Of a stretch of DNA of 64,000 nt, positions 1 to 64,000 are shown one piece after another (position 1 is the stretch's first letter; each line of letters begins with the position of its first letter). Made by a program: the position numbers and the translations under genes. This DNA is from Blautia parvula (GTDB lineage Bacteria; Bacillota; Clostridia; Lachnospirales; Lachnospiraceae), in contig NZ_CP084061.1 in the NCBI RefSeq assembly GCF_020215665.1, positions 4,555,001 to 4,619,000 of the forward strand. Direction: 5' to 3'. The notes beneath the pieces were generated by a model. The model was not told the DNA's origin. It ran no database searches and was given only the letters and a program-made list of their open reading frames with translations.

Positions 1-494
1 TCAAACCGGTCAGGGATGATCTGATCAAGAGTTATCTCATGGAGGAGCTGCACGTACCGGACTACCAGGCAGAGGTCAGCGTGGCGTTTGCCCAGGGAAA
101 TGTAGGGAAGGCTAAGCAGATCGCAACGGCCGAGGATTTTGCCGACATGATGGATGCTGCCCTGAAGATTCTGAAGAAGGGGGACGGCATGGAGGTCTAC
201 GAGATGGTGGATGCCATCAAGACACTCTCAGAGGAGAAGCATACGGTATATGAATATCTGGACCTGTTTTTAGTGTGGTTCAGGGATGTGCTGATGTTCA
301 AAGCTACAAAAGAAGTGGACGGACTGGTGTTCCGTCAGGAATATAATGCAATCAAGGATCGTGCAGACAAGAGCTCTTACGAGGGACTGGAGAAAATCAT
401 CCAGGCGATCGAAACAGCTAAGACACGTCTGCAGGCAAACGTTAATTTTGACTTAACCATGGAACTTCTGTTCCTTACAATCAGGGAGAACTAA
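1..494 (+). CDS. holB: DNA polymerase III delta' subunit, C-terminal part
   Basis: The reading frame is open from base 3 and runs in from outside the window; about 164 C-terminal residues are present. The segment is the alpha-helical collar-type domain of a clamp-loader subunit, lacking the upstream AAA+ ATPase part. The clamp loader places the sliding clamp on DNA during replication. I identify it mainly from its helical C-terminal pattern and from position: it ends one base before ricT, and holB-ricT is the usual order in Bacilli and Clostridia. An internal ATG at 39 exists but is not the true start. The protein alone would be hard to name; the neighbourhood makes the call fairly secure. 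Confidence 0.8.
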   Translation, partial: KPVRDDLIKSYLMEELHVPDYQAEVSVAFAQGNVGKAKQIATAEDFADMMDAALKILKKGDGMEVYEMVDAIKTLSEEKHTVYEYLDLFLVWFRDVLMFKATKEVDGLVFRQEYNAIKDRADKSSYEGLEKIIQAIETAKTRLQANVNFDLTMELLFLTIREN

Positions 495-495
495 A

Positions 496-1374
496 ATGAC
501 AAGAGTGATTGGAGTCAGATTCCGGAATGTGGGAAAAATCTATTATTTTTCTCCAAAGAATCTGGAGATAAAATCCGGCGACCATGTAATTGTGGAGACC
601 GCAAGAGGTGTAGAATACGGAAACGTGGTTCTGCCCCCCAGGGATGTAGAGGATGAGAAGGTGGTTCAGCCTTTGAAAGAGGTCATCAGAATCGCCAATG
701 CACAGGATGACAAGAAAGAGGAGAGCAACAGAAAGCGGGAAAAAGAAGCATACCAGATCTGTTTGAAGAAGATCAAAGAGCACGGGCTTGAGATGAAGCT
801 GATCGATGTGGAATATACATTTGACAATAATAAAGTACTCTTTTACTTTACCGCGGACGGACGGATTGATTTCCGTGAGCTGGTGAAGGATCTGGCAGCT
901 ATCTTTAAGACACGCATTGAACTGCGCCAGATTGGTGTCAGGGATGAGACAAAGATTCTGGGAGGCATCGGAATCTGCGGGCGTGCCCTGTGCTGTCATA
1001 CTTATCTGTCTGAATTTGCACCTGTTTCCATCAAAATGGCCAAGGAGCAGAATCTCTCTCTGAATCCCACCAAGATTTCAGGAGTCTGCGGAAGGCTTAT
1101 GTGCTGTCTGAAAAATGAGGAAGAGACATACGAGGAGCTGAACCGGAAACTGCCGGTTGTAGGAGACAGAGTGAACACACCGGAGGGTCTCAGAGGCGAA
1201 GTACAGAGTGTAAATGTGCTGCGCCAGCTTGTCAAAGTCATTGTAGATGTGGATGACGAGAAGGAAATTAGGGAATACGCTGTGGAGGATCTAAAATTCA
1301 AACCGCGGCAGAAAAAAGAAAAGATAAAACTGTCTGATGAAGAATTAAAAGCATTAAAGGAACTGGAGAAATGA
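496..1374 (+). CDS. ricT: PSP1-domain protein RicT (YaaT)
   Basis: A 292-residue PSP1-family protein. In Bacillus subtilis RicT (YaaT) works with RicA and RicF in an iron-sulfur complex that promotes RNase Y-dependent mRNA processing and affects sporulation, competence and biofilm formation. The family's cysteine pattern is visible: a CGRALCC motif near residue 160 and CGRLMCC near residue 200, the likely [4Fe-4S] ligands. The C-terminal tail is lysine- and glutamate-rich. The start ATG lies one base after the holB stop, and the gene overlaps the following methyltransferase by four bases (ATGA), so the block is translationally coupled. Family assignment is firm; the RNA-processing role is carried over from Bacillus. 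Confidence 0.92.
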   Translation: MTRVIGVRFRNVGKIYYFSPKNLEIKSGDHVIVETARGVEYGNVVLPPRDVEDEKVVQPLKEVIRIANAQDDKKEESNRKREKEAYQICLKKIKEHGLEMKLIDVEYTFDNNKVLFYFTADGRIDFRELVKDLAAIFKTRIELRQIGVRDETKILGGIGICGRALCCHTYLSEFAPVSIKMAKEQNLSLNPTKISGVCGRLMCCLKNEEETYEELNRKLPVVGDRVNTPEGLRGEVQSVNVLRQLVKVIVDVDDEKEIREYAVEDLKFKPRQKKEKIKLSDEELKALKELEK

Positions 1375-2141
1375 AATCTCTGATTATGGAAAATGAACGT
1401 CTGGATGACCTTCAGAACGGCTACATGCTGATTCAGAATCCAAAACAGTTTTGTTTCGGAATAGACGCAGTGCTTCTCGCCTGGTTTGCCAGGGTAAAAC
1501 CGGGTGAGAATGCATTGGATATGGGGACGGGGACTGGCATCGTCCCTATTTTGCTGAAAGCCAGGTACCCGCAGGGGCATTTTACGGGACTGGAGATCCA
1601 GGAGGAGAGCGCGGCGCTGGCCAGACGGAGCGTGGCTTACAACGGACTGGATGCAGATATTTCCATTGAAACGGGTGACATCAGGGAGGCGGCGAAGACT
1701 TTCGGAGCATCCTCTTTTGACGTGGTCACTACCAACCCGCCTTATATGATCGGAAGTCATGGTCTCGTAGGGGAAAACATGGCAAAGACCATTGCCCGCC
1801 ACGAAACCCTCTGTACACTGGAGGATGTGATCTCCCAGGCAGCCTCTGTTCTGGTGCCGAAAGGGAGATTCTACATGGTACACAGGCCATTTCGTCTGGC
1901 AGAAATTATGTCAACCATGGTAAAATACAGGATTGAACCCAAAAGGATGCGCCTTGTCTATCCCTATGTGGACAAGGAACCCAATCTTGTGCTCATAGAG
2001 GGTATGAGAGGCGGAAATTCCAGGATTACTGTGGAAAAGCCGCTGATCGTCTATGACAGACCGGGAGTCTATACGGATGAGATACTGGAGATCTATGGAC
2101 GGAAGCGGCAGGAAACGGCTGCGGGAGAAGAGGAAACATGA
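1371..2141 (+). CDS. yabB: tRNA1(Val) adenine-37 N6-methyltransferase-like protein
   Basis: A 256-residue class I SAM-dependent methyltransferase. The SAM-binding glycine loop is seen at about residues 45-55 (DMGTGTGIVP) and the catalytic N6-adenine motif NPPY at about residue 125, typical of TrmN6/YabB enzymes that methylate the adenine next to the anticodon of tRNA-Val. It starts inside the ricT stop and overlaps rsmI by four bases. In Bacillus the order is ricT-yabA-yabB-yazA-rsmI; here yabA and yazA are absent but the rest is kept, which supports the name. A generic RNA or DNA N6-adenine methyltransferase is the only alternative. Confidence 0.85.
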   Translation: MKSLIMENERLDDLQNGYMLIQNPKQFCFGIDAVLLAWFARVKPGENALDMGTGTGIVPILLKARYPQGHFTGLEIQEESAALARRSVAYNGLDADISIETGDIREAAKTFGASSFDVVTTNPPYMIGSHGLVGENMAKTIARHETLCTLEDVISQAASVLVPKGRFYMVHRPFRLAEIMSTMVKYRIEPKRMRLVYPYVDKEPNLVLIEGMRGGNSRITVEKPLIVYDRPGVYTDEILEIYGRKRQETAAGEEET

Positions 2142-2983
2142 GCGGAAAATTGTATTTGTGCGCCACACCTATCGGCAATCTCGAGGATATGACCTACCGG
2201 GTGGTGCGTATTTTAAAAGAGGCGGATCTGATCGCGGCAGAGGATACCAGAAACAGTATCAAGCTGCTGAACCATTTTGACATTAAGACGCCCATGACCA
2301 GTTATCATGAATATAATAAGATAGATAAGGGAAGATATCTGGTGGAACAGATGCAGGCAGGGAAAAATATTGCACTGGTCACAGATGCGGGAACACCCGG
2401 GATCTCAGACCCCGGCGAGGAGCTGGTAGCCATGTGCTGGGATGCGGGGATTACGGTGACCGCCCTTCCGGGAGCGGCTGCGTGCATCACAGCACTGACC
2501 CTGTCGGGACTTCCCACAAGGCGGTTTGCCTTTGAAGCTTTTCTTCCCTCAGACAAAAAGGAGAAGAGAAAGGTTCTGGAGGAGCTGAAAAATGAGACCA
2601 GGACCATTGTATTATACGAGGCGCCTCACCGGCTTGTAAGGACACTCCAGGAGCTGTTGGAAGCTCTTGGCGAGCGCAGAATCTCCGTGTGCAGGGAGCT
2701 GACGAAAAAGCATGAGACCATATTCAGGACTACATTATCGGAGGCGGTCACCTATTATGAGACCAATGCCCCCAAAGGAGAATGTGTGCTGGTTTTGGAA
2801 GGAAGAAGCCGGAGTGAGATGGAAGCTGAGGAACAGCAGCGCTGGAGTGAGATGCCGTTAAAGGAACATATGGAGTATTATGTAAACCAGGGAGCCGACA
2901 GGAAAGAGGCGATGAAGAGAGTCGCAAAGGACAGAGGAGTCAGCAAACGTGACATTTACCAGGCTCTTTTGGAAGAGGAGTAG
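2138..2983 (+). CDS. rsmI: 16S rRNA (cytidine-1402 2'-O)-methyltransferase RsmI
   Basis: A 281-residue member of the tetrapyrrole-methylase-like (SPOUT-unrelated) family. Diagnostic segments are YLCATPIGNLEDMT at the N-terminus, AAEDTRNS near residue 35, TDAGTPGISDPG near residue 85 and ALPGAAA near residue 107. RsmI methylates the ribose of C1402 in the ribosomal P site together with RsmH. Length matches the usual 270-290 residues. It is the fourth gene of the tightly overlapping housekeeping operon. A short C-terminal helical region (RsmI HTH-like) with the motif KDRGVSKRDIYQ is present. Confidence 0.95.
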   Translation: MSGKLYLCATPIGNLEDMTYRVVRILKEADLIAAEDTRNSIKLLNHFDIKTPMTSYHEYNKIDKGRYLVEQMQAGKNIALVTDAGTPGISDPGEELVAMCWDAGITVTALPGAAACITALTLSGLPTRRFAFEAFLPSDKKEKRKVLEELKNETRTIVLYEAPHRLVRTLQELLEALGERRISVCRELTKKHETIFRTTLSEAVTYYETNAPKGECVLVLEGRSRSEMEAEEQQRWSEMPLKEHMEYYVNQGADRKEAMKRVAKDRGVSKRDIYQALLEEE

Positions 2984-3029
2984 AGGTACCGGGCAGTGCA
3001 ATACTGTCCGAAAGAGAAGGGGATCATAA

Positions 3030-4271
3030 ATGGCGTACCATTACAGAAAAAAAGAACAGGAACGAAGAAAGAGGGAAAGGGAGCGGAAAGTAAGGCGGAT
3101 CAAGCTTATTTTCGGAATGGATCTGGCTCTGGTCCTGGTGCTTCTTGTCATTCTGGCTGTGAGCAGAGGCATGTCTGCCGGTTCCGGAGAAAAGGAGACA
3201 AACGCAAAGGCCGAGACAGCCAGGTCAGAGGCTGGTCAGGATAAGGAGACAGTCCAGGACAAAACGGCAGCCCAGGACAAAGCGGAGAAAAAAGACAGTA
3301 CCGGGGATGCGGATAAGAAGTCGGGTGCAGGCGGGGAAGAGAAAAAGGCAGAGGAACCCGTAACGATCACAGTCAGCGCAGCGGGAGACTGCACACTGGG
3401 AACCGATGAGTTCTTTGACTGGAGTGACAGCCTTCCGGCTAAATATGAGGGAGTGGGAGATCCGGCTTATTTCTTTCAGAATGTTCAGCCGATTTTTTCG
3501 CAGGATGATCTGACCATTGTGAATTTTGAGGGAACTCTCACAACCAGTGAGGAACGCGAGGACAAACAGTTTGCATTTAAAGCGGATCCCGCCTATGCAG
3601 AGATACTCACTGCGGGAAGTGTGGAAGCGGCAAATATGGCAAACAACCACAGTAAGGATTATGGTGAGCAGAGTTATACAGATACCATCAAGGCCCTGGA
3701 GGATGAGGGAATCACCACATTTGGATATGACAGGACTGCTGTGATGGAGATAAAGGGCGTAAAGGTGGGGCTGCTGGGCACCTATGTCCTGAGGGAAGGC
3801 CTTGGAATCAAGGATTCCATGATCGCCAACCTGGAATCCCTGAAAGAACAGGGAGCGCAGATCATTATCGCCAGCTTTCACTGGGGTTCAGAGAAGGCAT
3901 ATGAACCGGACTCCACACAGATTGAGCTGGCACACGCAGCCATAGACAACGGGGCGGATCTGGTCCTGGGACATCATCCCCATGTGCTGGAGGGGATAGA
4001 AGAATATCAGGGGAAGAATATTGTGTACAGTCTGGGCAATTTCTGCTTTGGCGGTAATGCCTATCCGTCTGACATGAACACCATGATCTTCCAGCAGACA
4101 TTTACCATAAAGGATGGAGCGCTGCAGCAGGACAATGTGAAGAATATCATTCCGTGCAGGATTTCCTCTGAGGATGGATATAATAACTATCAGCCGACGC
4201 CTGCCAAGGGAGAGCAGGGGGATGATATATTGAAGAAGATTAAAGAGTATAGTTCCTGGGTGCAGGGATAA
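3030..4271 (+). CDS. CapA-family exported metallophosphatase-like protein
   Basis: A 413-residue protein with a very basic N-terminal cytoplasmic tail (about residues 5-25), one membrane segment (about 28-45), a low-complexity lysine/glutamate/alanine linker (about 50-115) and a PGA_cap/CapA domain to the C-terminus. Domain motifs include the AAGDCTLG start, ANNHS near residue 205, GHHPHVLEG near residue 313 and SLGNFCFGG near residue 335. CapA-type proteins help make or anchor poly-gamma-glutamate, but many Clostridial homologues lack capBC and have unknown roles; no such genes are seen here. An AAGGGG ribosome site precedes the ATG. It sits 46 bases after rsmI and is followed by a strong terminator. 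Confidence 0.85.
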   Translation: MAYHYRKKEQERRKRERERKVRRIKLIFGMDLALVLVLLVILAVSRGMSAGSGEKETNAKAETARSEAGQDKETVQDKTAAQDKAEKKDSTGDADKKSGAGGEEKKAEEPVTITVSAAGDCTLGTDEFFDWSDSLPAKYEGVGDPAYFFQNVQPIFSQDDLTIVNFEGTLTTSEEREDKQFAFKADPAYAEILTAGSVEAANMANNHSKDYGEQSYTDTIKALEDEGITTFGYDRTAVMEIKGVKVGLLGTYVLREGLGIKDSMIANLESLKEQGAQIIIASFHWGSEKAYEPDSTQIELAHAAIDNGADLVLGHHPHVLEGIEEYQGKNIVYSLGNFCFGGNAYPSDMNTMIFQQTFTIKDGALQQDNVKNIIPCRISSEDGYNNYQPTPAKGEQGDDILKKIKEYSSWVQG

Positions 4272-4275
4272 AGGG

Positions 4276-4316
4276 AAACGGCAGCAGATTTTGCAGGAAA
4301 AATCTGCTGCCGTTTT
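4276..4316 (+). terminator. Intrinsic terminator after the CapA gene
   Basis: Perfect 17-bp inverted repeat (arms 4276-4292 and 4299-4315) with a six-base loop, followed by TTTTAATAAATTT on the plus strand. It separates the CapA gene from the convergent gntR gene and may also stop transcription coming from gntR, although the T tract is weaker on that side. Confidence 0.9.
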
Positions 4317-4323
4317 AATAAAT

Positions 4324-5046
4324 TTAACAGGGTTCAAAATAACCGGAACTGGCTTTTAGCCTGCCGTAATTCTGCCGCATATATTTTTTGCCGAATCCAA
4401 TACAACGTCCATCCTGGTCTATGAAATACCTGTATATTACAAGCAGTGGATCGGATAGTTCACACTGCAGTGTATGTGCTGTTTTCTCATCTCCGGATTC
4501 CACACCTATCTCCATTTGGGTGCAGAAGGCGAAGGGAGCTGTCTTTGCGGCAACGATTTCGGGAAAAACGGAATAATTAATTTCATTTTCTATAATAGGA
4601 CATCCCTTATCATAAGGGATATATTTAATGTCAAAGGCAGCAGGGATTCCATTCCTGGAAATGACTCGGCTGATTTCAATTACTTTATCAGACGAATTCA
4701 GTTCTAAAGCATTTCTGATTTCTTCTGAGGGTTCTATCACTGTGATATTTCTGTATTTCGTTTGGTTTCCGGAATCATCTTCGGAAAAAGACATAGAGAA
4801 TACATTGTGCTGAGGAGACGATATATAAGAACCCTTTCCGGCTCTGGAATAAATGAAACCTTCTTTTTCCAGTATATTTAAACTTTTTCGCACCGTCTCG
4901 CGGCTGGTATGATATTGGGTAGATAATACATTTTCAGAAGGAAGTAAATCCCCGGGATTAAATTCACCACCCATAATTTTCCTGCGCAAGGATTCTGCTA
5001 TCGTAATGTATAGAGGCTCTCCAAAGGTATTATTATTTTTATCCAT
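4324..5046 (-). CDS. GntR-family transcriptional regulator with UTRA domain
   Basis: A 240-residue HutC-subfamily regulator. A winged helix-turn-helix occupies about residues 8-75 (motifs IAESLRRKIMGGEF, GDLLPSENVLS, SRETVRKSLNILEKEGFI). A UTRA ligand-binding domain follows from about 95 to 235, ending in the characteristic FGKKYMR segment. UTRA domains bind small metabolites such as sugar phosphates, histidine or alkylphosphonates, so this is a metabolite-responsive repressor or activator. The ribosome site is weak. Upstream at 5204-5238 are repeated GGTATATCATAC elements and a GTATATAC palindrome that fits the HutC-class GTnTAnAC consensus, suggesting autoregulation. The ligand cannot be read from the sequence; the likely targets are the DUF1638 and nitrilase genes behind it. 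Confidence 0.93.
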   Translation of the reverse strand: MDKNNNTFGEPLYITIAESLRRKIMGGEFNPGDLLPSENVLSTQYHTSRETVRKSLNILEKEGFIYSRAGKGSYISSPQHNVFSMSFSEDDSGNQTKYRNITVIEPSEEIRNALELNSSDKVIEISRVISRNGIPAAFDIKYIPYDKGCPIIENEINYSVFPEIVAAKTAPFAFCTQMEIGVESGDEKTAHTLQCELSDPLLVIYRYFIDQDGRCIGFGKKYMRQNYGRLKASSGYFEPC

Positions 5047-5203
5047 AGCTTTTTGCTTTCATAGAAGACTTGCAGATTACAGCAGTTTCGATGGGGTCCT
5101 GTGAATAGGCATCTTTTGAATTTCAAGTGTTTATATTATCTTCCAATTAAATTTTCTCCCTCCATATGATGTACACGGGCAGTGCAGCCACATTCTGCCA
5201 TCG

Positions 5204-5238
5204 GGTATATCATACTGGTATATCATACCGGTATATAC
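5204..5238. promoter_or_regulatory. Repeated operator-like array upstream of gntR
   Basis: GGTATATCATAC occurs at 5204-5215 and 5217-5228 (13-base period), and a third partial copy GGTATATAC occurs at 5230-5238. The junctions form ATACTGGTAT and the perfect palindrome ATACCGGTAT. The last element contains GTATATAC, matching the GTnTAnAC pattern known for HutC-type GntR proteins. Weak minus-strand promoter elements overlap it (TATGAT/TATACC). Best reading: binding sites of the adjacent GntR regulator. Confidence 0.6.
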
Positions 5239-5260
5239 AACTCAATATAAACAAAGGGGG

Positions 5261-5923
5261 TTAATAAGTATATAGATCCTCAATTGCAATTTCTGAGTCT
5301 GCAGGAACCTGCAGAAACTGTTCGGCAGGCCAGGGGCCTGATAAGAGTTGTGACAGATAACGGGTCGAGGCCGGTATGATTTTTGGCGATAAGTCAAGAG
5401 TCCGGGCAATTTTTTCTGTTTCTTCCATGAGTGAATCCAAAGGACATATTTTTGTATCGAGAAGGCCCAGAGTGCTGTAGTGGCCAAACATGGCATGAAA
5501 AATTTCACGGCCTGTTTCAATCCCATATTTTTTAACTGTATATTGATATTCCACCCAGATATTCCGCTCACCTTTCATCCATCCTTTTGAAAGAAAATAA
5601 GTTGGATTTGTGTGATTCAGCGCAGCTTTTACAGACACGGATCCCAGAAGCAGTGATATACAGTCATCTACTCTTGGCAGTATCAGTGTATAATTTCCGG
5701 TCTTTAAATGAAGAACAGAGTTACCGCAAAATCCAAATGCCATGATCACCAGTTCCTGCCCGGTGATTTTGTCTAACTCTTCCTGTAAGCGTTCGTGCAG
5801 GTGGGCTGGATTATTGTGCAGGCCGGATTCCAGCCACACAACAGGTGGATGCATTGACAGGGATTCCATAACATAGAGCAGTTCTTCTTCCAAAGTTTTG
5901 CAGGCAATAATTGTGGATTTCAT
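5261..5923 (-). CDS. DUF1638 domain-containing protein
   Basis: A 220-residue protein matching the DUF1638 pattern along its length: IIACKTLEEEL at the N-terminus, GLHNNPAHLHERLQEEL near residue 54, a GFCGN motif near residue 84, PRVDDCISLLLGS near residue 104 and YFLSKGWM near residue 128. Conserved cysteines and an acidic DDC motif suggest a metal or cofactor site, but the family has no proven activity that I know of. Members are often found near corrinoid-dependent methyltransferase genes; none is seen beside this one. It has its own near-perfect promoter at 5973-6001 and lies between the nitrilase and gntR genes on the same strand. Confidence 0.8.
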   Translation of the reverse strand: MKSTIIACKTLEEELLYVMESLSMHPPVVWLESGLHNNPAHLHERLQEELDKITGQELVIMAFGFCGNSVLHLKTGNYTLILPRVDDCISLLLGSVSVKAALNHTNPTYFLSKGWMKGERNIWVEYQYTVKKYGIETGREIFHAMFGHYSTLGLLDTKICPLDSLMEETEKIARTLDLSPKIIPASTRYLSQLLSGPWPAEQFLQVPADSEIAIEDLYTY

Positions 5924-5972
5924 TAAAATGCCACCTTTCTTTTCGGCAGTGCAGAAGTGATAAGCTGCTCAA

Positions 5973-6001
5973 ATTATATCCTGTTTTTTTTGTTAAGTCA
6001 A
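5973..6001 (-). promoter_or_regulatory. Sigma-A promoter of the DUF1638 gene
   Basis: On the minus strand: TTGACT (6001-5996), a 17-base A-rich spacer, and a perfect TATAAT (5978-5973). Predicted start of transcription is near 5966, about 45 bases before the DUF1638 ATG. The match is unusually good, so this gene is probably transcribed separately from the nitrilase gene upstream. Confidence 0.85.
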
Positions 6002-6203
6002 ATATAGATTTAAAATATTGTATAAAAACAAAAAATGACAGAAAATAATCAGTTTATATAAAAAGTGTAAAAATATTGATGAGAGATAGTTACGGGGTAG
6101 GGGAGCAGTATTATGAAAGGTTCCGAGCTGCCAGTATGGCACATAATACGATGATTCCAAAGCAGTTTGAGGGATTTGCCGTATACGCCTGTCTGATGTT
6201 AAT

Positions 6204-7004
6204 TTAATATAAGTCAGTGCGCCTGTTTACAAGCGATGGTATCCGGGAATGGGCATCCCTGGTCAGGCCGGGAGTAACAGGAACAAGGAGGAGCTCATTT
6301 TGCGGCCCTCCCTCTGCCAGTGTATTGCCGAAAGGGTCACAGGCAAAACTTTGTCCAATGAAAGTATCCTTTGCGTATTGGCTGCATCCTATAACGGTTA
6401 TACCGTTTTCTATGGCTCTTGCTGATATGAGAGTTTTCCACTGCAGTGCTTTCAGAGGGCCATCCACCCAGGCAGAAGGATAGATAAGGAGTTCAGCACC
6501 CTGTAATGCCGCATGCAGGGCTACTTCCGGAAAACGAAGATCATAGCAGGTGCCGAGTCCAAGCCTGCCGAAAGGCGTTGCTATTGGTAAAAAAAGTGAA
6601 TTGCCTGCAAGTGTGTGGCCGGATTCCTGCCAGTCAAATGCATCGAACAAATGTGTTTTTTGATAAGTACCGCGTATTATGCCGCCACTGTCCAGAATGA
6701 CCAATGTATTGTAGCATTTTTTTTCATGCACATCAGAGGATTTTTCATTCATTCCGAAAAGAAGCCAAATGTTATATTTTACTGCAAGCTCTTTCATACA
6801 GAGAACAAACGGACCGTCAACCGGCTGGGCATGCGCTGTATAAGATGCGGTATCTCCTGTGCAGGGATACATAAAGTATTCAGGGAAAACAATGAGAGAT
6901 GCCCCCTCTTTCTGCGCTTCAGCTATAAATTTTTCGGCAGTTACCAGGTTTTGGGATATGTCCGGCAGAGAGGTACATTGAGCCAGTGCAATCGTATATG
7001 ACAT
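6204..7004 (-). CDS. Nitrilase-family carbon-nitrogen hydrolase
   Basis: A 266-residue member of the nitrilase superfamily, which hydrolyses amide (less often nitrile) bonds of small metabolites. The catalytic triad is complete: Glu42 (FPEYF), Lys116 (YQKTH) and Cys153 (GTCYDLRFPE). The overall layout resembles omega-amidase and other small aliphatic-amide hydrolases, but the substrate is not identifiable. I place the start at 7004, not at the upstream in-frame ATG (7073), because an AAGGGGG ribosome site lies seven bases before 7004 and the upstream ATG falls in the predicted -10 element. Neighbours are DUF1638 and gntR, possibly one regulon. Confidence 0.9.
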   Translation of the reverse strand: MSYTIALAQCTSLPDISQNLVTAEKFIAEAQKEGASLIVFPEYFMYPCTGDTASYTAHAQPVDGPFVLCMKELAVKYNIWLLFGMNEKSSDVHEKKCYNTLVILDSGGIIRGTYQKTHLFDAFDWQESGHTLAGNSLFLPIATPFGRLGLGTCYDLRFPEVALHAALQGAELLIYPSAWVDGPLKALQWKTLISARAIENGITVIGCSQYAKDTFIGQSFACDPFGNTLAEGGPQNELLLVPVTPGLTRDAHSRIPSLVNRRTDLY

Positions 7005-7071
7005 AAGAATCCCCCTTTCAACGGGTATTGGCAGTCTGCTGGAAAACGCTGTTTTACGTGCGCTTTTTGCC

Positions 7072-7109
7072 ATTGTAGCAGATACACAGGGAAAGTCAAG
7101 CGCCTGTGT
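7072..7109 (-). promoter_or_regulatory. Promoter and inverted repeat upstream of the nitrilase gene
   Basis: Minus-strand TTGACT (7099-7094) and TACAAT (7077-7072) are 16 bases apart, placing the transcript start near 7065. An interrupted palindrome, ACACAGG at 7084-7090 and CCTGTGT at 7103-7109, brackets the -35 element and may be an operator. Confidence 0.65.
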
Positions 7110-7175
7110 CCGGCTTTTCAGAATAAATGAAACCTACAAAGCATATAGTAGAGAAAAAGCCTGTGAGGCGTGTAA

Positions 7176-7820
7176 ATGCTGAATATTCTCTGGGGAGCCA
7201 TGATGCTCATAGGAATTACATACGGTGCCATGACGGGACGCATGGGAGAGATCACGGATGCGGCTCTATCATCTGCCAAGGAGGCGGTGGTGCTCTGCAT
7301 TACCATGGCGGGAATCGTTGCCATGTGGATGGGGGTCATGGAGATTGCCAGATCCTCCGGCATGATAGAGAAGATGACAGAGAAAATGCAGCCGCTGCTG
7401 CGTTTTTTATTCCCGAATCTGCCCAGGGATCATCCTGCCATGGAGTATATATCCGCCAATATCATCGCCAATTTTCTGGGGCTTGGATGGGGGGCAACCC
7501 CGTTTGGCCTGAAGGCTATGGAAAAGCTGGCAGAATTGGAAGAGGAACGGAGGCAGGAGAACGGACAGGAGGCAGACATAAATTCCCGGGGAAAACTGCG
7601 GATACTGCCCAGGGGGACAGCCAGCAATGAGATGTGTACTTTTTTAATTTTGAATATTTCTTCCCTGCAGCTGATTCCGGTAAATATCATAGCATACCGG
7701 AGCCAGTACGGAAGTACAAACCCTGCAGGAATCGTAGGGCCGGGGATTGTGGCTACGCTGCTCAGCACGGTGGTGGCTGTGGTGTTTTGCAAGATGAAGG
7801 ACAGGAAGCGGAGAGCGTGA
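7176..7820 (+). CDS. spmA: Spore maturation protein A (nucleoside recognition domain)
   Basis: A 214-residue membrane protein of the SpmA family with a nucleoside-recognition (gate) domain. Seen segments: MLNILWGAMMLIGI at the N-terminus, the hydrophobic CITMAGIVAMWMGVMEIA helix, NIIANFLGLGWGATPFGLKAME and ASNEMCTFLILNISSLQLIP. In Bacillus SpmA and SpmB are needed for normal spore core dehydration. SpmB usually follows directly; here no spmB is found and a two-component system follows instead. The start ATG has a modest GAGGCG ribosome site. Gene identity is firm; a sporulation role is inferred from the family. Confidence 0.88.
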   Translation: MLNILWGAMMLIGITYGAMTGRMGEITDAALSSAKEAVVLCITMAGIVAMWMGVMEIARSSGMIEKMTEKMQPLLRFLFPNLPRDHPAMEYISANIIANFLGLGWGATPFGLKAMEKLAELEEERRQENGQEADINSRGKLRILPRGTASNEMCTFLILNISSLQLIPVNIIAYRSQYGSTNPAGIVGPGIVATLLSTVVAVVFCKMKDRKRRA

Positions 7821-7954
7821 GCTCTCCGTTTTGTATTGTATAGAGATTCCCACTTACATAGAAATAAGTATCACCTTAACTAAAAATAATATGGAAAAAT
7901 CAGGGTATAGTGGCATTTTGCGCATGGATATTCCTTATGCAGAGATGCGGAGTG

Positions 7955-7983
7955 TTGATTTTGCCCAAAAATTACTTTATAAT
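7955..7983 (+). promoter_or_regulatory. Sigma-A promoter of the module 1 two-component system
   Basis: TTGATT (7955-7960), 17-base spacer, perfect TATAAT (7978-7983). The predicted start near 7990 gives a leader of about 90 bases before the kinase gene. Short open frames around 7831-8043 overlap this promoter and are not credible genes. Confidence 0.75.
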
Positions 7984-8079
7984 GAGAATGCTGTTTTTAA
8001 AAATGACAATGACTGCCGTGTGCGGCATACAAAAAACGGTTAATGAAATACAATTAAACAGAAATGCAGGGGACAAGAG

Positions 8080-9807
8080 ATGAAGATTAAAATGCAATTT
8101 GTATATAAACTTTTTTTAATCCTGATATTGGTACTGTTGTTGACCATGGGGACAGTCTCCTTTCTATGGTATGCTCCAAGTAAGGAGATGACAGTTTCTG
8201 CTGTACTGAATACGACGAAAACTGTGCTGCAGGAGAAAGTGCTGAATCTGCAGATGATTCTGGGAGATGCAGATTATGTAAGTCATGTGATTTCCAGAAA
8301 TAACAGGCTCGTTGACCGTTATATTGGCAGCAAGTGGGATGAATCTTATCTGCAGAAACAGGCAGAGACCAGACTGAATGAATATATTGACAATATTTAT
8401 GTGAGTAAGCAGTATGTGCAGTCCATCTATCTGAGTAACGGAATAGGTGACAGGATCGGGCGGGGAAGCAGCATTGATGATGGCAGATTTATTGAACTTC
8501 TTCAGACAAAATATACAAAGCTGCAGGATGAAAATGCCGTGGTGCTGCCTTACGGGAAGCACGAGGACAGCCGTGAGCTTATGATCGTGCGGGAAGTCCA
8601 CTATTATGAGAATGATATTGGATATTCTGTGGTGAGCATTCCTTATCATATTGTACAGGAGAATTTTGATGGTGTATTTCCTGAGCATACCATGCTGGCA
8701 GTTTACAATACCTATGGGGATGTTTTGTACCGGAACAGGAAACATGAGCAGGATTTAGGCGATGCGACTCCTGTCTGTGAACAGGAACCGGGGAGCAGCA
8801 TTGTGAATATAAGCGGTGAAAAGTGGTTGGTTGTCCGTAACAACATTGATGAACTTGGCATTTTGGCAGAAGCGAGGATTCCACTCAATGATATTCTTAT
8901 AAACGTGACACAGACATTTCATAATATTTTCTTTACCCTTCTGGCAGCGGTCTGCATTCTGGGGGCAATCATGTATATCCTGGCCCGGTGGCTCGGTAAG
9001 AATATTACAACTCTTTCAGAGGCCATGGGACGCTTCAGCAGTGGTGATATGGACACTGTAGTGACGATACACAGTAATGATGAATTCAGTGTACTGGGTA
9101 ATTCTTTTAATGAGATGACGCAGAATATCAGACAACTGCTTGAGACTGTGCGTCAGAAGGAAAAAGAAAAGGTGGAACTTCAAATAAAGTCTCTGCAGGG
9201 ACAGATCAATCTACACTTTTTATTCAATACACTAAATACAATAAAGAACCTTTGTTATATACAACGAGTTACAAATGTGGAAAAACTGGTCAACGCTTTG
9301 ATGGAGCTTCTGCATATCAGTATGGATAACAGCAGTGAGTGGGTCACACTGGAGACAGAGATAAATTATATCAGCCAGTATCTTGAAATTTACCAGTACA
9401 AATCCCTGGATGATATTATGTGTTATATTGACATGGAGGACGAAGTAAAGCAATGCCTGGTGTTGAAGTTTATGGTGCAGCCCATTGTTGAGAATTCCAT
9501 AATTCATGGATTGGAGGGACAAAAAGGAAAAGGTATCATCCATATCAGCGCACAGAAAAAGGAGACAGATCTGGAAATCGTGGTAAAGGATAATGGAAAC
9601 GGTTTTGATGTGTCAAAGCGGAATACCCTGAATTCTATTGGACTGAATAATATCGAGGAGCGTATCCATATCCATTTTGGAAAGGGATATGGTCTGAAAG
9701 TAGAAAGTGTGGAAGGTGTCTCCACAACGGTGAGCATCCATATTCCTTATCTGTGTACAGAGAAGAGCAATACGTCAACAGAGGAGGAGCAGGAGGAGAA
9801 GGCATGA
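8080..9807 (+). CDS. Sensor histidine kinase, YesM family (module 1)
   Basis: A 575-residue membrane kinase. Membrane segments lie at about residues 8-29 and 285-310, enclosing a 250-residue extracellular sensor region of dCache-like size; a HAMP linker follows (about 315-360), then the HisKA_7TM/His_kinase domain with the predicted phospho-acceptor His379 and a C-terminal HATPase domain (N-box VENSIIHGLE, GLNNIEERI). The usual proline before the phospho-histidine (NPHFLYNTL in the family) is leucine here, a mild deviation. YesM-type kinases sense extracellular sugars or polysaccharide fragments and phosphorylate AraC-type regulators. The gene overlaps its regulator by four bases. Confidence 0.92.
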   Translation: MKIKMQFVYKLFLILILVLLLTMGTVSFLWYAPSKEMTVSAVLNTTKTVLQEKVLNLQMILGDADYVSHVISRNNRLVDRYIGSKWDESYLQKQAETRLNEYIDNIYVSKQYVQSIYLSNGIGDRIGRGSSIDDGRFIELLQTKYTKLQDENAVVLPYGKHEDSRELMIVREVHYYENDIGYSVVSIPYHIVQENFDGVFPEHTMLAVYNTYGDVLYRNRKHEQDLGDATPVCEQEPGSSIVNISGEKWLVVRNNIDELGILAEARIPLNDILINVTQTFHNIFFTLLAAVCILGAIMYILARWLGKNITTLSEAMGRFSSGDMDTVVTIHSNDEFSVLGNSFNEMTQNIRQLLETVRQKEKEKVELQIKSLQGQINLHFLFNTLNTIKNLCYIQRVTNVEKLVNALMELLHISMDNSSEWVTLETEINYISQYLEIYQYKSLDDIMCYIDMEDEVKQCLVLKFMVQPIVENSIIHGLEGQKGKGIIHISAQKKETDLEIVVKDNGNGFDVSKRNTLNSIGLNNIEERIHIHFGKGYGLKVESVEGVSTTVSIHIPYLCTEKSNTSTEEEQEEKA

Positions 9808-11429
9808 TAAAAGTAGTGCTTGTAGATAATGATGTATTAGACTTGATGCAGCTTAAACAGCTCTTGAAAGTGCCGTTAGACTGTGTAGTAAAAGATTTTA
9901 TTTATCCCAGGGAAGCATTGGAGTATATGGAACGTGAAGGTGCGGACATTCTTATAACAGATATGAAGATGCCCCACATGGATGGTATTTCCCTGATCAA
10001 AAATGCTAAAAAACTACTGCCGCTGCTGCATACTATCGTAATCAGCAGCTACAAAGATTTTGAATATGTGAAAGAGAGTTTTAAAGAGGGGAGCCTGGAT
10101 TATATTCTGAAGCATACCCTGAGTGAGCAGGTGTTAAAAGAAGCATTTGATCAGGCAGTCTCTAAAATGGAAGAGCACAGGCTGAAGGAGAAAGATCCGG
10201 AAGTGTTGAACAGAAGCAGGCAGCTTCTGAAGGTGAAGATGATTCAGCAGGTCATCTTGGGTGAGATCACACCTGAGACGTTTGAGAGGCAGATGAAGAA
10301 GTACGGAATTGAGATACCGTCTTCTCTGTTTGTTCTAATGGTCTGTGAAATTGATGATTATCAAAACATTACAGTTTCTTTTAACCGGGCAGACACCAGA
10401 ATTTTCTGGGATTCTGTTATGGAGACCGTAGAGAAATCTCTGGAGGGATTCCGGAATGCAGAGGCGATAGCAGGAAGAGACGGGGAACTGCTGCTGCTTC
10501 TTCCTATGGGGGAGATCAGAAGCGAAGCAAGGATGCAGTCAGAGACGGAGGCAGTCATAGAGCGAGTTAAAAGAATGCTGTTTAGAATGTTCAATATGAA
10601 TTTGAGCATCGGGGTCAGCAATCCAGTTCCTGTCAGGATGCTGCCTCTTCAGTATGAAAGCTGCAGAAAATATTTAAATCGTAAGTTTTTGGAAGGAAAA
10701 GGCGGGGTATACCGCACTGAAAGCACAGCGAAAATATCTACGGGAGTGAAGATGGTGAGTGGCAGTGAACGGCCGTACAGGGAACTTTTGCAGAAGATCA
10801 AAGAAGGGAATACTGACAGGGAGATACTTGACAGGCTGTTTACATACTATAAGAGCAACTATTATCCGCGGGAGATGGTTGAGCTTCAAATGGTGGAGGT
10901 GCTTCAGTGTCTGTGGGCTGTTGCAGGGGAAAAAAATCTGGAATTAGAGGAGGACTATCAGCTTCCGGTCTTTTATGACCGTTTCTGCAGACTTGAGACA
11001 ATAGAAGACATGCAGCAGCAGATAAATATATTTTTTACCTGCTTTGAAAAGGCGAAGCAGGAACAGGAGGAAAAGGAACATACGGGTTTCAACAGGTATA
11101 CAATTGCCTGTCTGGATTATATCCGGAAGAATTATGCAAATCCATTGTCTCTCCAGGAAGTGGCAGATTACATGGGGGTAAATCATACATATTTGAGCAA
11201 ACTGTTTAAAGAGGACACAGGAGAAAATTTCGTGGGATATCTGACAGACTACAGAGTCGGAAAGGCAAAGGAGCTTATAGAGAGGAGACAGTATAAGATT
11301 AAAGATATCTATGCACTGGTAGGATTCAGCAGCTACAATTACTTTTTTAAAGTATTTAAAAAGGCAGTGGGCTGCAGCCCGCTGGAGTATGAAAACAAAA
11401 AAAGTATAGTAAATCCAAAAAAAGTATAG
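9804..11429 (+). CDS. Response regulator, YesN/AraC type (module 1)
   Basis: A 541-residue regulator with a receiver domain (about residues 1-125; predicted phospho-acceptor Asp53 in ITDMKMP), a long central region (about 130-420) and a C-terminal AraC double helix-turn-helix of about 105 residues ending in CSPLEYE. The start at 9804 is chosen because it has an AGGAGGAG ribosome site and overlaps the kinase stop as ATGA; the frame stays open for 17 codons upstream but these have no initiation site. It is expected to activate the binding-protein, permease and GH31 genes downstream. A terminator follows immediately, so those genes probably have their own regulated promoter. Confidence 0.93.
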   Translation: MIKVVLVDNDVLDLMQLKQLLKVPLDCVVKDFIYPREALEYMEREGADILITDMKMPHMDGISLIKNAKKLLPLLHTIVISSYKDFEYVKESFKEGSLDYILKHTLSEQVLKEAFDQAVSKMEEHRLKEKDPEVLNRSRQLLKVKMIQQVILGEITPETFERQMKKYGIEIPSSLFVLMVCEIDDYQNITVSFNRADTRIFWDSVMETVEKSLEGFRNAEAIAGRDGELLLLLPMGEIRSEARMQSETEAVIERVKRMLFRMFNMNLSIGVSNPVPVRMLPLQYESCRKYLNRKFLEGKGGVYRTESTAKISTGVKMVSGSERPYRELLQKIKEGNTDREILDRLFTYYKSNYYPREMVELQMVEVLQCLWAVAGEKNLELEEDYQLPVFYDRFCRLETIEDMQQQINIFFTCFEKAKQEQEEKEHTGFNRYTIACLDYIRKNYANPLSLQEVADYMGVNHTYLSKLFKEDTGENFVGYLTDYRVGKAKELIERRQYKIKDIYALVGFSSYNYFFKVFKKAVGCSPLEYENKKSIVNPKKV

Positions 11430-11453
11430 CCTTAAAAGAGGCTATCTTTTTTT
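11425..11453 (+). terminator. Terminator between module 1 regulator and importer genes
   Basis: Hairpin with eight paired bases (ATAGCCTT at 11426-11433 with GAGGCTAT at 11438-11445, one G-T pair) and an AAAA loop, followed by CTTTTTTTAT. It overlaps the stop codon of the regulator gene and separates the sensory genes from the importer. Confidence 0.75.
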
Positions 11454-11532
11454 ATAATAAAATCATAAAAAAGAAGACTTTTTGAAAAAATATTGTAGCA
11501 AAAAGTTATATTTATTGAGGAGGTAGAAAAAA

Positions 11533-12789
11533 ATGAGGAACAAAATGACGAAACTTACCGTATTTTCAATGGCAGCTGTTGTAGGGGCTTCGGTACTTAC
11601 AGGCTGCGGGGGAGGCAGCACAAAAGGGGATGATGGAAAGGAAACCAAACAGAATGACGGGGATAAGGTAGTTTTGAGATTTGTGACAGCATCTGCATAT
11701 GATTCACAGGAGAAGGTAGTACAGGCATTTAACGAGTCACAGGATAAAATTGAGGTAAAACTGGAAAACTACGGTTCTGCATTTGACCAGAAACTGGCGG
11801 CCGCGATAGGCGCAGGAAACACACCGGATATCATAAAACTCTGGAATTTCCCTGCTTATTATGAAAGTATTATCCCACTGAATGATAAAATAGAGACGCT
11901 GGAGGATAAAGACGATATTTATGATATGTTGTTCCAGTATTCCACGATGGAAGACAATATTTACGGTGTTCCGGTAGGCTTCTCTACGAGAGCTATACAC
12001 TATGATAAAAAACTTCTGGATGAGAATAATATCACAATCTCACCGGACTGGACGTGGGATGACCTGAAGGCCTGCAGCAAACAGCTCACAGATGATCAGA
12101 AAACAGGAATGTTTTTATATTTCAATCCGGATCCTTATTCCTTTGAGCATTTCCTGTGGAGCAATGGAGGAGAGTGGATTGATGACAATGGCAAACCGGT
12201 TATCAACAGTAAAGAGAACGTGGAGATGATTCAATACCTGCACGATATGATCTATGTGGACAAAGTTGCAGCAGCAGATGATTTTAATCAGGATTTCGCA
12301 CAGGCGTTTCTTTCGGGAAAATATGTTTTTGCAGAGAATGGAAAATGGCAGGTGGAAGATATCAACAAAGGAGGTATGGAACTTGGGATTGCACCTATGC
12401 CGGGATTTAATGGCAAACCGGGAAAATCCGTTGTCCATTCGGATTTCCTGACAATCGCAAAAGATTCAGCCTATCAGGATGAGGCATGGGAATTTATTGA
12501 ATTTTACAGTTCTTATGATTCTGTGAAGACATTAAGTGATTCCGAAATGCCGATTAGAAAATCTGTTGCTAAAGACATGGGACTTTTAGATGATCCCCAG
12601 ATGAAACCTTTTTATGACATGCTGGAGACTGTGGATGCAGACAGACCTTCCCTTGTAAAAACACCACACTGGCCTGAGATCAGCGCGGAGATTCAGGACG
12701 GAATGGAAGCGATTTTCATCCAGGAAGATGCGGATATTCAGCAGATTCTTGATGAGGTGCAGAAAAAATCAGAAGTGGTCACCCAGTAA
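11533..12789 (+). CDS. Sugar ABC transporter substrate-binding lipoprotein (module 1)
   Basis: A 418-residue extracellular solute-binding protein of the CUT1 (SBP_bac_1, family 1) type. The signal peptide ends in the lipobox LTGC, with Cys25 as lipidation site. The mature protein shows the usual pattern of this family, with NTPDIIKLW near residue 96 and a C-terminal AWEFIEFYSS segment. A GAGGAGG ribosome site precedes the ATG. Two permease genes follow directly. By context the ligand is probably an alpha-linked glucose- or xylose-containing oligosaccharide, because a GH31 gene closes the operon; this is inference. Confidence 0.92.
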   Translation: MRNKMTKLTVFSMAAVVGASVLTGCGGGSTKGDDGKETKQNDGDKVVLRFVTASAYDSQEKVVQAFNESQDKIEVKLENYGSAFDQKLAAAIGAGNTPDIIKLWNFPAYYESIIPLNDKIETLEDKDDIYDMLFQYSTMEDNIYGVPVGFSTRAIHYDKKLLDENNITISPDWTWDDLKACSKQLTDDQKTGMFLYFNPDPYSFEHFLWSNGGEWIDDNGKPVINSKENVEMIQYLHDMIYVDKVAAADDFNQDFAQAFLSGKYVFAENGKWQVEDINKGGMELGIAPMPGFNGKPGKSVVHSDFLTIAKDSAYQDEAWEFIEFYSSYDSVKTLSDSEMPIRKSVAKDMGLLDDPQMKPFYDMLETVDADRPSLVKTPHWPEISAEIQDGMEAIFIQEDADIQQILDEVQKKSEVVTQ

Positions 12790-12820
12790 GCCCGACAGCA
12801 GGGAAGGAAGAGGAGAAAGT

Positions 12821-13693
12821 ATGTATCTGAAAGGAAAACAAAAATGGGTTCCCTATCTGTTTATCCTGCCGTGGCTCATAGGACTTCTGGTGTTTGTAGC
12901 GTTTCCAATGATCTTTTCGCTGGGTATGAGCCTGTTTGACTGGGATATTGTGGGAGACAGGATATTCATAGGATTGAAAAATTATATCGATATGTTTCAC
13001 GATGAATTGTTTTATCATTCTTTAAAAGTTACATTTCAGTATGCGGTTATTTTAGTGCCGTTAAATGTGGGACTTGCCCTGGCACTTGCCCTGCTTTTGA
13101 ACAAGCCGCTGAAGTGCCTTGGGGCTTTTAAAACTATCTTTTATCTCCCCAGCGTTCTTTCAGGGGTAGCGCTGGCCCTGATATGGGGATGGATTTTAAA
13201 TGACCGGGGTATCCTGAATTATCTGCTGAGTCTGTTTCATATAAAGGCTGTGCCCTGGCTGAAAGATCCGGATGTTGCGGTGTGGTCTATGGTACTTACA
13301 ACGGCATGGGCGTTAGGCTCTATGATGATGGTGTTTTTGTCTGGATTAAAGGAGATTCCCGAGCAGGTGATCGAAGCTGCCAGAATAGACGGGGCAAGTG
13401 GTTTTAAGAGTTTTTATCGGATTACATTACCGCTGCTTGGGCCTACGATTGTATATAATATTATTATGGCTATCATCGCATCCATGCAGCAGTTAACGGT
13501 GATCATCAATTTGACAAACGGCGGGCCAATGAAATCCACCTATATGTATTCCATGTATTTATATGAGAATGCATTTACAAAGTTTCGTCTTGGCTATGCA
13601 TCGGCAAATGCATGGGTAATGTTTATTATCGTAATGGCACTAACAGGTGCAGTAATGTTTATTTCAGAAAAATGGACCTATTACGAGGTATAG
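12821..13693 (+). CDS. CUT1 sugar ABC transporter permease, MalF-like (module 1)
   Basis: A 290-residue inner-membrane permease with six predicted membrane helices. The EAA cytoplasmic loop that docks the ATPase reads EAARIDGASGFKSFYRITLP near residue 190. The start at 12821 is supported by a GGAAGAGGAGA ribosome site; the frame is open further upstream inside the binding-protein gene but lacks a start signal. It pairs with the permease that follows. No ATPase gene is present in this operon, so a shared multi-sugar ATPase (MsmK type) elsewhere is expected. Confidence 0.93.
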   Translation: MYLKGKQKWVPYLFILPWLIGLLVFVAFPMIFSLGMSLFDWDIVGDRIFIGLKNYIDMFHDELFYHSLKVTFQYAVILVPLNVGLALALALLLNKPLKCLGAFKTIFYLPSVLSGVALALIWGWILNDRGILNYLLSLFHIKAVPWLKDPDVAVWSMVLTTAWALGSMMMVFLSGLKEIPEQVIEAARIDGASGFKSFYRITLPLLGPTIVYNIIMAIIASMQQLTVIINLTNGGPMKSTYMYSMYLYENAFTKFRLGYASANAWVMFIIVMALTGAVMFISEKWTYYEV

Positions 13694-13706
13694 AAGGGGT
13701 GATTAT

Positions 13707-14531
13707 ATGAAAAAGAAAATATCAAATGGAATTTTATATTTTATTCTGATTTGTTTGTCTCTGATATTCTTATTTCCATTTTTCTGGGCACTGGTGACGG
13801 CTCTGAAGTCGCCGGCCGAAATTTTTGCATACCCTCCCAGCTTTTTCCCGAAAGAACTGCATTTTGCCAACTTTGCGGAGGCGTGGACTGCGCAGCCTTT
13901 TACCAAATATCTGATCAATTCTTTGATTGTTACATTCTTTGCGGTTGTGGGCATGACATTTTCCAGTGCCCTCACCGCATACGGATTTGCACGCTTTGAA
14001 TTCCCGGGTAAGAATTTGTTATTTATGATCTTGCTTTCCACAATGATGATTCCCTGGGAAGTGCTGGTTATTCCGCTGTATATGCAGTATAACTTTTTCG
14101 GATGGCTGGATACACTGAAACCATTGATCATTCCGTCTTTTTTTGGAGGGGCCTTTTATATCTTTCTCATGAAACAGTTCCTTCGCACGATTCCTAAAGA
14201 CTTTGAGGAATCCGCTATTATTGACGGGGCAAATTATTGGCAGATATTCTGTAAGATATTTCTTCCTTTATTAAAACCCCAGATGGTTCTTTCAGCAGTA
14301 ATGTATATGATTATTGTATGGAATGATTATCTTGGACCATTGGTATACATATCAAATTCGGAAAAATTTACGCTGCCTATCGGGCTGTCTCTGTACAAGG
14401 GAGCTCATACGACTAACTTCTCAGCAATCATGGCTATTACTGTGATTATGACGGTTCCCACAGTCGTGGCATTTTTTATAGGACAGAAGCATATCCTGGG
14501 AAGCAATATCTCTTCCGGGATCAAGGGATGA
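13707..14531 (+). CDS. CUT1 sugar ABC transporter permease, MalG-like (module 1)
   Basis: A 274-residue permease with six membrane helices and the EAA-type loop ESAIIDGANYWQIFCKIFLP near residue 172. The start has an AAGGGGTGATT ribosome site 14 bases after the preceding stop. It forms the heterodimeric membrane channel with the MalF-like partner. The protein ends six bases before the MFS transporter gene, so the genes are co-transcribed. Confidence 0.93.
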   Translation: MKKKISNGILYFILICLSLIFLFPFFWALVTALKSPAEIFAYPPSFFPKELHFANFAEAWTAQPFTKYLINSLIVTFFAVVGMTFSSALTAYGFARFEFPGKNLLFMILLSTMMIPWEVLVIPLYMQYNFFGWLDTLKPLIIPSFFGGAFYIFLMKQFLRTIPKDFEESAIIDGANYWQIFCKIFLPLLKPQMVLSAVMYMIIVWNDYLGPLVYISNSEKFTLPIGLSLYKGAHTTNFSAIMAITVIMTVPTVVAFFIGQKHILGSNISSGIKG

Positions 14532-14537
14532 TCAACT

Positions 14538-15779
14538 ATGTTCCGAATATTGAAAAATCTGAAGGGTAATCCCAGAATATGCATTCTGATTGAGCCTCTT
14601 TGGAGCATTCCTTACAATCTTTATCTTCCCTATGCAACTGTTTTTATGTATGCATTAGGTATCCGTGATGCGCAGATTGGATTTTTGCTTTCCATAGGAA
14701 TGGTATTCCAGGTGGCAGCATCTTTTGCAGGCGGTGTGATTACGGATAAATTGGGGAGACGGCTCACGACAGTAATTTTTGACATTACTTCCTGGTCTAT
14801 ACCCTGTCTGATATGGGCGTTTACAGAAAGTTTTGCAGGATTTGCCGTGGCAGCTGTTTTAAACAGCCTCTGGCAGATTACAAATAATTCCTGGACATGT
14901 CTTTTGGTAGAGGATTGTGAAAAAGAAAAAATAGTGGATGTGTATGCATGGATTCATTTTACAGGGCTATTGGCTGTTTTCTTTGCACCATTATCTGCTC
15001 TTTTAGTAAATTCACTGGGAGTGGTGGCTGCGGTCCGCAGACTATATCTGATGTCTTTTGTCCTTATGACCTTAAAGTTTCTGATTCTATTTTGTTTTGG
15101 AAAAGAAACACAGCAGGGGAAAATAAGAAAGCAGGAGACCGCGCAGATATCTTACAGGAAATTGTTCAGTCAGTATGGTGCAGTGATCTGCAAAATGATA
15201 CATTCCCGACAGGTTATGACAGCACTTGCCTTTATGGCGCTGATGAATATTTCAGTCTTGATCACAGGTAATTTTTTTAGTCTGTATATTACCAGAACAC
15301 TTGAAATCAGGGAAAGCTGGATTGCGGTGTTTCCTACAATTCGTGCAGTTATTATGCTGGTATTTATGTTGTGCATGCAGAGATGGGTCAACAGACTGCC
15401 TTTTCGACGGGTCATGATGACAGGATTTTTGTTCTATCTTGCGAGCCAGCTTGTGCTGATCTTCGCCAGAGCGGAGAGTATTGGTACGGTTTTAGTCTAT
15501 ACATGCCTGGAGGCGATTGGATATGCACTGGTCATGCCCAGAAAGGACAGCTTGATGTCCCTGTGCATTGACATCAGAGAACGGGCGAAAATGACGGCAC
15601 TTCTGTATGTGGGCATGATTGGGATCAGTGTGCCGTTCGGATGGATAACCGGATGGCTGTCTTCAATTAGCGGGGAACTGCCGTTTGTCCTAAACATGGT
15701 ACTTTTTCTGACAGGCATGATCATTGTGCGTATCAATAAGACACTGAAAGATTATGATAGAAAATATTACAGGTTTTAG
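14538..15779 (+). CDS. Major facilitator superfamily transporter
   Basis: A 413-residue protein with about twelve hydrophobic segments. The signature loop between helices 2 and 3 is recognisable (GGVITDKLGRRL near residue 65), and a related loop follows helix 8. MFS carriers move small molecules across the membrane by proton symport or antiport. It lies between the ABC permease genes and the GH31 glycosidase in the same operon, which suggests it exports or imports a product or alternative substrate of the same pathway, but no substrate can be assigned. Confidence 0.85.
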   Translation: MFRILKNLKGNPRICILIEPLWSIPYNLYLPYATVFMYALGIRDAQIGFLLSIGMVFQVAASFAGGVITDKLGRRLTTVIFDITSWSIPCLIWAFTESFAGFAVAAVLNSLWQITNNSWTCLLVEDCEKEKIVDVYAWIHFTGLLAVFFAPLSALLVNSLGVVAAVRRLYLMSFVLMTLKFLILFCFGKETQQGKIRKQETAQISYRKLFSQYGAVICKMIHSRQVMTALAFMALMNISVLITGNFFSLYITRTLEIRESWIAVFPTIRAVIMLVFMLCMQRWVNRLPFRRVMMTGFLFYLASQLVLIFARAESIGTVLVYTCLEAIGYALVMPRKDSLMSLCIDIRERAKMTALLYVGMIGISVPFGWITGWLSSISGELPFVLNMVLFLTGMIIVRINKTLKDYDRKYYRF

Positions 15780-15838
15780 TACATGGAGGTAAGTTATTTT
15801 ATGGTTGCGGTACGGAAGAAAGGTAGGATTATTTTAGA

Positions 15839-18445
15839 ATGAATTGGTCAGAATGTGTGATGATTTCCACAATATTGCCGGGAGAGGAAAGTGTGGTAGT
15901 AGTGGGAAGCATGAGATTTACTGTGCTTTCCGAACGGACGCTGCGGATGGAGTACAGTCCTTCAGGGAGATTTACAGATGCTCCGAGTCAGGTTTTCTTC
16001 CGGAGGGAAGGGAAGAAGACAGAATACAGACGTGAAATCCGCGAAGGGAAATTAAGACTGGAGACAGACTGTCTGGTGCTGAAATGTGCGGCAGAAAACA
16101 GAGAAGATTTTGAAAATACTTTGTCTGTGAAGATGAAGGAGACTGGACAGGTGTGGAACATAGGAGAAGCACCGAATGGGAATCTGGGTGGAACATTGCA
16201 GACTCTTGACAATATTGACGGAGCGGTGCCTCTTCCAAATGGTCTGCTGAATCGGGCAGGTTATACGATTTTCGATGACAGTAATACAGTGCTCCTGGAT
16301 GAAAAGGGATGGCCCTATGAACGAGAACAGGGCAGCAGAGATTTATATTTTTTCTATTACGGTACGGATTATAAATGCTTTCTAAGGGAGTACTTTATGC
16401 TTTCGGGAAAAGTACCTGATATCCCACGGTGGACTCTTGGAAATTGGTGGAGCCGTTTTTATCCTTATACGCAGGATTCTCTGCTGGAATTGATGGATGC
16501 GTTCCGGGAAAGAGAGATTCCACTGTCAGTGTGCGTCATCGATATGGATTGGCACATCCGGGAGAATCCTTATCATGAAGGCTGGACCGGTTATACATGG
16601 AACAGAAATCTTATTCCCGAGCCGGAAAGACTGATTGCCGGACTGCACGAAAGGGGACTGAAGACGGCATTAAATCTGCATCCGGCGGATGGCATTGCAC
16701 CTTTTGAGGACGGATACCGGGAGATGTGCCGGGATATTGGACAGGATGCAGATCAGGACCGGGTGATTCCTTTTCGTCTGGACGACAGAAAGTTTGCAGA
16801 AAGTTATTTTAAACACCTGCATGAGCCGAAAGAGAAAATAGGAGTTGATTTTTGGTGGATGGACTGGCAGCAGGATAATACTTTTAGTATCCCCGGACTG
16901 GATACGCTCTGGTGGATCAATCATTTACATTACTGCGATCAGTTAAAGCATGAGGGAAAGATACCGGTAATTCTGTCAAGATGGAGCGGGCCTGGTTCCC
17001 ATCGTTACCCAATACAGTTTTCGGGGGACACTATCGTAACGTGGAAAAGTCTTGCGTTCCAGCCTTATTTTACAGCTACGGCCGCTAATGTGGGATGTTT
17101 CTGGTGGAGTCATGATATTGGTGGACACATGGGAGGTGTGGAGGACGGAGAACTGTTTTTGAGATGGATACAATATGGGGTGTTCAGCCCTGTACTCCGT
17201 CTGCATAGCAGTGATAATGAGTTCCAGGACAGAAGACCGTGGAATTATGGGAATGATATCTTTTCTCTCTGCCGGGAAGCTATGCGGCTGAGGCATGCAC
17301 TGATTCCCTATTTGTACAGCGAGATGTATGCGTGCACAGAGGGGTGCCCCATTGCTGCACCTATGTACTTTTATCACAGAGAGGAGGAAGCGTATCAGGT
17401 TCCTCAGCAGTATTATTTTGGCAGATATCTGATTGCGGCACCCTATACAAGTCCGGCAGACAGGGAGAATATGCACAGTCATCAGGCAGTATGGCTTCCG
17501 GAAGGATTGTACTATGATTTCTTTACATACAAGACCTATGTGGGAAGTAAAGTTCACGGTATTTATGGAGACAAATCCCATATACCGGTGTTTGCCCGTG
17601 CTGGCTCTGTCATTCCCATGGCAGAGTATGTTTCCTTTGGTGATACTGAAGAACCAGCCCAACTGCTGCTGAAGATATTCTGCGGATGCAGCGGAAGTTA
17701 TCTGCTTAAGGAAGGAGATATGCAGGACAGGGAAACAATGTTTGAGCTTTTTCATGAAAATGACATCATACAGTTTTCTATTCACAGGAGACAGGAAGAG
17801 AAGTACAGGAAAAGAGAGTATCACCTGCTTTTTATAGGGGTAGGAAAACCGGAGCTTGTCACTGCAGAGAATGGAACATTTGCGTTCCGACAGGAATATC
17901 AGAAAGAAAAGGCAGTACTGCATTTGTATGTGACGATGGAAAAAGGACAGGAGAGGTTACAGCTCTGTTTAAAGGCTGGCACACCTGAGGCAGACCCCGT
18001 AAGTCGGAAGATTATGGAAGTAAAGGAATTTTTGAAATCCTGCAGGATTAGCAATGCACTCAAAAAACATATTTATAACTGTTTATCTGAATGGAAGCCG
18101 TTGTGCAGGGAATCAGAGAAATTGTCCTTGGAATTGTCCGGTTTTATACGGGATATACGACAGTTGGTTCCGGATACAGTCCTCTGTGGCTTGCTTGAGA
18201 TTCTGACTGGCTGCGGCTGCATAGAACTTTGTAATACAGCGCAGAGCAATGTCCTTTTATGGAATGCCGAAGATATGGAAGGATTCACTTACAGCATTCA
18301 ACAGGAACTATACTGGGAAATCATTACTGAAAAAGGGAGTGTAGGAAATTTTCGCAGTATACCACTGAATAGGGAAAAGGATACGGAAAAGAAAAAGCTG
18401 GAAATTAACTGGTTTGACTTGTTCTGCAGTGTATTTGGATGTTGA
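15839..18445 (+). CDS. Glycoside hydrolase family 31 (alpha-glucosidase/alpha-xylosidase-like)
   Basis: An 868-residue GH31 enzyme without a signal peptide, so it acts in the cytoplasm on imported oligosaccharides. The catalytic nucleophile is Asp342 (WWMDWQQ) and the acid/base Asp397 (QFSGDT); the substrate-shaping motifs CVIDMDWH (near 232), RWSGPGSHRYP (near 381) and WWSHDIGGHMGG (near 422) are all present. The N-terminal beta-sandwich covers about residues 1-190. After the barrel there is an unusually long C-terminal region (about 690-868) with cysteine-rich segments whose role I cannot name. GH31 includes alpha-glucosidases, alpha-xylosidases and sulfoquinovosidases; specificity is not decided. 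The first ATG has a distant GGTAGG site, so the start is slightly uncertain. Confidence 0.92.
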   Translation: MNWSECVMISTILPGEESVVVVGSMRFTVLSERTLRMEYSPSGRFTDAPSQVFFRREGKKTEYRREIREGKLRLETDCLVLKCAAENREDFENTLSVKMKETGQVWNIGEAPNGNLGGTLQTLDNIDGAVPLPNGLLNRAGYTIFDDSNTVLLDEKGWPYEREQGSRDLYFFYYGTDYKCFLREYFMLSGKVPDIPRWTLGNWWSRFYPYTQDSLLELMDAFREREIPLSVCVIDMDWHIRENPYHEGWTGYTWNRNLIPEPERLIAGLHERGLKTALNLHPADGIAPFEDGYREMCRDIGQDADQDRVIPFRLDDRKFAESYFKHLHEPKEKIGVDFWWMDWQQDNTFSIPGLDTLWWINHLHYCDQLKHEGKIPVILSRWSGPGSHRYPIQFSGDTIVTWKSLAFQPYFTATAANVGCFWWSHDIGGHMGGVEDGELFLRWIQYGVFSPVLRLHSSDNEFQDRRPWNYGNDIFSLCREAMRLRHALIPYLYSEMYACTEGCPIAAPMYFYHREEEAYQVPQQYYFGRYLIAAPYTSPADRENMHSHQAVWLPEGLYYDFFTYKTYVGSKVHGIYGDKSHIPVFARAGSVIPMAEYVSFGDTEEPAQLLLKIFCGCSGSYLLKEGDMQDRETMFELFHENDIIQFSIHRRQEEKYRKREYHLLFIGVGKPELVTAENGTFAFRQEYQKEKAVLHLYVTMEKGQERLQLCLKAGTPEADPVSRKIMEVKEFLKSCRISNALKKHIYNCLSEWKPLCRESEKLSLELSGFIRDIRQLVPDTVLCGLLEILTGCGCIELCNTAQSNVLLWNAEDMEGFTYSIQQELYWEIITEKGSVGNFRSIPLNREKDTEKKKLEINWFDLFCSVFGC

Positions 18446-18511
18446 CGGGATACATATTATAAAGGTCTGTCCGAAACGGTGTGGTTCATGGACGTACTGT
18501 GCCAAAGTTAA

Positions 18512-18572
18512 ACATAAAAAATGCAGGAATCAAGGGGGCTGTCCAAAACAAGCCCCCCTTGATTCCTGCATT
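18512..18572 (-). terminator. Terminator of the CheB-CheR hybrid kinase gene
   Basis: Long inverted repeat: arms 18520-18538 and 18554-18572 pair over 19 bases without mismatch, and the stem extends two more pairs past a single bulged base. On the minus strand it is followed by TTTTTATGTTT, so it terminates the hybrid kinase gene, whose stop codon lies in the stem. On the plus strand no T tract follows, so its effect on transcripts from GH31 is uncertain. Confidence 0.88.
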
Positions 18573-21500
18573 ACCTATCAGCCTTTTCCAGATAGGTACT
18601 AATTAAATGCACCAATTTTTCAATCTCAATAGGTTTGGTAGTATGTGCGTTCATACCGGCATTGAGCGAACGTTCCACATCATCCTGGAAGGCATTGGCG
18701 CTCATGGCGATTATGGGGATTTCAGCTGCCCCCGGCTTTTGGCACTTTCGGATTTCCCGGGCAGATGTCAGGCCGTCCATAACCGGCATCTTTATATCCA
18801 TAAGAATCAGATCATAATATCCCGCCGGTTTTTGTAAATAGCTTTCCAGGGCTTCTTTTCCGTTTTTGCAGCGTTCCACCTGAAAATTGTAGCTGCCAAG
18901 CAGTGTCTGGGCAATCTCTGCATTGAGGTCATTATCTTCTGCAAGAAGAATGCGTTTTTCTTTTAAAGAGCTGTCTATCCTGTCCGCTTTCGGTGTGACC
19001 CGATCAGCGGCTGTCTGACATTTGGACAATTTCATCGGTATTGTAAAGTAGAACTCTGAACCGAATTCGAGCCGGCTCTCCACCTGAAGGGTTCCGCCCA
19101 GAAGTTCTACCAGGTTCTTGCAGATTGCCAGTCCCAGTCCTGTACCCGGGGTTTTGCTCATGTTATTCCCATCACCCTGTTCAAAAGCGTCGAAAATGAC
19201 CTCCTGGTTCTCCGGGCTGATACCGCAGCCGGAGTCTTTGACTCGGAATGTGAATTCGGCCTGTTCCTCATTGACAGATACTTCCTCAGCCACCAGTACC
19301 ACCATACCCATTGATTGTGTGAATTTTATGGCATTGCTCAGCAGGTTCCCCAGAATCTCGCGCAGAAAGACAGGATCGGAGATCACATGCTGGTGCCGGA
19401 TACTGATGGCCCGTGTCAGGCCGACTCCGCCTTTGGTGGCAGCAAAATTATATTCAGCGATGATTTCCTCCAACAACTGACGCAGATCGTAATCCACTTC
19501 CCTGCATTCCATCTTGCCGCTCTCAATTTTTGACATATCCAGTACATCATTTACCAGCATCTGAAGGTGCTGCATGGAAAGTTTCATTTTATCCAGACAG
19601 TCCTCGATTTTATCCCTGTCATCCATATTTAATCTTGCGATATCGATCATACCCATAATGCCGTTCATAGGTGTACGGATCTCGTGGCTCATTTTGGAAA
19701 GGAATCCTGTTTTGGCAGCATTGGACTGGATTGCAACTGCCAGCTGCATTTGCGCTTCTTTCAGACGTTCGCGCTCCGTCACGTCCAGGAAAGTAAACTG
19801 AATGATACTGGAGACTTTGTCTTCTATGATCCAGTTGGCGGTACCTTCAATAGTGGTAAGGCCGCCGTCCTGTTTCGTCAGGTTAAAACGTACCTCACGC
19901 TGTTCACCCGGTTTACCAAGAGAATGCATAAAGGTACCGATTCCCGCCAGGCATTTCTGATGTTTGTCCTCCGGTGTCTCATTAAAAAGATGTCTTTCAA
20001 TGTCTCCCTCATTTTTTTCATCCAAAATATCAAGTGCGATTTTGTTTATGCTCAAGATTTTATTGCTTCGGATATCCACTTGGACGATTCCGCATACAGC
20101 TGTATTATAGAGTACCTTGTAAAGTCTGTCATACCGGTCGCGCTCTGCCTCCACCTGCTCCAGGGCACGTTTTCTTGCGGTGGTGTCCATAAATGTACTC
20201 TGAATCAGTTTTTTGCCGTCCGGGGTGCAGATCACCTTTGCCACTCCTGTGACCCAGCGGATACCGTCATCCTTTGTGCAGACACGGTGTTCAAAACTGG
20301 CACATTCACCTTCTTCCTTCAGAGAAAGCAGTGTGCGCCGTATGTATTCCGTATCCTCAGAAACGGTCACCTGAGGAAGTGTCTGCGCTGTCTGCCTGCG
20401 AAATTCCTCCATGGACTTATAACCCAGCATTTGGAGGGCTTCACTGTTCGCGTTATAACAACGCAGGTTGTTGTCCTCTATTTCATATTGAACGATCCCG
20501 CAGACTACGTTTTGATACAGCTTATTATAATAATCGCGTTCTTTTTTGAGCTGCTCCTCATAGTCTTTGATCAGTGAGATATCAGTGACGATACACTGCA
20601 GTTCGATATGCCGTTCCTGCCGGAATGCTACGGCCTGCAGGGAACACCAGCGGCCTGTTCCATTCTTCTGCCACAGGCGGCATTCTACCTTGAGAAGTCT
20701 GCCGACGGAGGCGGCATCCCGGATTTCTTCCTTTAGTTCAACCCAGTCGGAAGTATGCAGGAGGCGGTCGAAACGGTTATGCAGGTCCAGGCACATTTCC
20801 TCCGAGGTATACCCGATCAGGTCAAAGAAGCTGTCATTTGCATACTCGATCACCAGGATATCATTGAATCTTAGGCGGAGCACACCGCCCGGGACACTGT
20901 CCGTCAGATGTTTTAGATCAAATTTGGCGGCTTCCAGACGTTTGGTGATATCGAACATGGATATGAGGACACCCTTTGGGGTGTGGGTATGGTCAAAATA
21001 AGGGCGGATCCGTACAAGCCAGATGACATTATTTTGATCGGTGATCTCCTTTTCCACAATTTTTCCATGTCTTGATACATCAGTTACATCCTGTGTAAAG
21101 TCAGGGTAAGAATCAAGGAAGTTGATCTGTGTGACCGGACGTTCCAGGTCTGTGACCCGCAGATTTGTATGCTGGAGCATAAGGGGCGTTATTTTTCGGA
21201 TGTGCATATTTTCATCCACATACAGGGCACCCACATCTGCGTTCAGTAAAAGGTTATCAAAGTCCGCATTGGCAGTGGTCAGTTCCACAATCTTGTTCTG
21301 GTACTCAGCATTGATGGTGTAAAGCTCCTCGTTGACGGACTGCATTTCCTCATTGGTGCTTTGAAGTTCCTCATTGGATGCCAGAAGTTCTTCATTGGTG
21401 GCCTGCAGCTCTTCGTTGCGGGATTCCGATTCCTCTACGGCCAGTTTCAAATTCCAGTTGCTTTCATTCAGCGCATTTTCCAGGATCTGAATACGGCTGT

Positions 21501-23448
21501 CCTTTAATTCTCTTAAATCCATGGGGGAATCAGCAGCTTCTGACTCTGCCTTTTCTTCGGATTTGATTTGTATCAGGTAGTATTCCCCTTCGGTAAGGTT
21601 GAAAAAGCGAACTTTCACACACAAAACTTCCTCGGGGTAGTCTGCCAGGCCGGTAGCCCGTTTTTCAACGATACCGTCGGATATCTTTCTGGAATCCAGA
21701 AGCAGACGATTGAGAAAGGCAGCCAGGCTGGGAGAAAAAAAGGAGCTGAGGCCTCCGTCAAATTGTCCGTCCTGCATCCTCATATACTGCCCGCCGCCCT
21801 GAATGACCTGCAGTACCTTAAACTCATGATTGAGCAGAACGGATGGCCCGGCCATGGCGAACAGCAGCTTTTCAGAGATATTGGTAGAGTGCAGTTGTTT
21901 CTGCAGGGGATTAGCCTTCTGGATACGTTCTGTCTGGTGGGGAGAAAAATTCCCAAACATGTTCAAAGCCGGATACATGGAAATATCTTTTTTGGAATAC
22001 TGTTTATTTTTAGAATATATCTTCCACTTTTTATCCAGCAGATTATAAGCATCTCCCATATCCCCAACGGATTCGCTGCTGCCTAAAAACAGATAGCCGT
22101 CATCAACTAAGAGCTGATAGAAGGAGGCCAGTGCCTTCTGCTGCATTTCCGGTTTCACATAGATGAACATATTACGGCAGACGATCAGATCCAATTTTGA
22201 GAAAGGGGCATCCCTGAAAATATTATGTTTGGCAAAGACGATCATTTTCCTGATCTTTTCGCCTGCCAGGTATCCGCCGCTTGTGTGTTCAAAGTAGCGG
22301 TCTAATATTGCCTGATTCAGATTTTCCAGAAGACTTTCCGAGTAAATGCCCTTCTGGGCGGTAGTGATGGCATTTTGATCCACATCTGTGGCAAATATTT
22401 TCACATCCGCAGTAAAATGCAGGTATTCCATACATTCGCAGAGCAGTATTGCCAGGGAATATACTTCTTCACCGGTAGAACATGCGATACTCCACAGGCG
22501 GATGGACTTCTTTTTCTTAAGGAGGGGAATGACCACATTCTCACCCAGATGGCGGAATGCTTCCTCATCCCGGAAGAAGGAAGTTACGCCAATAAGCAGA
22601 TCCCGGTGAAGCTGGGCACGTTCTTCCTCTGTTGAGAGGAGATAGTCCAGATATTCCTCCACTCCATGGAAATTATTGAGTGCGATGCGGCGTTCAATCC
22701 TTCGGTAAATGGTATTTGTTTTATAGATCGTAAAATCAATATCCGAATACTGGCTGATAGCATTGAGAATGCAGGAATAATCCTCTGCCAGCTCCATGTG
22801 ATCCGGTTCTTCCTGGTGCATGGACTGTATATGAGGATTTTTCAGGTATTCTCTCAGGGATGAGCCTATCTGCGTCACGTTTAGAATCAGGTCCACCATA
22901 CCTGTTGAAATGGCACTCTGGGGCATGGATGCATACTGGGCCTCTGTGGGTTTCTGAACTATGACAAGTCCCCCGTTTTCCTTGATAGAGCCGATTCCAA
23001 TCGCTCCGTCAGAACCGCTTCCTGACAGGATAATGGCCGCGGCATGCACATCGCTTACCGAGGCCAGGGACTGGAACAGCAGATTAATGGGCAGATAGAG
23101 CTGGTTTCGGTCATGAGCAGATTCCAGGTGAAACTTTCCTTCTTTCATGGTCAATGTTTTTCCCGGGTGATTTAAGTAGATGTGATTGGGCTGGGGAACT
23201 GCGCCTTCCTCGGCCAACTGCACCGGCAGACTGGAGGATTTCTGCAAAATTTTATCCATCAGGCTGACTGCGTCCGGCGAAAGATGCTGTACAATAATAA
23301 AAGATGCGCCGGTGTCCGGCGGCATATGCTGAAATAGTTCCTGTAATGCCTCCACACCCCCTGCGGAAGCCCCTACACCAACATAACATCGAACATTTTC
23401 CTGATTCAGTGTAAGATGCTCTGCCTGACCGGCATCCTTCTCTTCCAT
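18571..23448 (-). CDS. CheB-CheR-PAS hybrid histidine kinase with receiver domain
   Basis: A 1625-residue cytoplasmic fusion. In order: CheB methylesterase (about 20-205, catalytic Ser28, His55, Asp147 all present); CheR methyltransferase (about 215-480, SAM motif ACSTGEE at 322); a NEEL-repeat coiled coil (about 660-735); four PAS-like domains (about 735-835, 845-960, 975-1090, 1105-1225); HisKA (His1255 in MSHEIRTP); HATPase (about 1355-1475, N-box NLLSNAIKF); and a receiver (about 1498-1620, Asp1551). It has no membrane segment. No chemotaxis receptor, CheA or CheW gene lies near. Such fusions are known mainly from Proteobacteria and Bacteroidetes, where they link methylation-like chemistry to signalling; the output here is unknown. 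The ribosome site AAAGGAG is strong. Confidence 0.93.
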   Translation of the reverse strand: MEEKDAGQAEHLTLNQENVRCYVGVGASAGGVEALQELFQHMPPDTGASFIIVQHLSPDAVSLMDKILQKSSSLPVQLAEEGAVPQPNHIYLNHPGKTLTMKEGKFHLESAHDRNQLYLPINLLFQSLASVSDVHAAAIILSGSGSDGAIGIGSIKENGGLVIVQKPTEAQYASMPQSAISTGMVDLILNVTQIGSSLREYLKNPHIQSMHQEEPDHMELAEDYSCILNAISQYSDIDFTIYKTNTIYRRIERRIALNNFHGVEEYLDYLLSTEEERAQLHRDLLIGVTSFFRDEEAFRHLGENVVIPLLKKKKSIRLWSIACSTGEEVYSLAILLCECMEYLHFTADVKIFATDVDQNAITTAQKGIYSESLLENLNQAILDRYFEHTSGGYLAGEKIRKMIVFAKHNIFRDAPFSKLDLIVCRNMFIYVKPEMQQKALASFYQLLVDDGYLFLGSSESVGDMGDAYNLLDKKWKIYSKNKQYSKKDISMYPALNMFGNFSPHQTERIQKANPLQKQLHSTNISEKLLFAMAGPSVLLNHEFKVLQVIQGGGQYMRMQDGQFDGGLSSFFSPSLAAFLNRLLLDSRKISDGIVEKRATGLADYPEEVLCVKVRFFNLTEGEYYLIQIKSEEKAESEAADSPMDLRELKDSRIQILENALNESNWNLKLAVEESESRNEELQATNEELLASNEELQSTNEEMQSVNEELYTINAEYQNKIVELTTANADFDNLLLNADVGALYVDENMHIRKITPLMLQHTNLRVTDLERPVTQINFLDSYPDFTQDVTDVSRHGKIVEKEITDQNNVIWLVRIRPYFDHTHTPKGVLISMFDITKRLEAAKFDLKHLTDSVPGGVLRLRFNDILVIEYANDSFFDLIGYTSEEMCLDLHNRFDRLLHTSDWVELKEEIRDAASVGRLLKVECRLWQKNGTGRWCSLQAVAFRQERHIELQCIVTDISLIKDYEEQLKKERDYYNKLYQNVVCGIVQYEIEDNNLRCYNANSEALQMLGYKSMEEFRRQTAQTLPQVTVSEDTEYIRRTLLSLKEEGECASFEHRVCTKDDGIRWVTGVAKVICTPDGKKLIQSTFMDTTARKRALEQVEAERDRYDRLYKVLYNTAVCGIVQVDIRSNKILSINKIALDILDEKNEGDIERHLFNETPEDKHQKCLAGIGTFMHSLGKPGEQREVRFNLTKQDGGLTTIEGTANWIIEDKVSSIIQFTFLDVTERERLKEAQMQLAVAIQSNAAKTGFLSKMSHEIRTPMNGIMGMIDIARLNMDDRDKIEDCLDKMKLSMQHLQMLVNDVLDMSKIESGKMECREVDYDLRQLLEEIIAEYNFAATKGGVGLTRAISIRHQHVISDPVFLREILGNLLSNAIKFTQSMGMVVLVAEEVSVNEEQAEFTFRVKDSGCGISPENQEVIFDAFEQGDGNNMSKTPGTGLGLAICKNLVELLGGTLQVESRLEFGSEFYFTIPMKLSKCQTAADRVTPKADRIDSSLKEKRILLAEDNDLNAEIAQTLLGSYNFQVERCKNGKEALESYLQKPAGYYDLILMDIKMPVMDGLTSAREIRKCQKPGAAEIPIIAMSANAFQDDVERSLNAGMNAHTTKPIEIEKLVHLISTYLEKADR

Positions 23449-23530
23449 AATAGTCTCCTTTCATGCAGACAATAACTATGGCTATAGTATATATTTTTTT
23501 ATATTTGATTTATAACTTTTCTTTTTATGC

Positions 23531-23563
23531 AAAAAACACCTGATGAAGATATTTCCTCATCAA
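23531..23563 (-). terminator. Probable terminator of the first lacI gene
   Basis: Read on the minus strand, a small hairpin (23541-23548 with 23555-23562, one mismatch) is followed by a run of six T (23536-23531). It lies between the lacI gene ending at 23676 and the hybrid kinase gene start at 23448. The rest of the 227-base gap is AT-rich, without another recognisable signal. Confidence 0.6.
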
Positions 23564-23675
23564 GTATTATTTAAGTATATCATATGGAATGACACATTGC
23601 ACTTGTATTTGCCAAAGTTTGTCATTCTTAAGTAAATATTAAACTATCTGGATACAATTTCAGCTATTTATAAAA

Positions 23676-24707
23676 TTACCTGGTATATCTGGCGCAGCTA
23701 TTCCTCTCAGCTATATAATGGGGCAGTTCCACTTTCAGATTCAGTTTATGTCCGCCCTGAATCCGGTCCAGTAAAACCTTCATGGCAATATTACCCAGCT
23801 CTCCGACGGGAACATGTACTGTAGTGAGCATGGGTATAGTGCGCTGGGCATGGGGAATATCGCCGATTCCTATGACTGAGATATCTTTTGGGATTCTCCT
23901 TCTGCATTCCCGGTAATACTGCATTGCACCTATAGCTGTCAGATCATCAGCGCATACAACTGCGGTGATGTCAGCCTCCCGTTCCAGAAGCAGCCTTGCT
24001 CCGTGATAGCCCCCCTCCATTGTCTCCTTGACATTGACCGTATTGGTTATGTGAAAGGGCAGTCCAAGTTCTCTCAGTGCCTGTTTGTATCCCTGAAAAC
24101 AGGAAGTGTCTTTTTGTGCCCCGAGATATCCGATTTTATTATGCTTCAGACGGTGAAGATATTGTACAGCAGTAACAGACGCATGATAACCATTACATAT
24201 AACCTGGTCGCATTTTAAATCCAGAGGATTGATGCCGATGTATACAAGGTTTCGGTAGGTGGTTTCAAGAAGTTCAAACTGCCGCTGCGTCAGGCATCGT
24301 TTTCCGAATAACACAGCACCGTCAGCATTGTTTTTTTGCGTTGTTGGGGGATTTGGGGGAAAGGAAAATTCTTCCAGAAAAAAAGAGCGGCGTACAGTAC
24401 ATTTTTGTCGAATGGCGATCTGTTCAATTGCCCGCTCTAATTCCTGGTAAAGTGGGCTGATATCTGTTCTGGAATGTTCACCGTAAATACAGTCAATCGT
24501 GTAAGACGGTTCGGATTCCTCCGGGACGGGGCTGCCGTTCTTTAATGTCCGGGCAGCCGCGTTTGGGATGTATCCGTTTTTTCGGACGATAGACCAGATT
24601 TTGTCCTGGGTATGTTTGCTGGCAGCATTGCTTCCTTTATTGTTTATGACTCTTGAGACTGTGGAGATGGAAACCCCGGCTTCCTTTGCAATATCCTTCA
24701 GTGTCAT
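23676..24707 (-). CDS. LacI-family transcriptional regulator 1
   Basis: A 343-residue LacI/GalR-type regulator: helix-turn-helix with hinge at residues 1-55 (MTLKDIAKEAGVSISTVSRV) and a periplasmic-binding-protein-like effector domain from about 60 (motifs GYLGAQKDTSCF, VCADDLTAIGAMQYY, ISVIGIGDIPHAQRTIPMLTTVHVP). It is clearly a paralogue of the next gene (345 versus 343 residues range, same recognition helix, same C-terminal NSCARY/DSCSKY ending), so they arose by duplication and may share operators. Context points to control of the divergent operon starting at 26203. The effector is unknown. Confidence 0.93.
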   Translation of the reverse strand: MTLKDIAKEAGVSISTVSRVINNKGSNAASKHTQDKIWSIVRKNGYIPNAAARTLKNGSPVPEESEPSYTIDCIYGEHSRTDISPLYQELERAIEQIAIRQKCTVRRSFFLEEFSFPPNPPTTQKNNADGAVLFGKRCLTQRQFELLETTYRNLVYIGINPLDLKCDQVICNGYHASVTAVQYLHRLKHNKIGYLGAQKDTSCFQGYKQALRELGLPFHITNTVNVKETMEGGYHGARLLLEREADITAVVCADDLTAIGAMQYYRECRRRIPKDISVIGIGDIPHAQRTIPMLTTVHVPVGELGNIAMKVLLDRIQGGHKLNLKVELPHYIAERNSCARYTR

Positions 24708-24812
24708 TTGATTTCCTCCTGTGTTGTTATATTATAAGCCGATACAGAAAATCCATACTGTCGTAGATATCCCCAAAAGAGCAGGGCAGATAGGCAGGGA
24801 TTCGGTACATGT

Positions 24813-25856
24813 CTATCTGTTTGCAGAACGGTATTTGGAACAACTGTCACGTTTAGCTATGAAAAACGGTAGTTCTACTTTCATTGGAAGAGTATGTCTG
24901 CCGTTTATGCGGTCGATTAATATGCGTGCAGTCTGTCTGCCTAATTCTTCGATGGGGATATGTACAGTGGTAAGCATGGGTGTTACGTATTGAGCCAGAT
25001 CGATATCATCCACGCTTATGACAGAAATATCTTTGCTGACCTGTTTTTTATTCTCATGAAAGGCTTTGATGGCGCCAATGGCAGTCAGATCATTTGCACA
25101 GAAAACAGCTGTAAAATCAGAGCTGCTGTTTATTAACTTCTGAGCGCCTTTGTATCCACCGTCTGTGGATTGTATCACGTTGGCAGTATTATGGATCGTA
25201 AAATTTAAATTATGCATGGATAAAGCATCCTTATAGGCCAGAAAACGGCATTCATTCGCCTGTTCTCCAATATAGGCGATTTTTTTGTGCCCCAGTTCTA
25301 TTAAATGTTCCACTGCACTGATGCCTGCTTTGTATCCGTCGCATATAACCTGGTCACATTTTAGCGGTATGGCATTGAGTCCCACATAAATAATGTTTTT
25401 ATATACTTCTTTCAGGATCTTTAATTGTTCTTTTGTGAACATGTATCTTCCCAGTATAACAAGACCGCATATATTCCGTCCATCTGCCTGTATCATAGAA
25501 TCCAGAGACTTCAGGTCCATAGGTCGGTATGTATGTTTGACAATATAATTATAATCAAAAGCCTCTTGTTCCAGTGCACGCTCCAGTTCGGAGAAAAAAG
25601 GATCTGTATTTAGATTGGGGGTACGGGCCTGAAGGCAGTCTATATAGAACAGCGGATTTTCTTTGGAATCCGTAATAGATGTCCTGCGTTTCAGATTCTG
25701 TGCCAGGATGTTAGGGGTATAGCCATTTTTCCGTACAATGGACCAGATTTTATCACGTGTTTCTTTACTGGCGGCTCCTTGTTCCTTTCCGTTGATAACT
25801 CGGGAGACAGTTGAGATGGAGACACCTGCTTCTTTTGCGATATCTTTTAAAATCAT
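24813..25856 (-). CDS. LacI-family transcriptional regulator 2
   Basis: A 347-residue LacI/GalR-type regulator with the same recognition sequence as its neighbour (KDIAKEAGVSISTVSRVIN) and an effector domain with VICDGYKAGISAVEHL, FCANDLTAIGAIKAF and VTPMLTTVHIPIEELG segments. It is transcribed away from the transport/sugar operon at 26203, with 346 bases between; that gap carries two near-identical AAACGTTTG elements typical of LacI-family half-sites. It likely represses that operon and itself. The 105-base gap to regulator 1 shows no clear terminator, so the two may be co-transcribed. Confidence 0.93.
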   Translation of the reverse strand: MILKDIAKEAGVSISTVSRVINGKEQGAASKETRDKIWSIVRKNGYTPNILAQNLKRRTSITDSKENPLFYIDCLQARTPNLNTDPFFSELERALEQEAFDYNYIVKHTYRPMDLKSLDSMIQADGRNICGLVILGRYMFTKEQLKILKEVYKNIIYVGLNAIPLKCDQVICDGYKAGISAVEHLIELGHKKIAYIGEQANECRFLAYKDALSMHNLNFTIHNTANVIQSTDGGYKGAQKLINSSSDFTAVFCANDLTAIGAIKAFHENKKQVSKDISVISVDDIDLAQYVTPMLTTVHIPIEELGRQTARILIDRINGRHTLPMKVELPFFIAKRDSCSKYRSANR

Positions 25857-25999
25857 AGAATTCCCTCCTTGTCCTGGTCATACTGAAGATTTATTTTAGA
25901 GAACTGCGGCATGTATTTCGCAGGATCTAATTTTCGGATACGTTAGTATTCATATTTTCATTATATTAAAAAAATAAAATAATAAAATGCAAAAAAATA

Positions 26000-26014
26000 C
26001 AAACGTTTGCGTAA
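26000..26014. promoter_or_regulatory. LacI-type operator candidate, distal copy
   Basis: CAAACGTTTG (26000-26009) is a perfect palindrome, continuing as CGTAA. The core AAACGTTTGCGTAA recurs 102 bases downstream. It lies upstream of a minus-strand TATAAT (25965-25960) serving lacI regulator 2. The surrounding gap (25857-26202) is otherwise AT-rich. Confidence 0.6.
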
Positions 26015-26102
26015 GATAACGACAGTCAAAGAAGAATAAAAAAGATAAGGGAAAATATAAGGTTTATGAATAAATTGACAGTGAAAATAGCGAAAAAAGG
26101 AA

Positions 26103-26116
26103 AAACGTTTGTGTAA
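26103..26116. promoter_or_regulatory. LacI-type operator candidate, proximal copy
   Basis: AAACGTTTGTGTAA differs from the distal copy at one base. Start-to-start distance of 102 bases is close to ten helical turns, which would put both sites on the same DNA face, as needed for a loop made by a tetrameric or paired repressor. It sits just before a weak plus-strand promoter candidate. Confidence 0.55.
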
Positions 26117-26123
26117 ATAGGCG

Positions 26124-26152
26124 TTGAATCCGAAGAAAATACAAGATAAATT
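26124..26152 (+). promoter_or_regulatory. Weak promoter candidate for the 26.2-37.7 kb operon
   Basis: TTGAAT (26124-26129), 17-base spacer, TAAATT (26147-26152). The -10 matches consensus at four of six positions only. It is placed correctly between the proximal operator and the ribosome site of the first operon gene. Confidence 0.35.
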
Positions 26153-26202
26153 GTAGATAGTAACAAATGGAGCGTGAATTAAATCATATTGGGAGGAAAA
26201 AC

Positions 26203-27297
26203 ATGAAGAAAAAATTAGCAGTATTGTTAGTGACAGGAATTTTGGGTGTAACGTTGGCTGCATGCGGCAGCGGCAAAGAGCAGAAAAAGAATTTGGAGAC
26301 TGCGGGAAATGAGAGCAAAAGCGAAGATAAGATACCGCTTAAGATCAGTCATCACCCGTATCTGCATGCGCTGCCCAGTATCTATGCGGAGGATAATGGA
26401 CTCTATGATGAGTTTGATTATACCATTGATATGTATGCAGGAGGCCCTGTACAGAACGAGGCGATTGCATCCGGTGCATGGGAAGTCGGGACAACAGGTA
26501 TCGGCGGGGCAGTGCTTGGATGTCCTGCCTATAATATGAAGGTTCTTGGCTACTCCTGTGATGACACTCAGGCACTGGATATCTGGGTGAGAAAAGATAG
26601 TGAACTGGCTGGCAAAGATGCAGATGAGATGGGAGTGAGGGGAACTGCAGAGGACTGGAAAGGTAAGAAAATTCTCTGCCAGACCGGAACCACGTGCCAT
26701 ATGACCCTGATAGCAACGCTTGAACATTTGGGGCTTACCATGAATGATGTAGAGATAATTGATACAGCAGTAGCACAATCATATGCTGCATTTAAGGCCG
26801 GAGAAGCAGATGTCGTATGCTTGTGGTCGCCGTTTGGATACCAGGCAGAAGATGTTGAAGGATGGATAAAAGTGGCGGATGCAGGCCATCTGGGATTAAA
26901 GATGCCTACTCTGATTGTTGCTACGGAGGATGCAGTTAAAAACAGACCTGAGGTGGTGCAGGAATGGCTTAAATGTTATTTGCAGTCAGTGGAAGAATTG
27001 AGAAAAGATCCGGAAGGCAGTGCCCAACTTTTGTATGATTTTGAGGAAGAAGAGGGGATCTCCATGACGGAGTCGGCAGCTAAAAGAGATATCGAGACCC
27101 GTACTTTCCCATCTTTGGAGGAAAATAAAAAGGCTTTTGCGCAAGATAGTGATGGAAATATCGCAGCTCAGGAGGATTTACTGAAGTTTGCTGACTTTAT
27201 GATATCACAAGGTAAATTAACAGAGAAAGACAAACAGGCCATGATTGATAATAAGGCAGTTGACGGAACTTTTATGGCAAACGTTACACTGGATTAA
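26203..27297 (+). CDS. ABC transporter substrate-binding lipoprotein, NMT1/TauA type
   Basis: A 364-residue lipoprotein with the lipobox LAAC (Cys21). The fold pattern is that of NMT1/SsuA/TauA binding proteins, which carry small organic anions such as sulfonates, nitrate or thiamine precursors, not oligosaccharides: a PLKISHHPYLHALPSIYAE start, GGPVQNEAIASGAWEVG near residue 80 and FKAGEADVVCLWSPF near residue 195. The start at 26203 follows GGGAGGAAAAAC; an in-frame ATG at 26167 has no such site. It opens an importer with two permeases and two ATPases. The ligand is unknown, but the family suggests an anionic small molecule. Confidence 0.88.
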   Translation: MKKKLAVLLVTGILGVTLAACGSGKEQKKNLETAGNESKSEDKIPLKISHHPYLHALPSIYAEDNGLYDEFDYTIDMYAGGPVQNEAIASGAWEVGTTGIGGAVLGCPAYNMKVLGYSCDDTQALDIWVRKDSELAGKDADEMGVRGTAEDWKGKKILCQTGTTCHMTLIATLEHLGLTMNDVEIIDTAVAQSYAAFKAGEADVVCLWSPFGYQAEDVEGWIKVADAGHLGLKMPTLIVATEDAVKNRPEVVQEWLKCYLQSVEELRKDPEGSAQLLYDFEEEEGISMTESAAKRDIETRTFPSLEENKKAFAQDSDGNIAAQEDLLKFADFMISQGKLTEKDKQAMIDNKAVDGTFMANVTLD

Positions 27298-27318
27298 ACT
27301 GCTTATGAGGTAAGGATT

Positions 27319-28146
27319 ATGAAAGAATCTGAAAAAATAGTGAGTTCTGTTCAGATTGAAGAGAAAAAGAGGGCAAAAGAGAAAATACAGCTGTTTCTGA
27401 TTTCAGCAGCCAGTGTCATTGTGTTTTTGGGAATTTGGGAGGCAGCAGTGCGGCTGTCCTGGGTAAATTCTCAGTTTGTATGTTCTCCATCGGAGGCTTT
27501 CATGGCATTTGTGGACAAACTCACGCAGCCCAATCCTGATGGAGCGGTCCTGGGTGTACATATCTGGGAGAGTTTAAAGCTGGCGCTGATAGGTTATGTG
27601 GCAGCAGCTGTTATAGGAGTGCCTTTAGGGCTGCTCCTTGGGTATTATCATACATTTGACAAGCTGGTAAACCCCATTTTTGAAATTATACGTCCCATTC
27701 CCCCTATTGCCTGGATTCCATTATCTGTTATCTGGCTGGGAATAGGAACAACGGCAAAATGTTTTATCATATTTCTGGCTGCTTTTGTTCCCTGTGTGAT
27801 CAATTCTTATACAGGTGTAAAGCTTACAAATTCTGTGCTTATCGACGTGGCGAAAACATGCGGGGCAAGCAGATGGAAAATATTTATCACAGTCTGCACG
27901 CCTTCAGCCATGCCTCTTGCATTCACTGGTATCAGGGTGGCTCTTGGGAATGCGTGGTCCACTTTGGTTGCAGCAGAAATGCTTTCCGCGACAGCCGGCT
28001 TAGGCTATATGATCCAGCAGGGCAGAGCTCTTGGAAGATCCGACATAATCATTGTCGGTATGCTTACAATTGGTGTTATAGGAGCAGTTCTCACAGCTGT
28101 CCTGAATAAATTGGAAAACAGGGTAATCAGATGGAGGGCCAAATAA
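27319..28146 (+). CDS. ABC transporter permease, SsuC/TauC type (1)
   Basis: A 275-residue permease with about six membrane helices. The cytoplasmic EAA-like coupling loop reads VAKTCGASRWKIFITVCTPSA near residue 178, and the conserved IIRPIPPIAWIPLSVIW segment near residue 120 is typical of the taurine/nitrate/sulfonate importer class. It has a weak GAGGTAAGG ribosome site. It overlaps the start of the next permease by one base (TAATG), so the two are translationally coupled and probably form a heterodimeric channel. Confidence 0.92.
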   Translation: MKESEKIVSSVQIEEKKRAKEKIQLFLISAASVIVFLGIWEAAVRLSWVNSQFVCSPSEAFMAFVDKLTQPNPDGAVLGVHIWESLKLALIGYVAAAVIGVPLGLLLGYYHTFDKLVNPIFEIIRPIPPIAWIPLSVIWLGIGTTAKCFIIFLAAFVPCVINSYTGVKLTNSVLIDVAKTCGASRWKIFITVCTPSAMPLAFTGIRVALGNAWSTLVAAEMLSATAGLGYMIQQGRALGRSDIIIVGMLTIGVIGAVLTAVLNKLENRVIRWRAK

Positions 28147-28919
28147 TGGAGAGACGTAAGTTAAAAGATATTTGCCTGACATGCATATCCCTTATTGCAT
28201 TGGTGGTTCTCTGGGTAATCGTTTCCAACAGTAAGCCTGATTTCTTTCCAACGCCCCAAGCAACCTGGGAAAGATTTTTAAAGATGGCAGAAACGCCAAT
28301 CAGCAAAACAACAATCATAGGACACATATTAATCAGTTTGAAGAGGGTTTTGACTGCTCTTGTTCTGGCGGTTGCCTCAGGAATAGGCATAGGCCTGATC
28401 ATGGGATGGAGCAAAAAGATGAACGCTGTTTTAGGCCCTATATTGACGGCGCTGCGTCCCATTCCTCCAATTGCCTGGATACCATTGGTGATTTTATGGT
28501 TTGGAGTCGGTGAATTTTCGAAGGTTCTGCTGGTATTTATAGGCGCGTTTTTTCCGGTAGTATTGAATACAGCGACCGGTGTAAGCATGGTGGACCCTAT
28601 GTATTTAAATGTAGGCCGTGTTTATAATGCCAATACCTTTCAAATGCTGTGCCATGTGGTTATGCCGGCAGCGCTTCCGGCTATCATGGCAGGAGTAAAG
28701 ATCGCGCTGAGCAGCGGTTGGATGGTGGTTGTGGCAGCAGAAATGATAGCCAGTAAATCAGGTCTCGGATTCCTGATCACAAGGGGGAATGAGAGCTATG
28801 ATGTTGCTCTTGTCCTGTGCGGAATGATACTGATTGGTCTGGTGGGAGCGATTTTAAGTGCGGTTTTTACATTGATGGAAAGGTGGTTATGTCCGTGGAT
28901 GGAAAAGAAAAACGGGTAA
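28146..28919 (+). CDS. ABC transporter permease, SsuC/TauC type (2)
   Basis: A 257-residue permease homologous to its upstream neighbour, with the same LRPIPPIAWIPLVILW segment near residue 105 and a coupling loop VGRVYNANTFQMLCHVVMPAALP near residue 155. Having two different permeases is unusual for TauC-type systems, which are normally homodimers, and goes with the two different ATPases that follow. The start is the ATG fused to the previous stop, with GGAGGG seven bases ahead; an in-frame ATG 15 bases upstream lacks a site. Confidence 0.9.
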   Translation: MERRKLKDICLTCISLIALVVLWVIVSNSKPDFFPTPQATWERFLKMAETPISKTTIIGHILISLKRVLTALVLAVASGIGIGLIMGWSKKMNAVLGPILTALRPIPPIAWIPLVILWFGVGEFSKVLLVFIGAFFPVVLNTATGVSMVDPMYLNVGRVYNANTFQMLCHVVMPAALPAIMAGVKIALSSGWMVVVAAEMIASKSGLGFLITRGNESYDVALVLCGMILIGLVGAILSAVFTLMERWLCPWMEKKNG

Positions 28920-29653
28920 AACTGACATTAAAAAATATATCAAAGTCTTTTTATGCCAGAAAGGAAATCTTCGAGGCAGTGAATAATATTTCCATTGATG
29001 TCTATGAAAATGAATTTCTTGTCATACTGGGTCCCGGTCAATGTGGGAAAAGCGTTCTGCTGAACATAATAAGCGGCCTGGAGAAGCCTACAGCTGGGGA
29101 AGTGAAGTTCCCCAGCAATGATGAAAAAAAGGTTGGTTTTGTTTTCCAGAAGACAGCAGTATTTCCCTGGAAGACAGTCATGCAGAATGTGGAATTTTCC
29201 CAGGAGCTGAAAGGTGTAAATAAAGCGAGACGAAGAGAGCAGGCACAGTATTTGATCGAGCTGGTTGGGTTAAAGGGATTTGAAAATTCCTATCCGCGTC
29301 AGTTGTCAGGAGGGATGAAACAGAGGGTGGGAATTGCCAGGGCTTACTGCAGCGATCCCGATATTTTATTGATGGATGAGCCATTTGGGGCGTTGGATGC
29401 GCAGACACGGTATCAGATGGAGGAGGAAGTGCTCAGAATCTGGGAAAAGGAGAAGCGCACGGTGATTTTTGTCACAAATAATATTGAGGAGGCTGTATAT
29501 CTGGGAGACAGAATCATCCTGCTCAGTGAGTGCCCTGCCTCAGTGAAAGAAATTTATACCCTGGAGGCTCTTCAGCGGCCAAGAGACTATGTAGATACAG
29601 AGTTTCTCAGAATGAGGGAAACAATAGAGAAAAATATGGATTTGGCATTATAA
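28889..29653 (+). CDS. ABC transporter ATPase A, degenerate Walker A and H-loop
   Basis: A 254-residue nucleotide-binding subunit. Walker A is GPGQCGKS (48-55), where the fourth position of GxxGxGK[ST] is Gln instead of Gly. The signature LSGGM (139-143) and Walker B ILLMDEP with Glu164 are canonical. The H-loop position is Asn197 (VTNN) instead of His. So its own ATP-binding half-site is weakened but it donates an intact signature motif to a partner. The start overlaps the permease by 31 bases and has an AAAGGTGG ribosome site. Its partner is the next gene, which is degenerate in the opposite way. Confidence 0.9.
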   Translation: MSVDGKEKRVKLTLKNISKSFYARKEIFEAVNNISIDVYENEFLVILGPGQCGKSVLLNIISGLEKPTAGEVKFPSNDEKKVGFVFQKTAVFPWKTVMQNVEFSQELKGVNKARRREQAQYLIELVGLKGFENSYPRQLSGGMKQRVGIARAYCSDPDILLMDEPFGALDAQTRYQMEEEVLRIWEKEKRTVIFVTNNIEEAVYLGDRIILLSECPASVKEIYTLEALQRPRDYVDTEFLRMRETIEKNMDLAL

Positions 29654-29672
29654 AAGAAGGCAGGATGCACAT

Positions 29673-30416
29673 ATGGGAGAAGAGGTAAAGGTAAGGGTAG
29701 AAAACCTGACAAAGTGTTTTGGGGATTTAAGAGTTCTTGATAAGGTTTCCTTCCAGATAAAAAAAGGAGAGTTTGTATGTATCGTGGGTCCTACAGGCTG
29801 CGGAAAGACAACATTCTTAAGACTTTTAACGAAGCTTACAGAGCCCACGTCCGGAGAAATTTACATAGACGGTGAGCCGGCTGATCCTCAGAAACATAAT
29901 ATATCCTTTGTGTTTCAGGAACCTTCAGCTTTTCCGTGGCTGACCGCAGAGGAAAATATTGAATATGGGCTGAAGGTCAAAAAGAGGCCGGCCCGTGAAA
30001 TAAAAGCGCAGTCTGACAAAATCATTGGCTTACTTGGATTGGAAAAGTTTCGCAAAGCATATCCTCACGAGATGTCAGTGAGTATGGAGCAGAGGGTTGT
30101 GATTGGCAGGGCATTTGCTATGAACCCTGATTTGCTGCTGATGGATGAGCCGTATGGGCAGATGGATATTAAAATGAGATATTTCCTGGAAGATGAGGTG
30201 ATCAAACTCTGGAAGGCAACAGGCAGTACTGTCCTGTTTATCACCCACAACTTGGAAGAGGCAGTATATCTGGCGGAAAAAATACTGATCCTGTCGAATA
30301 AACCCGCAAGGGTAAAAGATGAAGTGGTAGTAGAGCTTCCGAGACCAAGGGATATTGCAGATGAGAAATTTGTTGAGATCAGGAAAAAGATAACAGAAGA
30401 GATTAAGTGGTGGTAA
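29673..30416 (+). CDS. ABC transporter ATPase B, degenerate signature motif
   Basis: A 247-residue nucleotide-binding subunit. Walker A GPTGCGKT (39-46), Walker B LLLMDEP with Glu159 and the H-loop His192 (ITHN) are all intact. The signature, normally LSGGQ/LSGGM, reads MSVSMEQ (134-140), and the D-loop is GQMD instead of GALD. It therefore supplies a working catalytic half-site but a poor signature. Combined with ATPase A this predicts a heterodimer with one catalytic and one degenerate ATP site. It starts 19 bases after its partner with a GGCAGGA site. Confidence 0.9.
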   Translation: MGEEVKVRVENLTKCFGDLRVLDKVSFQIKKGEFVCIVGPTGCGKTTFLRLLTKLTEPTSGEIYIDGEPADPQKHNISFVFQEPSAFPWLTAEENIEYGLKVKKRPAREIKAQSDKIIGLLGLEKFRKAYPHEMSVSMEQRVVIGRAFAMNPDLLLMDEPYGQMDIKMRYFLEDEVIKLWKATGSTVLFITHNLEEAVYLAEKILILSNKPARVKDEVVVELPRPRDIADEKFVEIRKKITEEIKWW

Positions 30417-30456
30417 GACGTGTTTAGCGGGTGCAGAGAGAGGCGAAGGAATATAC

Positions 30457-31233
30457 ATGAAAAATCTGAGAGATAAAAAAGTGCTGGTGACCGGAGGCGC
30501 ACAGGGAATTGGATATGCGGTTGCTGAGTGTTTTGCAAAAGAAGGTGCGGATGTTTTTATTGGTGATATCAAAATCCAAAATGCAGAGGAAGCAGCAAAA
30601 GCGCTGCATGAGAAGTACGGTATTAACACCGGAGCTTATATGCTGGATGTGAGTGACAGAAAAAGTATTGCTTCCTGTTTTGAAAGATTCGGAAAGGAAC
30701 AGAAGGTTCTGGATATTTTGGTTAATAACGCAGGGGTGCAGATTCGTATGCCTTCCCTCGAATTTGAGGAAGAGAAGTGGGACCTGCTTATGAACATCAA
30801 CTTAAAAGGAGCTTTTTTCTGTGCCCAGGAAGCGGCGAATATCATGAAGGACAAAGGCGGTGCCATTGTAAATATATCATCAGGAACTTCTACTGAGACC
30901 CTGCCCGGAAGAGCACCGTACTGTATCAGCAAGGCGGGCATTAACGGTTTGACTGCTGTTCTGGCTTCTGAGTGGGCCAAATATCATATTCGGGTGAATG
31001 CGGTTGCCCCCGGGTGGATTTTAACTCAGCTGTTATTAGACGGGATGAATATGGGAATCGTCAGTGAGAAACAGATACTGGCAGCGGTTCCCATGAAGAG
31101 GCTGGCAGATGTCAGTGAGATTGCAGAACCTGTGGTGTTCCTCGCTTCAGATGAAGCCAGTTATGTGACGGGTCAGACCTTGTTTGTAGACGGAGGGCAG
31201 TCTGCTCTTGGCCTGCCGGATATTGAATTATGA
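30457..31233 (+). CDS. Short-chain dehydrogenase/reductase
   Basis: A 258-residue classical SDR. The NAD(P)-binding motif TGGAQGIG (12-19), NNAG (90-93) and the catalytic Ser142, Tyr155 and Lys159 (YCISK) are all present. Aspartate-rich DIKI after beta-strand 2 favours NAD(H). SDRs of this size oxidise or reduce a secondary hydroxyl of sugars, polyols or hydroxy acids. It is the first enzyme after the importer genes, so it may act early on the imported compound, but the substrate is unknown. Confidence 0.92.
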   Translation: MKNLRDKKVLVTGGAQGIGYAVAECFAKEGADVFIGDIKIQNAEEAAKALHEKYGINTGAYMLDVSDRKSIASCFERFGKEQKVLDILVNNAGVQIRMPSLEFEEEKWDLLMNINLKGAFFCAQEAANIMKDKGGAIVNISSGTSTETLPGRAPYCISKAGINGLTAVLASEWAKYHIRVNAVAPGWILTQLLLDGMNMGIVSEKQILAAVPMKRLADVSEIAEPVVFLASDEASYVTGQTLFVDGGQSALGLPDIEL

Positions 31234-31245
31234 GGAGGTGTGAGA

Positions 31246-32079
31246 ATGAGGCAGCAGAATAGTGTAGAAGAAATCATCAGACATGCACAGCAGATACGGA
31301 GGAATACGATTATCAGTCTGCACAGTGCAGGTTCCGGGCATCCTGGCGGGGCTTTGTCTATGGTTGAGATCATAGCAGTGCTGTATTTTTATGAGATGAA
31401 TATCAGTCCGGACAAGCCGGAAGAAATGAATCGTGATCGTTTTGTTTTGTCAAAGGGACACGCGGCACCGGCTTACTATGCCGCATTGGCAGAACGGGGA
31501 TATTTTGAAAAGAGTGCTTTGACCACACTTAGAAAAATGGGCAGTATGCTGCAGGGACATCCGGATATGAAAAAGGTACCGGGAGTTGATATGTCCACAG
31601 GTTCCCTGGGCCAGGGTATATCTGCAGCATGCGGTATGGCTCATTATGCAAAAAAGACAGGAAAAGATTACAGGGTTTACTGCATAATAGGGGACGGAGA
31701 AATGCAGGAAGGACAGGTATGGGAGGCGTTTATGAGTGCCGGTCATTTTAAACTGGATAATCTGGTAGTGTTTTTGGATAACAATAATCTGCAGATTGAC
31801 GGGAGGGTAGATGAGGTTATGTCCATATATCCTGTAAAAGAAAAGCTGCAGGCATTCGGATGGCATGTAGAGGAGACAGACGGTCACAATGTCAAAGGGT
31901 TGATAGAAACTCTGGACCGTGTCAGACAGGTGAGAGACCAGCCTGCTTTTATAATAGGAAAAACAACAAAAGGTAAGGGGGTATCTTTTATGGAGAATCA
32001 GGCAGGGTGGCATGGAGCAGCTATTAATGACGAACAGTTTGAACAGGCAATGAAAGAATTGGGGGAGGCGTGCGTATGA
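31246..32079 (+). CDS. Transketolase, N-terminal (ThDP-PP) subunit
   Basis: A 277-residue subunit of a split transketolase. It carries the diphosphate-binding domain: GHPGG (31-35), SKGHAAPAYYA near residue 69, and the ThDP/Mg motif GDGEMQEG (149-156) followed by the conserved NNN near 179. Transketolases transfer a two-carbon ketol unit between sugars. Start at 31246 follows AGGAGG; a GTG six bases upstream is less well spaced. It overlaps the C-terminal subunit gene by four bases, so both are made together. Confidence 0.95.
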   Translation: MRQQNSVEEIIRHAQQIRRNTIISLHSAGSGHPGGALSMVEIIAVLYFYEMNISPDKPEEMNRDRFVLSKGHAAPAYYAALAERGYFEKSALTTLRKMGSMLQGHPDMKKVPGVDMSTGSLGQGISAACGMAHYAKKTGKDYRVYCIIGDGEMQEGQVWEAFMSAGHFKLDNLVVFLDNNNLQIDGRVDEVMSIYPVKEKLQAFGWHVEETDGHNVKGLIETLDRVRQVRDQPAFIIGKTTKGKGVSFMENQAGWHGAAINDEQFEQAMKELGEACV

Positions 32080-33020
32080 GTTCAACAAGAGAAGCATATG
32101 GTGCTGCGCTGACTGAATTAGCGGAAAAATATGAATTCTTTGTTTTTGATGCAGATTTATCCAAGGCAACCCAGACAATACATTTTGCGAAAAAATATCC
32201 TGACCGGTTTACAGATATGGGTATTGCTGAATGTAATATGATGGGATATGCAGCGGGGTACGCGGCCAGCGGAGCTGTGGTATTTGCAAGCACTTTTGCT
32301 GCCTTTGCAGCGGGCAGGGCATATGATCAGATCAGAAACAGTATAGCCTATCCAAATCTGAATGTTAAGATTGCAGCTACACATGGAGGAGTGTTGATCG
32401 GTGCGGATGGGGGTTCCCATCAGTGTGTAGAAGACCTGGCTCTTATGAGAGCAGTACCTAATATGACTATACTCTATCCGGCAGATACCATAGAGACAAA
32501 AAAATGTGTGGAGGAGGCAATCAACCATAAGGGACCTGTTTATCTCCGATTTGGCAGGCTGGATTCTCCGGAAATATACACTGAAAAAAAAGATTGCAGG
32601 GCAAGCATCGGGAAAGGAACGCTGCTGCGTGAGGGACAGGATTTAACTATCGTAGCTGCAGGAGATTTGGTAAGCAGAGCACTGGAAGCTGCAAAGGAAA
32701 TGGAGAAAAACGGTATCTGTGCGGATGTCATTGATATGGCATCTGTCAAACCAGTTGATGCGGAGCTGCTTTTGGATTCCGTTAGGAAAACGGGATGCGC
32801 AGTGACTGCAGAGGATCACAATATACTGGGAGGATTAGGCGGAGCAGTCAGTGAAGTGCTTTCCAAAAACTATCCCGTACCTGTAGAGATGGTCGGAATA
32901 CAGGATATGTTCGGATGTTCAGGTACACCCAAAGAGCTGGCAGAACATTATGGACTTACTATTGAAAATATTGTTGCGGCTGCACACCGTGTGATCAGGA
33001 GAAAAGAAGGGAAATCATGA
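32076..33020 (+). CDS. Transketolase, C-terminal (pyrimidine-binding) subunit
   Basis: A 314-residue partner subunit with the pyrimidine-binding domain (GIAECNMMGYAAG near residue 50, containing the catalytic Glu; ADGGSHQCVEDLALMR near residue 110) and the C-terminal transketolase domain (from about 190; AEDHNILGGLGGAVSE near residue 247). Together with the upstream gene it forms a full enzyme, an arrangement common in Clostridia and Archaea and also seen in dedicated catabolic operons. Its ATG overlaps the previous stop by ATGA. Confidence 0.95.
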   Translation: MSSTREAYGAALTELAEKYEFFVFDADLSKATQTIHFAKKYPDRFTDMGIAECNMMGYAAGYAASGAVVFASTFAAFAAGRAYDQIRNSIAYPNLNVKIAATHGGVLIGADGGSHQCVEDLALMRAVPNMTILYPADTIETKKCVEEAINHKGPVYLRFGRLDSPEIYTEKKDCRASIGKGTLLREGQDLTIVAAGDLVSRALEAAKEMEKNGICADVIDMASVKPVDAELLLDSVRKTGCAVTAEDHNILGGLGGAVSEVLSKNYPVPVEMVGIQDMFGCSGTPKELAEHYGLTIENIVAAAHRVIRRKEGKS

Positions 33021-34039
33021 GAAAAATAGTATTTGAAAGTCCTATGAAAGCCGTGGTCCGACAGGCTGATAAGCCTGTATGCGGCAGGGGTCAGGTTTTA
33101 CTGAAAATGAGACGGATTGGTGTATGCGGAACGGATATTCAGGTATTTGCCGGAAAAAATCGGTATATGGAATTTCCTGTTGTGCCGTTTCATGAGGGAA
33201 TTGCCATAGTGGAAGAGACAGGGGAAGACGTGAACGACCTAGAACCGGGCAGTCTGGTCACAATCCGCCCCATTCTGAGCTGCAACATGTGTTATTCCTG
33301 CAGAAAAGGAAAGAAAAATGCCTGCATGAATTTTAATTCGTTAGGTGTTCAGTCTGATGGTCTTGGTGCAGATTATTTTGTGATAAGCAGGGAGTATGTT
33401 TACCCTCTGGAACAGGATGCGGATCTGGATAAAGTTATTTTTATCGAACCTTTTGCTGTGGGAGTACACGCGGCTTATCAGGGCGATGTGGAAGGAAAGG
33501 AAGTTTTAGTCGTAGGGGGCGGTACAATTGGAAATTTTACGGCCCAGGCATGTATGCTGGCCGGGGCAAAAAAGACTGCAATCTGCGATATCAGCCGTGA
33601 AAAGATCAGAATGGCAGAGAAGTCAGGGATTGATTTTGCCATTGATACATCGAATCTTACTTTGGTACAGGCAGCCCGGCAATGTTTTGAGGAATTTCCG
33701 GATGTCATCATTGACTGTGCAGCAGTACCGGCAGTTTTTACACAGATTCTGGAGCTGGCGGGAAAGACAACCACTGTAGTTATCGTAGGGAATTACAGTG
33801 TTCCGGTGCAGGCAGACATTGCAAAAATACAGAGAAACGAACTTACAGTGAAAGGGTGTATCACGTATCGGGAGGAGGACTTTATAAGAGCCAGGGACTT
33901 GATAGAGGAAGGCAGGGTTTATTTGGACGGGTTTATATCAAAAAGGTATCGGTTTTCCCAGGTTCAGGAAATGATGGAACAGGCATTGAAAAATAAAGGT
34001 ATCAATATGAAGACGATCATGGATTTTGAGGGGGAATGA
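33017..34039 (+). CDS. Zinc-dependent medium-chain dehydrogenase (sorbitol/threonine dehydrogenase-like)
   Basis: A 340-residue MDR-family enzyme. Catalytic zinc ligands are Cys37 (GVCGTD), His59 and Glu60 (FHEG); structural zinc cysteines are 89, 92, 95 and 103. A Rossmann motif GGGTIGNF lies near residue 160. The usual GHE is FHE here. Enzymes of this class oxidise a secondary hydroxyl of polyols, threonine or sugar acids with NAD(P). It overlaps the transketolase gene by four bases and lies in the middle of the pathway operon. Substrate unknown. Confidence 0.9.
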   Translation: MRKIVFESPMKAVVRQADKPVCGRGQVLLKMRRIGVCGTDIQVFAGKNRYMEFPVVPFHEGIAIVEETGEDVNDLEPGSLVTIRPILSCNMCYSCRKGKKNACMNFNSLGVQSDGLGADYFVISREYVYPLEQDADLDKVIFIEPFAVGVHAAYQGDVEGKEVLVVGGGTIGNFTAQACMLAGAKKTAICDISREKIRMAEKSGIDFAIDTSNLTLVQAARQCFEEFPDVIIDCAAVPAVFTQILELAGKTTTVVIVGNYSVPVQADIAKIQRNELTVKGCITYREEDFIRARDLIEEGRVYLDGFISKRYRFSQVQEMMEQALKNKGINMKTIMDFEGE

Positions 34040-34041
34040 TA

Positions 34042-34701
34042 ATGTACCATATAGCGCCTACAATGCTGTGCGCGGACTTGTTCAAAATGAGGGAAAGTAT
34101 GGAGCTACTGGATAAGCTGGGAATTGACTGGTTTCATATAGACGTTATGGATGGGAATTTTGTACCTAATTTTGCATTTGGCACAGATTTTCTAAGGCAG
34201 ATGACAACAGTGGGTAAAAGCCCGTTTTATTTACATCTGATGGCTGCCAGGCCTGAGGAATATGTGGATTTATTTGCAGAACTTGGAGTGGAGTATTATT
34301 GCTTTCATTATGAATGTACCAAAAATCCCTTCCGGCTGTGCCAGCAGATAAAAAAGCAGGGGATGAAGGCAGCGGCAGCGCTAAATCCGGCAACACCAGT
34401 CCAATTTCTAAGGGATTTGATTCCTTATCTGGATGCGGTCACACTTATGTCAGTGGAGCCGGGGTTTTCCGGGCAGCGTTTTATGGAATTTACATATCAG
34501 AGAATTAAAGAGTTAAGAGCTTTGGCAGACGGATTTAAGTTACTGATCGAGGTGGATGGCGGTATAGACATTGAAATAGCAAAGAAGTGTATAGATGCCG
34601 GATGTGATGTTGTAGTAGGAGGATATTTTACACTGTTTCAGAAGGGAAAGTCAATAGAGAAAAATTACGAGACGTTTCGGCAGGCAGTTAGGAATCGATA
34701 A
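34042..34701 (+). CDS. Ribulose-phosphate 3-epimerase-like TIM-barrel epimerase
   Basis: A 219-residue member of the Rpe family. The metal and catalytic residues are kept: HIDVMDG near residue 34, HLMAA near 67 and EVDGG near 172, plus the barrel marker NPATP. It departs from housekeeping Rpe in the mobile loop (VEPGFSGQ instead of NPGFGGQ), in the N-terminal PTMLCAD, and most clearly in the C-terminal phosphate-holding loop, where the usual AGSAIF reads GGYFTLF. In these features it is nearer to AlsE-like hexulose-phosphate epimerases. The start at 34042 is preferred over 34036 because of spacing to AGGGGG. Confidence 0.85.
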   Translation: MYHIAPTMLCADLFKMRESMELLDKLGIDWFHIDVMDGNFVPNFAFGTDFLRQMTTVGKSPFYLHLMAARPEEYVDLFAELGVEYYCFHYECTKNPFRLCQQIKKQGMKAAAALNPATPVQFLRDLIPYLDAVTLMSVEPGFSGQRFMEFTYQRIKELRALADGFKLLIEVDGGIDIEIAKKCIDAGCDVVVGGYFTLFQKGKSIEKNYETFRQAVRNR

Positions 34702-34717
34702 TCAGGGAGATAAGGGT

Positions 34718-35443
34718 ATGGAGTTAGAACAGTTGAAACAAATGGTGGTGGAGGCAAATAAAGAATTGCCCCGCCGGGAATTAGTCAAGTATTCCTGGGG
34801 AAATGTAAGTGCGGTAGACAGGGAAAGAGGGATTATTGTTATAAAGCCTGTGGGGGTACCTTATGAGGAGCTGACCACTGAGAATGTCAGTGTTGTCACT
34901 CTGGATGGAAAATTGCTGGGGAAATCGTGGGAACCATCAGTAGATCTGGATATTCACAGAGCAATATATGAGAATTTTGAGGGTGTCAGTGCTATTGTCC
35001 ATACACACTCCACATATGCGACAGTTTTGGCTCAGCTTCGGCGTTCATTGGTCTGTTTTGGGACCACGCATGCAGATTATTTTGCCGGTGATATTCCCTG
35101 TGTCAGGGAATTAAGTGATGATGAGGTTGTCAATAAGTATGAGTGGAATACTGGAATGACAATCGTTGAGTTTTTCAAGGAGAATAAAATTTCCCCTGAG
35201 GACATTCCGGCTGCGTTGACACCGGGACATGGACCGTTTACGTGGGGCAGTGATGTGTGGGATGCTGTACACAAATCGGTTGTATTGGAGGAGATAAGCA
35301 AAATGGCAGTCCACATGCTGTGTATAGATAAAAATGCACAGCCTCTGAAGCGTATTGTCGCTGACAGGCATTATGACAGAAAACATGGCGCTAACGCATC
35401 TTTTACAAGAGATGATTATGGACATGGAATGGTACAGAGATAA
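34718..35443 (+). CDS. L-ribulose-5-phosphate 4-epimerase-like protein (class II aldolase fold)
   Basis: A 241-residue relative of AraD/UlaF/SgbE. Zinc ligands and acid residues align at nearly the same numbers as E. coli AraD: Asp76, His95, His97, Asp120, Glu142 and His171. However two positions that hold the substrate phosphate in AraD are valine here (KPVG at residue 45 for KPSG, and SVD at residue 75 for SSD), and the catalytic C-terminal Tyr229 appears to be Phe229 (HGANASF). The C-terminus is ten residues longer than AraD. The fold and family are firm; AraD activity itself is doubtful. It lies 16 bases after the Rpe-like gene. Confidence 0.88.
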   Translation: MELEQLKQMVVEANKELPRRELVKYSWGNVSAVDRERGIIVIKPVGVPYEELTTENVSVVTLDGKLLGKSWEPSVDLDIHRAIYENFEGVSAIVHTHSTYATVLAQLRRSLVCFGTTHADYFAGDIPCVRELSDDEVVNKYEWNTGMTIVEFFKENKISPEDIPAALTPGHGPFTWGSDVWDAVHKSVVLEEISKMAVHMLCIDKNAQPLKRIVADRHYDRKHGANASFTRDDYGHGMVQR

Positions 35444-35465
35444 AATGATTGGGGGACTTCACAGA

Positions 35466-36305
35466 ATGAAGTATATTTTTGCAAATTTGAAACGGTTTGA
35501 TATACCAAAAGAAATGGATGGAATTAATACATTGGCACCAGTCAGCTTGTGGGGAAGTTATCTGACAGGCCAGATACGGGAAACGATGAACCAATATTCC
35601 GCTCAGGCAGAATTTGCTGTTTTCTATCCCGAGGCTTATCTGCTTCAGGCAGCAGACGCAAAGGCAGCAGAGGATGGTTGGAAAGTCGGGGTACAGGGGA
35701 TTTATAGGGAAGATACGGAGAAAGGCGGAAACTTTGGGGCATTTACTACGAACAGGACAGCCAAGAGTGTAAAATCTATGGGATGTGAATATGTTCTGAT
35801 AGGTCACTGTGAGGAACGAATGGATAAAGCCGGAGTTCTGGCCCATGCGGGTATTACTGATTCAGAGGCTGTGAACAGAATCTTAAATGAAGAGGTTGTC
35901 TGTGCAGTTAAAGCAGGTCTTTCTGTCCTGTATTGTGTCGGGGAAACAGAAGCAGAACAGAACAGATGGCAGGATGTTATAGGGGAACAGCTGGATGTGG
36001 GGCTTAATGATGTGGACTTATCAGGTATTTCCGTTGCATATGAACCACTTTGGGCAATTGGACCGGGAAAACCAGTGCCGGATTCAGATTATATAACTAA
36101 AATCGCCTCATTTATTAAATCTCGGACAGATGGCTGTCCTGTGATATACGGAGGTGGTCTGAAAGAGGAAAATGCCCGTATGCTGGCAGAAATACCATGT
36201 GTGGATGGAGGCCTTATCGGACTTACAAAATTCAGCGGGGATATCGGATTTTATCCGGACGGATTTGCATCTATCGTTGAAAAATATCTGGGGGAGGGTA
36301 AATAA
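35466..36305 (+). CDS. Triosephosphate isomerase-family protein, divergent
   Basis: A 279-residue TIM-family isomerase, longer than the usual 250. The catalytic Lys (NLKRFD near residue 9), His (GHCEER for GHSERR) and Glu (AYEPLWAIGPG) are recognisable. The phosphate-gripping parts are altered: loop 7 reads GGGLKEEN where GGS is normal, and loop 8 reads IGLTKFSG where VGGASL is normal. Relatives such as Brucella EryH work on four-carbon sugar phosphates, so an aldose-ketose isomerase for another substrate is likely. The start at 35466 was chosen at the motif-bearing N-terminus with GGGGGA upstream; the frame is open into araD-like. Confidence 0.85.
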   Translation: MKYIFANLKRFDIPKEMDGINTLAPVSLWGSYLTGQIRETMNQYSAQAEFAVFYPEAYLLQAADAKAAEDGWKVGVQGIYREDTEKGGNFGAFTTNRTAKSVKSMGCEYVLIGHCEERMDKAGVLAHAGITDSEAVNRILNEEVVCAVKAGLSVLYCVGETEAEQNRWQDVIGEQLDVGLNDVDLSGISVAYEPLWAIGPGKPVPDSDYITKIASFIKSRTDGCPVIYGGGLKEENARMLAEIPCVDGGLIGLTKFSGDIGFYPDGFASIVEKYLGEGK

Positions 36306-36306
36306 G

Positions 36307-37749
36307 ATGAAATTGGATTTTGAATATGGTACGGGCACCATGGCGGCAGAACTGCCGGATGAACGGACAGATGTTTTTATTCCGGGTATAACAGTATCTG
36401 ATCCCCCATGTATCCCAAGAAATCAGCTGATAAACAAAACAAGAGAATCCATATTACATCCTGTGGGAATGCCGCCTCTGTCAGAATTGGCCGGTAAGGG
36501 CAGCAAAGTCACAATAACAATTCCGGATATCGTAAAAGGGGGATGTCAGCCAACCTCACACCGAAAACTGGCGGTTAAACTGATTCTTGAAGAGTTATAT
36601 AAGGCTGGGGTGGAGAAAAAGGATATCCTTTTGATATTTTCCAATGGACTGCATCCGCGGACCAGCAAAAGGGAAATGCAGCAGATCCTTGGTGATGAAT
36701 TATTTCATGAGTTTTTTCATTCTCATCAGATTATCAGTCATGACAGCGAAGATTATGAACATTTGGTGGATCTTGGCTGCACAGAGAGGGGAGACCGAGT
36801 CCTGATGAATAAGTATGTCTATGATTCTGATATAGCTGTTTTGATCGGACATACTCAGGGAAATCCTTATGGCGGTTACTCCGGTGGATATAAACACTGC
36901 GCAACGGGTATTACACACTGGAGGAGTATTGCGACACATCATATACCGGATGTGATGCACGGAAACGATTTTACTCCGGTCAATAACCATTCACTGATGA
37001 GAAAAAAATTTGATGAAATAGGCATGTACATGGAAAAATGTATGGGTAAGAAGTTTTTCTGTTGTGATGCTGTTCTGGATTCTATTTCCCGTCAGATAGA
37101 GATCAACAGTGGTTACGCAAAAGAAATGCAGCTTATTTCATGGCAGACAGCTGACAAGAGGACATATGTACCCTGGGCAGAAAAGAAATATGATGTAATG
37201 GTATTCGGCATGCCTCAGGATTTCCATTACGGGGATGGTATGGGGACGAATCCAATCCAGATGATGCAGGCTTTATCCGCTCAGGTCATCCGTCATAAGA
37301 GGGTGATGAGTGACAATTGTGTGATTATATGCTCTTCTATATGTAACGGTTATTTCCACGATGAGCGCTGGCCATACCTTCGGGAACTTTATGAAATGTT
37401 CCAGCATGATCATATGAATATACTGCCGGATATGGATAAGTACGGAGAGTATTTTGCTACAAATGAAGAATACATCAGAAAATACCGTTATGCCGGTGCG
37501 TTCCATCCTTATCATGGTTTTTCCATGATGAGCTGCGGCCATATCGCGGAGATGAATACCTCCGCCATATACATAGTCGGCGCACAGGAACCCGGAATAG
37601 CCAGAGGTATGGGATTAAAGACCAGGGCCACGTTCGAGGAGGCACTGGAGGATGCTATGAAGAAATATGTGGGAGGAAAGCCGAATATCCTGGCGCTGCC
37701 GCTGGCTTTTAAGAGGGCATCCGTACATCTGTGTATGAAAGAGGCATAA
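36307..37749 (+). CDS. LarA-family (DUF2088) nickel-pincer 2-hydroxyacid epimerase-like protein
   Basis: A 480-residue protein of the lactate racemase family. Equivalent residues to LarA's active site are visible: Asp74 (IPDIVK), His116 (SNGLHPR) and Lys196 (GGYSGGYKH), the lysine that would hold the nickel-pincer nucleotide. It is about 50 residues longer than LarA. Homologues racemise or epimerise various 2-hydroxy acids, including malate, 2-hydroxyglutarate and gluconate. No larB, larC or larE is in the window, so the cofactor would have to be made elsewhere. The gene begins two bases after the TIM-like stop with a GGGGGAGG site and is last in the operon. Confidence 0.85.
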   Translation: MKLDFEYGTGTMAAELPDERTDVFIPGITVSDPPCIPRNQLINKTRESILHPVGMPPLSELAGKGSKVTITIPDIVKGGCQPTSHRKLAVKLILEELYKAGVEKKDILLIFSNGLHPRTSKREMQQILGDELFHEFFHSHQIISHDSEDYEHLVDLGCTERGDRVLMNKYVYDSDIAVLIGHTQGNPYGGYSGGYKHCATGITHWRSIATHHIPDVMHGNDFTPVNNHSLMRKKFDEIGMYMEKCMGKKFFCCDAVLDSISRQIEINSGYAKEMQLISWQTADKRTYVPWAEKKYDVMVFGMPQDFHYGDGMGTNPIQMMQALSAQVIRHKRVMSDNCVIICSSICNGYFHDERWPYLRELYEMFQHDHMNILPDMDKYGEYFATNEEYIRKYRYAGAFHPYHGFSMMSCGHIAEMNTSAIYIVGAQEPGIARGMGLKTRATFEEALEDAMKKYVGGKPNILALPLAFKRASVHLCMKEA

Positions 37750-37784
37750 AAGGAAATGCAGGAAATATATCTGTGAATAGCTGT

Positions 37785-37815
37785 AGGCGGAGAACGAGAA
37801 TGTCTCCGCCTTTTT
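37785..37815 (+). terminator. Terminator of the 26.2-37.7 kb operon
   Basis: Nine-base perfect stem (AGGCGGAGA at 37785-37793 with TCTCCGCCT at 37803-37811), nine-base loop, then TTTTT. It closes the importer/sugar-enzyme operon. Confidence 0.88.
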
Positions 37816-37862
37816 GACAATATTCTTTCCATATTCCGTACAAAATGCTGGTATAAAGAAGT

Positions 37863-37892
37863 TTGACACTTGATAAGCTTATGTGTTAAGAT
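37863..37892 (+). promoter_or_regulatory. Promoter of the cobalamin-riboswitch operon
   Basis: Perfect TTGACA (37863-37868), 18-base spacer, TAAGAT (37887-37892). Predicted transcript start near 37899, just ahead of the riboswitch. Confidence 0.6.
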
Positions 37893-37929
37893 TGATTTAA
37901 CTAAAGCGGCCTAAAAGCTGAATATTGGG

Positions 37930-38050
37930 CGTAAAATAAAAAGACAGAATCTGTCATTAGGGGAATCAGGTGTAAATCCTGAGCGATGTGGTCACTGTAT
38001 GTGGGATGCAAATCTCATGAGCCAGAATACCTGGTGCCGGATGGAATGAA
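37930..38050 (+). ncRNA. Cobalamin (B12) riboswitch
   Basis: The B12-element consensus is visible: GGGGAATCAGGTGTAAATCC at about 37960-37980, the GGTCACTGTA segment at about 37990, and the conserved 3' core GAGCCAGAATACCTG at about 38018-38033. These form the adenosylcobalamin-binding fold. The boundaries are approximate. An intrinsic terminator at 38107-38141 lies between this and the first gene, so the switch probably acts by stopping transcription when B12 is plentiful. The controlled genes are DUF4430 and an ECF S component, consistent with B12 uptake. Confidence 0.9.
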
Positions 38051-38106
38051 GCTTCCGAACAAAGCCATGCATTCCGGATTCTCTATAGATTCATATATTG
38101 ATTCGG

Positions 38107-38141
38107 AAACAGACCGGCGGACGGAAGCGGGTCTGTTTTTT
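38107..38141 (+). terminator. Riboswitch-controlled terminator
   Basis: Stem 38107-38115 with 38130-38138 (GGGTCTG/CAGACC core), loop of 14 bases, T tract 38136-38141. It is the likely expression platform of the cobalamin riboswitch, 24 bases before the DUF4430 start. Confidence 0.8.
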
Positions 38142-38164
38142 ACGTGCGAAGGAAGGAGAACAAC

Positions 38165-38566
38165 ATGAAAAAGAACAACAGCAAAAAAGTAATCATAGGA
38201 GCCATAGCGCTGGTCGTCGTATGCGCAGTCCTGCTCCTGGTTTACAAAAATTTCATGCCGAAAGGAGCGGAGGGTGACAAAACCGTCACAGTAAAAGTAG
38301 TACACGGAGACGGCAGTGAGAAGGAGTTCAGTTATGCGACTGACGAGGCATATCTTGGAGCGGTGATCCAGGCTGAGAATCTGGTGGAAGGTGAGGAAGG
38401 CCAGTACGGGCTTTTCATGACATCTGTGGACGGTGAGAAAGCAGACGATTCCAAACAGCAGTGGTGGTGCCTGACAAAGGGCGGAGAACAGGTGAATACA
38501 TCAGCGGACCAGACGCCTATAGAGGACGGGGATACTTTTGAACTGACCCTGACTGAGGGGTATTGA
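38165..38566 (+). CDS. DUF4430 (transcobalamin-like) membrane-anchored protein
   Basis: A 133-residue protein with a lysine-rich start, one membrane anchor (about residues 9-27) and an extracellular DUF4430 domain (about 38-133) with the hallmark WWCLTKGGEQVNTSADQTPI and EDGDTFELTLTEGY segments. DUF4430 corresponds to the beta domain of transcobalamin/intrinsic factor. Behind a B12 riboswitch and before an ECF S component, it most likely captures cobalamin at the surface and hands it to the transporter. The ATG at 38165 has an AAGGAGAAC site. No alpha domain is present. Confidence 0.85.
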   Translation: MKKNNSKKVIIGAIALVVVCAVLLLVYKNFMPKGAEGDKTVTVKVVHGDGSEKEFSYATDEAYLGAVIQAENLVEGEEGQYGLFMTSVDGEKADDSKQQWWCLTKGGEQVNTSADQTPIEDGDTFELTLTEGY

Positions 38567-38587
38567 TTGAAAGGATGCGAAATACCA

Positions 38588-39106
38588 ATGAAAACAAGGT
38601 CTCTTGTTATTATGGCAATGCTGACAGCCATTTTGTTTCTGGGACAGGTGTGTATGGCTTTTCTTCCCAATATTGAAGTGGTGACATTGCTGGTGATTCT
38701 GTATACACAGGTGTACAAAAAGAAGGTTTTCTTTATTATCTACGCGTTTGCCCTGCTGGAAGGCGTCTTCTACGGGTTCGGGATCTGGTGGTTCAACTAT
38801 CTGTATGTGTGGAGCATTCTCGCATTGATCGTACTTGTAGTTAAGAGTGAATCGCCGTTGGTCTGGAGTATAATCGCCGGCGCCTATGGGCTGGCCTTTG
38901 GATTTCTGTGTGCGCTGCCGTATTTTGTATCAGGCGGTGTGGGCGGCGGTCTGGCCTATTGGATCTCAGGGCTGCATTTCGATGTGCTGCACTGCATCGG
39001 CAATGTGGTTGTCTGTCTGGTCTTATATAAGCCGATGTATTATATTTTGAAAAAGCTTGAAAATGTACAGCAGGTGCATGTGCCTTCAAGCCCGCAAATA
39101 AGATAA
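38588..39106 (+). CDS. ECF transporter S component, probably for cobalamin
   Basis: A 172-residue integral membrane protein with about five to six hydrophobic helices, basic start (MKTRSLVIMAML), FLPNIEVVTLLVILYTQVYKKK near residue 25 and a glycine-rich ALPYFVSGGVGGG loop. The pattern fits ECF S components of the CbrT-like group. No EcfA, EcfA' or EcfT gene is beside it, so it must use a shared energising module (group II ECF). Cobalamin specificity is inferred from the riboswitch and DUF4430 neighbour. It starts 21 bases after the DUF4430 stop; the ribosome site AAAGGA is somewhat far. Confidence 0.85.
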   Translation: MKTRSLVIMAMLTAILFLGQVCMAFLPNIEVVTLLVILYTQVYKKKVFFIIYAFALLEGVFYGFGIWWFNYLYVWSILALIVLVVKSESPLVWSIIAGAYGLAFGFLCALPYFVSGGVGGGLAYWISGLHFDVLHCIGNVVVCLVLYKPMYYILKKLENVQQVHVPSSPQIR

Positions 39107-39136
39107 AAGTAATGAAACAGCAGAAGAATATGAAAG

Positions 39137-39182
39137 CCCTCCTCTGCGGATACTAAAGAAGTCAGGTATCTGCAAAGGAGGG
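39137..39182 (+). promoter_or_regulatory. Hairpin covering the ribosome site of the amidohydrolase gene
   Basis: Arms 39137-39153 and 39166-39182 pair over 17 bases with one G-T pair and one mismatch; the loop is 12 bases. The 3' arm contains the AAAGGAGGG ribosome site of the gene at 39189, which would be masked when folded. Only AATTTT follows, so it is a weak terminator at best. It may end the ECF operon, control translation, or both. Confidence 0.6.
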
Positions 39183-39188
39183 AATTTT

Positions 39189-40418
39189 ATGCTGATAATT
39201 AATGGGAAAATATTTACCATGACCGGAAAACCGGTAGACTGCGGATATATAAGAACAGAGGGCAAGGTGATCACAGAGGTGGGAACCATGTCCTCACTGG
39301 ATAAAAGGCAGAAGGGGGAAGAGGTTCTGGATGTGGATGGTGCCTGGGTGCTGCCGGGGCTGATCGAGGCACATGCCCATATCGGAATCTCTGAGGAAAA
39401 ATGGGGTGCCATCGGGGATGACTGCAATGAACTGACAAACCCGGTGACGCCGGCACTGCGGGCGATTGATGCCGTTAATGCCATGGACCCGGCATTTCAT
39501 GATGCGATCAAGGCAGGGATCACCTCTGTGATGACCGGGCCCGGAAGCTCCAATGTAGTGGGCGGCCAGTTTGTGTTTATGAAGACCCAGGGCAGATGTG
39601 TGGACAATATGGCGATACTGAACCCGGCAGCCATGAAAGCAGCACTGGGGGAAAATCCAAAAACTACTTACGGGGAGCAGGGAAATTGCCCGGCTACCAG
39701 AATGGGGGAGGCAGCCCTTCTGCGCAGAACACTTTTGGAGGCAGTGCAATACCAGAAGGACAAGGAACGGGGCCGGCTTGACAGGGAGGACTTTGAGAAG
39801 GAACCGTGGATGCCTGTGCTCCAGCGTGTGATCCCTATGAAGGTCCATGCGCACAGGGCGGACGACATACTGACCGCCATCCGCATTGCAAAGGAATTTA
39901 ATATAGATATAACCATAGACCACGGCACAGAGGCACATCTGATCGTGGATGAGGTAAAGGCATCCGGGTTCCCGGTGATCGTGGGCACGGATTTAACCTC
40001 GCGCTCCAAACTGGAAGTGCAGAATATGAATTTCAAGACCAATAAGATCCTGGCAGAGGCAGGGGTGCTCATTGCAGTGACCACAGACCACCCTGTGGCG
40101 CTGATCCAATATCTGCCCCTGTGTGCCGGGCTGGCGGTGAAGGAGGGGCTTCCCATGGAGGAAGGGCTGAAGGCCATTACCATCAATCCCGCCAAAATAT
40201 GCCGCGTAGAGCAGCGTGTGGGAAGTCTGGAGGCCGGAAAAGACGCAGATATTGCCATATTTACGGGAAATCCCATGGAGGTTTTTACGAAGACCCTTTA
40301 TACCATAATTGACGGTGAGATCATCTATAACGGCATGAAAGATGAGGAAAATTCTGAATTTGTACCGGGAGGCAGCCGAAAGGACGCACAAAAAACGGCG
40401 GCAGGAGAGAATGAGTAG
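39189..40418 (+). CDS. Amidohydrolase, imidazolonepropionase-like
   Basis: A 409-residue metal-dependent amidohydrolase. The N-terminal metal motif is EAHAHIG (near residue 60), later ligands are in KVHAHRADD (near 218) and DHGTEAHL (near 239), and the catalytic Asp is in TTDHP (near 299). The C-terminal GSLEAGKDADIAIFTGNP is the usual family ending of the small beta-sandwich. Such enzymes hydrolyse C-N bonds of cyclic or open amides; related proteins include imidazolonepropionase and prolidase-type enzymes. The substrate is not known. Its strong ribosome site lies in a hairpin. The next gene, 102 bases on, may be co-transcribed. Confidence 0.88.
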   Translation: MLIINGKIFTMTGKPVDCGYIRTEGKVITEVGTMSSLDKRQKGEEVLDVDGAWVLPGLIEAHAHIGISEEKWGAIGDDCNELTNPVTPALRAIDAVNAMDPAFHDAIKAGITSVMTGPGSSNVVGGQFVFMKTQGRCVDNMAILNPAAMKAALGENPKTTYGEQGNCPATRMGEAALLRRTLLEAVQYQKDKERGRLDREDFEKEPWMPVLQRVIPMKVHAHRADDILTAIRIAKEFNIDITIDHGTEAHLIVDEVKASGFPVIVGTDLTSRSKLEVQNMNFKTNKILAEAGVLIAVTTDHPVALIQYLPLCAGLAVKEGLPMEEGLKAITINPAKICRVEQRVGSLEAGKDADIAIFTGNPMEVFTKTLYTIIDGEIIYNGMKDEENSEFVPGGSRKDAQKTAAGENE

Positions 40419-40520
40419 AATTCTTTGAAATGCTGTGGTAAGATAAAGGTAACTATTCAGCAGGCAGTGCGGACTGCAGGTCCTTCCTGCAGAGCCGCAG
40501 GTACAAAGGAGGATGTAAGT

Positions 40521-41915
40521 GTGGCAAAATACAAATGTAGTGTATGCGGGTATATTTTTGAAGAGACAGAAAGTAAAAAGTTTGAGGACCTAAAACAGTG
40601 TCCTGTATGTAAACAGCCGGCTTCCGTATTTGTGCGTATAGAGGAGGAAGAGAAGGAGGCACCGGCGCCGGAAGAGCCGGGAACGGAAAATGCGCTTGAT
40701 TATCCGCCGGAGTATGTGCGCCGTGATCCCTCCTGCCGCTATATGGCAGAGATCCATCAGATGGCGGTCACAGGAAAGCCGATCATAGAGGCCATGGGCA
40801 CACAGATGAAAATGCCCAATTGGGATGACATCCTGATACTGGGTGCCCAGCTCAATCCGCCGCCTCTTATGGAGCACGACCCGGTCAGCACCACTACGGT
40901 GATAGGGAAACATGCTGAGAAACCAATGGTCCTGGACATGCCGGTCTACATATCACATATGTCATTCGGCGCTATGTCAAAGGAGATGAAGACAGCTCTT
41001 GCAAAGGGCAGTGCTATGGCAAAAACCGCCATGTGCAGCGGGGAGGGAGGAATCCTTCCGGAGGAAAAAGCGGCTGCGTACAAGTACATATTTGAATACG
41101 TCCCCAACCGTTACAGTGTTACACCTGAAAATCTTTCCACAGCGGATGCCATCGAAATTAAAATCGGGCAGGGTACAAAGCCGGGAATGGGCGGCCATTT
41201 GCCTGGAGAAAAGGTGACACCTGAGATTGCAGCCATCAGAAACAAACCCCTCGGACAGGATGTGATCAGTCCGTCCAAATTCCCCGATGTCAATACAAAA
41301 GAGGATTTAAAGGAACTGGTGGACCAGCTCAGAATGGCCTCCGGCGGGCGTCCCATAGGGATCAAGATCGCGGCAGGCAGGATCGAAAAGGATCTGGAAT
41401 ACTGTGTGTTTGCAGCGCCTGATTTTATTACCATTGACGGCAGGGGCGGTGCCACGGGAGCAAGCCCAAAACTGGTGCGGGATTCCACCAGCGTGCCGAC
41501 TATTTATGCGCTTCACAGAGCCAGAAAATATCTGGACAGCATAGGTGCGGAGATTGACCTTGTCATTACAGGCGGTCTGCGGGTGTCCTCGGATTTCGCA
41601 AAAGCTATTGCCATGGGTGCGGATGCCGTTGCTGTTGCATCTGCGGCTCTGATAGCGGCAGCCTGTCAGCAGTACCGTATCTGCGGCTCGGGCCAGTGTC
41701 CGGTAGGCGCGGCTACCCAGGACCCGGAACTCAGAAAGCGCCTGAAGGTGGACGCGGCAGCCAAAAGAACGGCGAACTTTTTAAACTGCAGCAGGGAAGA
41801 ACTGAAAACATTTGCCCGTATCACAGGGCATAAAGATGTCCATGAGATGAATGTGGATGACCTGTGCACGATTAACCGTGAGATATCAGAATTTACAGAC
41901 ATAGCACATGCATAA
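40521..41915 (+). CDS. Rubredoxin-fused FMN-binding glutamate synthase-like protein
   Basis: A 464-residue protein starting with GTG, placed by an AAAGGAGG site eight bases ahead. Residues 1-45 form a rubredoxin-like iron domain (CxxC pairs Cys6/Cys9 and Cys27/Cys30). The rest is the FMN-binding synthase domain of glutamate synthases: GGRPIGIKIAAG near 303, GRGGATGASP near 332, and an FeS-type CGSGQCPVGAATQDPELR near 390. It lacks the glutaminase domain of GltB, so it probably uses ammonia or acts as another FMN/FeS oxidoreductase, with the rubredoxin part feeding electrons. Confidence 0.9.
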   Translation: MAKYKCSVCGYIFEETESKKFEDLKQCPVCKQPASVFVRIEEEEKEAPAPEEPGTENALDYPPEYVRRDPSCRYMAEIHQMAVTGKPIIEAMGTQMKMPNWDDILILGAQLNPPPLMEHDPVSTTTVIGKHAEKPMVLDMPVYISHMSFGAMSKEMKTALAKGSAMAKTAMCSGEGGILPEEKAAAYKYIFEYVPNRYSVTPENLSTADAIEIKIGQGTKPGMGGHLPGEKVTPEIAAIRNKPLGQDVISPSKFPDVNTKEDLKELVDQLRMASGGRPIGIKIAAGRIEKDLEYCVFAAPDFITIDGRGGATGASPKLVRDSTSVPTIYALHRARKYLDSIGAEIDLVITGGLRVSSDFAKAIAMGADAVAVASAALIAAACQQYRICGSGQCPVGAATQDPELRKRLKVDAAAKRTANFLNCSREELKTFARITGHKDVHEMNVDDLCTINREISEFTDIAHA

Positions 41916-41925
41916 GCATAAAGAT

Positions 41926-41969
41926 ACCGCGGGGTATGCTCCATAACGGAGACTGCCCCGCGGTTTTTT
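41926..41969 (+). terminator. Terminator after the rubredoxin/GltS-like gene
   Basis: Nine-base GC-rich stem (ACCGCGGGG at 41926-41934 with CCCCGCGGT at 41956-41964) followed by six T. The T tract touches the stop codon of the convergent MATE gene. Confidence 0.9.
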
Positions 41970-43338
41970 AAACCTCTTCGCCCAGAAGTGAGCGGTAAAA
42001 TTTCTTCTGTTTTACAAAATAATAAATGATAAACAGCACAGCCGTCAATGCCCAGGAGATCGGATAACTCATAAGTATACTCTGGATGCCCGGAATATGC
42101 GGCACAACCGCAAAAATCCAGAAGATTCTCAGCAGACACACACCGCCGCAGGTCATGATCATCGGAATCAGTACATCCCCGATACCGCGGAGGGCACTGG
42201 ACAGGATCTCTATGAAGATGAACAGCACATAACTCGGGGCAATCACCTGGATGATCTTCATACCAACTTTGATAACCTCCGGGTCCTGGGTAAACATGCG
42301 GAAGATATAGCTGCCAAACAGCAGAAACAGGGCGCTTACCAGTATGGAAGCGATAAAGTCCATGAACAGGCAGACAAACACACTTCTCTTCATACGGGAA
42401 TATTTCCCGGCTCCGTAGTTCTGCCCCACGAAGGTGGTGATGGCGATGGAAAAGGCGCCGGATATCATCCAGTAGATCGCGTCCATTTTGCCAAATGCCG
42501 TGTAGGCTGCCATGGTGTCGGTTCCCAGGTTGTTCAGAGAGGTCTGTATGATAATATTTGAAATATTATACATGACAGACTGGATTCCGGCAGGAAGCCC
42601 GATGGTGACAATGGATTTGAGCAGGAATCTGTGGAAACGGATATTCTTTGCCTCCAGCAGATACATTTCCCCCGGCTGCATCAGGGCGCGCACCACAAGG
42701 ATGGCACTTACGGCCTGGGCGATCAGCGTGGCGATGGCCGCTCCCTCAACCCCCAGATCCAATCCCACTACCAGCAGGATGTCCAGAAATATATTGATAA
42801 AGCAGCACACGATCAGATAGTACAGGGGGCGTTTGGAATCGCCCACTGCCCTCAGGATCGCAGACCCCACATTGTAAATAAATACAAAGACAATGCCGCC
42901 GAAATAAATGCGCAGATAAGACGCGGAACCTGCCATTACATTTTCCGGTGTGTGCATCAGCCGCAGCATGAAGGGGGTAAGGATCAGTCCCAGCACAGTG
43001 ATGATGATACTTCCCACAATGGACAGGGCGGCCGCTGTGTGGAGCGTGGCGTTTAAGTCCTTTTTATTTCTGGCACCGTAATATCTGGCAATGATGACCG
43101 TGGCACCGGAGGAAAGACCTACGAAAAAGCCCACGACCAGGTTGATAAGCTGCCCGGAAGAACCGCCCACGCAGGCCAGAGCCTCTTTGCCCACGAACCG
43201 GCCTACCACAATGGCATCCGCTGTGTTATAAAGCTGCTGGAACAATGTGCCCAGCATAATGGGAAAGAAAAACAAGAGAATCTGTTTCCAGATGACTCCC
43301 TCGGTGATCTGATTTTGACCCGTTTGTTTTGTATCCAT
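41968..43338 (-). CDS. MATE-family efflux transporter
   Basis: A 456-residue protein with about twelve membrane helices in the MATE two-bundle arrangement. Recognisable segments: FFFPIMLGTLFQQLYNTADAIVVG (helix 1) and VGQNYGAGKYSRMKRS in the second bundle. MATE carriers expel drugs, toxic cations or metabolites using sodium or proton gradients. It has an AGGGGG ribosome site and its own minus-strand promoter with a palindromic operator just downstream of the start site (43409-43429), so it is probably repressed until a ligand appears. The regulator is not next to it. Confidence 0.92.
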   Translation of the reverse strand: MDTKQTGQNQITEGVIWKQILLFFFPIMLGTLFQQLYNTADAIVVGRFVGKEALACVGGSSGQLINLVVGFFVGLSSGATVIIARYYGARNKKDLNATLHTAAALSIVGSIIITVLGLILTPFMLRLMHTPENVMAGSASYLRIYFGGIVFVFIYNVGSAILRAVGDSKRPLYYLIVCCFINIFLDILLVVGLDLGVEGAAIATLIAQAVSAILVVRALMQPGEMYLLEAKNIRFHRFLLKSIVTIGLPAGIQSVMYNISNIIIQTSLNNLGTDTMAAYTAFGKMDAIYWMISGAFSIAITTFVGQNYGAGKYSRMKRSVFVCLFMDFIASILVSALFLLFGSYIFRMFTQDPEVIKVGMKIIQVIAPSYVLFIFIEILSSALRGIGDVLIPMIMTCGGVCLLRIFWIFAVVPHIPGIQSILMSYPISWALTAVLFIIYYFVKQKKFYRSLLGEEV

Positions 43339-43408
43339 GATGTTTTCCCCCTGTTTATAACGTGAAAATTCATGCAGAAAGCATGTTTACTTATATCGAA
43401 AAAAAGCA

Positions 43409-43429
43409 CATAAGGTATCATACCTTATG
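43409..43429. promoter_or_regulatory. Palindromic operator of the MATE gene
   Basis: Perfect arms CATAAGGTA (43409-43417) and TACCTTATG (43421-43429) around TCA. It sits immediately downstream of the predicted MATE transcript start (about 43434, minus strand), an ideal place for a repressor of the TetR or MarR kind. Confidence 0.6.
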
Positions 43430-43440
43430 CCCTATATACA

Positions 43441-43469
43441 TATATAACACAGTTTTTCGGGAAAGTCGA
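43441..43469 (-). promoter_or_regulatory. Promoter of the MATE gene
   Basis: Minus-strand TCGACT (43469-43464), 17-base spacer, TATATA (43446-43441). Both boxes are imperfect, but spacing and position before the palindrome support the call. Confidence 0.5.
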
Positions 43470-43484
43470 TAAGAGAAAATGAAT

Positions 43485-43517
43485 TTACTGTGAACAGTAA
43501 TCATTTTGTGGTATGAT
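43485..43517 (+). promoter_or_regulatory. Extended -10 promoter with palindrome for the DapF-like gene
   Basis: TGGTATGAT (43509-43517) is an extended -10 element. In the -35 region there is no consensus box but a perfect palindrome TTACTGTGAACAGTAA (43485-43500), a likely binding site for an activator or repressor. Confidence 0.55.
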
Positions 43518-43559
43518 AGAGGCAGAAAAATTATGTTTGGGGTAAGACTGGAGGAACTT

Positions 43560-44366
43560 ATGAAGGTAAAGATACGTGTAGCGGACCCGGCAGGGAATAT
43601 CACAATTTTTGTCATGACACCACTGGAAAGGAGTCAGTACGCGGAGGCAGCCAATCAGCTTCTGGAGCAGAAGAAATATAAGGCGGAGCAGGTTGGATTT
43701 GTGGAGGAAAAGGAGGACGGAACCCTGCATATGCAGATGATGGGCGGCGAGTTCTGTGGTAATGCCACAAGAAGTTTCGGATATCTGAAGAGTCTCATGG
43801 ACGAGAAACATCCGGCGCTTGTGCAGGTGGATGTGAGCGGTTCGGAATCCCCCCTGGATGTTGAGGTGGACCTTGAATCCGGAACCAGCCGCACAACCAT
43901 GCCGCTGCCGCGAAAGATCGTAAATCTTTCCGTGCCCGGCCAGGGAACCTGTCCCATGGTCTGCTTTGACGGCATCAGCCATATGATCGTGAAGGGACCG
44001 AGAAGGAGTGATGCCTTCGTACAGGAAGTGCTGAAGGCAGCCAGGGCATGTGAGACATGCGATGCATACGGCATCATGTTCCTGGAACCCAGCGGTGACG
44101 GCATGGAGAAATGCTACCGGATGACGCCTGTGGTATATGTGGTGGAGACAGATTCCCTTGTGTGGGAATCCAGCTGCGGCAGCGGAAGTATGGCCTGCGC
44201 GGTGTACCTGGCGGACAGAAAAGCAGACGGCACTTATGTGTATGTACTGAGACAGCCGGATGGTCAGATCGAAGCAACGGTGATCCGCCGGGAAGGAAAA
44301 ACGGTACAGTGCAAAATGGGCGGAAAAGTCACGATTTCCGGCGAACTGGAAGCAGAAATCCTGTGA
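43560..44366 (+). CDS. DapF-like amino acid racemase/epimerase
   Basis: A 268-residue protein of the diaminopimelate-epimerase fold, which works without PLP through two cysteines. Both are present: Cys66 in GGEFCGNAT and Cys206 in SSCGSGSMA. The GGEFCGNAT form (instead of the CGNG/RC of true DapF) is seen in racemases such as the histidine racemase CntK of staphylopine synthesis, so a racemase of histidine or another amino acid is more likely than lysine biosynthesis. The start at 43560 follows TGGAGGA; the frame is open further upstream. The regulated promoter and the following gene suggest a specialised role. Confidence 0.85.
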   Translation: MKVKIRVADPAGNITIFVMTPLERSQYAEAANQLLEQKKYKAEQVGFVEEKEDGTLHMQMMGGEFCGNATRSFGYLKSLMDEKHPALVQVDVSGSESPLDVEVDLESGTSRTTMPLPRKIVNLSVPGQGTCPMVCFDGISHMIVKGPRRSDAFVQEVLKAARACETCDAYGIMFLEPSGDGMEKCYRMTPVVYVVETDSLVWESSCGSGSMACAVYLADRKADGTYVYVLRQPDGQIEATVIRREGKTVQCKMGGKVTISGELEAEIL

Positions 44367-44408
44367 GACAGGTACCGTGTAAAATAAGAGAGAAAGGTTG
44401 ACATAAGT

Positions 44409-45098
44409 ATGCAGAGGAGCAGTTTACATAATCCATATCCAGTAATAGAAAAGGATGGCGTCCTGTCATTTGGAGGAAACCAGGCGTGGTCAGATTCTGC
44501 TGTTATGAGAAAATGCGGATGCGGTGTCATAGGCGGGACGGATTTATTGCTGTATTTAAGTTTACATAAAGATATCTGCCGGACGGAGTTATTTCAGGAA
44601 GCCTATTTGGAAAACGGTATTCTTGAACTGCCGGAATATATGAGTTATGTTAACTGCTTTAGGAAGAAATACCTGCCGGTCATTCCTCATTTCGGCATGG
44701 CCGGGTGGATGCTGGTGCTGGGGCTTAACAGGTATTTCAGGCATGAGCGGATCAGGCTCAGGGCAGTCTTCGGCGTGCTGCCCAGAAATCTGTGGGTGAG
44801 GATCAGCGCTATGCTGGCCCATGATATTCCTGTCATTTTGCTGGTGGGACCTAATTTTCCCTTTGTGTGGGGAAAGCACAGGCTGAATATGTACCACCGT
44901 TCCCAGGAGGGAGAGTATTCTCCCTCCTGCCAGATAAAGGCGCATTTCGTCACCGTGACGGGGATGGATGATACCTGGATGCGGGTTTCCTCCTGGGGGA
45001 AGGAGTATTATATCAACAGGCAGGAGTATTTTAATTATGTGAAGAAACACAGTAGTTTTCTGATCAGTAATATTTGTTATATTAAGAGCAGGAAGTAG
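44409..45098 (+). CDS. Papain-fold-like protein of unknown function
   Basis: A 229-residue protein I cannot name with certainty. It has a C39-peptidase-like layout: Gln25 (GGNQAW), cysteines 36 and 38 in KCGCGVIGG, and much later AHFVTVTGM with His179 followed by MRVSSWGKEYYIN. This order (oxyanion Gln, Cys, His, then a polar residue before Trp-Gly) is what papain-fold enzymes show. No signal peptide is seen. It follows the DapF-like gene by 42 bases and ends at a terminator, so both genes likely form one operon. Function could be peptide or amide cleavage, or acyl transfer; this is only a fold-level suggestion. Confidence 0.5.
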   Translation: MQRSSLHNPYPVIEKDGVLSFGGNQAWSDSAVMRKCGCGVIGGTDLLLYLSLHKDICRTELFQEAYLENGILELPEYMSYVNCFRKKYLPVIPHFGMAGWMLVLGLNRYFRHERIRLRAVFGVLPRNLWVRISAMLAHDIPVILLVGPNFPFVWGKHRLNMYHRSQEGEYSPSCQIKAHFVTVTGMDDTWMRVSSWGKEYYINRQEYFNYVKKHSSFLISNICYIKSRK

Positions 45099-45150
45099 TG
45101 AGAACTGCCGCCTGTCGAAATGAATTTAGAAACATACTTTCGTCTAAATT

Positions 45151-45199
45151 AGGGAATTATCCCGGGCCGCAGACAGCGGCTTGGTGATAATTCCCTTTT
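45151..45199 (+). terminator. Terminator after the papain-fold-like gene
   Basis: Eleven-base stem (45151-45161 with 45186-45196) enclosing a smaller GCCGC/GCGGC hairpin, followed by TTTTATATT. Confidence 0.85.
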
Positions 45200-45323
45200 A
45201 TATTGTATGTTTCTTTTGCAAAATGGTCAAAATATCAAACATTTTTGGTAAGAAAGGCACCTGTTCCGTCAGATTGACATGGGTTACAATGATTTTATCA
45301 AAAAGATTACGGAGGAAACAGAA

Positions 45324-46637
45324 ATGAGGAAGAAAACAGTAGCTGTATTACTTACAGCGGCAATGATGACCGGTATGCTGGCAGGCTGCGGGAACAGCGG
45401 CGGAGACAGTGGGAAGGAGGCTTCCGGCTCTGCCGGTAAAAAGGGCGACAGCGATACGCTTACTGTCATGTGTGTTGGGACAGAGGCAGATACCTATATT
45501 GATGCCTACAACTCCATAGCTGAAAAGTTCTCTGAGGACAATGAGTATGGCGTAAATGTAAAAATTGATTTCTATGAGAATGAGCAGTATAAGACAAAGC
45601 TGACTACGCTGATGGCCTCTAATGCAGTACCGGATGTATTCTTTACATGGGAATTGTCGTATCTGCAGCCGTTTGTGGAGGGTGGTAAGGTAACGGATAT
45701 TACTTCTTATCTGGAAAAGGATGCGGAGTGGAAGGACAGTTTCGCTGACGGTACCCTTGAACTGTTGTCATATGACGGAAAAAATTATGGAATACCTACA
45801 CAGAAGTCATTATGTGTCATGTTTTATAACAAAAAGATTTTTGAAGAGAACGGGGTTTCGGTACCGTCTACCTATGATGAGTTTCTGAAAGTGTGTGATA
45901 CTCTGAAGAATAACGGGGTAACTCCTATGGCTATGTGCGGAACAGACGCCTGGATTCCCGCTCAGTTTGTACAGCAGATAGCCGGAGGAATGGCGGGTGA
46001 CAGTCTTTTTCAGGATATTTGCGACGGAAAGGAAAAGTGGAATAATGAGACACATGTAAAAGCGGCTGAGGAAGTGAAAAAGATGGCCGATGCAGGATAT
46101 TTCCAGGATGGATATATAGGCATGGGGCCGGAGGAATCTACGGATCTGTTTACCAACGGGAAATCCGCCATGTATTTTATGGGTGCATGGGATGCGGATA
46201 AGATTCAGAAAAGCGGTATGGGTGAGGATGCGGGGGCCTTTGTGCTGCCGGCCTATGATGCGCAGTATAATAATATTTCGGTTGGGTCTGTGGATACCAG
46301 CTTTGCTGTATCAGAGACTTGTAAGAATAAGGACGCGGCAGTTGCATTTTTGAAATTCTGGACTTCTCAGGAGATGGAGGAGATGCTGCTGTATGAAAAC
46401 GGAAGGATTCCGGCAGATAATTTCGATCTGGATACCGGTAAGCTGACACCGCTTATGGCGGAAGTGCTGACAATCTCCAATGAACAGGTGGGATTGACTC
46501 CCTGGTGGGACAGACAGTTTGGGGCTGGTGAAGGTGTGGAGTTTAATAATACCTGTGTATCGGTTCTTGGAGGAGAGGATGCTGAGGGGGCGTTTGATGG
46601 GCTGCAGCAGTTTGCGGAGGATAACGCTGATAGGTAG
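45324..46637 (+). CDS. Sugar ABC transporter substrate-binding lipoprotein (module 2)
   Basis: A 437-residue family 1 solute-binding protein. Signal peptide with lipobox LAGC (Cys22). Typical segments: ASNAVPDVFFTWELSY near residue 99, NNGVTPMAMCGTDAW near residue 197 and AVAFLKFWTSQEMEEMLL near residue 345. Start at 45324 follows GGAGGAAACAG. A very long GC-rich hairpin separates it from the permease genes, which probably raises the binding-protein level over permeases. By context (GH42) it may bind beta-galactosides or galacto-oligosaccharides. Confidence 0.93.
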   Translation: MRKKTVAVLLTAAMMTGMLAGCGNSGGDSGKEASGSAGKKGDSDTLTVMCVGTEADTYIDAYNSIAEKFSEDNEYGVNVKIDFYENEQYKTKLTTLMASNAVPDVFFTWELSYLQPFVEGGKVTDITSYLEKDAEWKDSFADGTLELLSYDGKNYGIPTQKSLCVMFYNKKIFEENGVSVPSTYDEFLKVCDTLKNNGVTPMAMCGTDAWIPAQFVQQIAGGMAGDSLFQDICDGKEKWNNETHVKAAEEVKKMADAGYFQDGYIGMGPEESTDLFTNGKSAMYFMGAWDADKIQKSGMGEDAGAFVLPAYDAQYNNISVGSVDTSFAVSETCKNKDAAVAFLKFWTSQEMEEMLLYENGRIPADNFDLDTGKLTPLMAEVLTISNEQVGLTPWWDRQFGAGEGVEFNNTCVSVLGGEDAEGAFDGLQQFAEDNADR

Positions 46638-46669
46638 TTAGTATAATTTAAATTTATGGTTAAAGGGAC

Positions 46670-46730
46670 GGGGAGGAAGGCGGGGCAGAACCCTCCCCCT
46701 CCGGCCCGGTTCTGCCCCGCCTTCCTCCCC
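46670..46730. repeat. Perfect 23-bp GC-rich hairpin between binding-protein and permease genes
   Basis: Arms 46670-46692 and 46708-46730 are exact reverse complements (23 bases), with a 15-base loop. No T run follows, so it is not a standard terminator; it could protect the upstream mRNA or attenuate transcription into the permeases. The following bases to 46882 hold no gene and are strongly purine-rich on the plus strand. Confidence 0.85.
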
Positions 46731-46882
46731 TGACTTTGGCTGCGATAGGAGTAAAGATACAGAGTTGGATGAGATAAGAAGATTGAAAATCAGAGGAATA
46801 TAGAGGAGGAAAATCGGATGGAGGATAAAGTGATAAGGGGGATGAGATGTGGTTGTGTTTGGGATTGGTGAGGTGATGTGGG

Positions 46883-47764
46883 ATGAATAAGGTTCTGGGT
46901 AATAAGAAGAGTATTGCGGTTTTTGTGCTGCCGGCTTTTTTGATTTATGCGGTTTTTGTGCTGGTGCCGATTGGATATAATGTGTATGTGAGTTTTTTGC
47001 AGACGGATTTGATGAGTCCCAGTAAATTTGTGGGAATTAAGAATTATGTTAACCTGTTTCGGGATTCGACTTTTACGGGGGCTTTGAAGAATAATATATT
47101 GATGGTGATTGGGTCGTTGATCGCGCATTTGCCGTTGGCGCTGCTTTTTGGGAATATTTTGTTTCAGAAGATTAAGGGGAGTCATTTTTTCCAGACAGTG
47201 TTTTTTTTGCCGAGTGTTATCTGCGGGGTGGCTGTGGGGCTGACCTGGACGTTTGTGTATAACTCGGAGTTCGGGCTTTTGAATAAGTTTCTGGAGATTA
47301 TCGGCCTGGAGAGTCTGCAGCATGTATGGCTGTCGGATAAGAATCTGGCGTTGTTTTGTATTATTGTGGTTGTTATGTGGCAGTTTGTGGGTTATCACAT
47401 GATCATTCAGCTTGCTGCCATGAAGAATATTCCGTCCTCTTATTATGAGGCAGCGGAAATTGACGGGACCAGTAAATGGGTGCAGTTTAAGAGTATTACA
47501 TTTCCGCTTATTAAGCCGATCTTGAAGGTAGATGCTGTACTTATCATTACGGGTTCCCTGAAATATTATGATTTGATCGCCGTTATGACAGGGGGCGGGC
47601 CGAATCATGCTACGGAACTTATGTCAACCTATATGTTTTATCAGGGGTTCAGGACGCTGAAGTACGGATATTCAGCCGGAATCGGTGTGATACTGCTGAT
47701 TTTGTGTATGTGTTCTGTGCTGCTGTCAAACCTGGTGTTCCGTTCGGAACCTGTTGAATTTTAA
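46883..47764 (+). CDS. CUT1 sugar ABC transporter permease, MalF-like (module 2)
   Basis: A 293-residue permease with six membrane helices and coupling loop EAAEIDGTSKWVQFKSITFP near residue 191. Base use is odd: the first roughly 100 codons nearly all end in T or G (only about four end in C), unlike the next permease gene. The start has GAGGTGATGTGGG in front. No ATPase is encoded in the operon. Function as half of the membrane channel is firm. Confidence 0.93.
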   Translation: MNKVLGNKKSIAVFVLPAFLIYAVFVLVPIGYNVYVSFLQTDLMSPSKFVGIKNYVNLFRDSTFTGALKNNILMVIGSLIAHLPLALLFGNILFQKIKGSHFFQTVFFLPSVICGVAVGLTWTFVYNSEFGLLNKFLEIIGLESLQHVWLSDKNLALFCIIVVVMWQFVGYHMIIQLAAMKNIPSSYYEAAEIDGTSKWVQFKSITFPLIKPILKVDAVLIITGSLKYYDLIAVMTGGGPNHATELMSTYMFYQGFRTLKYGYSAGIGVILLILCMCSVLLSNLVFRSEPVEF

Positions 47765-47779
47765 GAGGAGGACAGTGAG

Positions 47780-48616
47780 ATGAGATTATCAGCAAAGGAT
47801 AAGGTTTTTCTTGTACTGAAATATATTGTGCTGGGGATTTTTACGATACTATGTCTGTATCCTCTTTTGTGGCTGTTTTTGAGTTCCTTTAAAACAAATA
47901 CGGAGTTGTATGCAAATCCCTGGGGGCTGCCGGAACATTTCAGCCTGGATAATTATGTTCAGGCCATAACAGAAGGCCATATTTTGCAATATTTCGGCAA
48001 CTCTGTTATTATTGCAGTATCGGCCGTATTAGTGGCAGTTGTACTGAGCAGTATGGTATCTTACGCAATAACCAGGATGCAGTGGAAGTTGTCCAGACTG
48101 ACACTGAATGTGTTTCTTCTGGGGATGATGATTCCGGTGTATGCTATGGTGGTTCCTCTGTTTTCCATGTTTAACAGGATGGGACTTCTGAATACACATC
48201 TGGCAGTTATCATACCGCATATTGCAATCGCTTTTCCGATGGCGATTTTTATTATGACAGGATTTATGGGATCTCTTCCAAAAGAAATGGAGGAGGCAGC
48301 AGTCATGGACGGGTGTAATATTTACCAGATATTTTTTAAGATCATTATGCCTATTTCAAAGTCATCTGTTGTGACAGTGGCAGTCGTTACTTTTATCAAT
48401 ATATGGAACGACCTGCTGCTTCCCCAGATATTCCTGACGGATGCCTCCAAGATGACGCTTCCCGTGGGTCTGACGGAGTTTCAGGGGCAGTATGCGACCA
48501 ATTATGTGGCGGAGATCGCGGCGGTGATCATTACGATCATACCAAGTATTATTGTGTACATATGGCTGCATAAGCATATTATGGAAGGCATGGTGGCAGG
48601 AGCGGTAAAGGGCTGA
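47780..48616 (+). CDS. CUT1 sugar ABC transporter permease, MalG-like (module 2)
   Basis: A 278-residue permease with six membrane helices and coupling loop EEAAVMDGCNIYQIFFKIIMP near residue 172. An AGAGGAGGA ribosome site precedes the ATG, 15 bases after the MalF-like stop. Codon use is normal for the window. The regulator gene begins 61 bases downstream, so transport and regulatory genes are probably one transcript. Confidence 0.93.
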   Translation: MRLSAKDKVFLVLKYIVLGIFTILCLYPLLWLFLSSFKTNTELYANPWGLPEHFSLDNYVQAITEGHILQYFGNSVIIAVSAVLVAVVLSSMVSYAITRMQWKLSRLTLNVFLLGMMIPVYAMVVPLFSMFNRMGLLNTHLAVIIPHIAIAFPMAIFIMTGFMGSLPKEMEEAAVMDGCNIYQIFFKIIMPISKSSVVTVAVVTFINIWNDLLLPQIFLTDASKMTLPVGLTEFQGQYATNYVAEIAAVIITIIPSIIVYIWLHKHIMEGMVAGAVKG

Positions 48617-48677
48617 GCGCGTCCGGAAAAAAGGACAGTCCGGCTGCCTGAACGGCTGCGATACAAGAGGTGGGGAC

Positions 48678-49511
48678 ATGAATTTACTGGTTGCAGATGA
48701 TGAGATGGCTATTCGGAGGGGGATGCTCTCCCTTCCGTGGTCAAGTATAGGGATTGAGAATGTGTATGAAGCGGAAAACGGGCTGCAGGCCAGGGAAATG
48801 CTGCAGCAGAAGAAGGTGGATATCATGATAAGTGATATCAAGATGCCGGGGCTTACAGGGCTTGAACTGGCTGAGTATGTGAAAGAGTATGATCTGGACA
48901 CCGCGGTGATTCTTCTGACAGGATTTTCTGACTTTTCCTATGCCCAGAAGGCGATCAGAAATGAGGTCTTTGACTATATGCTGAAGCCTTTGAGACCCAG
49001 GGATATTCTTGAAACCGTATCGGGTGTTATGAGACGGCTGGAACAGCGGCGTTATCAGGAAAATGTAGTGCGCAGGTATGAGACAGATGCGGACAGTGTT
49101 GACCTGGGGGACCAGATACGGCACCATTTCAGAGGTGTCAACCGGCAGTGTATGGAGATTCTGCAGGATATGGCCCAGAGGTTTACACAGGACATCACAC
49201 TGAATTCCTTTGCGGATACCTATCATTTTTCGCCCGCATATCTTTCCAGAATGATCAAGAAGGAGACGGGATATTCTTTCAGTGAGATTTTAAACAGTAT
49301 GCGCCTTGCAGAAGCTGCCTGGCTGCTCAGGGAAGAAAATGTGAAGATAGGGCTGCTGTGTGAAAAGTCCGGATTCCGGGATGCCAGGTATTTCAGCCAG
49401 GTGTTCAAGAAGGCCTTTGGCTGCAGTCCCGGTGAATTCAGAAAAAATGCCGGACAGCAGAAAAACTACAGTATTAAGAGTATATTGGAGCTGATACAGG
49501 ATAAAAAATAA
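48678..49511 (+). CDS. Short AraC-type response regulator (module 2)
   Basis: A 277-residue regulator: receiver (about 1-120, phospho-acceptor Asp53 in ISDIKMPG) followed after only about 50 residues by the AraC helix-turn-helix pair (about 170-270, ending CSPGEFRK). It is about half the length of YesN-type proteins because the central domain found in the module 1 and 3 regulators is missing. An AGGTGGGGAC ribosome site precedes the ATG. It should control the galactoside operon in response to the kinase encoded next. Confidence 0.92.
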   Translation: MNLLVADDEMAIRRGMLSLPWSSIGIENVYEAENGLQAREMLQQKKVDIMISDIKMPGLTGLELAEYVKEYDLDTAVILLTGFSDFSYAQKAIRNEVFDYMLKPLRPRDILETVSGVMRRLEQRRYQENVVRRYETDADSVDLGDQIRHHFRGVNRQCMEILQDMAQRFTQDITLNSFADTYHFSPAYLSRMIKKETGYSFSEILNSMRLAEAAWLLREENVKIGLLCEKSGFRDARYFSQVFKKAFGCSPGEFRKNAGQQKNYSIKSILELIQDKK

Positions 49512-49533
49512 CAGAACTGTCCGGGGGCATGTG

Positions 49534-51297
49534 ATGAGGGGAAAAAGGAAGTGCAGACTGAAGATCACAGGAATCAGAAAAAAGATGCTTTTGGTGTTCG
49601 CAGTTCTGATCACTGTCACAGGAGCCGGGATCTCTGTTTTTTCTGCCGCGGTTTTCAGGCAGGGATACGGAAAGATTTCCAAGGTTTATTTACAAGATGT
49701 CACACAGCAGACAACCAATAATCTGGAAAATATGATTCAAACCATAGAGGATATCAATATCCAGATCCTGTCCAGCGCCGTGATCCAGGAGCAGCTTGAA
49801 ATTGTGAACGGACAGGAGATGGAGCTGTACAGTATCAGGAACATCAGTAAGATCGTGGAGCGGGAACTGGAGACAAATGCACTGTTCAGTTCCGACGTGG
49901 TTTCCCTGAGTGTGATCTCAAAAAGCGGACTGGAATTTTCTGTGAAAAAGATTACAGGCCGCGGAACGGATTTTGCATTTCCGGAAAAAGATATCTATGC
50001 TGCTAACGGGACAACCCTGTGGGGCCTTGTTGGTCCGGATGATGATATCTGCATCGCCAAGGCAATACTGGATCTGACTACCATGAAGCCCATCGGATAT
50101 ATTAATATTGTCTACGAGAAAGAATACTTTGGTGATATTGTTAAGGATAATTCCACTGAGTATTCCGGAGCGTCTTATGTGGTGGACCAGGACGGTATTA
50201 TTACGGTCACCAATCACGAAATGTATCTGGGCGATAAATTTCCGGTGGAGATAGAGACCCTGAGGGAGTCTGAGACATCCCGGTATGACATTTTAAACGG
50301 AACAAATTCATTTTACTACGTAGGAAATCAGATGCCCAACGGCTGGACTCTGGTGGAGGCTGTTTCTGTGAAGGAGTTTTATAAAAATACATACCGAGTG
50401 ATCGGGCTGACCGGGATTTTTCTGCTGGGTATCCTGATTCTGAGCTTTCTATCTATCAGTATGGCGACAAAACATATTGCCAGGCCTACGCAGGATCTGC
50501 TGGAGAGCATGAAACTGTTCGGCAGAGGAAATCTCTCACATCGTGTGGAGGTCAAGACCACGGATGAGATCGGACAGATAGGCAGCGAGTATAACCGTAT
50601 GGCAGAGAATATTGAAACGCTGATTGAAAAGGTCTATAAGATGGAAATCACACAAAAGCAGGCGGAGATTGATTTCCTGTGTATGCAGATCAATCCGCAT
50701 TTCCTCTATAATACGCTGGATACGATCAGTTGGATGGCGATCATGCAGGGGAACCTGGATATCTCAGAGATGACCATATCCCTGGCTGACCTGCTCAGGG
50801 CCATGATCAAAAAGGACAGATTCGTCACAGTGGAAGAAGAGATGAAGACAGTGAAGGATTATCTGCTGATCCAGGGACAGCGGTTTGGTGATAAGATTTC
50901 TGTTATATATGATATAGATGAACAGGCATATCCTTGTCAGATACCTAATTTTATTCTACAGCCCCTGATTGAAAACGCGATCATCCACGGATTGGAGCCG
51001 AAGCTTGATAAGGGGACGCTGCGAGTGCAGATAAGACTGGAAGAAGACAGAGTCGTATTTTGTATTGCAGATGACGGCGTGGGCATGAGCCGGGAGGAAA
51101 TCCGGGAGCTGTATGAGAAGTGTGAAATGAATGATACAAATCAGAATATCGGACTTAAAAATGTTTACCGAAGGCTTATCCTGTGTTATGGTGAAACCAG
51201 CAGGCTTAATATAGAAAGTGAAAAGCACAGAGGAACGAAAATTAATTTTATCCTGCCCATGACAGTCAGGGAGCAGGAGGAGGAGGAAACTAAATGA
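49534..51297 (+). CDS. Sensor histidine kinase, YesM family (module 2)
   Basis: A 587-residue kinase with membrane helices at about residues 17-38 and 290-312, an extracellular sensor region between them, HAMP (about 315-365), the kinase domain with phospho-acceptor His389 (INPHFLYNTLD) and a HATPase domain (N-box IENAIIHGLEP, GVGMSREEI, IGLKNVYRRL). The ATG at 49534 follows GGGGG with good spacing; a GTG one codon earlier is possible. The regulator gene comes before the kinase here, the reverse of modules 1 and 3. It overlaps the GH42 gene by four bases. Confidence 0.93.
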   Translation: MRGKRKCRLKITGIRKKMLLVFAVLITVTGAGISVFSAAVFRQGYGKISKVYLQDVTQQTTNNLENMIQTIEDINIQILSSAVIQEQLEIVNGQEMELYSIRNISKIVERELETNALFSSDVVSLSVISKSGLEFSVKKITGRGTDFAFPEKDIYAANGTTLWGLVGPDDDICIAKAILDLTTMKPIGYINIVYEKEYFGDIVKDNSTEYSGASYVVDQDGIITVTNHEMYLGDKFPVEIETLRESETSRYDILNGTNSFYYVGNQMPNGWTLVEAVSVKEFYKNTYRVIGLTGIFLLGILILSFLSISMATKHIARPTQDLLESMKLFGRGNLSHRVEVKTTDEIGQIGSEYNRMAENIETLIEKVYKMEITQKQAEIDFLCMQINPHFLYNTLDTISWMAIMQGNLDISEMTISLADLLRAMIKKDRFVTVEEEMKTVKDYLLIQGQRFGDKISVIYDIDEQAYPCQIPNFILQPLIENAIIHGLEPKLDKGTLRVQIRLEEDRVVFCIADDGVGMSREEIRELYEKCEMNDTNQNIGLKNVYRRLILCYGETSRLNIESEKHRGTKINFILPMTVREQEEEETK

Positions 51298-53351
51298 GGA
51301 AAACACAGAATTACAATTGGCCCACCCTATCCCTGGGCACCTGTTATTATCCGGAGCACTGGGACAAAAAGCTGTGGAGGGAAGACCTTCGGCGTATGAA
51401 GGAAAACGGTATCTTTACCGTCCGGATCGCGGAGTTTGCATGGAACAAGCTGGAGCCGAGGGAAGGGGAATATACCTTTGACTTTTTCGATTCTTTTCTC
51501 GATGTGGCGGAGGCGGAGGGTATGAAGGTCATATTCGGCACTCCCACAGCCACACCGCCGGTCTGGCTGACGGAAAAGTATCCGGAAGTGCTGAACTGCC
51601 GTCTGGATGGGACCCCATTTAGGCATGGTATGCGGAGACATTATAACTATAACTCACCTGTTTACCGGAAATTCTGTTCCATTATTGTGGAGAAGGCGGC
51701 ACAGCACTACGGACAGCGCCCTTGTATTGTGGGATGGCAGATAGACAATGAGATCAACTGTGAGGTGGATGTCTTCTATTCAGAGAGTGACACAGCAGCC
51801 TTCAGGGAGTTTCTGAAGGAAAAATATCAGACACTGGATGCTCTCAATGAAGCCTGGGGGACCGTATTCTGGAATCAGACGTATACAAAATGGGAAGAGA
51901 TCTATGTGCCCAGACCCACAGTGCACGATTCCACCAATCCCCATCAGGTACTGGACTACACCAGATTTGTATCCGCCAGTGCCATACAGTTCTGTAAAAT
52001 GCAGAGTGATATTATCAGAAAATATAAAAAACCTCAGGATTTCATCACCACAAACGGCATGTTCGGAAATCTGGACAACCACAGGATGATGGACGAATGC
52101 CTGGATGTGTACACCTATGATTCCTATCCTAATTTCGCGTACTGTCTGTGTGAGGACCCCATCCATTCAGACGACTTGAATGACAGGAAATGGAGCCGGA
52201 ATCTCACAGAGGTCCGATCCATCTGTCCGCATTTCGGTATTATGGAGCAGCAGTCAGGGGCAAACGGATGGAATACCCGTATGGAGGCGCCTGCCCCGAA
52301 ACCGGGTCAGATGATGCTCTGGGCCATGCAGAGTATTGCCCACGGCGCTGATTATGTGAGTTTCTTCCGCTGGAGGACAGCTGTTATGGGAACCGAGATC
52401 TACTGGCATGGGATTCTGGACTATGACAACAGGGACAACCGCAAACTGTCCGAAGTATACAGGATCTGGAAACGCACGGAGGCCATCAGTGAGATGGCAG
52501 GAGCTGACTACCAGGCCGCCTTTGGACTTGTGCGGGACTATGACAACATCTGGGATTCCCAGTTGGATGTGTGGCATATGAGACTGGCTAAGAAGAGTGA
52601 AAAGGAAATCTTCACAGCCGCCCAGTTAAACCATACTCCCATGGATATGGTCTATCTTCTGGAGGATACAGACGCTGAGGAACTGTTAAAGTATTCGGTG
52701 CTGTTCTATCCTCATCCCCTAATCCTCACAGAGAAAAGGGCAGAAGTGCTGAGAACCTATGTGGAAGCAGGCGGCTGCCTGATCCTGGGATGCAGGACCG
52801 GACAGAAGGATGAGACAGGCAAATGTGTGATGCAGCCAATGCCGGGACTTCTCTCTTCTCTGACACAGACGGATGTAAAGGAATATACCTTTGTGGGCCC
52901 GGCAGATGAAGCAGTGTCTATGGAGTGGGAAGGCAGACAGGTGGAAACTGGCCTGTTTAACGATATTCTGGCAGCTGCGGGACCTGACGCCGATATTTTG
53001 GCAAAATACAGTTCCAACTATTATGAGGGACGCCCGGCTCTGGCGGAGACGTTATGTGGTAAAGGAAAAGTCCTGCACTTTGGAGGGACATTTACCAGGG
53101 ATAATGTGAAAGCGTTTCTGGCCTATACAGGCGTGCTGCAGCCTTATCAGTATCTGGCTGAGGTATCAGAGGCCTGTGAGATCGCCATGCGGGTGAAGGA
53201 CGGGAAGCGGTATCTGTTTATTCTGAATTATGACAAAGAGCCGCAGAAGGTGGTTCTGAAGGAAGCAGTCATGGATATGGACACAAAGGATGAGGTACAG
53301 GGAAGTGTTCTGCTGAAGGGATATGAGACCAAGGTTTACCGGATTTTTTAA
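51294..53351 (+). CDS. Beta-galactosidase, glycoside hydrolase family 42
   Basis: A 685-residue GH42 enzyme without a signal peptide, so cytoplasmic. The acid/base is Glu153 (WQIDNEI) and the nucleophile Glu318 (IMEQQSGANGW). The N-terminal GTCYYPEHWDKKLWREDL is a clear family mark; a trimerisation domain (about 390-590) and a small C-terminal beta domain follow. GH42 enzymes release galactose from beta-galactosides, galacto-oligosaccharides or arabinogalactan fragments. It is translationally coupled to the kinase gene (ATGA) and closes module 2. Confidence 0.95.
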   Translation: MRKTQNYNWPTLSLGTCYYPEHWDKKLWREDLRRMKENGIFTVRIAEFAWNKLEPREGEYTFDFFDSFLDVAEAEGMKVIFGTPTATPPVWLTEKYPEVLNCRLDGTPFRHGMRRHYNYNSPVYRKFCSIIVEKAAQHYGQRPCIVGWQIDNEINCEVDVFYSESDTAAFREFLKEKYQTLDALNEAWGTVFWNQTYTKWEEIYVPRPTVHDSTNPHQVLDYTRFVSASAIQFCKMQSDIIRKYKKPQDFITTNGMFGNLDNHRMMDECLDVYTYDSYPNFAYCLCEDPIHSDDLNDRKWSRNLTEVRSICPHFGIMEQQSGANGWNTRMEAPAPKPGQMMLWAMQSIAHGADYVSFFRWRTAVMGTEIYWHGILDYDNRDNRKLSEVYRIWKRTEAISEMAGADYQAAFGLVRDYDNIWDSQLDVWHMRLAKKSEKEIFTAAQLNHTPMDMVYLLEDTDAEELLKYSVLFYPHPLILTEKRAEVLRTYVEAGGCLILGCRTGQKDETGKCVMQPMPGLLSSLTQTDVKEYTFVGPADEAVSMEWEGRQVETGLFNDILAAAGPDADILAKYSSNYYEGRPALAETLCGKGKVLHFGGTFTRDNVKAFLAYTGVLQPYQYLAEVSEACEIAMRVKDGKRYLFILNYDKEPQKVVLKEAVMDMDTKDEVQGSVLLKGYETKVYRIF

Positions 53352-53386
53352 GATACAGAATATAGAGCGAGTAACAGAAATACAAG

Positions 53387-53436
53387 AAAACGCAGAAAGC
53401 CGCGGGAACAGATACGGCGGCTTCTGCGTTTTTTTC
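53387..53436 (+). terminator. Terminator of module 2
   Basis: Stem of AACGCAGAA plus GCCGC paired with GCGGC plus TTCTGCGTT (one bulged A), followed by TTTTTTT. It lies between GH42 and the Nudix gene, whose ribosome site follows directly. Confidence 0.9.
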
Positions 53437-53451
53437 AGGAGGAACAGTAAA

Positions 53452-53988
53452 ATGGAAATATTTGATATCATAGATGAATCAGGCAGACCCACAGGTAAGA
53501 CCGTAGACAGGGAGACTGCCCACGCGGAGGGGATTCTGCACCGCACGGCCCATGTGTGGCTTCTTCGCAGGCGCGGTGACAGGACAGAGGTACTTCTCCA
53601 GAAACGGAGCAGGAACAAGGATTCCCATCCGGGATGCTACGATATCTCAAGTGCCGGACATATTCCTGCAGGTGTGGACTTTGTTCCCTCTGCGCTCAGG
53701 GAACTGAAGGAGGAACTGGGTGTGGATGCGTCTGCGGAGGAGTTGGTCTGCTGCGGCAGGAGAAGGATATTCCACAGGGATGTGTTTTACGGCAGGGATT
53801 TTGTGGATAACCAGGTCAGCAATATCTATTGTATGTGGAAAGATATAGAGCCGGAACAGATGACGCTTCAGAAAGAAGAGGTGGAGGAAGTCATATGGAT
53901 GGATCTGGAGCTCTGCAGGGAGCTGGTCAGGACAAACGGTATTCCTCACTGCATTTACATGGAAGAACTGGATATGCTGCCGGGATGA
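53452..53988 (+). CDS. Nudix hydrolase
   Basis: A 178-residue Nudix protein of the YfcD/IDI-like branch (start MEIFDIIDESGRPTGKT). The Nudix box runs from about residue 66 to 88: GHIPAGV...RELKEELG. The REUxEExG metal-binding core is intact; the earlier conserved Glu of the box is Val. Such enzymes hydrolyse nucleoside diphosphate-linked compounds, often as house-cleaning. The ATG at 53452 follows CAGGAGG. The gene seems to be transcribed alone or by read-through from module 2. Confidence 0.9.
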   Translation: MEIFDIIDESGRPTGKTVDRETAHAEGILHRTAHVWLLRRRGDRTEVLLQKRSRNKDSHPGCYDISSAGHIPAGVDFVPSALRELKEELGVDASAEELVCCGRRRIFHRDVFYGRDFVDNQVSNIYCMWKDIEPEQMTLQKEEVEEVIWMDLELCRELVRTNGIPHCIYMEELDMLPG

Positions 53989-54175
53989 CAGCAATATCCG
54001 GTTCTTCTCATTTCTTAATGACAGTTCCGGAGAATCATCACAGCTTCCGCCGGTACTTTTTCGTGTCTGTGCTCAGGGGATCCTGTTGAATCTTACGCTT
54101 TAAAAAGCTATAATAGTGATACATGTTGGTGAAAAACAGTAAACTCGGGGGACAGTATTGTGATCGGCGTGCCCA

Positions 54176-54418
54176 TTGTGCGGAGCGGCGAGGAGAGATG
54201 CCCTGACAGAGACCATACGCAGGGAATTTAAGAAAAAAGACGGCGGCAGCTACCGGGTCTTCATGTTCCTGGACATAGATCATTTTAAAGGAATCAACGA
54301 TACCCACGGACATGACGCAGGCGATAAGGATTACAAGGGAGTGATGAAACGGGCGGACCAGGCTCTGTATAAAGCAAAGAGACAGGGCAGGAATCAGTAT
54401 GTTTTAGATGATTCCTAA
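54176..54418 (+). pseudogene. Decayed GGDEF (diguanylate cyclase) gene fragment
   Basis: The frame encodes recognisable pieces of a GGDEF domain: RRDALT at the start, FLDIDHFKGINDTHGHDAGD in the middle and ADQALYKAKRQGRNQY at the end. The part that should carry the catalytic GGDEF motif, about 50 residues between GD and KG, is missing, and the NR-containing segment after DALT is also gone. No start codon with a ribosome site and no sensor domain is present. It is a remnant of a cyclic-di-GMP synthase. The 479-base gap it lies in (53989-54467) shows nothing else. Confidence 0.75.
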
Positions 54419-54467
54419 TGGTCTGCGCCCCTCACAGCAGTAATGACACAGTATAAAGGAGACAGAA

Positions 54468-55352
54468 ATGAAAAAGAAGATTGGTTACATTTACCTGTTT
54501 ATCACGTTTTTTATATGGGGGAGCATTTATGTGGTGAGTAAGTTCGCCCTTGATGTCATGGCACCGTTTATGCTGCTTCTCATCCGATATGTGGTTTCCG
54601 TGGCGGCACTTACCGTACTTTTGAAGCTGCGGGGAACCAGGATAAAGGTGAAAAAAGAGGACCGGAAATATATTCTGATCGTGGGCGCCCTGGGATACTT
54701 TGTCTCCATAGGCTGCCAGGTCATGGGAACAAATCTTCTGGACGCCTCCCTGGCATCTCTGATCAATGCCATGAATCCCATCTCCATTTCCATTCTGGCT
54801 ATGATATTTCTGGGAGAGAAGATACATAAAAAGGATGTGGCAAGCATTATTATTTCTCTCGTTGGAGTTTACATAATATTGGGAGCGGGAAGCGGAAATA
54901 TCAGCGCGGCAGGGGTGCTGGCCTCTGTGTGCTCCGTGCTTTTATGGTCCGGGGCATCGGTAGCTATCCGAAGGATCTCAGGGGGATATGATCCGGTACA
55001 GATCGCGCTGTACGGAATGGGAGTTGCCCTTCTTTTAAACATTCCGGCGGCTGTTTTGGAGGCGGGGAGCATACCCAGTACCTTTACTGCAAAAGCGGTT
55101 CTGTCCTGCATCTATCTGGGCATCGTCGGGACAGCAGTGGCCCATACGCTGTGGAATATGAGCCTGAAGCTTCTGGACGCAAGCGTATGCTCCATGTTCT
55201 ATCCGCTGCAGCCACTGACCTCTGCAGTGCTGGGAATTTTCTTTCTCCATGAGGTGATCACCTGGAATTTTGTGGTGGGGGGCCTGCTGATCTGCGCAGG
55301 GGTGCTGATCACGGTTCTCTTTACGGGAAACAGAAAGACAGAGAAAGCGTGA
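54468..55352 (+). CDS. EamA/DMT-superfamily transporter
   Basis: A 294-residue membrane protein with ten predicted helices in two repeated EamA halves (first half FFIWGSIYVVSKFAL near residue 13; second half near residue 150, SVLLWSGASVAIRR; end VGGLLICAGVLIT). DMT-family carriers export amino acids, nucleotides or drugs, or import metabolites. An AAGGAGACAG ribosome site precedes the ATG. The substrate is unknown. The terminator that follows overlaps the stop codon. Confidence 0.92.
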   Translation: MKKKIGYIYLFITFFIWGSIYVVSKFALDVMAPFMLLLIRYVVSVAALTVLLKLRGTRIKVKKEDRKYILIVGALGYFVSIGCQVMGTNLLDASLASLINAMNPISISILAMIFLGEKIHKKDVASIIISLVGVYIILGAGSGNISAAGVLASVCSVLLWSGASVAIRRISGGYDPVQIALYGMGVALLLNIPAAVLEAGSIPSTFTAKAVLSCIYLGIVGTAVAHTLWNMSLKLLDASVCSMFYPLQPLTSAVLGIFFLHEVITWNFVVGGLLICAGVLITVLFTGNRKTEKA

Positions 55353-55384
55353 GACCGGTAAAATGGTTTCACGCTTTTCTTTTG
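55344..55384 (+). terminator. Terminator of the EamA gene
   Basis: Thirteen-base stem (55344-55356 with 55365-55377, one G-T pair), loop of eight, then TTTTCTTTT. It includes the EamA stop codon. Confidence 0.85.
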
Positions 55385-55450
55385 CCCGCTTTACAAGAAA
55401 TCATTGTTATGATACCGTGGGTAATAGTGAAAAATACAGAGGTGATCAGA

Positions 55451-56803
55451 ATGAGGAAAAAGCAGGGATGGTTTATCCTTTTGACAGTTGTTCTGTCTCT
55501 TGCAGGATGCGGAGGCAGGGTAGAGAAGGGCGAAGGGCTGGTGCCGTCAAAGGAACAGGAGACGGAGAAGAAGACAGAGCTTGCCGTATTTTATTCCGGG
55601 GAGGATGCCAGGAGGATATCCGTAATGGAGGAGCTGTGTGAAAAGTTTATGGAGGAAAATCAGGACATCCGGGTGCTCAGCGAGCATTCCGGAAGCGGAA
55701 TCTATTCAGAGACGCTGAAGGCAAAGGAGGCTGCCGGGGAGTTCCCGGATATCTTTGAGATCCAGGACCCTTATACTTTTGCTGAGGCAGGGAAACTCGG
55801 TGCTATCTCCCAGGAGGTGGGAAAGCTGGTGGAACAGCCCTTTGCGATTGACGGAAATATATATGCGGTGCCCTTTTACAAGACCTCCTTCGGGATTATC
55901 TATAATCAGGTGATCTTCAAGGAACTGGGGCTTGAAGTACCCAGGACATACGGGGAGTTTCTGGAGGTCTGCAGAGTCCTGAAGCAGAACGGAACCGCGC
56001 CCCTGGCAGCCGGGGGAAATCCGACGGAGACGGGAAAATACTGGCTGAATTATTTCTTCCAGGTGGACCTTGCAAAGGCGGACCCGGACTGGCAGAGAAA
56101 GAGAAATGAGGGCCTGGTATCCTTTCAGGATGAAAATGTCAGGAACATGCTGGCAGACTATCAGGATATGATGAACGGGGAATATATGCTGGAGGACTCC
56201 GTAAATATGAATGAGAACCAGGTGATCCAGGCCCTGATCAACCAGGATGCCGCCATGGTCCTCACAGAACCCTCCATGGTCTCTAAAATATGGGAGGCCT
56301 ATCCTCTGGCTGTGGAATCCGGCAAGGACACACTGGGCGAAGAGTTGGAGGAGGACCCCTGTAAATTCCGCCTGGGGTGGTTTTTCCTGGGGGATGAAGC
56401 AGGTGACCCTGTGGTAGTCAGCGAAAAAGGCGCCCAATGGGCAGTCTCGGATACCTGTGGGGAGAATGCCGAAAAAAACCGGGCCGCCATGAGGTTTTTA
56501 GAGTTCTGCTACAGGAAAGAGAACTACAGAAAAGTGCTGCAGACCGTTTACGCCATCCCTGCCACCAGGGAAAAGATCCTGTATCCCGCTCCAAAGGTAC
56601 AGCAGAGTTTTCTTGTGGATTACCGCTATGCGGATAAAAGCGATGTATATCTGGGAAATGAGGACACACCGGAGCATTTCAAACGCAGCATGTACGATGT
56701 TTTCTTTTCCGTGGCGACGAAAACCATGAGCGTGGATACTGCGGCGGAGAAGCTGGATGAGTATTGGGACAACGTGGCGGGAGGTTTAGGGAGGAAGTCA
56801 TGA
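55451..56803 (+). CDS. Extracellular solute-binding lipoprotein linked to a sensor kinase (module 3)
   Basis: A 450-residue family 1 solute-binding protein with lipobox LAGC (Cys20). It is followed not by permeases but directly by a sensor kinase gene that overlaps its stop codon (ATGA). The module's second binding protein (60414) is the one next to permeases. I infer that this one serves as an extracellular ligand-sensing partner for the kinase, though it could also feed the same transporter. The ATG at 55451 follows GAGGTGATC; the frame is open upstream into the terminator region but without a start signal. Confidence 0.9.
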   Translation: MRKKQGWFILLTVVLSLAGCGGRVEKGEGLVPSKEQETEKKTELAVFYSGEDARRISVMEELCEKFMEENQDIRVLSEHSGSGIYSETLKAKEAAGEFPDIFEIQDPYTFAEAGKLGAISQEVGKLVEQPFAIDGNIYAVPFYKTSFGIIYNQVIFKELGLEVPRTYGEFLEVCRVLKQNGTAPLAAGGNPTETGKYWLNYFFQVDLAKADPDWQRKRNEGLVSFQDENVRNMLADYQDMMNGEYMLEDSVNMNENQVIQALINQDAAMVLTEPSMVSKIWEAYPLAVESGKDTLGEELEEDPCKFRLGWFFLGDEAGDPVVVSEKGAQWAVSDTCGENAEKNRAAMRFLEFCYRKENYRKVLQTVYAIPATREKILYPAPKVQQSFLVDYRYADKSDVYLGNEDTPEHFKRSMYDVFFSVATKTMSVDTAAEKLDEYWDNVAGGLGRKS

Positions 56804-58638
56804 TAAAAAGAAAGAGACAGCATTACCAGAGCCTTTTTGTAAAATCGGTGGCAGCATTGATTTTGATCGGTATCGTGCCGCTGCTGATCATGGGTATCTC
56901 CATTTACAGTGCATACATGGATTCTCTCAGGCAGACACTTCTCTCCAATATGTACCGCAGTGCTCTCTATGTGGGGAAGAATGCCGCAGATCTGTTTCAG
57001 GAGATGGAGGAGACCACCAAATATCTCTATAACTATAATATCACGGAGTATGACTATCTCTACGAGCTGATGGAGGATGACACCATCACCCAGGCCCGCA
57101 GGGAGGCACTGATGAGTGACGTGCTCAGGGATATTTTATATATGAATCAGCATATTGACCATGTGTTTTTCATCACTCCGGGTGGGGAACAGTATTCTGT
57201 CATGCGTCCGCCTGAGGTTATGGTGAAAGAGGAGGAAATGGGGCGTTTTCATGAGGAGAACTTCCTGGAAGGCCACAAACAGATGCGCCTTCTGCCCACC
57301 CATGATACCAGCTATTACTCAGATGTCAGCGATTTTACAGTGACAAGAAATATTATGAACACAAGGACCATACAGTCCGCGGACGAACAGGAGCTGGGAA
57401 CTCTGTATATTGATGTGAGCGCGGATTATTTTGACGGCATCATCAATGAGACGGACCTGGAGGACGGCTGCAGGATGTATGTGATAGACAGAAAGGAAAA
57501 AGTATTTGTCTACAGCCAGGAAAAGGAGAATATCGGGACAGGCATCGGAAAGCTGGAGGATTATCTGCCTGAGATGGAGGAGGACAAGCAGTACATAAAA
57601 GCGGACGGAAACTATTTTATTTACAGGCTGATACCCGGTACGGACTGGTTGGTGACAGAAGAGATTCCGGCATTTAATCTGGAGAACAGTTATCAGGAGA
57701 TACAGACGAACATTTTGATTATTATAGGGTTCAGCGTTATCCTTCTCATGATCATCTATTTCTTTTACTCCAAGATGATGAATAAGCCCATCCGCACACT
57801 GAAGGATGCCATGGAACAGATCCAGGACGGGAATCTGGATACGAGGGTGACGATCAAGTCCAACGACGAAGTGGGATTTCTTGCAAAGGGTCTGAATCAA
57901 ATGACGGAAAACCTGCAGAATCATATCCAGCAGGTCTATATAGCAGAGATACGGCAGCGGGATGCAGAGATTGAGGCCCTGAAAACGCAGATACAGCCTC
58001 ATTATCTCTACAATACCCTGGATGTCATCCGCATGACAGCCATCACCAATGATGACAATGTGACAGCGGAGATGATAGACAGTCTGTCCGGACAGCTCAA
58101 ATACCTCATAGGCAATGCCAGAGACATGGTCACCCTTCAGGCGGAGATCGACAGTATACGCAATTATTTTAAGATCATCCGCATCCGGTATGAAAACCGT
58201 TTTGAGCTGGAGATCAACATTGAGGAAAATCTTCTGGGCCTGGAAGTCCCCCAGCTCATCATCCAGCCTGTAGTGGAGAACGCGGTAAAATACGGACTCA
58301 AGCCCAAAAGCGGCACAGGTGTCATAGCCGTAAATGCCAGGGAGGAGGATGGCTGCCTGGAGATCACAGTTATGGACAACGGCGTGGGTATGGAGCCGGA
58401 GCGCCTGAAGACCGTGCAGGAACGTCTGGAAAGTCCGGAGACAGTCAAGCATCCGAAGAGCAAACGCGCCAGCCTCGGTCTTAAGAATGTGTATGACCGC
58501 ATCAAACTCATGTTCGGCGACACATACGGACTGGAGATCAGCAGTTTTGAGAATATAGGAACTATGGTAAAATACCGGCTTCCCATCATAGACGGGACAG
58601 AACCGGCAAAGGAAAATCCAGGAGGAGAAAATGTTTAA
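56800..58638 (+). CDS. Sensor histidine kinase, YesM family (module 3)
   Basis: A 612-residue kinase with membrane helices at about residues 15-37 and 300-322, an extracellular sensor region between, HAMP (about 325-375), phospho-acceptor His401 (IQPHYLYNTLD) and a HATPase domain (N-box VENAVKYGLKP, LGLKNVYDRI). The start at 56800 follows GGGAGGAAG and overlaps the binding-protein stop. It overlaps the regulator gene by eight bases. Expected to sense galactoside-type sugars, possibly with the help of the preceding binding protein. Confidence 0.93.
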   Translation: MIKRKRQHYQSLFVKSVAALILIGIVPLLIMGISIYSAYMDSLRQTLLSNMYRSALYVGKNAADLFQEMEETTKYLYNYNITEYDYLYELMEDDTITQARREALMSDVLRDILYMNQHIDHVFFITPGGEQYSVMRPPEVMVKEEEMGRFHEENFLEGHKQMRLLPTHDTSYYSDVSDFTVTRNIMNTRTIQSADEQELGTLYIDVSADYFDGIINETDLEDGCRMYVIDRKEKVFVYSQEKENIGTGIGKLEDYLPEMEEDKQYIKADGNYFIYRLIPGTDWLVTEEIPAFNLENSYQEIQTNILIIIGFSVILLMIIYFFYSKMMNKPIRTLKDAMEQIQDGNLDTRVTIKSNDEVGFLAKGLNQMTENLQNHIQQVYIAEIRQRDAEIEALKTQIQPHYLYNTLDVIRMTAITNDDNVTAEMIDSLSGQLKYLIGNARDMVTLQAEIDSIRNYFKIIRIRYENRFELEINIEENLLGLEVPQLIIQPVVENAVKYGLKPKSGTGVIAVNAREEDGCLEITVMDNGVGMEPERLKTVQERLESPETVKHPKSKRASLGLKNVYDRIKLMFGDTYGLEISSFENIGTMVKYRLPIIDGTEPAKENPGGENV

Positions 58639-60202
58639 GATCATAATTGCAGACGATGAGCCGGTGATCATCAGAGGACTGAAAAAAATGATGAACTGGG
58701 AGCGCCTGAACGCGGAGGTGATCGGGGAGGCTGCCAACGGCGAGGAACTTCTGAAAAAGACAGAGGAGCTGAAACCGGATATTATTATTTCCGATGTTGC
58801 CATGCCCAGGAAGACCGGTCTTGATGTAATTCGGCAGATCAGGGAGAACGGCTGGAAGATAAAGGTCATATTTTTAAGCGGCTATCAGGAATTTGACTAT
58901 GTGAAAAAGGCGATCAGCTATGAGGCGGTGGACTACCTTCTGAAGCCGGTGGGGCAGGAGGAGCTGGAACAGTCCATTCTGCGGGCTGAAAAAATGCTGC
59001 GCACGGACAGTCCCATGGAATACTGGGAGGAAGAGAAGGATGATATGCAGACGGTGTTCAAGAAGATCAACTCTGAGTATGAGTGCAGGGATCTGTACGG
59101 CCATTTTCAGGAGATGGGGATAGAGACAGAGGGAAAGCAGTTCATCGGCGTGTGCTTTGCCATTTCCCCTGAACTGAACCGGAAGGTGACGGACCAGAAT
59201 ATGAGAGAGCTGCTGCGCTTCTCCATTTTCAAGAGGATACAGGAGCATCTGAGGGAGAATAGGAGCGGGTTTGTCATCAAGCGGGAACCAAACAGCAGTA
59301 ATGTGATTCTCCTCATGGAAAAAGACCGGGACGATGCCTGGGTGAGAGAAGAGATCAGACGCATCAGGGAACACATTTACGGGGAATATAAAATATGGCT
59401 CATAACCGGCGTGGGGAAAAGGGTAGAGCAGGCATCTGACCTGAAATACGCGTATAAGACGGCAAAGTTTTCCTGTGAGCTTTACTATTTCTGCGAGGAG
59501 GATGTGGTCTGGTATCAGGAGATATCCAGAGAGTTTTGTTCTTCCTTTGAGGATTACAATACTTGCTATAAGGAACTGCTTGACCAGATCTTAAACCGGA
59601 GGGAAGAGTGGACGGCAGCACTTACCAGGATTCTGGATATCATTGAGAATCTTCATTACGGAAACAGATATGCCGCTGAGAACCGGTGTATCGCCATGGC
59701 TATGGACCTGTTTCGTGATCTGCAGGAGTACCGGGTGCTCACAGAGGATTTCAGGGAGGAGTACGACAGGTTTACCGCCAAAATACGGGCCCAGAGTACT
59801 TTCCGGGAGCTGAAGAAGCTGGTGTGCACTTATCTGGGAAAACTCATAGGGGAGAATGCATTTAACGGCACTGACAGTGAGCGGGAGACCATCACACTGG
59901 TGAAAAACTATATCCAGGAGCATTACGCGGAGGATATCGGCCTTGGGAGCATGGCGAAGATGGTATATATGAACCCGTATTATTTCAGCACGTTTTTTAA
60001 GAAGGAGACGGGACAGAACTTCAAGAATTATCTGGTAGAGGTGCGCATGAGGGAGGCTATGAAGCTGCTCATGGCTTCGGATATGAAGACCTATGAGCTG
60101 GCAGAGGCTGTAGGTTATCACGATGTACGCACATTTACGGACAAATTCAGGGAAGTTTTCGGGGACAGTCCATCCGCTTATAAAAAGCGCAGAAAAATAT
60201 AA
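58631..60202 (+). CDS. Response regulator, YesN/AraC type (module 3)
   Basis: A 523-residue regulator: receiver (about 1-120, phospho-acceptor Asp55 in ISDVAMP), a central region (about 140-400) and a C-terminal AraC helix-turn-helix pair (about 420-520, AVGYHDVRTFTDKFREVFG). A GGAGGAG ribosome site precedes the ATG. It probably activates the transporter and GH36 genes that start 211 bases downstream; that gap has no clear hairpin terminator or consensus promoter. Confidence 0.93.
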   Translation: MFKIIIADDEPVIIRGLKKMMNWERLNAEVIGEAANGEELLKKTEELKPDIIISDVAMPRKTGLDVIRQIRENGWKIKVIFLSGYQEFDYVKKAISYEAVDYLLKPVGQEELEQSILRAEKMLRTDSPMEYWEEEKDDMQTVFKKINSEYECRDLYGHFQEMGIETEGKQFIGVCFAISPELNRKVTDQNMRELLRFSIFKRIQEHLRENRSGFVIKREPNSSNVILLMEKDRDDAWVREEIRRIREHIYGEYKIWLITGVGKRVEQASDLKYAYKTAKFSCELYYFCEEDVVWYQEISREFCSSFEDYNTCYKELLDQILNRREEWTAALTRILDIIENLHYGNRYAAENRCIAMAMDLFRDLQEYRVLTEDFREEYDRFTAKIRAQSTFRELKKLVCTYLGKLIGENAFNGTDSERETITLVKNYIQEHYAEDIGLGSMAKMVYMNPYYFSTFFKKETGQNFKNYLVEVRMREAMKLLMASDMKTYELAEAVGYHDVRTFTDKFREVFGDSPSAYKKRRKI

Positions 60203-60413
60203 AAGAGCTGTTTCGCCGGGGCTGTATATTTAACGCGGGGAATGTGTATAAGAGCAGTGGCAGCAGATGAAAAAGGGTGGTGTTTTTAATATTATTCCGT
60301 GGGGTTTTTTAGGAGAGTGCCCGATTTCATTGTCCGTGTTTTGAAAGTATGATACTCTTTCGTCAGTACAAATGGTACGGAAAAAAATCAGATGAAGGAA
60401 AGAGGGAAATATC

Positions 60414-61715
60414 ATGAAGAAAAAGGTAGTAGCAGCGTTAATGTGTCTCACAATGGCCATGTCACTGGCAGCATGCGGCGGCGGTTCCGGCAGCTCAGAG
60501 GGAGAATCAGCCTCCAAAGGAGACAGCAAGAACGAGGAGAGAGTTGTGGAACTTTGGACCTGCTGGACAGACGGCGCGGATACACAGATCGCGGGTACGG
60601 AGCAGATCAAGAAGTTTGAGGAAGAGACCGGAGTTAAAGTAAATCAGACAAACTTCACATATGACATGCTTCATGAAAAAATTCTGACAGCGGCAGCAGG
60701 CGGCAACGTACCGGACCTGATCTGGGGACTTCCGGAGTATGTCGGTGAGTTTTACAACATGGGAATCGTTGAGGACCTGACAGACCGTTTTAATGAGTGG
60801 GAAGATAAAGACGCCCTGTCCGAGGCCGTGGTGAAAGCCATGACCATTGACGACAAAATTGTGGGCATTCCCTATGAGATGACTGTGCGTGCTTACCTGA
60901 CACATGAAAAGGATATCACAGCAGCAGGCATTGAAGTTCCGAAAACATGGGAAGATCTGCTGGCACAGACAGATTATAAAGAGAAAAACGGAAAATACCT
61001 GACAGAGCTGGCCTGCACAGGCGTCCGCTCCGCACAGGAGCTGCTGGTATACCTGGCACAGTATGATCTGGAGATTGCTTCTGCACAGGATGACGGCAAA
61101 TATAAGAACACCTGGAAAGACAACAAGGATGAGCTTGAAAAGGCAACAAAAGTATTCCAGTTCTATAAAGACCTTGTAGATCAGGGAATCATTGACCCGA
61201 ACTGCAAGAACTGGGGCTGGGAAGAGACAGACGAGAACTTTGCAACAGGAATCACCTCCACATATGTATCAGGAAACTGGCTGGCAGAACGTGAATCCTC
61301 CAACCCGGATACCATGGATGATGTGGCAGTATCCGCGATCCCTTATCCGTCAGACGGACACGAGGCTACTTACATGGAATGTAAACCGCTGTTCATCATG
61401 GCTGACAGCAAGAATAAGGATGACGCGTTTGAACTGGCAACTGCATTCTGCAGTAAAGAATGGCAGGAAGCAGGATTTGCAGACCGTTCCCCGCGCTCTG
61501 ATGTGTCCACAGACAGCAAATGGAGCAAGGATTTCCAGGCATTATCCGATACAGGAATCACCTTCCCTCCGGTAACCCTGGGAGGAATCACACAGGCTAT
61601 GCAGGACGCCATGGCGAAAGTGCTTCAGGAAGGCGAAACTCCGGAAGCAACAGCAGAATGGTTATGTGACGCAGTCAATGCTTCCTTATCTGATTCCGGT
61701 GAATTAAGCGAATAA
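60414..61715 (+). CDS. Sugar ABC transporter substrate-binding lipoprotein (module 3)
   Basis: A 433-residue family 1 solute-binding protein with lipobox LAAC (Cys21) and a glycine/serine-rich linker after it. Segments such as GGNVPDLIWGLPEYV near residue 95 and ALSDTGITFPPVTLGGIT near the end mark the family. An AGAGGGAAA site precedes the ATG. It is followed by an attenuator-like hairpin and then two permeases, so it is the transport-active binding protein of module 3; GH36 context suggests raffinose-type or other alpha-galactosides. Confidence 0.93.
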   Translation: MKKKVVAALMCLTMAMSLAACGGGSGSSEGESASKGDSKNEERVVELWTCWTDGADTQIAGTEQIKKFEEETGVKVNQTNFTYDMLHEKILTAAAGGNVPDLIWGLPEYVGEFYNMGIVEDLTDRFNEWEDKDALSEAVVKAMTIDDKIVGIPYEMTVRAYLTHEKDITAAGIEVPKTWEDLLAQTDYKEKNGKYLTELACTGVRSAQELLVYLAQYDLEIASAQDDGKYKNTWKDNKDELEKATKVFQFYKDLVDQGIIDPNCKNWGWEETDENFATGITSTYVSGNWLAERESSNPDTMDDVAVSAIPYPSDGHEATYMECKPLFIMADSKNKDDAFELATAFCSKEWQEAGFADRSPRSDVSTDSKWSKDFQALSDTGITFPPVTLGGITQAMQDAMAKVLQEGETPEATAEWLCDAVNASLSDSGELSE

Positions 61716-61762
61716 AAACAGAATGCCGGAATGTTTAGGCAGCAAGCGTAAGCGTTTCGGCG

Positions 61763-61795
61763 CAGGAGTCCGGCTTGCCGGGCTCCTGTTTCGTT
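61763..61795 (+). terminator. Attenuator-like hairpin between binding protein and permeases (module 3)
   Basis: Twelve-base stem (61763-61774 with 61777-61788, one T-G pair) and a two-base loop, then TTTCGTT. A weak T tract suggests partial termination, giving more binding protein than permease. Confidence 0.6.
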
Positions 61796-61854
61796 ACAGA
61801 CAGAGTCACAGGAAGAGTCCTGGACCCGGTTAATTCGTATAGGAGGGATTAGAG

Positions 61855-62763
61855 TTGAATAAATTTAAGAAGCTTACCAGAGACCAGCGAAAATGGCGGA
61901 CAGCGGTCATCATGCTGCTTCCCGCGCTTGTTTTCCTGGCTCTTTTGATCGCGTATCCCCTGGGGAAAGTAATCCATGACGCGTTTTACCATGTACATCT
62001 GATCAACAAGTCCATGACCGGTTTTGCCGGGATGGCCAACTTCCAGAAGGTTCTGGCAGATGAGCATTTTGGACAGGCAGTGAAGAACACTGCGTACTGG
62101 ACCATTTTCTCTGTACTGGGTGAATACCTGGTGGGCATGGTGACAGCAGTGCTGCTGAACCAGAAGTTTAAGGGCAGGGCCATATTCAGGACCTGTATCT
62201 TTATACCGTGGCTTGTACCCATTATCGTTGCAGGCATGACCTGGGACTGGATGCTGAACCCGGAGTTCGGTATCATCAACTATGCGCTGACTAACATGCA
62301 TATAATCAGCCAGCCCATCAATTTTCTCGGTGATTCCAAATACGCCATGGCAACCGTTATTTTTGTAAATATATGGAGAAGTTTTCCGTACTACACCATC
62401 TCCTTTTTGTCAGCCATGCAGTCCATCCCGGGAGATTTGTCCGAGGCGGCTGCTATTGACGGAGCCGGCGTGTTCAAACGTTTCTTCAAGGTTACGCTCC
62501 CGCAGCTGCGCAGCGTTTCCCTTGTGATCGTGTTCATACATATTATCTGGACTGCCATCAACTTTGACTTTATCTGGGTTATGACAGAGGGTGGTCCAAA
62601 CTATGCGACGGAGACCCTGCCGCTTATGATCTACCGCTACTCTATGAAGAAGTTTGACGTTGGTGCTGCTTCGGCGCTTTCTACCATGATGTTTACGGTT
62701 ATGGTGGTGCTGTTCATTTTCTATTACAGGAAGCGTTCCAGTCTCAGCGATGATATGGCGTAA
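61855..62763 (+). CDS. CUT1 sugar ABC transporter permease, MalF-like (module 3)
   Basis: A 302-residue permease with six membrane helices and coupling loop EAAAIDGAGVFKRFFKVTLP near residue 200. It starts with TTG, supported by AGGAGGG seven bases ahead and by the lack of another start before residue 20. It forms a pair with the next permease. As in the other two modules no ATPase gene accompanies it. Confidence 0.92.
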   Translation: MNKFKKLTRDQRKWRTAVIMLLPALVFLALLIAYPLGKVIHDAFYHVHLINKSMTGFAGMANFQKVLADEHFGQAVKNTAYWTIFSVLGEYLVGMVTAVLLNQKFKGRAIFRTCIFIPWLVPIIVAGMTWDWMLNPEFGIINYALTNMHIISQPINFLGDSKYAMATVIFVNIWRSFPYYTISFLSAMQSIPGDLSEAAAIDGAGVFKRFFKVTLPQLRSVSLVIVFIHIIWTAINFDFIWVMTEGGPNYATETLPLMIYRYSMKKFDVGAASALSTMMFTVMVVLFIFYYRKRSSLSDDMA

Positions 62764-62781
62764 GAAAGGAGGAGATAAGAG

Positions 62782-63624
62782 ATGTTAAATAAAAGAAACC
62801 GTGTTATCAGCAAGATTGTCACCTATGTATCCCTGGTGTTTTTTTCAGCCATCTGTATTTTCCCCTTTTTGTGGATGCTTCTGTCAGCGCTGAAGCCTAA
62901 GACAGAGATACGTACGGCAACGCCGTCACTTTTGATCCATGCCCCGACTCTGGAAAATTTTAAAAGGGTACTGGTGGATGTGGGATTTTTGCAGTATATT
63001 AAAAATAGCTTTTTTGTTTCTATTGTGGCATGTGTTCTCTCTATGATCATAGCTGTCATGGCAGGATACGCCCTGAGCCGGTATTATAAGATGAAACTGG
63101 TGAAGACCTCCAATCTGGCAATGATGCTCTCACAGATGATTCCCGGTGTGCTGCTTTTAGTGCCCCTGTATCTGATCATGCAGAAAATGCAGATTCTGGA
63201 GTCCTATACTTCTCTGATTCTGGCTTATACCACTTTTGTAATACCCTTGTGCACCTTTATGATGAGCAGCTTTTTCGATACTGTGCCTTTAGCGCTTGAG
63301 GAGGCTGCGGAGATTGACGGGTGCAATAAGGCGCAGACTATTTTTAAGATCATATTGCCCTTATCTCTGCCAAGCCTGGTGTCCACAGGACTTTACGCTT
63401 TTATCAATGCATGGAATGAGTTCATGTTCGGATACATATTTATCTCCACCGACAAATACCGGACACTGACACCTGCCATCATGCTGTTTAAAGGGGTAAA
63501 CACGGTTGACTGGGGCGGCCTCATGGCCGGTTCCGTGGTTGCCGTGATTCCTGTTACCTTTATTTTCCTGTTCCTGCAGAGGTATTTCCTGGCAGGATTA
63601 ATGAGCGGTTCAGTGAAGGGCTGA
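62782..63624 (+). CDS. CUT1 sugar ABC transporter permease, MalG-like (module 3)
   Basis: A 280-residue permease with six membrane helices and coupling loop EEAAEIDGCNKAQTIFKIILP near residue 173. AAAGGAGGAGA precedes the ATG. It ends 13 bases before the GH36 gene, so import and hydrolysis are co-expressed. Confidence 0.93.
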   Translation: MLNKRNRVISKIVTYVSLVFFSAICIFPFLWMLLSALKPKTEIRTATPSLLIHAPTLENFKRVLVDVGFLQYIKNSFFVSIVACVLSMIIAVMAGYALSRYYKMKLVKTSNLAMMLSQMIPGVLLLVPLYLIMQKMQILESYTSLILAYTTFVIPLCTFMMSSFFDTVPLALEEAAEIDGCNKAQTIFKIILPLSLPSLVSTGLYAFINAWNEFMFGYIFISTDKYRTLTPAIMLFKGVNTVDWGGLMAGSVVAVIPVTFIFLFLQRYFLAGLMSGSVKG

Positions 63625-63637
63625 CGGGAGGAAAAAA

Positions 63638-64000
63638 ATGAAGAGAATCGAATTATATGAGAACAAGATCCATATGCTGTGGGAGGTGACAGATGCCGGA
63701 GAGATCAAACTGCTGCACTTTTCCGCACTGCCCTTTGATGAGAAGACGCTGACCTCAGAGACGGGGACCCAGTCCTTTTATCCGGTGGAGATCCTGGTTA
63801 CGGGCCAGGACCGTGTGGGAGAACGGCATGGTCATAAGTATATCCAGACTTCCCCGGGATACAGGATGAAATACAGAGAATTCAGAGATTTCCGTAACGA
63901 ACTGGGAAGGAAACTGGAGGTAGTGACAGAAGATGACATTACCGGCCTTGATGTTACCAGCCATTATCAGTTCTATGACGGGATTTCCGTGGTACGTGTC
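63638..64000 (+). CDS. Alpha-galactosidase, glycoside hydrolase family 36, N-terminal part
   Basis: The frame begins with ATG at 63638 after GGGAGGAAA and stays open to the window end (121 residues). The sequence matches the N-terminal beta-sandwich domain of GH36 enzymes: an opening strand pattern MKRIELYENKIHMLWEV and the segment with QTSPGYRMKYREFRDF near residue 70. The catalytic barrel lies beyond the window. GH36 enzymes release galactose from raffinose-family sugars and related alpha-galactosides, fitting the upstream importer. Confidence 0.75.
   Translation, partial: MKRIELYENKIHMLWEVTDAGEIKLLHFSALPFDEKTLTSETGTQSFYPVEILVTGQDRVGERHGHKYIQTSPGYRMKYREFRDFRNELGRKLEVVTEDDITGLDVTSHYQFYDGISVVRV

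Follow-up and report, generated by a model that had tools for sequence, protein, structure and literature searches.

Altered sugar-phosphate enzymes of a Blautia parvula operon point to a possible unrecognised branch of sulfo-sugar catabolism in Firmicutes

An operon of Blautia parvula encodes relatives of sugar-phosphate enzymes whose predicted phosphate sites have changed, and its best reading is as the pentose/transketolase version of an unrecognised sulfoglycolysis branch. We give an even chance to the wider proposal that it is one version of a widespread, unrecognised branch of sulfo-sugar catabolism in Firmicutes that uses rebuilt sugar-phosphate enzymes. The operon lies in a 64,000-nucleotide stretch of contig NZ_CP084061.1 (the window). 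Eight tightly packed genes at 30457-37749, which overlap or are separated by 1-22 bases, encode seven enzymes directly after a sulfonate-type ABC importer that ends 40 bases upstream. This layout agrees with the sequence-only reading of the same DNA, which had placed seven enzymes in one operon behind an NMT1/TauA-type importer. The features are as follows.

23676..24707, minus strand: second LacI-family regulator (Pfam LacI, Peripla_BP_3)
24813..25856, minus strand: LacI-family regulator, orthologous to LacI genes of related loci
26001..26014, plus strand: predicted operator AAACGTTTGCGTAA, exact match of AAACGTTTGYGTAA
26103..26116, plus strand: predicted operator AAACGTTTGTGTAA, exact match of AAACGTTTGYGTAA
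26203..27297, plus strand: NMT1/SsuA-type substrate-binding lipoprotein (TIGR01728, 95.7 bits, below the cut-off of 163.5)
27319..28146, plus strand: ABC permease 1 (Pfam BPD_transp_1)
28131..28919, plus strand: ABC permease 2 (Pfam BPD_transp_1)
28889..29653, plus strand: ABC ATPase 1 (Pfam ABC_tran)
29673..30416, plus strand: ABC ATPase 2 (Pfam ABC_tran)
30457..31233, plus strand: SDR dehydrogenase (Pfam adh_short_C2)
31240..32079, plus strand: transketolase N-terminal half (Pfam Transketolase_N)
32070..33020, plus strand: transketolase C-terminal half with an R-A-F-H-R motif (Pfam; motif as in its own paralogue L140)
33017..34039, plus strand: zinc-dependent medium-chain dehydrogenase (Pfam ADH_N, ADH_zinc_N)
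34036..34701, plus strand: Rpe-like epimerase, phosphate loop changed to GGYFTLF (Pfam, alignment)
34718..35443, plus strand: AraD-like protein with S44V, S75V and Y229F relative to E. coli AraD (Pfam, alignment)
35466..36305, plus strand: TIM-like protein, loops 7 and 8 changed, catalytic residues intact (Pfam, alignment, AlphaFold/Foldseek)
36307..37749, plus strand: LarA-like protein, single-histidine subfamily with His changed to Asn (close relatives, active-site residues)

Start positions of the TIM-like and LarA-like genes were chosen inside longer open reading frames. Pfam scans of 48 window proteins found no sugar kinase or PTS protein, as the sequence-only reading had stated for the operon, and the closest FGGY match lies about 21 kb ahead of the window start. 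Promoter and terminator scans gave a result no better than chance. The closest solved structures to the binding lipoprotein are binding proteins named for taurine, sulfonate or nitrate; its TIGR01728 (aliphatic sulfonate binding) score lies below the curated cut-off, as does that of the L030 copy at 155.5 bits.

The Rpe-, AraD- and TIM-like proteins were aligned against E. coli references, and the changes described in the sequence-only reading were all seen at positions that we take to be phosphate-binding. In the AraD-like protein, Val stands at the sites of Ser44 (its own residue 45) and Ser75 of AraD, and D76, H95, H97 and H171 are retained. It also has Phe in place of the catalytic Tyr229, a change that the earlier reading had not listed. 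The Rpe-like protein lacks the AGSAIF phosphate loop of ribulose-phosphate 3-epimerase and has GGYFTLF instead; Phe and the one-residue insertion recur in L083 and L123, and the AraD pocket of the L123 copy gains an Arg. The TIM-like protein shares the fold, His, Glu and loop 6 of triosephosphate isomerase, and an N-x-K close to its start, invariant in 15 sequences, corresponds by eye to the catalytic Lys. In contrast, its loop 7 reads YGGG rather than YGGS and loop 8 GLT rather than GGA, which replaces the phosphate contacts. Its AlphaFold model (pLDDT 88) has TIM 4y96 as the top Foldseek match. Among 81 TIM-like sequences, which come from related genomes and are not independent, His, Glu and loop 6 are retained in 81/81 and the loop changes occur in 80-81/81: loop 7 Ser is Gly and the second Gly of loop 8 is Leu in all 81, and loop 8 gains Arg or Lys in all 81. 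No relatives of the protein were found on viral contigs. The same genome has other copies of AraD (L132), Rpe (L130) and TIM (L136) with the usual residues. The altered pockets of the sequence-only reading are thereby confirmed, and they are specific to the cluster copies and common to their relatives.

The TIM-like/LarA-like pair consists of unstudied enzymes, recurs in other gut bacteria and marks a widespread cluster family; a literature search gave no description of this family or of the pair in sulfoglycolysis. From 537 loci ranked by how well they match the window, the best 80 were used as related loci, close relatives included; 14 further loci overlap the 80 in part and were not pooled, and about 13 more were viewed separately, two of which repeat L055 and L066. 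Of the best 80, 76 have a LarA gene, which in 75 follows the TIM-like gene on the same strand at a distance of no more than 400 bases; the four loci without it have a contig edge at or near the cluster end. Searching for the gene set in other genomes recovered the pair beside other sugar enzymes, with PFK/aldolase, NagA/NagB, PGI or transaldolase genes as its partners in the best 80. The term 'kinase-free' from the sequence-only reading does not fit the family, because 57 of these 80 relatives carry a PFK-like gene. Orthologues of the regulator at 24813..25856 (>40% identity) occur in 32 of the best 80 loci. Across the whole 6.25-Mb genome, AAACGTTTGYGTAA is matched exactly at the two operators in the window and nowhere else, and a slightly looser LacI-type form of the operator was found in 33 of the best 80 loci, compared with 1 for the reversed control. 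Clusters with other sugar-cleaving enzymes are tied to the window by three elements: the TIM-like/LarA-like pair, the regulator of the LacI family and the operator.

Most of those partner families are altered as well. In six further families we compared what we take to be the 6-phosphate-binding residues, and in five they are replaced in most members from the best 80 of 537 loci; these counts, too, are drawn from related genomes and are not independent. PFK-like R162 is His in 56/59 (Lys in three) and H249 is Leu, Ile or Val in 60/60. NagB-like T41 and K208 are Val and His in 43/43, and D141 is Asn in 41/43; therefore, the catalytic residues are not all kept. NagA-like R227 is His in 50/51, PGI-like S207/T209 (E. 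coli numbering) are Ala/Asn in 20/20, and transaldolase R134 and S166 are Trp and Ala in 10/13. Some other anion-binding residues are retained (PFK R243 and R252, PGI K208, aldolase R331). The class II aldolase keeps R331 in 47/47 and has S61 changed to Ala in 45/47, and its closest solved relatives are ordinary aldolases; it was not counted as altered because it aligns poorly with E. coli FbaA around the glycine-rich loop.

The sulfo group is the best-supported candidate to replace phosphate, judging from relatives of sulfofructose transaldolase, SsuA-type binding proteins and TauE enrichment. Among the 13 transaldolase-bearing loci of the best 80, 10 encode an enzyme 62-65% identical to BmSF-TAL of the sulfo-TAL pathway (PDB 8bc3/8bc4) that, by our reading of the alignment, retains the sulfonate-orienting W, A and R. 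The gene directly precedes the pair in all ten (order TAL-TIM-LarA). Unlike that pathway, the window has no transaldolase, and those ten loci have NagA/NagB-like genes nearby and no YihS-type isomerase. The pair occupies the place expected of a sulfolactaldehyde reductase or dehydrogenase. Among 92 sequences, none was a YihU-like reductase and one was GabD-like, far from the pair; YihU is just one of several sulfolactaldehyde reductase families. TauE-type genes occur in 22 of the best 80 loci against 0.77 expected (about 29-fold enriched), and other TauE types are found at L117, L121 and L123.

Resemblance to other sulfoglycolytic pathways is partial. Like sulfo-TK (SqwGH), the window has a split transketolase behind an importer, and another transketolase/TIM/LarA cluster, L127, has RAFDR, the head-group motif reported for sulfofructose transketolase. 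The window motif, however, is RAFHR, that of the ordinary-looking split transketolase L140 of the same genome; because of this ordinary motif, the split transketolase is no evidence for a sulfo substrate, contrary to the earlier suggestion. S385 to Ala was dropped as a sulfo-transketolase signature, since the other split transketolase of the genome also has Ala. The window operon also lacks the RpiB-like (sulfoerythrulose) isomerase, which is found in L083 and L123. The available portions of the sulfo-TK literature include no TIM-like or LarA-like gene in the pathway (PMC11659671, PMC9594981). SqiK and SqiA of sulfo-EMP2 are described there as members of PF00365 (PFK) and PF01116 (class II aldolase) (PMC9594981). 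In related loci a PFK-like gene likewise stands with a class II aldolase-like gene, matched at the level of the Pfam family, but the isomerase of these loci is PGI-, NagB- or ManA-like.

The LarA-like protein belongs with LarA_Bw and LarA_Sp (PDB 9q3j, 9q2u), close full-length relatives (E 9e-257 and 3.5e-242), rather than being the generic sugar-acid epimerase proposed earlier. All nine active-site residues checked are identical, with Asn for the second catalytic His and H115, H211, H306, Y307, H401 and K76 all present; this single-histidine set recurs in 73-75 of 75 LarA-like relatives. As far as the accessible text goes, the two structures were published without substrate, a general role in carbohydrate metabolism was proposed and a nearby TIM gene was noted (PMC12611868). 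New here is the tie of single-histidine LarA to an altered-pocket TIM-like partner, SsuA/TauE-type transporters and a shared operator.

In the proposed pentose version, the SsuA-type importer would take up a sugar or sugar alcohol of five (or six) carbons whose far end carries a sulfo group, and the SDR and zinc dehydrogenases would convert it to the ketose level. The AraD-like enzyme would act on carbon 4 and the Rpe-like enzyme on carbon 3. The split transketolase would then transfer C1-C2 to an ordinary sugar phosphate, an acceptor that would account for its unchanged phosphate site, and leave a three-carbon sulfo-aldehyde, either sulfolactaldehyde or glyceraldehyde 3-sulfate. Isomerisation between this aldose and its ketose via an enediolate may be the task of the TIM-like enzyme. 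The LarA-like enzyme, with its nickel pincer, may then end the route by hydride transfer on the C3 sulfo-product. We infer both the nature of the group, sulfonate or sulfate ester, and the LarA reaction. A bolder and unlikely variant makes the pair an oxygen-free, radical-free remover of the sulfo group. Sulfite (or sulfate) would leave the enediolate of the C3 sulfo-aldehyde formed by the TIM-like enzyme to give methylglyoxal, single-histidine LarA would convert methylglyoxal hydrate to lactate by internal hydride transfer via its nickel cofactor, and TauE-type exporters would expel the sulfur anion.

Several observations count against a sulfo group. No TauE gene lies near the window (the two in the genome are at 1.55 and 5.26 Mb), and neither the window transketolase nor that of L123 departs from the ordinary motif. 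NagA/NagB genes in 60 of the best 80 loci suggest an amino sugar; we know of no source of a sulfonated one. GlcNAc 6-sulfate as sole substrate was rejected as a misfit with PGI-, ManA- or nucleoside-type loci. That idea came from NagA/NagB, a DUF4838 protein and a LacZ-type GH2 at L059; the DUF4838 model is closest to GH20 hexosaminidases (10% identity, TM 0.56) and also resembles GH138, GH67, GH84 and GH115. At L083, this pair occurs with the regulator and operator next to genes for a nucleoside hydrolase and an importer of the nucleoside type; to our knowledge there is no common 5'-sulfo nucleoside. Importers in some clusters resemble general sugar importers (read by eye), and several substitutions are hydrophobic (Val, Leu, Trp) beside anion-binding residues that are kept.

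The main rival holds that the far-end group is neutral, OH in free sugars or CH3 in deoxy sugars, on a phosphate-free route whose C3 product, glyceraldehyde or lactaldehyde, would be isomerised by the TIM-like enzyme and racemised or isomerised by LarA. The nucleoside-type L083, the apparent sugar importers, the operon without a kinase, the lactonase and two DapA-family aldolases at L120 and the non-polar Val/Val (AraD-like), Leu/Ile (PFK-like) and Trp/Ala (transaldolase) favour it. Yet free sugars would not call for another complete route next to the ordinary kinases, the Arg or Lys gained in every TIM-like loop 8 and the Arg in the L123 AraD pocket count against a neutral group, and the SsuA-type binding proteins, TauE enrichment and sulfofructose-transaldolase identity go unexplained; we hold this rival possible, if on the doubtful side. 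A carboxylate, with uronate-like sugars yielding tartronate semialdehyde that the TIM-like enzyme turns into hydroxypyruvate for racemisation by LarA, would suit the L120 genes and the 2-hydroxy acids named as substrates in the available text on characterised LarA enzymes (PMC11770544). It is improbable given the transaldolase identity, the TauE enrichment, the differing active-site set of this LarA subfamily and the N-acetylglucosaminuronate that GH20-like and NagA/NagB genes would require. An ordinary pentose-phosphate operon whose phosphate loops drifted, or which binds phosphate by other residues, would fit the unchanged transketolase site and retained isomerase catalytic residues but is very improbable, as the changes hardly vary among the 81 TIM-like sequences, are also seen in unrelated enzyme families of these clusters and stand beside intact copies in the same genome.

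The sequence-only reading is thus partly supported: its altered pockets are upheld and a sulfo group is favoured, and the 'kinase-free' label for the family, the split-transketolase hint and the generic sugar-acid epimerase are dropped. No relatives of YihQ, YihS, YihT, YihU or YihV were found in the related clusters, so current sulfoglycolysis searches would not pick these clusters up. If the sulfo reading is true, gut Firmicutes carry a large number of sulfo-sugar clusters beyond the reach of such searches, and these may use sulfated host glycans or not-yet-described sulfonated sugars. This would bear on the origin of intestinal sulfite, sulfate and sulfide; should the desulfonating variant also hold, all the carbon of a sulfo-sugar would be available to fermenting bacteria. 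It would also supply a testable substrate class for the single-histidine LarA subfamily, an orphan in the accessible part of its description (PMC12611868).

The window lies in a 6.25-Mb genome, and its operon and flanking regulators are organized as follows.

Minus strand, facing the ABC importer: two LacI-type regulator genes (Pfam)
Upstream of the enzyme genes: ABC importer consisting of a binding protein, two permeases and two ATPases
30457-37749, after the importer and in this order: SDR, split transketolase, zinc dehydrogenase, Rpe-like, AraD-like, TIM-like (35466..36305) and LarA-like (36307..37749)

Pfam scans of 48 window proteins found neither a sugar kinase nor a PTS protein, in line with what the sequence-only reading had asserted for the operon. 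A CUT1-type importer, an MFS protein and a GH31 glycosidase are encoded at 11533-18442, and the minus strand at 18571-23448 encodes a protein of 1625 residues that combines CheB, CheR, PAS, histidine kinase and receiver domains. There is no YihQ-like match within the window.

Pockets were judged from sequence by comparing residues with the E. coli enzymes and with the other copies in the same genome. This comparison recovered the replacements that had been claimed: two Ser to Val changes in the AraD-like protein (S44V and S75V), GGYFTLF in place of AGSAIF in the Rpe-like loop, and, in the TIM-like protein, a loop 7 without its Ser and a loop 8 without its Gly-Gly. Y229F, at a catalytic Tyr, is a further replacement in the AraD-like protein. 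The other positions hold phosphate in the ordinary enzymes. Independent relatives agree with the window pocket changes: at positions 44, 75 and 229 the AraD-like protein of locus L123 has Arg, Val and Phe, and in the Rpe-like loop that is changed in the window copy, loci L083 and L123 both have Phe plus one inserted residue. The window transketolase is a counter-example to the altered-pocket pattern because L140, a split transketolase in the same genome, has the identical R-A-F-H-R motif.

The TIM-like protein occurs in 14 other genomes of the 200 searched in the host family, and a 15-sequence alignment matched 537 stretches of the species-genome collection. Genes were counted by tblastn over the best 80 of these 537 stretches, and LarA adjacency was recounted. 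LarA is present in 76 of the 80 loci and lies directly downstream of the TIM-like gene in 75; in the four loci without it the sequence stops at, or shortly past, the TIM-like gene. The per-locus counts are lower bounds because some contigs are short: at least 57 of the 80 loci have a PFK-like gene, 52 NagA-like, 48 class II aldolase-like, 43 NagB-like, 42 an SsuB-like ATPase, 38 an SsuC-like permease, 36 an SsuA-like binding protein, 21 PGI-like, 13 transaldolase, 12 DUF4838 and 12 GH3. The window's transketolase and AraD genes were found by tblastn in none of the 80. A transketolase accompanies the TIM-like/LarA-like pair at L123 and L127, both from other families of the same class, and L123 also has AraD-, Rpe- and RpiB-like genes. 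One genome (G760) carries two separate pair clusters, L126 and L127, one with PFK-, aldolase- and PGI-like genes and the other with transketolase. LarB, LarC and LarE make the nickel-pincer cofactor, and genes resembling them were read by eye within 10 kb of the pair at L018, L023 and L125. Also read by eye was a chemoreceptor-like signalling part joined to an SsuA-like binding domain (L061:15579-17519). The binding domain was recognized because it resembles the binding proteins of the clusters, and in 9 of the 80 loci a related gene lies near the pair (tblastn).

The same change was found in unrelated enzymes of these clusters, at residues that ordinarily bind the 6-phosphate. These are R162H (56/59) and H249 to Leu, Ile or Val (60/60) in the PFK-like proteins, T41V and K208H (each 43/43) in NagB-like, R227H (50/51) in NagA-like, Ala for Ser and Asn for Thr in the PGI-like SKTFTT motif (20/20), and R134W with S166A in transaldolase (10/13). 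Catalytic residues are mostly retained. Counting the three window enzymes, eight enzyme types are altered.

A sulfo group is the leading candidate for phosphate's place because of transaldolase, Pfam-family, RAFDR, binding-protein and TauE evidence. Ten transaldolases are 62-65% identical to BmSF-TAL, whose structure was solved with sulfofructose and whose sulfonate-orienting motif is published; where we place that motif they carry W, A and R, and all 10 loci have the order transaldolase, TIM-like, LarA-like. The clusters' PFK-like and aldolase-like genes share Pfam families with SqiK and SqiA of sulfo-EMP2 (PMC9594981). The L127 transketolase has RAFDR, as in the sulfofructose transketolase of the sulfo-TK pathway, whereas the window has R-A-F-H-R. 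The L030 binding protein scored 155.5 bits against sulfonate family TIGR01728, below the cut-off of 163.5. Across 114.9 Mb from 23 of these genomes there are 62 TauE-type genes, a density that predicts 0.77 for the 80 loci; in fact 22 loci carry one, with loci treated as independent. Distinct TauE-type genes also occur at L117, L121 and L123. L120 (3253-12222) combines the pair with an SDR, an SMP-30 lactonase, two DapA-family aldolases and an arylsulfotransferase-like gene, a set that recalls sulfo-ED and may represent an oxidative variant.

Evidence against sulfo-sugars includes the anion contacts that are retained (PFK R243 and R252, the PGI Lys, aldolase R331), the class II aldolase, whose picture is unclear, and the absence of a TauE gene near the window operon. 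A neutral far-end group, on free or deoxy sugars, is favored by the hydrophobic substitutions in the pockets and by L083, although we consider it rather unlikely. L083 (3245-12509) has a nucleoside hydrolase, a nucleoside-type ABC importer, Rpe-, RpiB-, TIM- and LarA-like genes and the operator of the window described below; these genes point to a substrate built on ribose and are at odds with a simple sulfo-sugar scheme.

The whole genome contains two copies of AAACGTTTGYGTAA, at 26001 and 26103 of the window, and both precede the importer genes. The slightly looser AAACGTTTG[CTG]GTA gave 37 sites in 33 of the 80 loci, and in 30 of these loci a site lies no more than 400 bases before a cluster gene; the reversed control pattern gave one site over the 80 loci. 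In 32 of the 80 loci there is a LacI orthologue with more than 40% identity. An operator match by itself is not proof because related LacI proteins use similar operators. The pattern suggests that the hexose, amino-sugar and pentose versions answer to one shared inducer, for which the common C3 product is a plausible candidate.

For sulfo-sugars, we infer the steps that would follow import. The pair probably takes over at sulfolactaldehyde, because known sulfoglycolysis ends with its reduction or oxidation (PMC12890257) and no YihU-like gene was found among the 92 sequences searched. Under the boldest chemistry that the data would allow, sulfite or sulfate may be lost to give methylglyoxal, which the single-histidine LarA may convert to lactate.
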